Below, piece by piece: positions 1 through 16,785 of a stretch of DNA of 16,785 nucleotides. Positions within the stretch are counted from its first letter, which is position 1; each line of letters opens with the position of its first letter. The DNA is from Verrucomicrobiales bacterium. GTDB lineage: Bacteria > Verrucomicrobiota > Verrucomicrobiia > Limisphaerales > UBA1096. The stretch is taken from assembly GCA_002721375.1 (NCBI GenBank), contig PBKH01000060.1:79702-96486 (forward strand), given 5' to 3'. A program made the position numbers and the translations under genes. The notes beneath the pieces were generated by a model. That model ran no database searches and was not told the origin of the DNA. It saw only the letters and a list, made by a program, of their open reading frames with translations.

Positions 1-1834
1 CAGCAAAAAACCACTGACCATTAATGGCATCCATCTAACGAGTGAAGGTAATAAACAGTTGGCGCAGGGTATTTATAAAAACCTCTTCGGTAAGGCGCCC
101 AGGGTTGGCAAACGTAAGCTGGGTCGCATTCAGGACTCTGTACTCAACAAGAACTGGCATTGGTACAACCGTTACCGAGCGACGGACGGCAACGATGTCT
201 GGGGCGGCCGCTCTGGCCTGGCATTTGTCAACAAACAGACCAATCGCGTGGTCTTGCAGCACGAGCTGAAAATGATTGATATCATGACTGCCAACCGGGA
301 CAAGGTCGTGCACGCGGCAGCTCGCGGCAAAAGCATAAAGCCCGACGACAGTAACGTGCCGGAACCGGTCAAGGTGATTTCAAACGTAGGCGGCAAATCG
401 CCAAGCAGTAATTCCAACAAAGAAGGCTCGATCAAGTACTTAAAAGCAGAGGAAACAGTGGCCAAACTCAAGCTCGCCCCGAACATGAAAGCCAACGTCT
501 TTGCTTCGGAAGAGATGTTCGACGGCATGATCAACCCGGTTCAAATGGGAGTTGATACCAAGGGCCGCATCTGGGCCGCCGTCTGGCCGACTTATCCGAA
601 ATGGGAACCTATTCGAAACCCTTCACACAAAGAAATTCAGGATGCCTTGGTAATCCTCCCGGACAAAAACCGCGACGGCAAGGCCGACAAGATGATCACC
701 TTCGCCCGTGTTCATAACCCAACCGGATTTGAATTCTGGAATGGCGGAGTGATCGTGGCGAGCTGCCCGGATTTGATTTATTTCAAGGATACCGATGGGG
801 ATGACGTGGCCGATGTGAAAAAACGTATGCTTCACGGGCTCGACTCTGCCGACACTCACCATGCGGCGAATAATATCGTGTACGGTCCGGACGGTTACAT
901 CTACTACCAGCGAGGAGTGTTTCACGTAAGCAACGTCGAAACGCCTTGGCAGGGGCCGCAACGCGACACTGCATCAGCGATGTACCGTTTTAATCCACGA
1001 ACGTTCCGCTTCCAGCACCACGCCAATAACAGTCCAAATCCCCATGGTATTAGCTTTGACTACTGGGGATATCATTACGCCACCGATGGGACCGGCGGGC
1101 GAGCTTATCAGGTTCGTCCGGATGGCAAGGGCAAATTCAAGATGCAAGAGTTGTTGAAGAAAACCGTTCGTCCGGTCTGTTCCAGCGGGATCCTTTCCAG
1201 CGATCATTTTCCGGAAGAGAACAATGGCAATTTTCTCATATGCAATGCCATTGGTTTCCTTGGCATCAAGCAGTACACCATGGCGTACGATGATGAGGGG
1301 GATGTTTGGGGAACTGAGACCAAGGATCTGCTTGTCTCAAGCGACCGCAACTTTCGCCCGACCGATTTCGAAATGGGGGGCGATGGTGCTCTTTATGTTT
1401 CCGACTGGCAGAATGTCATCGTTGGTCATATGCAGCACAACGTCCGAGATCCAAACCGTAACAAGAAGCATGGTCGCATTTATCGCGTCACCTACGAGGG
1501 TCGTGATCTTTCCAAGCACGTAAAGGTTGACGGGCAATCGATCAAGAAACTTCTCGATCTTCTTAAGCACCCTGTTAATGGCGTACGTCACCGCGCCCGC
1601 GTCGAACTGTCCGAGCACTCGAGCGACAAAGTGCTGGCTGCCACCGATAAGTGGTTGAATCAGTTTGATCCCAAGTCCAAGAAAGATGCCCATCATTTCC
1701 TTGAGGCGCTGTGGTTGTACCAGCGTAATGACACCAAGAATGAGGCACTGCTTAACACAGTTCTAAGCTCCCCAGAGGTGCACGCCCAGATTTCAGCTAA
1801 AACTGTTAAACAGTTCTGGGATCAGAACAAGTAA
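1..1834 (+). CDS. SGNH-hydrolase / beta-propeller 'membrane-bound dehydrogenase' type protein (5' partial)
   Basis: The reading frame is open from the left edge (first whole codon at position 2), so the gene starts upstream. About 610 residues are visible. The first lines hold the end of an SGNH/GDSL hydrolase domain: a block-V-like N-G-I-H motif with the presumed catalytic His at 32-34, followed by the usual ExG helix. A linker leads to a long propeller domain of the PVC 'membrane-bound dehydrogenase' family. Its signs are two Asp-rich calcium-loop-like motifs (DKNRDGKAD near 663-689 and DTDGDDVAD near 789-815), an aromatic HAANN-type blade motif and [10 protein letters not shown] at the end of the propeller. 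A short alpha-helical, HEAT-like tail closes the protein. Relatives often end in a c-type cytochrome, but no CxxCH is present in the visible part and the stop (TAA) follows the helical tail directly. The protein is probably periplasmic, but its signal peptide would lie outside the window. Substrate unknown. Confidence 0.85.
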
Positions 1835-1853
1835 GGCAGATTCAGTTGGACTA

Positions 1854-3149
1854 ATGAATATTTCGTTAAAGAAACGACTCAAGCCTTTTGGCCTGTTGAT
1901 TACAGCTTTGGTTATCACTTGGTCAAGTTTGGCAATTGCGTCGGACCTCGTCGTGCCGGGAGCCAAGCCGGCTAAGCTTGCTGATGGGTTCAAGTTCACA
2001 GAGGGACCGGCCGTGGCAGCCAACGGCGATGTCTATTTCACCGATATCCCGAACAACCGTATACACAAGTGGTCGGTCAGCAAAAAAAAACTCTCTACTT
2101 TTGCTGAGGAATCCAACGGGGCAAACGGTCTGTACTTCGCCGATGATGGCAGCCTACTTGCCTGTCAGGGTAACGCCAAGCGTGTGGTGGCCTATACGCA
2201 GGACGGTAGTGACACAAACTCCCTGGCCAAACGCTATGACGGTAAGAAATTCAACAAGCCGAACGATCTTTGGATCGATATCAAGGGTGGCGTGTATTTT
2301 TCAGATCCGAACTACGGTAACAAGGAACTGTCACAGGACGGCATGCACGTCTATTACATCCAGCCAGGTGGCGGCGATGTTGTTCGTGTAGCTGATGGTT
2401 TCAAGACACCAAATGGGCTAGTGGGCACGCCGGATGGTAAAACGCTATACATCGCTGACATAGGTGATGACAAAATTTACCAGTATAGCATTCAGGAGAA
2501 TGGAACACTCAAGGACAAAAAACAGTTCTGCAAAAGCGGGTCAGATGGTATGACGCTCGACCAACATGGCAATGTTTACCTTACCTCCGGCACGGTCAAG
2601 GTTTTCAGTCCGGAAGGGAGGCAGATTGCCGATCTCAAATTCCCCGAGCGCCCTGCTAATGTGGTGTTTGGTGGTAAAAATTTGAAGACGTTATATGTCA
2701 CGGCGCGTACCGGTTTCTACTCGCTCGATATGGCAGTGACCGGGGCCAAACGCGAAAAGCCTTTCCGAATCACCATCGGCACTGTTCAGGACAAGATGAT
2801 CTATGACAAAAAGGAGTTCAGCGTTGAAGCTGGCAAATCGGTGCAGGTGACATTTGTGAACAACGACTTCGCGCCGCACAATCTCCTATTCGTCAAACCT
2901 GGTACGGCCGATGAAGTGGCCAATCTGGCCATCGCATTGGGTAATGACGGGTTCAAGAAACAGTGGCGCCCGGATACACCGAAAATCCTTTGGGGTTCGA
3001 CAATGATTGATTATGAGCAGAAAACGGTCATCAGTTTCACCGCGCCGGAACCGGGCGATTATCCATACGTTTGCACTTTCCCTGGCCACGCATTGATGAT
3101 GCGTGGGACGATGCATGTTCTGCCCAAAGGCGGCGGAGAAAAGCCTTAG
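1854..3149 (+). CDS. Secreted SMP-30/gluconolactonase-like propeller fused to a C-terminal cupredoxin
   Basis: A 431-residue protein starting at ATG 1854, 19 bases after the previous stop and probably cotranscribed with it. Residues 1-29 form a Sec signal peptide (KKRLK, hydrophobic core, cleavage near AIAS). Residues about 33-298 are an SMP-30/gluconolactonase propeller. By alignment to the family, the metal ligands would be E50 (FTEGP), N187 (TPNG) and D231 (SDG), with N137 (KPND) as the substrate-side Asn. Residues about 304-426 are an azurin/plastocyanin-like type 1 copper domain: H342 (APHN), C407 and H412 in the C-T-F-P-G-H motif, and M416 as axial Met with azurin-like spacing. All expected ligands are present. 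Family knowledge suggests lactone hydrolysis or sugar-acid chemistry for the propeller and electron transfer for the copper domain. The physiological substrate is not visible. The cupredoxin could accept electrons from the upstream propeller protein, which lacks a visible haem motif. Confidence 0.9.
   Translation: MNISLKKRLKPFGLLITALVITWSSLAIASDLVVPGAKPAKLADGFKFTEGPAVAANGDVYFTDIPNNRIHKWSVSKKKLSTFAEESNGANGLYFADDGSLLACQGNAKRVVAYTQDGSDTNSLAKRYDGKKFNKPNDLWIDIKGGVYFSDPNYGNKELSQDGMHVYYIQPGGGDVVRVADGFKTPNGLVGTPDGKTLYIADIGDDKIYQYSIQENGTLKDKKQFCKSGSDGMTLDQHGNVYLTSGTVKVFSPEGRQIADLKFPERPANVVFGGKNLKTLYVTARTGFYSLDMAVTGAKREKPFRITIGTVQDKMIYDKKEFSVEAGKSVQVTFVNNDFAPHNLLFVKPGTADEVANLAIALGNDGFKKQWRPDTPKILWGSTMIDYEQKTVISFTAPEPGDYPYVCTFPGHALMMRGTMHVLPKGGGEKP
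2763..3131 (+). other. Type 1 copper (cupredoxin) domain of the SMP-30 fusion protein
   Basis: This segment encodes residues about 304-426. The ligand set H342, C407, H412, M416 follows the azurin order, with Cys to His five residues apart and His to Met four apart. M415 is next to the expected axial Met and could substitute. Confidence 0.85.
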
Positions 3150-3173
3150 TGCGAGGCTAAGGGATGCCTCACT
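3148..3173. terminator. Candidate bidirectional hairpin between convergent genes
   Basis: An imperfect inverted repeat: the left arm AGTG-CG-AGGC (3148-3157) pairs with the right arm GCCTCACT (3166-3173) around an 8-base loop. The stem is about 8 pairs with a 2-base bulge. It spans the 19-base gap between two convergent genes and touches both stop codons. There is no strong T-run on either side, so intrinsic termination is only plausible. Confidence 0.35.
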
Positions 3174-3501
3174 CCACTACGACGGCAGTGCCGTAGGCCA
3201 TCATTTCTGCTGCTCCTCCCATGATAACGGAGGTTTGAAATTGCAGTCCGATAATAGCATTAGCATCGAGCTCCCCTGCTTGGTCGACCATGCGGTCGAG
3301 TGCCTGCTCGCGGCTTTCGGCCAGTAGCTTGGCGTATTCGGTTACCTCGCCACCCACGAGATTTCTTAGGCCTGCCATAATATCCCTCCCAACGTGCCGG
3401 GCGCGGATGGTGTTCCCACGTACGAGACCGAGTGTACGCACTATTTTTTTACCTGGAATTTCCGGGGTAGTTACAACGATGATTTTGTTATTTTCATTCA
3501 T
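3169..3501 (-). CDS. YbjQ/UPF0145 family protein
   Basis: A 110-residue protein matching the YbjQ (UPF0145, DUF74) family in length and motifs: T-P-E-I-PGK at the start, a GNTIRARHVGRD segment, VGGE followed by Y, an R-x-x-A-x-x-RM helix, ANAIIG, and a final AYGTAVVV strand. Members form small ring oligomers and are sometimes labelled heavy-metal-binding; the biochemical role is not settled. No signal peptide or membrane segment is seen, so it should be cytoplasmic. It is the third gene of the sigma/anti-sigma operon, starting only 5 bases after the anti-sigma stop. No clear Shine-Dalgarno precedes its ATG (3501-3499), so expression probably depends on translational coupling. Confidence 0.88.
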   Translation of the reverse strand: MNENNKIIVVTTPEIPGKKIVRTLGLVRGNTIRARHVGRDIMAGLRNLVGGEVTEYAKLLAESREQALDRMVDQAGELDANAIIGLQFQTSVIMGGAAEMMAYGTAVVVE

Positions 3502-3506
3502 GGTAT

Positions 3507-3989
3507 TTAAATCTGGACGTCTCTGTATTTGTCAGTCTTGGCCACTTTTAGGCGCTGAAACAGGACGGTAAAAAATAGGATGCCGATTCCACCGATCAAC
3601 ATCGGTAATCCGAACCGTACGAATAGGGGAATCTTGTCTTCTATCTCGCCGGTCTCGGCAAAGTTGGAGTCGGTGATTATCTCCCAGCATAGCCAGCAGG
3701 CCCCGACGCCGTAAATGAGGATTAACCCAGCGAGGACGAACACTAGGCCAAAGCTTGCCCCTATTCCGGTTGTTGCTTTTTTTGTCATGTTGCTCTTTTC
3801 AATTTTGGTTAGTTGATCGAAAGAAAGAGAGCTCACGCTTTCGCGTAGTTTTTTTAGCTCTTGGTAGGAAGACGCACACTGACTGCAATCTTCTAAAATC
3901 AAGTCAACGCGCTGCCGGTTGGCTTGGGTTAATTCCCCATCGAGGTAGGCATTCAGCAGCAACTCGGCTTCCTGACAATCGTGTTTCAT
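3507..3989 (-). CDS. Membrane anti-sigma factor with zf-HC2-like N-terminus
   Basis: A 160-residue protein overlapping the sigma gene by ATGA (start ATG 3989-3987), the usual layout of an ECF sigma factor with its anti-sigma. Residues 1-45 resemble the zinc-finger anti-sigma domain (zf-HC2): an early Cys (C5), an AYLDGELT motif and C35-x2-C38. The His expected four residues before the first Cys of that pair is Ile31, so the usual HxxxCxxC is incomplete; H3 or C5 may complete a metal site, or there is none. Two hydrophobic helices follow, about residues 75-99 and 122-144, so it sits in the inner membrane with the finger-like domain probably cytoplasmic. The role, holding the partner sigma factor inactive until an envelope signal, is inferred from context and domain. 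Confidence 0.8.
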   Translation of the reverse strand: MKHDCQEAELLLNAYLDGELTQANRQRVDLILEDCSQCASSYQELKKLRESVSSLSFDQLTKIEKSNMTKKATTGIGASFGLVFVLAGLILIYGVGACWLCWEIITDSNFAETGEIEDKIPLFVRFGLPMLIGGIGILFFTVLFQRLKVAKTDKYRDVQI

Positions 3990-4489
3990 TTAAGATATTT
4001 TTCCATCCTAAGTCGTAGTTCTTTGCGAGCGCGGTGCAGCCGGCTCATAACAGTTCCCGGTGCGATGCTGAGCACTTCGGCTATCTCCGCATAGCATAAG
4101 TCGTGAAAATCCCGCAGCAGAATGATTTCAAGCTGGGACTCTGGCATCAAATCGAGCTGCTGTCGGAGGATTCCCATTAGTTCCGAACATTCGACAGAAA
4201 TGTCCGGGGATTTAGATTTAGTGGGCAATCTCGTAACGGCTTCGTGATCGTTCGGTTTACGCTTGCGAATTACATCCAGTGCACCGTTGCGCACAACCTT
4301 GAGGAACCAAGTGTGCAGCGAGCCCTTGTGGTGCTTGTAGTAGCCACCATGGATCAGTTTGTTCAAGGTATCCTGAACCACGTCGGCGGCATCCTCATGA
4401 TGACCAAGCAACTGTATCGCTAGTGCGAAGCCAGAATCGGTCAACAACTCCAGATTGTCAGCGGACGGAATTGACCTCTCAGTGGTCAT
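3986..4489 (-). CDS. ECF-type RNA polymerase sigma factor
   Basis: A 167-residue sigma-70 family protein with only regions 2 and 4, as in ECF sigma factors. Region 2 covers about residues 14-80, with HHEDAADVVQDTL for core binding and W-F-L-K-V-V-R-N before DVIRKRK in the -10-binding helix. Region 4 covers about 106-160, with a helix-turn-helix reading YAEIAEVL then GTVMSRLHRARKEL, the standard -35-recognition signature. I chose ATG 4489, which has AGAG just upstream; an in-frame TTG at 4501 would add four residues. The stop overlaps the anti-sigma start (ATGA), implying translational coupling. A candidate ECF promoter lies upstream at 4558-4582, suggesting autoregulation. I cannot assign it to a specific ECF group by eye. 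Confidence 0.9.
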   Translation of the reverse strand: MTTERSIPSADNLELLTDSGFALAIQLLGHHEDAADVVQDTLNKLIHGGYYKHHKGSLHTWFLKVVRNGALDVIRKRKPNDHEAVTRLPTKSKSPDISVECSELMGILRQQLDLMPESQLEIILLRDFHDLCYAEIAEVLSIAPGTVMSRLHRARKELRLRMEKYLK

Positions 4490-4557
4490 CAACTCTGCCA
4501 AGGGTAATTGTAGCCGGTCGGTTGCGTTAGCCAGACAGTTGACCAGGCCAACAGTAC

Positions 4558-4582
4558 TACGTGCAATGTTGGGGTTTATTCC
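4558..4582 (-). promoter_or_regulatory. Candidate ECF-type promoter of the sigma/anti-sigma/ybjQ operon
   Basis: Read on the minus strand, GGAATAAA (4582-4575) is followed after 13 bases by CGTA (4561-4558). A GGAA-type -35 and a CGT-type -10 about 16 bases apart is the general ECF promoter pattern. The predicted start of transcription is about 60 bases upstream of the sigma gene's ATG. The same string with the same spacing occurs before the CotH-ankyrin gene at 11553-11577, which is the main reason to take it seriously. Confidence 0.5.
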
Positions 4583-4691
4583 AAGAAAATTGCAGCAAAA
4601 TCTCTAACTTAACTCGATTGATTAAGAAATAAATAGACAGATCTCTAATCCATGCCAAAAGTCGCTCAAGCAAAACCCTTTTTGAGTGATC

Positions 4692-6029
4692 ATGACAAGA
4701 GTCAATCGGCGACGTTTTATCGAAAAGACAGCTGCCTCCGGAGCAGTGTCGGTTCCATTTATTATTACCCAAAGAGGCCAAGCGGCCAAGTCACCTGCCA
4801 GCGAGCGGGTTCGGGTTGGCATGATCGGTGCAGCTGGTCGGGCGGGTAAGTTAAACAGCCTTTTTGCTAACAACCCGAACGTCGACATTGCAGCCATCGC
4901 AGATATCGATCCGCGAAGGCTTCCAAATACTCTTCGGGGAGTTACTAAGATTCAGGGACACAAGCCGAAAATCACAACAGATTTTCGCAAACTTATAGAT
5001 GACCCTAAGATTGATGCCATCTGTATTGGTACGCCGGATCATTGGCATGCCATCCCGACTATCCTGGCCTGTCTGGCCGGCAAGGACATATATGTAGAAA
5101 AACCGGACAGCCACAATATTGTTGAAGGCCAGCGTATGGTCCAGGCCATGCGCAAACATAAGAGAATTATTCAAATGGGTTCGCAGCATCGCAGCACAGA
5201 GCGGATGAAAACTGCGTTGGCTTATGTTCGCGAAGGGCATTTGGGCCGATGTCTCGTGGCCAAGGCGTGGGAAAGCACGAGGCAGGGAGGCATCGGCAAT
5301 CCGCCAGATGGAGAAGCACCGAAAGAGGTTGATTATGACATGTGGCTTGGTTCTGCTCCAAAGCGTTCGTTTAATCCGAGGCGATTTCACGGAAGCTGGC
5401 GATGGTTTTTTGATTATGGCGCTGGCGATCTTGGCAACGATGGAGTGCACCGGCTGGATATGGCGTTTGCAGCTTTAAGTGCCGCAGTTGAAACAGAGGG
5501 AGGCCAGCCTCTCCGAATGCCTCGCAAAATCAGTGGCACAGGTGGCAAGTGGCATTTTGACGATGCACAGGAATGGCCAGATACCATGCAAGTGACCTAT
5601 GAATACTCCGGAAAACCTCCAAGGATTCTTACTTATGAGATGCGCATCTGGGCACCATATGATTACCTTGGTGAAGGTGAGGGGGCTGCGGTGTTTGGTG
5701 ACCAGGGATACATCATCCTTGGCAACCGCGGCTGGCGGGCTTACACAAGCGGCGGCAAGCTGTTGAAGCAACACGGAGGTGACAGTGATGCGGCGGCGCA
5801 TGTGCAGGATTTCATTGACTGCATCAAGACCCGAAAGCGCCCCTATTGTGATCTTGAAACGGTGGGTCATCCGGCTTCTGTGTTATGTCATGCCGGCAAT
5901 ATAGCCACGCTATTAGGACGAACAATCACCTTTGATGCCAGTACAGAAATGTTCGAAAACGACGATGAGGCGAATGCAATGAGAGGTCGTGCCGAGTGGC
6001 GAAAGCCTTGGGTTTTGCCCGAAGTATGA
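4692..6029 (+). CDS. Tat-exported Gfo/Idh/MocA family oxidoreductase
   Basis: A 445-residue protein starting at ATG 4692, with GAG at 4684-4686 as a weak ribosome site; an in-frame GTG at 4686 is an alternative. The N-terminus is a twin-arginine signal (N-R-R-R-F-I-E-K, residues 5-12, then a short hydrophobic stretch), so the protein is exported folded, presumably with its cofactor. The Rossmann domain starts at about residue 40 with V-G-M-I-G-A-A-G-R-A-G and has an acidic residue after the second strand (D71). GTPDHWH (113-119) and the family signature EKP (136-138) follow. The catalytic-region motif G-V-H-R-L-D is at 251-256. Such proteins oxidise or reduce sugars and polyols with NAD(P); Tat-exported PVC paralogues are common, with mostly unknown substrates. 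It stands alone, divergent from the sigma operon and convergent with the methyltransferase gene. I see no convincing promoter in the 200-base divergent gap on this strand. Confidence 0.92.
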   Translation: MTRVNRRRFIEKTAASGAVSVPFIITQRGQAAKSPASERVRVGMIGAAGRAGKLNSLFANNPNVDIAAIADIDPRRLPNTLRGVTKIQGHKPKITTDFRKLIDDPKIDAICIGTPDHWHAIPTILACLAGKDIYVEKPDSHNIVEGQRMVQAMRKHKRIIQMGSQHRSTERMKTALAYVREGHLGRCLVAKAWESTRQGGIGNPPDGEAPKEVDYDMWLGSAPKRSFNPRRFHGSWRWFFDYGAGDLGNDGVHRLDMAFAALSAAVETEGGQPLRMPRKISGTGGKWHFDDAQEWPDTMQVTYEYSGKPPRILTYEMRIWAPYDYLGEGEGAAVFGDQGYIILGNRGWRAYTSGGKLLKQHGGDSDAAAHVQDFIDCIKTRKRPYCDLETVGHPASVLCHAGNIATLLGRTITFDASTEMFENDDEANAMRGRAEWRKPWVLPEV

Positions 6030-6036
6030 AACCTGA

Positions 6037-6060
6037 TGCTAATGCGATTAGGCGTATTTA
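6037..6060. terminator. Weak hairpin between convergent genes
   Basis: CTAAT (6039-6043) and ATTAG (6047-6051) form a 5-pair stem with a GCG loop, followed by an AT-rich stretch. It lies in the 28-base gap between two convergent genes. The stem is short and AT-rich, so this is only a possible terminator. Confidence 0.2.
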
Positions 6061-6744
6061 ATTAGATCCGTAGGTCCGCCTGATGAAGGGTTTTTCAACA
6101 AAAAGATAGAAGCTATAAATTCCTATATGACAGCCGACGGCATACCAGAGACCGAAAGCTGACCCGGTGACGATTGCTGCAGAGTAGGCGTGGAAGTTCC
6201 CTATGCCATACATCGGGTTAGGTAGGAACTTATAGGGTCCAGTAGCGGTGAATTCTCCATGGGAACGATCGAGAAACAGATCGCGGAAGTAGTAGGTGTT
6301 TATGCCGACAATCCAAGTGGCCCAAAATTTGATACCGAAGCCAACCACCGTTAGCAAAGCAAAAAGGCTCCATTTCAATCCAGAAGACAATTCAAAGGAG
6401 CCCGCTTCGTGAAGGGCGGCAAGGCCAATGCCGGAGCCAAGGTTGAAAAACATCAGTCCGCAAATCATGTCGTATAGTGCGAGTGCTTTTTTTTCACCAA
6501 GCTTGCGAATCATAAAATGATTGATACGAGTTCCGAGGATCAGGCTAATGCCGCCGTAATAGAATAACCATGACGCAGCCACAAATGAAATGTGGTGTTC
6601 GTTTTGGTTCACAAAATAGGCCAGCCACGAAGAAAGTCCGATCAGTGGAATCCATGCGATCAACATACGGCCGGCATCCAGTCGCAACCCGCCCATGGCG
6701 ACAAAGACATCGATTGCTTTCAATAAAGCCTTAAGAAAATTCAT
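6058..6744 (-). CDS. PEMT/ICMT-like integral-membrane methyltransferase family protein
   Basis: A 228-residue hydrophobic protein with about five to six membrane helices (near 28-44, 53-70, 90-111, 125-149 and 185-215). The C-terminal part carries the pattern of phospholipid (PEMT/CHO2) and isoprenylcysteine methyltransferases: T-G-P-Y-K-F-L-P-N-P-M-Y-G at 168-180 and E-K-P-F-I-R-R-T-Y-G at 217-226, corresponding to the family's [H/N]PxY and EexxLxxxYG boxes that bind S-adenosylmethionine. A lipid or other membrane-embedded substrate is therefore likely, but its identity is not visible. It lies 92 bases after the acyltransferase gene on the same strand and could be the last gene of the cluster. 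Its link to the ankyrin proteins is positional only; it has no ankyrin segment. Confidence 0.65.
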   Translation of the reverse strand: MNFLKALLKAIDVFVAMGGLRLDAGRMLIAWIPLIGLSSWLAYFVNQNEHHISFVAASWLFYYGGISLILGTRINHFMIRKLGEKKALALYDMICGLMFFNLGSGIGLAALHEAGSFELSSGLKWSLFALLTVVGFGIKFWATWIVGINTYYFRDLFLDRSHGEFTATGPYKFLPNPMYGIGNFHAYSAAIVTGSAFGLWYAVGCHIGIYSFYLFVEKPFIRRTYGSN

Positions 6745-6824
6745 GGAGTCAGCAATATATTTAGGTGCGGAGAAAAAACTTTATTCAAACGGGCGCGGAC
6801 AATAGTGGCACTTACTTTATAGGG

Positions 6825-6836
6825 CAATGCGCATTG
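6825..6836. repeat. Perfect 12-base palindrome after the acyltransferase stop codon
   Basis: CAATGCGCATTG is its own reverse complement and begins right after the stop codon (6839-6837 on the minus strand). It has no loop or T-run, so it is not a classic terminator. A dimeric protein-binding site or chance are both possible. Confidence 0.4.
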
Positions 6837-8552
6837 TCATGACGATCTTTTGTCAAATTTGCGACCATTAAGCATTGTTCCGATGCAAGTGTAGCGCACG
6901 ACGTGCTCGTAGACTAATAGCAGTGCTGCTGTGCAGATCGTACAGATGCCAATAAACTTCACACCACTTGGCCAGTGCCAGTCCTTCACCCATATCTGCA
7001 ACATCATGATTAACGGCAGATGAGTGATGTATAACCAGTAAGATGCATCGGAGATATAGCGGATAAGCTTGTTCTCTCCTGAAAAAAACCGGCGAAACAA
7101 TCCGATCAAGCCGAAGATCATCAGCCAAGCGTAAAGAACGCTGAACAGTGCGCAGAGAAAGTTGGTTAGTAGAAGATGTGCCAGATCATTTGATTCACCA
7201 GTAACGAAGAGCCCACCTCGCAGCTCATACCAGTGCAGCCCCATCAGCAGTGTGGGCAAGGCAAGTAGCAGGCATACGGGCCATTGACGTCCAATGTTAT
7301 TCTCCAGGATCCTCCGGCCGTAACACAGTGCACCAAAACCGAAAAAGACCGCATAATAGGCGAGCAGAGGAGGCCAAGGGATGGGGCTCGCAGCGGTATC
7401 CGGCCCATAATCGGTTACCATTAAAAATTGCGGTAAAAATGTCAGCGGCACTAGCCACAGTAGTCGCAACGGCGAGGTGATGAACCATGCTGGAATCGGC
7501 TTCCAATTACGCTTGCGTGCGATCCAGGCAATCATGGTGAAGCCTGCCACTAGCAGCATTAAGTAATACAGAAACCAGAGATGCTGAAAGATAGGCACGA
7601 ATGACAACAGCCAATTAACGACCATCACCAGAGCAATAGTTTGTGCCCAACTGGGTAACTGGTCGATGATCGTCTTAAGGCCCGGGGTCATCACGTAAAG
7701 CCATCCGAGGGCCTCTTCCTTCACTTTATCTTGGGGCAGGGCACCTTTTGCCTTGAGCAACTTGGCAATCTCGATGCGGCCGGCAGACAGTTTCTCCATG
7801 TCAACAGGCAACTGCAGCATTCCGGCTAGGAACTGTGTGGCGTCTTCGTCTGTTTCCGTTACTGAAAGTGGTGTTTCACCGTTTTTGCTTTTGCTGTGGA
7901 TGTCAGCTCCGTTCTCGATCAATACCCGGGCTATTTTAGTTTTACCCATGAACGCGGCATTATGTAGCGCTGTATAGCCGTCGTTATCTGCGACTTGAAC
8001 ATCCGCACCGCCTTCAATCAAGATGTTGGCGGCATCCACTTGGCCAAGCAGTGCGGCCCACATCAGGGCGGTTAACCCGACTGAGTCAGGTTGGTCAGGG
8101 CCAGCTCCGTTTGCCAAGTGCCTTTCGACGGCCTTGGTATTTCCCGACTGGACAGCTGTCCAGAGCGTGTCAGATCGGGTCTTGTCAGTATTTACGCCAT
8201 AAAACCAGATTCCGATCAAGATTGGGGCAAGGATGAGAGTGAAGACCACCAGCGGCAGCAGAATGCTCTTGGTCCGGTGCTTGACTAATCCGCGAAGGCC
8301 TCGCTTACGATAAAGCATCATGGTGAAAAAACCGCTGACTAAAAAGAAAAGCTGCAATCTAAAGCCATGAATGGCATGCAGGGCGAACAGATAGCCGTCG
8401 TGCTGATGGATGTCTTGTGCGGGCCAAACCGGCAAAGGAAGGGCAACGAATGACATCAATCCGTGCAGTGCGATGCCCAGTAGCATCGCTACAGAGCGCA
8501 AAGCATCTAAATCGTGATAACGTATGTTAACCGGTGAAACTGCCGCTGGCAT
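6837..8552 (-). CDS. Membrane acyltransferase (Acyltransferase_3/OpgC-like) with an inserted ankyrin domain
   Basis: A 571-residue protein. The N-terminal part is acyltransferase family 3: D-L-D-A-L-R-S (14-20), an in-helix His at 30, L-F-F-L-V-S-G-F-F (68-76) and a basic loop (82-95). The family resumes at about residue 300 with H-L-W-F-L-Y-Y-L (324-331) and several more helices to the end, including S-Y-W-L-Y-I-T-H-L-P. Between helix 3 (about 96-119) and the next membrane segment lies a soluble block, residues about 128-271, of ankyrin repeats with a special cap. Without it the protein would be about 420 residues, close to the family's normal size. The strongly basic loop after helix 2 marks the cytoplasmic side, so the block after helix 3 should be periplasmic. 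Family members move acyl groups onto glucans, peptidoglycan or other sugars; the acceptor is unknown. The gene lies 88 bases after the CotH-ankyrin gene. Confidence 0.85.
   Translation of the reverse strand: MPAAVSPVNIRYHDLDALRSVAMLLGIALHGLMSFVALPLPVWPAQDIHQHDGYLFALHAIHGFRLQLFFLVSGFFTMMLYRKRGLRGLVKHRTKSILLPLVVFTLILAPILIGIWFYGVNTDKTRSDTLWTAVQSGNTKAVERHLANGAGPDQPDSVGLTALMWAALLGQVDAANILIEGGADVQVADNDGYTALHNAAFMGKTKIARVLIENGADIHSKSKNGETPLSVTETDEDATQFLAGMLQLPVDMEKLSAGRIEIAKLLKAKGALPQDKVKEEALGWLYVMTPGLKTIIDQLPSWAQTIALVMVVNWLLSFVPIFQHLWFLYYLMLLVAGFTMIAWIARKRNWKPIPAWFITSPLRLLWLVPLTFLPQFLMVTDYGPDTAASPIPWPPLLAYYAVFFGFGALCYGRRILENNIGRQWPVCLLLALPTLLMGLHWYELRGGLFVTGESNDLAHLLLTNFLCALFSVLYAWLMIFGLIGLFRRFFSGENKLIRYISDASYWLYITHLPLIMMLQIWVKDWHWPSGVKFIGICTICTAALLLVYEHVVRYTCIGTMLNGRKFDKRSS
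7740..8171 (-). other. Ankyrin cassette inserted in the acyltransferase
   Basis: Residues about 128-271. The three repeats have the cores LWTAVQSGN, TALMWAALLGQ and TALHNAAFMGK, followed by GETPLS and a cap containing DMEKLSAGRIEIAKLLKAKG. Order, spacing and cap match the blocks in the two neighbouring lipoproteins. The cap has GR without the Pro seen in the other three copies, and lacks the EW residues. Confidence 0.85.
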
Positions 8553-8594
8553 TTCTGGGCGGACTTTCTCTCTGCGGCGCCTAAGTAAAGGGGA

Positions 8595-8634
8595 TAATTA
8601 TTATTATTATGCCATGACAGGTGGCCATGACAGG
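8595..8634. repeat. ATT-rich microrepeat and tandem 11-base direct repeat upstream of the acyltransferase gene
   Basis: GCCATGACAGG occurs exactly at 8611-8621 and 8624-8634, a 13-base period. It sits beside a run of ATT/TTA triplets (8595-8610). On the minus strand the AT run could supply a TAATAAT-like -10 element for the acyltransferase gene, but no good -35 is present. The paired repeat could be a regulator site. Confidence 0.5.
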
Positions 8635-8640
8635 CACTAC

Positions 8641-11538
8641 TTAGCGAAATTCTTCACCTCTTAGTCCGCCGTTTTCCTTTAATAAATCGGCGATCTTGGG
8701 GCGTCCTGTCCTGGCACGATCGAGGTCGACCTCCATTTTCAAAATACCCCCAACAATCTGCATAAGGCCTTGTATTTCTTTCCACTCATGGGATGCGTTA
8801 TCTAGTGGCGTTTCTCCTTTTTCGTTGGTCAGATTTAAGTTTGCCTTGTTCTTTATAAGCATCTCAACAATTTCTGTCTGGCCAAAAAAAGCTGCTGCAT
8901 GCAGTGGTGTTGCACCATCTCTATTTTTTCCATTTATTTTGGCTCCCTTCTTGATGATCAATTTTGCAGCATCTTTTTGGCCTGCCATAGCAGCCCAAGA
9001 TAATGGAGTAATTCCCATTTCATCGTGTCCGTTCACGTCTGCGCTCTTGGACAGAGCCTCCTGTAATTTCGCCAAGTCGCCATTTTTTGCGGCGCCCCAA
9101 ATCCCACCAAGGCTTCCAGCCAAGTCGCGCCCGGATTTGCCTCCGTTTTCCTTTAACAGTGCGACGACCTTTGGCCGACCTTCACGCACTTTGTTGATAT
9201 CAGTCTTGATTTGGACGATGGCAGAAATGAACTCCACTATTCCTTTAAGCTCCTCACTCCACTCGGCGGCACCTGAGTCGAGCGGTGTTTCACCCTTGTG
9301 GTTCCGTGCGTTTACCTTAGCTCCGGCTTCGATAAGTAGTTTTGCAGCTGCCGTTTGGCCAAGGAAGGCGGCCCCATGAAGCGGGGCGCTCCCATCATTT
9401 CCAGAAAGGTTCACGTCCGCTCCCTTTTCAATTAGAAACCCCACCGTTTTTGTATGTCCGGCAAGGGTTGCTAGACTAAGCGCTGTCCCGCCACCTTCAT
9501 CCTTGGCATTGACATCCATTTCTTTGGCCAAGTGTTCCTTGAGTATAGACATGTTTCCAGTTCTGGCTGCGTTCCAAAATGAGATTTTCTTTTCATTCCC
9601 TTCGTCGCGCTTACTTTTTGGTTTTTCCTTTTTGTCCTTATCGTTGTCTCGATTTCGACGTCCCCATCCTCTTTCGCCCCCGAGAATCGGCGGTGGCTCT
9701 GGGGCGGCGCTCCAGAGCGGCATGTCGTCTCCAGAGATTTCGAGTTCCACGTCAGCGCGGCGATTGCGGATGAAGCGGCGGATTTTTTCGTGGTCCACTT
9801 TCCGTTTTTGTTCCCATGAAAGATGTGGTTCGACCATGGCCTCAACCCGTTTGGTCTCTGCGAGCAATTTTTCCTCGTCCCAGTGCTCGGCCATGAGCGC
9901 TTTCATTTTCTCGGCGTATTTCTTCCTTACACCGGGGATTTGGTAAAGTTTGTGCGCGACGAGGCCTACCGTACGGACTGATCGGGGCGAACTGCGGTCT
10001 ACCCCAAGAGGGCTGTATTTTTCAAACATACAGTCGGCTCCCCAAGGCATAAAATGAAACTTGTCTGTCTCCGGATTAAGGTAGACAAAAAAATTGTTGC
10101 GGTTGCCCGAGTAACCATCCCAGAAACTAAGCAGACCCTCGATGGTCCAGAAGGAGTAAAATGCTTCTTCGTCGATTAGTTTCCAGATTTCTTGCTCAAT
10201 GTCAGAATCATTCGTTTGTAACTCGGCGACAGCGAGTAGATCAGTGCTGCGATCGCTAATGTTCATCACATGTAGTGCGAGTACATTTCGGCCAGAGCGC
10301 AGCTTATCGCGGTTGTCGGAAAGGTCATATGACGTAAACTGCATTGAGGCTTGGTCATTACCACTGCCGGTGGCAACGGAGTCCCAGCGGGGATCTTCTG
10401 GTGCATTGTGCCTGGCTATCTCATACCCGTTCAGATAAGCGACAAATCCATCGTCACACTTCATCCGAAGTAACACCTTGTGGGCGGAGTTGATGGTGTC
10501 GATTGAGTCGAGCTCGAACGGGAATCGCAGATAGAGCGACGTCGCTTTGCCGTACATTGCTTCGTCAAAATCGAAGCCGTCTTTGATAAGTGATTCATAG
10601 CCTTCCTCCCGCTCGTAGCCTGCTCCGTTTTGCCCGACGCTCCAGGCGGAATCATCAAAACCGGGTTTAAACCATTGGTCATCAAATTTGCCGCTGGTAG
10701 GTACCCAACCGCGTCCCGCGGCCTTACCCCCAAAAAATGAATCGCCCTCCACCCCCTTTAAAGCGTTGATGACATTGACGATGTGCTCACGCCCCGGCTT
10801 GTCCTTTCCAAATTTCTTCTCAAAACTGTTTTCCCATTCCTCATGAAAGTCGACCACTGTCCCTTCATAAAGAGTGCCTTTGTCGCTCCCAAAACTTCGT
10901 TTAATTAAATGTTTTCTAACACTTTCTACGTGGGCATAAACCCCAAGATTCTTTCCATTTACGGTAATTTTTGCCAAGGCACACCGTGATGCTGGCGAAC
11001 CTGCTGCATTAAATAATTCGTAGCCCATAAACTGGCTCATCAGGCTGGTATCCTGTTGGTTGTTATTGAACGTAAGCATGCTCAAACCATCAATCTCGTT
11101 TTTCTTGTCTATATGGTTCAGCTTGATTTTGAGAGAGGGACGTGAACTGCTTTGCGACCCAATGAATCCTTTCTTGCGAATACCCACGCGTGGGAAATTA
11201 ACGCCGTCAATAGTTACACTGGCCTCGACATAGGTATATGGAGATTCGACTTCTCCGAATTGACGTTTGGGTTGCAGCGCCTCAAAGAAATTGCGCGATT
11301 GATAACGTAAAGTATCCCAATCTTCGTCTTTAACTTTGATATCAACTTCAACCAACCGATCCCTTGGGAAAAGGTCTTCAAGCTTTAAAGAATGCTGACT
11401 ATTACCATGCGTTGAGGTTCCGGTTTTTGTTGAAGAGATAGAAGCGCTATCAGCTTCTACTTCTGAAGTGGGAGCTTCGGAGCCAGCGCATCCAAAGAGG
11501 AGCGCTGTTGCAACGGGTATAATGAATAGATGTTTCAT
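8641..11538 (-). CDS. CotH-kinase family lipoprotein with nested beta-sandwich domain and two ankyrin blocks
   Basis: A 965-residue protein. Residues 1-17 are a lipoprotein signal (lipobox L-F-G-C, lipidated C17), followed by a Ser/Thr-rich linker. A CotH kinase-like domain begins at about 62 (VEVDIKVKDEDW) with the nucleotide-loop-like GIRKKGFIGS (119-128) and K137 in SLKIK. It continues after an insertion with D-G-Y-S-G-N-R-N-N-F (474-483) and the metal-site motif P-W-G-A-D-C-M-F (498-505), ending near 600. The insertion, about 277-442, is a beta-sandwich of the type common in PVC secreted proteins (FDDSAW, CDDGFVAYLNG, NVLALHV). A highly charged linker (621-650) leads to two ankyrin blocks, 651-800 and 811-960. 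CotH proteins phosphorylate other proteins; here the kinase would act outside the cytoplasm. It is second of three adjacent ankyrin-bearing genes and has a candidate ECF promoter just upstream. No clear Shine-Dalgarno. Confidence 0.9.
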   Translation of the reverse strand: MKHLFIIPVATALLFGCAGSEAPTSEVEADSASISSTKTGTSTHGNSQHSLKLEDLFPRDRLVEVDIKVKDEDWDTLRYQSRNFFEALQPKRQFGEVESPYTYVEASVTIDGVNFPRVGIRKKGFIGSQSSSRPSLKIKLNHIDKKNEIDGLSMLTFNNNQQDTSLMSQFMGYELFNAAGSPASRCALAKITVNGKNLGVYAHVESVRKHLIKRSFGSDKGTLYEGTVVDFHEEWENSFEKKFGKDKPGREHIVNVINALKGVEGDSFFGGKAAGRGWVPTSGKFDDQWFKPGFDDSAWSVGQNGAGYEREEGYESLIKDGFDFDEAMYGKATSLYLRFPFELDSIDTINSAHKVLLRMKCDDGFVAYLNGYEIARHNAPEDPRWDSVATGSGNDQASMQFTSYDLSDNRDKLRSGRNVLALHVMNISDRSTDLLAVAELQTNDSDIEQEIWKLIDEEAFYSFWTIEGLLSFWDGYSGNRNNFFVYLNPETDKFHFMPWGADCMFEKYSPLGVDRSSPRSVRTVGLVAHKLYQIPGVRKKYAEKMKALMAEHWDEEKLLAETKRVEAMVEPHLSWEQKRKVDHEKIRRFIRNRRADVELEISGDDMPLWSAAPEPPPILGGERGWGRRNRDNDKDKKEKPKSKRDEGNEKKISFWNAARTGNMSILKEHLAKEMDVNAKDEGGGTALSLATLAGHTKTVGFLIEKGADVNLSGNDGSAPLHGAAFLGQTAAAKLLIEAGAKVNARNHKGETPLDSGAAEWSEELKGIVEFISAIVQIKTDINKVREGRPKVVALLKENGGKSGRDLAGSLGGIWGAAKNGDLAKLQEALSKSADVNGHDEMGITPLSWAAMAGQKDAAKLIIKKGAKINGKNRDGATPLHAAAFFGQTEIVEMLIKNKANLNLTNEKGETPLDNASHEWKEIQGLMQIVGGILKMEVDLDRARTGRPKIADLLKENGGLRGEEFR
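8659..9108 (-). other. Ankyrin cassette B of the CotH lipoprotein
   Basis: Residues about 811-960. Repeat cores are IWGAAKNGD, TPLSWAAMAGQ and TPLHAAAFFGQ, then GETPLD, an EW-containing helix and the cap R-T-G-R-P-K-I-A-D-L-L-K-E-N-G-G. It is a full-length tandem duplicate of cassette A with the same order and spacing. The DNA of the two copies has diverged, so the duplication is not recent. Confidence 0.88.
9139..9588 (-). other. Ankyrin cassette A of the CotH lipoprotein
   Basis: Residues about 651-800. Repeat cores are FWNAARTGN, TALSLATLAGH and APLHGAAFLGQ, then GETPLD, an EW-containing helix and the cap R-E-G-R-P-K-V-V-A-L-L-K-E-N-G-G. A ten-residue linker (801-810) joins it to cassette B. 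Confidence 0.88.
10213..10710 (-). other. Beta-sandwich domain nested inside the CotH kinase domain
   Basis: Residues about 277-442. It has the pattern of a galactose-binding-like module frequent in secreted PVC proteins: GWVPTSGKFDDQW, FDDSAWSVGQNGAGY, SLYLRFPFEL, DDGFVAYLNGYEIARHN and GRNVLALHVMN. It separates the nucleotide-binding half of the kinase fold from the half with the NRNNF and PWGAD motifs. Confidence 0.7.
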
Positions 11539-11552
11539 AAATCTTGTATTAG

Positions 11553-11577
11553 TACGTTCAGACGTGGATTTTATTCC
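11553..11577 (-). promoter_or_regulatory. Candidate ECF-type promoter of the CotH-ankyrin gene
   Basis: On the minus strand GGAATAAA (11577-11570) is followed after exactly 13 bases by CGTA (11556-11553). The match to the site before the ECF sigma gene includes both elements, the spacing and several spacer bases (18 of 25 positions by my count). A start 6-8 bases after CGTA would leave a leader of only about ten bases before ATG 11538, which fits the lack of a Shine-Dalgarno sequence. Confidence 0.5.
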
Positions 11578-11664
11578 TCAATAACGTTGCCAAAATAGTA
11601 GGGGCAATGCTTATCGGGATAACGTCCAACTTTGTTGATTGTTTATTTATTTTAACTATCCAAT

Positions 11665-12192
11665 TCAACGCAGAATGTCAGCGATCTCAGGGCGGGTTGA
11701 CTTAATTCGATCATAATCCAAGGGAATACCAATGGGCTTGAATAAAACACCGTTGAGGAAATCGTATATGCCTTTTGCCTCCTCCCATGGCATTGCAACG
11801 CCATCCAGAGGTTTGCTACCGGCATTGTTTCTTGCGTTCTTATCAGCTCCTTTATCGAGCAAAGATTGGACTATTTCCGTATAACATAAAAAAGAGGATA
11901 TATGAAGCGGCGTGTCTCCATTTTTATTTCGTGAATTAATGTCTGCTCCAGCTTCAATCAAAGCTTTGGCAACATCAGTGTGGCCAAACGCCGCCGCCAT
12001 TCCCAGTGCGTCGTCTTTATTTCCAGTGGGGTTTGGATCTTTTTGGTTCAGGTCAGTTCCAGCGGCAATATGTTTTTTTATTGCATCAAGGTTACCTTTT
12101 GACGCTGCTTCAAACAGATCAACATTAGGGGGTGCAGGTGAACATGCTGCAAATAGAACTGCAACTCCGATTGGTATAATATATTGTTTCAT
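11665..12192 (-). CDS. Small ankyrin-repeat lipoprotein
   Basis: A 175-residue protein. Residues 1-17 form a lipoprotein signal (lipobox F-A-A-C, lipidated C17) resembling that of the downstream CotH protein. The mature protein is essentially one ankyrin cassette: cores LFEAASKGN (27-35), ALGMAAAFGH (62-71) and TPLHISSFLC (94-103), then SKPLD, a W-E-E-A-K-G-I helix and the cap T-R-P-E-I-A-D-I-L-R, where it ends. Compared with the other cassettes it has a few extra residues before the second repeat and lacks the final ENGG. The ATG (12192-12190) overlaps the DUF1501 stop as ATGA, so translation is coupled. With no catalytic domain, a binding or scaffold role is likely (inference). A 126-base gap separates it from the CotH gene. 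Confidence 0.88.
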   Translation of the reverse strand: MKQYIIPIGVAVLFAACSPAPPNVDLFEAASKGNLDAIKKHIAAGTDLNQKDPNPTGNKDDALGMAAAFGHTDVAKALIEAGADINSRNKNGDTPLHISSFLCYTEIVQSLLDKGADKNARNNAGSKPLDGVAMPWEEAKGIYDFLNGVLFKPIGIPLDYDRIKSTRPEIADILR

Positions 12193-13469
12193 GAAAAAAG
12201 TTGGTTGATGGGCTGCCCATCACGAATAAGGTTAATGGGTCGGCCGACGTTGGTCTGGAATTCGTGCTGTGGATCAATACCGATATTCTGAAAAAAGGAC
12301 GCAGCGAGGTCTTCTGGTGAGTAGCTTTTTCCAACGGGTTCGCTGGCGCGGTCGTCTGTTGCACCGATCACCTGTCCTCCCTGCACATCTCCCCCGGCCA
12401 TCAGTGCGAACATCGCTCGAGCCCAATGGTCGCGTCCGCCTTGGGCGTTGACCTTGGGCGTACGCCCGAATTCACCGGCGACCATCAGTGCGGTTTCATT
12501 AAACAAGCCGCGATCCTTAAGCCGATCGATCAAGGCGGCTAGACCCTTGTCGAATGGGGGAAGCAGGGCGCGCAGCCGAGAGAAGTTATCCTGATGCGTG
12601 TCGAAGTCGAACTCCGCCGGTCGTAAGCGTACTGTGACGAAATGAACGCCAGCCTCAATAAGGCGGGCTGCAAGCAACAGGCTTTGTCCAAACTCGTGTC
12701 TACCAAACCGGCTGGCATCTGCCTCTTTTTCCTGTGTCAGATCGAACGCTTTGCGAGTGGTCGCCGAGCTGATGATGTCGTGCGCTTGTTCTCCAAAGCG
12801 GTCTAGTCCGCGAACTGATTCATCTAGATTCTCGAAACCTCGAAACGCCGTGTCGAGGTCGTCGAGAAGTTTCTTTTGAGAATTATATTTTTCGACTGTT
12901 AATCCATCTTCAAGGGAAATTCCCCGAACAGTATATGGTATGCCATAAGTCGGTTTGTTGGCAGTAAGAGCACTAAATTCATTCCCAAGATATCCAGGAC
13001 CCACAAACGATTCATCAATCGACACATAGGAAGGAAGGTCAAACGCAGATGGGTGTACTTTGCTTACAACGGCTCCGTATTCAGGGTAACTTAAGGTTTG
13101 GGAAGGCCGATTACCTGTAAGGAGATATTTTTTGCCGATGCCATGGTCGGCCAAGGTGTGCGAGAGGCCACGAATGATGGCGTAGTCCTTCATGCGCTTG
13201 GCCAATTCAGGAAGGTGCTCACATATTTGAATGCCGGGCACAGAAGTTGATATTGGTTTAAAGTCACCTCGATATTCAGAAGGCGCATCCGGCTTCAAAT
13301 CAAAGGTGTCCTGATGGGATGGACCCCCCTCAAGAAAAACAAATATTCCGGACCTTTTAGGCGAACTCGATTTTGTGGCGGCTTGGAGTTTTAAATAATG
13401 TGACAATGAAAGCCCCCCCAAGGCTCCCACCTTGAGCATTTCTCGCCGGTTAAAATGCTTTTTGTCCAT
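12189..13469 (-). CDS. DUF1501 family protein, Tat-exported
   Basis: A 426-residue protein of the DUF1501 family, related to the alkaline phosphatase/sulfatase fold and abundant in PVC bacteria. The N-terminus has a twin-arginine signal (N-R-R-E-M-L-K at 7-13, then a Gly/Leu-rich stretch). Family motifs are F-L-E-G-G-P-S-H-Q-D-T-F-D (45-57), CEHLP (83-87), G-E-F-G-R-T-P-K-V-N (332-341) and G-R-D-H-W (345-349); the Asp and His residues in them suit a metal site. Length is normal and the domain looks intact. Its enzymatic activity has not been established for the family. It starts 12 bases after the quinoprotein-like gene and overlaps the ankyrin lipoprotein gene by 4 bases, so it is in the middle of an operon. 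The leader is AT-rich without a Shine-Dalgarno sequence. Confidence 0.93.
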   Translation of the reverse strand: MDKKHFNRREMLKVGALGGLSLSHYLKLQAATKSSSPKRSGIFVFLEGGPSHQDTFDLKPDAPSEYRGDFKPISTSVPGIQICEHLPELAKRMKDYAIIRGLSHTLADHGIGKKYLLTGNRPSQTLSYPEYGAVVSKVHPSAFDLPSYVSIDESFVGPGYLGNEFSALTANKPTYGIPYTVRGISLEDGLTVEKYNSQKKLLDDLDTAFRGFENLDESVRGLDRFGEQAHDIISSATTRKAFDLTQEKEADASRFGRHEFGQSLLLAARLIEAGVHFVTVRLRPAEFDFDTHQDNFSRLRALLPPFDKGLAALIDRLKDRGLFNETALMVAGEFGRTPKVNAQGGRDHWARAMFALMAGGDVQGGQVIGATDDRASEPVGKSYSPEDLAASFFQNIGIDPQHEFQTNVGRPINLIRDGQPINQLFS

Positions 13470-13481
13470 TTGTTTGCTTAA

Positions 13482-15074
13482 TTATTTTTTCCGTCCAACT
13501 TTCCGCTCCGCAACGTCAAGGGTAACCTTTTGATATTGTTTGTAACCAGAAAAAGAATCCCGGAAATTGTCACCGGTAAACTTGACCTTTGGCCATTCAT
13601 CTTTCGGGAGATTTTCGTCTTCAATGAGAAAACTGCCTTCAAAGACACCATTGCTGTTCGTTTTCGCTCCCAGATAGTAGGCGGTTACTACAACGATGCT
13701 GTTTGAATTACGCTTTATTGCTTTTTTTATGGTTCCGCTCGCCGGTTTTGAGCGCTTAGCTGATAAAGCGATTTTTGGAAGAGCTTCCACTTCGTATCCC
13801 TTCGCAAGGCGATAGAGATGCGTGTCCGACCGGATGATCATGGTATCTCCGACGATGGCTGGCATGGAGACGAATACGGTGTCCGATTCGGTCTTCGAGA
13901 GAAGTTTGAACTCAGAAGAAGCCTCAATAACTGAAAAAACGCCGTCGCGACTGAACAAGTATATTTTACCGCCAGCCTGCACGGGAGAGATCCAGTGATT
14001 TTGAAGGCCGCCCAGTCTTTCGCTGTAAAGTTGCTTACCGGTTTTTGCGTTGTAGCAGCTGACCATTCCGCCGCTATCGCTAATCAGGAATAACTTGTCA
14101 TCAACGACGAGAGGCGCAGGGATGTTGGAAACGCCCCTGCGCGTTTTCCAACGGATGTGCGAATCGGTGACGTCGCCAGAACCGGATGGATCTATGGCGA
14201 AGAGATTTTTTGAGATGCCGGAGTTGGTGAAAACCAGTCCATGCCTGAAAATGGGTTTGCACGTGACATTATAGCCAAAGCCGGATCCATGACGAATAAA
14301 CCATAACTCTTCGCCAGTCGCCGGATCGTAGGAATAAGTCGCTTCCGCCGCCGGGCTGATCAGTTGTTTTTTGCCGTTATGCTCGATGATGGTCGGGGTG
14401 GCATACGATTTTCGGTTGTCGTTCGGCTTGTCCTTCGGAGGCGCATAACCAGATTTGTAGGTCCGTTTTGTGATCCAGCGGGTCTTGCCAGTTTTCTTCT
14501 CCAGCGCAGCAACGAATTGCTTGTCCACTCCGTCGTACGTGAGAAACAGCAGGTCACCATCGATGATGGGGCAGGAGGCAGCGCGAACCCGATGGTCGCA
14601 ATTCAAGTCACGGCGCTCCCAAATTTTTTTGCCGGTCTTCGTGTCCAAACAGGCTGTACCGTAGGAGCCGAAGTGCACGTAGATTCGTCCCTCCTCAATG
14701 ATCGGTGTGGGGGTTGCGTGCGTGTTTAGATGATTGTATTCAGTCTGAGGCTTGGCCACGTCGAAAACCTTGATGTCGTGTACCTTTTTCCCGGTCTCAA
14801 GGTCGACGCAAACGGCGAACACTTCGGAGCCGTCCACTTTTGCGGTCGTGACCCAAACCTGATCCTTCCAGACAACGGGCGACGACCATCCCAAATCATG
14901 AATGGGGGTTCTCCATTGCACGTTCTTTGTGCCGGAAAACTCAATGGGGAGGTTGGCATCCTTAGCGTTTGCGTCATTAGGCCCCCTGAATTGATTCCAG
15001 AATGAGTTCGCACTCAAATCTGATGGCAATACGATGGTCAGGAAAAGTGCGAGAAAGATTATATTCTTTTTCAT
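13482..15074 (-). CDS. Secreted PQQ-type (BamB-like) beta-propeller protein with extra C-terminal domain
   Basis: A 530-residue protein with a Sec signal peptide (residues 1-22, cleavage near LSA-NS). The mature start carries the F-W-N-Q-F-R-G-P motif typical of PVC PQQ-like propellers. At least five blades show the D-x-x-T-G-K-x-x-W signature (for example VDLETGKKV, LDTKTGKKIW, LEKKTGKTRW, YDPATGEELW, YNAKTGKQLY). The propeller ends near residue 430. The last 100 residues form a separate segment of alternating strands (V-V-V-T-A-Y-Y-L-G near 459-470, F-L-I-E-D-E-N, V-T-L-D-V-A-E-R near the end) that I do not recognise; it could be a small beta-barrel. Whether the propeller binds PQQ cannot be told from the repeats. 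It lies 16 bases after the DUF1549 gene and 12 before DUF1501. Confidence 0.88.
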   Translation of the reverse strand: MKKNIIFLALFLTIVLPSDLSANSFWNQFRGPNDANAKDANLPIEFSGTKNVQWRTPIHDLGWSSPVVWKDQVWVTTAKVDGSEVFAVCVDLETGKKVHDIKVFDVAKPQTEYNHLNTHATPTPIIEEGRIYVHFGSYGTACLDTKTGKKIWERRDLNCDHRVRAASCPIIDGDLLFLTYDGVDKQFVAALEKKTGKTRWITKRTYKSGYAPPKDKPNDNRKSYATPTIIEHNGKKQLISPAAEATYSYDPATGEELWFIRHGSGFGYNVTCKPIFRHGLVFTNSGISKNLFAIDPSGSGDVTDSHIRWKTRRGVSNIPAPLVVDDKLFLISDSGGMVSCYNAKTGKQLYSERLGGLQNHWISPVQAGGKIYLFSRDGVFSVIEASSEFKLLSKTESDTVFVSMPAIVGDTMIIRSDTHLYRLAKGYEVEALPKIALSAKRSKPASGTIKKAIKRNSNSIVVVTAYYLGAKTNSNGVFEGSFLIEDENLPKDEWPKVKFTGDNFRDSFSGYKQYQKVTLDVAERKVGRKK

Positions 15075-15090
15075 TTATAAAAATGTAATT

Positions 15091-16785
15091 CTAATGGTTC
15101 AGTATAAATTCTTTTGTGTTCATTAAGGCCCAAAGAAGATCGGTCATGCCTTCCTCGGTGGATGAAACATTAGCCAGATGTTTTTTGGCTCGGAAAACTT
15201 CTTCCTGCCTAGGTAGGCGGTTTACGGAGCGAAGCCATGCCTCATTAATTAGCTTAGAAATATCTTTTGACTCGCTCTCGCTAACCTCAGAAATCCAGCC
15301 GCTGTTTTCTAAGCGCATGCGGACAAGCGGGTCGTTTTGTAGAAAAATCGATTGTAGTAACGTAGGTTGGTTAACACGTTCACAATCACAGTTAATGGCT
15401 CGATCAGGCTTTCCAAAAACTTTCATCGCATGCGTTCCTGCCATGCGCATAGAAAGATGCCCTGTCCCACGTCGTTTTAAATCTGTTCTGATTTTTTCCA
15501 GCTGATCCGTTTTTGCCGTGGCCTGTTTCATGGCGTCATAGATTACCTCTGCTGGAATTCTACGAGGGATGGCCCGGCTATAGTTGCGAAGGTCTTCTCG
15601 GTTGGTTTCGTTTGGGCGCCAGCTGCGTTGGTATGTCTCGCTGCTCACAATTTGTCGATGCAGCCATTTCATATCGTAGCCGCTTTTAACAAAGCCTTGG
15701 GCTAACCAGTCAAGCAGGGCTGGATTGCTGGGAGGATTGGAGGGAGTAAATTCATCCGTCGGCTCAACAATGCCGACATTAAAATAACCGGCCCATACGC
15801 GATTCACAAAAGAGCGGGTGAACCATGGGTTGTCCTCTCTGCTCAGCCAATCCATGATGGGATCGCGGGGATCATTATCTCTGATCGTGACCTTATGGCT
15901 ACGAAGCAAGCTCAGGTTTTTTTCATTATTGGATGATAGGTTGGAGGATCGTCTTTTACGCCCAGTTTTGAGCTTTGGGGAATCGAAGAAACTAGCAAAA
16001 TCGACAAAGTCATTTTGTGTCCATTGGTCAAAGGGATGTTTATGGCATTCTGCACATTGCAATTGAATTCCAAGGAAACTATGGGCAACGGACATAGCAG
16101 TATCCTTTGGTTCTTCCAGACTTTGCCGCGTCCAAAAGTAAGGCATCCCGCCTCCAACGCCACTTGATAGATCCGCCAGCATAATACCCTGAACTAATTC
16201 AATGTAGGATCGATTGCTGGCAATCTTTTCATAAATCCAGTCGTACCATCTTGCTGCTTTTACATATCCGTCTTCTGTAGCTACTTCCAGTAAGCTACTT
16301 ATGGAAGTTGGGTTACAACCTGTGAAATCGCAGAGCTTGTTTGCCCACCATGCTGCGTAGGATGGGCGTTCCAAAAGCTCATTTATCTTAAGCTTACGTT
16401 TGTCAGCAGATGAATCGGAGGAAAATGATATTACTTCATCCGGAGAAGGAAGTGTGCCGGTTAAATCAATGCTTACCCTTCTGAGAAACTCAGTATCCGA
16501 ACATCGATCCGAGGGAGTGATTCCAAGTTTGTTCAGTTTTTTCCCAACCAATTTGTCAATGGTGTTGGAATATTTTGTGATATCTAACTTAGTTTGGTTG
16601 TCAACAAGAGGCCTTAAAACCGGGATGGCAGCAATCCCGTTGTCATATAATGCAACTATGTGGGTGTCGCCTTTTCCGGTTGAAGTTGCCAAACCTGATT
16701 TGTTCACCCCGACCACGGCATCATTGTTGGTAAGGAATCGTGTTAAGGATGTTACGTCCTCTCGCTCTCCGTCTTTCCATTCAGC
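15091..16785 (-). CDS. DUF1549/DUF1553 protein with N-terminal Ig-like domain (5' partial)
   Basis: The reading frame runs off the right edge; about 564 residues are visible and the true start lies outside. The first visible residues (D-G-E-R-E-D-V-T, then N-N-D-A-V-V-G-V, then a G-D-T-H-I-V-A-L-Y strand) match the end of a bacterial Ig-like (Big_2) domain. DUF1549 follows, with FLRRVSIDLTGTLPSPDEV and a C-A-E-C-H-K-H-P-F-D-Q-W motif at about 16021-16056; CxxCH here is a conserved family feature. DUF1553 then runs to the C-terminus with F-V-N-R-V-W-A-G-Y-F, PTDEF, S-S-E-T-Y-Q-R-S and N-Q-P-T-L-L-Q-S. These proteins are exported in PVC bacteria and typically sit beside DUF1501 genes, as here; activity is not established. 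GTG at 16716-16714 should not be taken as the start, because the Ig-like domain continues upstream in frame. Confidence 0.9.
   Translation of the reverse strand, partial: AEWKDGEREDVTSLTRFLTNNDAVVGVNKSGLATSTGKGDTHIVALYDNGIAAIPVLRPLVDNQTKLDITKYSNTIDKLVGKKLNKLGITPSDRCSDTEFLRRVSIDLTGTLPSPDEVISFSSDSSADKRKLKINELLERPSYAAWWANKLCDFTGCNPTSISSLLEVATEDGYVKAARWYDWIYEKIASNRSYIELVQGIMLADLSSGVGGGMPYFWTRQSLEEPKDTAMSVAHSFLGIQLQCAECHKHPFDQWTQNDFVDFASFFDSPKLKTGRKRRSSNLSSNNEKNLSLLRSHKVTIRDNDPRDPIMDWLSREDNPWFTRSFVNRVWAGYFNVGIVEPTDEFTPSNPPSNPALLDWLAQGFVKSGYDMKWLHRQIVSSETYQRSWRPNETNREDLRNYSRAIPRRIPAEVIYDAMKQATAKTDQLEKIRTDLKRRGTGHLSMRMAGTHAMKVFGKPDRAINCDCERVNQPTLLQSIFLQNDPLVRMRLENSGWISEVSESESKDISKLINEAWLRSVNRLPRQEEVFRAKKHLANVSSTEEGMTDLLWALMNTKEFILNH

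What the first reader, a model, noticed from the sequence alone, without database searches (positions are those of the whole stretch)
7740..12123. One ankyrin cassette shared by three adjacent, otherwise unrelated envelope proteins
Four homologous blocks of about 145-150 residues occur within 4.4 kb: one in a small lipoprotein, two in tandem in a CotH-kinase lipoprotein and one inside a membrane acyltransferase. All have the same repeat order and the same atypical cap. All are predicted to face the periplasm or outside. Adjacent genes with the same accessory module on a scaffold, a kinase and an acyltransferase suggest a physical complex or a shared ligand, possibly an undescribed envelope-modification system. 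The alternative is simple local domain duplication without shared function.
Basis: partly seen in the sequence, partly recalled or inferred. Interest (0 to 1): 0.75.

Follow-up and report, generated by a model that had tools for sequence, protein, structure and literature searches.

The report
Shared capped ankyrin module, three proteins
Three neighbouring cell-envelope genes of a Verrucomicrobiota bacterium carry the same unusual capped ankyrin domain; the arrangement is old and conserved in its genus, which points to a common binding partner that is still unknown.

Summary
Four ankyrin cassettes (152-157 residues) sit in a lipoprotein, a CotH-type protein (two in tandem) and an AT3 acyltransferase. 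Their C-terminal cap is specific: 64-89 bits against 13 for the next own-genome ankyrin ORF held, and four cap matches in the genome. Recent local duplication does not fit this locus: cassettes group by position, not by genome. The gene order recurs in the same-genus contigs that reach far enough. Capped cassettes recur in other Verrucomicrobiota and in Planctomycetota in a few host types and lie close together more often than chance. The acyltransferase cassette lies in the loop between TM helices 3 and 4, which gates the acyl-CoA channel in a published OafB model (PMC9833829, passages). Best reading: an exchangeable recognition module that directs membrane and secreted proteins to a common partner. 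The partner, a complex and kinase activity are not shown: one of two Asp essential in Bacillus CotH is Gly here, and only 4 of 68 non-genus cassette acyltransferase loci show another capped gene in the held flank. No description was found in the papers searched.

The parts
15091..16785 (-). DUF1549/DUF1553 (PSCyt2-PSD1) protein, first visible gene of the conserved unit (open at the window end)
   Evidence: Pfam; synteny
13482..15074 (-). PQQ-type beta-propeller protein
   Evidence: Pfam; synteny
12189..13469 (-). DUF1501 protein; its stop overlaps the start of the lipoprotein gene by 4 bases (ATGA)
   Evidence: Pfam; sequence; next to the lipoprotein gene in 7 of 7 genus contigs that reach (the window and six)
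11665..12192 (-). small ankyrin lipoprotein (175 aa), lipobox-like LFAAC ending at residue 17
11668..12126 (-). capped cassette of the lipoprotein (residues 23-175)
8641..11538 (-). CotH-type lipoprotein (965 aa), lipobox-like LLFGC ending at residue 17
9724..11373 (-). [not shown]
10201..10749 (-). insert in the CotH domain, mostly beta in the model (about residues 264-446), missing in P0181 and P0186
9118..9588 (-). capped cassette C1 of the CotH protein (residues 651-807)
8644..9111 (-). capped cassette C2 of the CotH protein (residues 810-965)
6837..8552 (-). AT3 (Acyl_transf_3) membrane acyltransferase with inserted cassette, 571 aa
7719..8174 (-). capped cassette in the TM3-TM4 loop of the acyltransferase (residues 127-278); only a short loop there in five relatives at 49-53% identity
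6058..6744 (-). PEMT-family methyltransferase, last gene of the conserved unit
   Evidence: Pfam; 13 of 13 genus contigs that reach

Best explanation
The locus is a conserved envelope gene unit in which three otherwise unrelated, probably extracytoplasmic proteins carry the same capped ankyrin recognition module. In the AT3 protein the module sits in the loop between TM helices 3 and 4, which gates the acyl-CoA channel in a published AT3 model; it is proposed to hold the acceptor or a partner over the channel mouth, so that an acyl group from cytoplasmic acyl-CoA is passed to it. The CotH-type protein, anchored outside and carrying two modules on a probably flexible linker, acts on the same partner or acceptor, and the small lipoprotein is a free adaptor with the same module. 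Shown: anatomy, cap specificity, old position-wise descent, exchange of cassettes between hosts elsewhere, conserved order in the genus, recurrent linkage and co-occurrence outside it. Inferred: the periplasmic side, acyl transfer, activity of the CotH domain, and that the modules share a ligand.
For: Cap specificity. In one search each own cassette scores best with same-position cassettes of other species, and C1 is one clade (96/94). Genus synteny: a cassette-bearing gene that is CotH, or the cassette end of one cut by the contig, lies directly before the acyltransferase, or with one GYF_2 gene between (G007, G009, G015), in 12 of 12 contigs that reach; lipoprotein next to DUF1501 in 7 of 7; PEMT after the acyltransferase in 13 of 13. 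Outside the genus, in 112 genomes of the order sample, AT and LP cassettes co-occur (5 both, 2 AT only, 1 LP only, 104 neither; Fisher p 9e-7), and 11 pairs of capped genes within 5 kb in 8 of 30 genomes with two or more stand against 0.204 expected (tallied by hand). Lipoprotein gene directly before the acyltransferase gene in G478, G496 and G535 and one gene away in G519. CotH with two cassettes next to an AT-cassette gene in Fuerstiella. One clade for all acyltransferase cassettes is rejected (p-AU 1.75e-5), while the four backbones with lipoprotein-type cassettes form one clade among AT backbones: cassettes have moved between hosts. Most small capped proteins whose N-terminus could be read start with a signal sequence and a lipobox-like Cys (by eye; not L194/L236 of G050). 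AT3 motifs R-X10-H (R19, H30) and FFLVSGF are present (motifs from passages).
Against: Only 4 of 68 non-genus acyltransferase loci (L113, L129, L138, L153) have another capped gene in the held flank; 41 of the 68 have at least 3 kb on both sides. Seven of 21 same-genus genomes have no such acyltransferase hit, one of them (G011) 90% complete. AT3 relatives at about half identity have no cassette. The CotH residue aligned with the essential D251 of B. subtilis is G500 in all 26 aligned proteins. The second Arg of the AT3 RXXR motif is Ser96 in the window protein though Arg in 90% or more of the aligned relatives. No ligand, complex or activity was tested. Near-invariant cassette residues may be structural.
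Confidence: 0.45

Rival explanations
1. Homotypic docking: the cassettes bind each other, so that lipoprotein, CotH protein and acyltransferase form one envelope complex.
For: Same cassette subtype, conserved neighbourhood and co-occurrence; the CotH cassettes hang on a low-confidence, probably flexible stretch (pLDDT under 50 at 620-650).
Against: No complex prediction was available; most acyltransferase-cassette loci show no capped neighbour and many genomes have one cap match only.
Confidence: 0.2
2. Local domain duplication without shared function.
For: In one acyltransferase subclade (L112, L117, L129, L161) the acyltransferase cassette is of the lipoprotein type, and in L129 the two genes are adjacent. 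The lipoprotein-acyltransferase pair of the window is no more alike over the whole domain than the lipoprotein and its best control.
Against: At this locus the cassettes descend by position through the genus; the same host types with the same cap recur in other phyla, also unlinked; linkage recurs outside the genus.
Confidence: 0.15
3. The cassette is a general stability or regulatory domain of envelope proteins in these phyla, recruited by each host with its own ligand; linkage reflects shared regulation only.
For: Hosts are diverse: AT3, CotH, YNCE propeller, PQQ, redoxin. Sigma, FecR or planctomycete-cytochrome (DUF1549/1553, DUF1587-1595) genes lie near several capped genes.
Against: Cassette movement between hosts and the tight lipoprotein-acyltransferase pairing in some lineages suggest functional equivalence.
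Confidence: 0.2

Closest known systems
AT3-SGNH acyltransferases (OafA, OafB, OatA)
   Same: AT3 membrane domain with R-X10-H and FF-x-x-SG motifs plus an extra extracytoplasmic domain
   Different: The extra domain is a capped ankyrin cassette in the TM3-TM4 loop, not an SGNH domain after TM11; no SGNH family among the Pfam matches
OpgC/MdoC glucan succinyltransferases (NF003014)
   Same: Best NCBIfam match of the AT3 part, 102 bits
   Different: Far under the curated cut-off of 338 bits; stand-alone AT3 there, cassette here
CotH kinases (Bacillus CotH, 5JD9/5JDA)
   Different: Predicted lipoprotein with an insert and two cassettes; WDxD is WGAD, so the D251 position is Gly
PatA/PatB peptidoglycan acetylation pair
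   Same: Membrane acyltransferase with a separately encoded extracytoplasmic partner (PMC9558356, passage)
   Different: PatA is MBOAT and PatB SGNH; here the suggested partner is an ankyrin lipoprotein, with no activity shown

Membership tests
AT3 acyltransferases (PF01757) | Pfam match over cut-off | tested here: met
   104.8 bits against 31
AT3 acyltransferases (PF01757) | R-X10-H in TM1 (called absolutely conserved in PMC9833829) | tested here: met
   R19 and H30; H30 invariant and R19 90% or more in 26 sequences; motif from a passage
AT3 acyltransferases (PF01757) | RXXR at the cytoplasmic face of TM3 (called highly conserved, not defining; essential in OafB) | tested here: not met
   window has R93 and S96 with K95 between; 90% or more of the 26 aligned have Arg at 96. 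Bears on activity more than on descent
AT3 acyltransferases (PF01757) | acyl transfer activity | not testable with these tools
   no assay
OpgC/MdoC (NF003014) | curated cut-off 338 bits | tested here: not met
   102.4 bits
AT3-SGNH | C-terminal SGNH domain | tested here: not met
   no SGNH match among Pfam hits; the chain ends soon after the AT3 domain
CotH kinases (PF08757) | Pfam match over cut-off | tested here: met
   102 bits against 23.8
CotH kinases (PF08757) | CotH fold | tested here: met
   [not shown]
CotH kinases (PF08757) | the two Asp whose change inactivates B. subtilis CotH (D228, D251) | tested here: inconclusive
   D474 fits D228 by motif (HMMER's line without gaps puts S477 there); G500 aligns with D251 while D502, two residues on, is invariant (D228 and D251 from passages of PMC7821199; their places in 5JD9 inferred from spacing)
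Ankyrin repeat domain | Pfam ankyrin matches and fold | tested here: met
Dot/Icm ankyrin effectors (NCBIfam NF0430xx) | curated cut-offs | tested here: not met
   at best 96.5 bits against 600; repeat similarity only
Anti-phage defence systems (PADLOC) | match outside the ankyrin repeats | tested here: not met
   for six proteins scanned, matches only to ankyrin-containing models; best stretches lie in or around the ankyrin part

The most novel reading that the evidence does not exclude
The capped cassette is an acceptor-sensing lid built into the gating loop of an AT3 acyltransferase: binding of the acceptor, or of the co-encoded cassette lipoprotein, moves the TM3-TM4 loop and opens the acyl-CoA channel, and the CotH protein modifies the same acceptor. 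This would be a ligand-gated transmembrane acylation system, and a non-SGNH answer to how AT3-only proteins reach their acceptor.
Probability: 0.15. Interest if true: 0.85.

Novelty: new variant of a known kind. Interest (0 to 1): 0.6.

Why it matters
A 2022 review asks how AT3-only proteins act without an SGNH domain and whether a partner is needed (PMC9558356, passage). Here is a widespread AT3 subfamily with a domain placed in the loop thought to gate the channel, relatives without it as natural controls, and in several lineages a free copy of the domain encoded next door. It also gives a handle (the cap profile) to find envelope proteins of Verrucomicrobiota and Planctomycetota that may serve one process.

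Tried and rejected
Recent local duplication: not supported for this locus by the position-wise tree, kept for one acyltransferase subclade elsewhere. 'Any ankyrin': rejected on the cap, though the repeats alone do not separate the lipoprotein-acyltransferase pair from its best control. Defence system: only ankyrin-level PADLOC matches. OpgC membership: under cut-off. A phylum search with the whole CotH protein was uninformative, because at most about two candidates per genome were scored in the rows shown (1 of 387 genomes, the own one). No AT3 structure was found in the PDB by sequence; Foldseek and VIA lists for the acyltransferase model were filled by designed and natural ankyrins, so the AT3 part was not tested. 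Promoter and terminator counts equalled the shuffles. The tools offer no complex prediction. Paper searches with nothing on point in the listings seen: (one search matched 170 papers on two of three terms, of which 20 were listed).

Corrections made in checking: one search counted an acyltransferase without a cap match in G050 and G544 but not elsewhere; one search counts the acyltransferase of each fetched locus throughout and replaces its linkage figure (11 pairs in 8 genomes, 0.204 expected, instead of 10 in 7, 0.175). This did not change my odds.

Biases: one search returned the best 80 of 426 loci against a query that contains the cassette, so '80 of 80 with a cassette' (79 of 80 reaching the cap, L155 the exception) says nothing on how many AT3 proteins lack it; of the 120 homologues listed, 6 have no ankyrin Pfam domain (two of them may be fragments). 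L100-L111 are same-genus contigs already met and were not counted again. The genomes were chosen because they hold the acyltransferase; G540 equals G452 and G536 equals G513 and were counted once. G544 and G564 are both named Fuerstiella (L138, L158); without G564, 7 of 29 genomes have a linked pair. The cap alignment A3 includes rows from some of the genomes then searched (among them G025, G054, G055, G057 and probably G478). In the Fisher test an acyltransferase outside the set was seen only through its cap, and G050's 147-residue capped frame was not counted as lipoprotein. Fisher and linkage figures ignore phylogeny and contig breaks. Host classes of many capped proteins rest on reading-frame length alone. 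In one search the tree tool dropped five control rows and six more were under half filled; four own-genome rows without a cap were left out as cassettes, being present as controls. In one search rows over 60% identical and 18 rows of unassigned host class were dropped.
Full report
WHAT IS THERE. On the minus strand the window holds, in order of transcription, DUF1549/1553 (15091-16785), a PQQ propeller (13482-15074), DUF1501 (12189-13469), an ankyrin lipoprotein (11665-12192), a CotH protein with two ankyrin blocks (8641-11538), an AT3 acyltransferase with one ankyrin block inside (6837-8552) and a PEMT-family methyltransferase (6058-6744). DUF1501 and the lipoprotein gene overlap by ATGA; the gaps after the lipoprotein, CotH and acyltransferase genes are 126, 88 and 92 bases. 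The lipoprotein and the CotH protein start with a signal sequence and a lipobox-like Cys (LFAAC, LLFGC; motif recalled, read by eye).

THE CAP. Each block has an N-cap, two full repeats and a final repeat with extra residues, partly helical, before the last helix. Against many solved ankyrins 131 of the 153 residues 127-279 of the acyltransferase align. A profile of the cap gives 64-89 bits to the four window cassettes and 13 bits to the next own-genome ankyrin ORF among the loci held. The genome search found four caps, while the genome has 82 Ank_2 matches. On whole-domain score the relation is weaker: the lipoprotein-acyltransferase pair scores 188, below the lipoprotein's best control at 203.

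AGE. In one search each own cassette scores best with cassettes of the same position in other species (for example C1 with C1 of G009, 691, against 355 with C2 of its own protein). The tree puts C1 in one clade (96/94). LP, C2 and AT rows cluster by host with weaker or unresolved support, and one badly filled control falls inside AT; the six groups need 8 changes against 42.7 when labels are shuffled. So the duplications are older than the genus.

CONSERVED ORDER IN THE GENUS. Fourteen of 21 same-genus genomes, the own one included, have the cassette acyltransferase. In the contigs that reach far enough a cassette-bearing CotH gene lies directly before it, or with one gene between, in 12 of 12. 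In four of these it is cut by the contig (G003 and G007 keep the end of CotH, G004 and G013 only cassettes). The gene between, in G007, G009 and G015, is a GYF_2 protein. The lipoprotein lies next to DUF1501 in 7 of 7 and PEMT follows the acyltransferase in 13 of 13. Of the seven genomes without the acyltransferase hit six are 61-80% complete, and G011 is 90% complete. Named records of the same contigs are Verrucomicrobiota MAGs, apparently marine, some called Pedosphaera or Pedosphaeraceae (taxonomy).

BEYOND THE GENUS. In a sample of 116 genomes of the order, 15 have caps. The hosts recognised fall into few types: AT3; small lipoproteins; CotH; a protein of about 1,100 residues with a YNCE propeller (in one case a MauG match under its cut-off) and a C-terminal cassette; and, in genomes named as Planctomycetota, PQQ and redoxin proteins. 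The lipoprotein gene lies directly before the acyltransferase gene on the same strand in G478, G496 and G535 (gaps 14, 1 and 78 bases for the frames as called), and one gene away in G519. In G025 the lipoprotein is next to a FecR gene and then the 1,113-residue protein. In Fuerstiella (L138) a CotH protein with two cassettes is the convergent neighbour of an AT-cassette gene. Outside the genus AT and LP cassettes co-occur in the order sample (5/2/1/104 genomes, p 9e-7), and 11 pairs of capped genes within 5 kb in 8 of 30 genomes with two or more stand against 0.204 expected. These inputs were tallied by hand and ignore phylogeny. Against this, only 4 of 68 non-genus acyltransferase loci show another capped gene in the held flank (L113, L129, L138, L153), with at least 3 kb held on both sides in 41 of the 68. 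Linkage is recurrent, not general.

EXCHANGE. In a wider cassette tree (73 rows) cassettes of four acyltransferases (L112, L117, L129, L161) sit with lipoprotein cassettes (99/94 fork), one (L123) near the 1,100-residue type with weak support, and one clade for all acyltransferase cassettes is rejected (p-AU 1.75e-5). The backbones of the four form one clade (100/98) among AT backbones that carry AT-type cassettes. Cassettes therefore moved between hosts, in one direction or the other. Of the four, L129 has the lipoprotein gene next door; L117 and L161 show none in the held flank and L112 is too short to tell. This is local exchange in one lineage, and also a sign that cassettes of different hosts are interchangeable.

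THE ACYLTRANSFERASE. The AT3 part has R-X10-H (R19, H30) and FFLVSGF; the second Arg of RXXR is Ser96 here but Arg in most aligned relatives (motifs from passages of PMC9833829 and PMC9558356). Five AT3 relatives at 49-53% identity have only a short loop where the cassette sits. That loop, between TM3 and TM4, is periplasmic by topology prediction and, in the published OafB model, a re-entrant loop inside the membrane domain that controls a channel (PMC9833829, passages). The model of the window protein has mean pLDDT 85.2. The side of the membrane is inferred from the basic stretch between TM2 and TM3 and from OafB; no topology program was run. In the same genome, tandem AT3 genes carry a different, uncapped ankyrin domain after an extra C-terminal hydrophobic helix (helix seen by eye), like the AT3-SGNH layout.

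SHARED RESIDUES. Across host classes a Phe in the second full repeat, at a position varied for binding in designed ankyrins (recalled), and an Asp and an Arg of the cap are among the most conserved positions.

READING. The most economical account is a recognition module shared by proteins that work on one envelope component. A complex held by the cassettes, and independent use as a stability domain, remain possible. The partner is unknown. Searches of the held paper library (listings) and of two AT3 papers for 'ankyrin' (0 occurrences) found no description of it; most subscription papers and preprints are not in that library.

Noticed in passing
L071 (G000:C17) and L072 (G000:C42); L079 (G019:C60): Tandem AT3 genes of about 610-621 residues with an extra C-terminal hydrophobic helix and an uncapped C-terminal ankyrin domain: a second way of joining ankyrin to AT3.
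   Followed up: partly
window 3169-4501; L083:5106-6915: A sigma factor, a zf-HC2 protein and YbjQ lie near the unit. In G009 the same three genes follow PEMT directly and YbjQ carries N-terminal ankyrin repeats, which the window's YbjQ (110 aa) lacks.
   Followed up: partly
L099, L214, L222, L220, L225: The roughly 1,100-residue propeller proteins with C-terminal cassette are neighbours of FecR genes (G025, G496, G467) or of DUF1587-1595 planctomycete cytochrome genes (G564, G574).
   Followed up: partly
L083:9552-10505, L085:10067-10999, L093:1215-2168: A GYF_2-domain protein gene stands between CotH and the acyltransferase in three genus members, not in the window.
   Followed up: partly
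L113:2215-5274, L119:94-3159: A cassette acyltransferase is followed directly by an AT3 gene without cassette.
   Followed up: no
window 10201-10749: The CotH domain has an insert of about 180 residues that is missing in two aligned homologues, P0181 and P0186.
   Followed up: no
window 2-3149: DUF7133 and SGL/cupredoxin genes on the plus strand also recur beside the unit in the genus.
   Followed up: no
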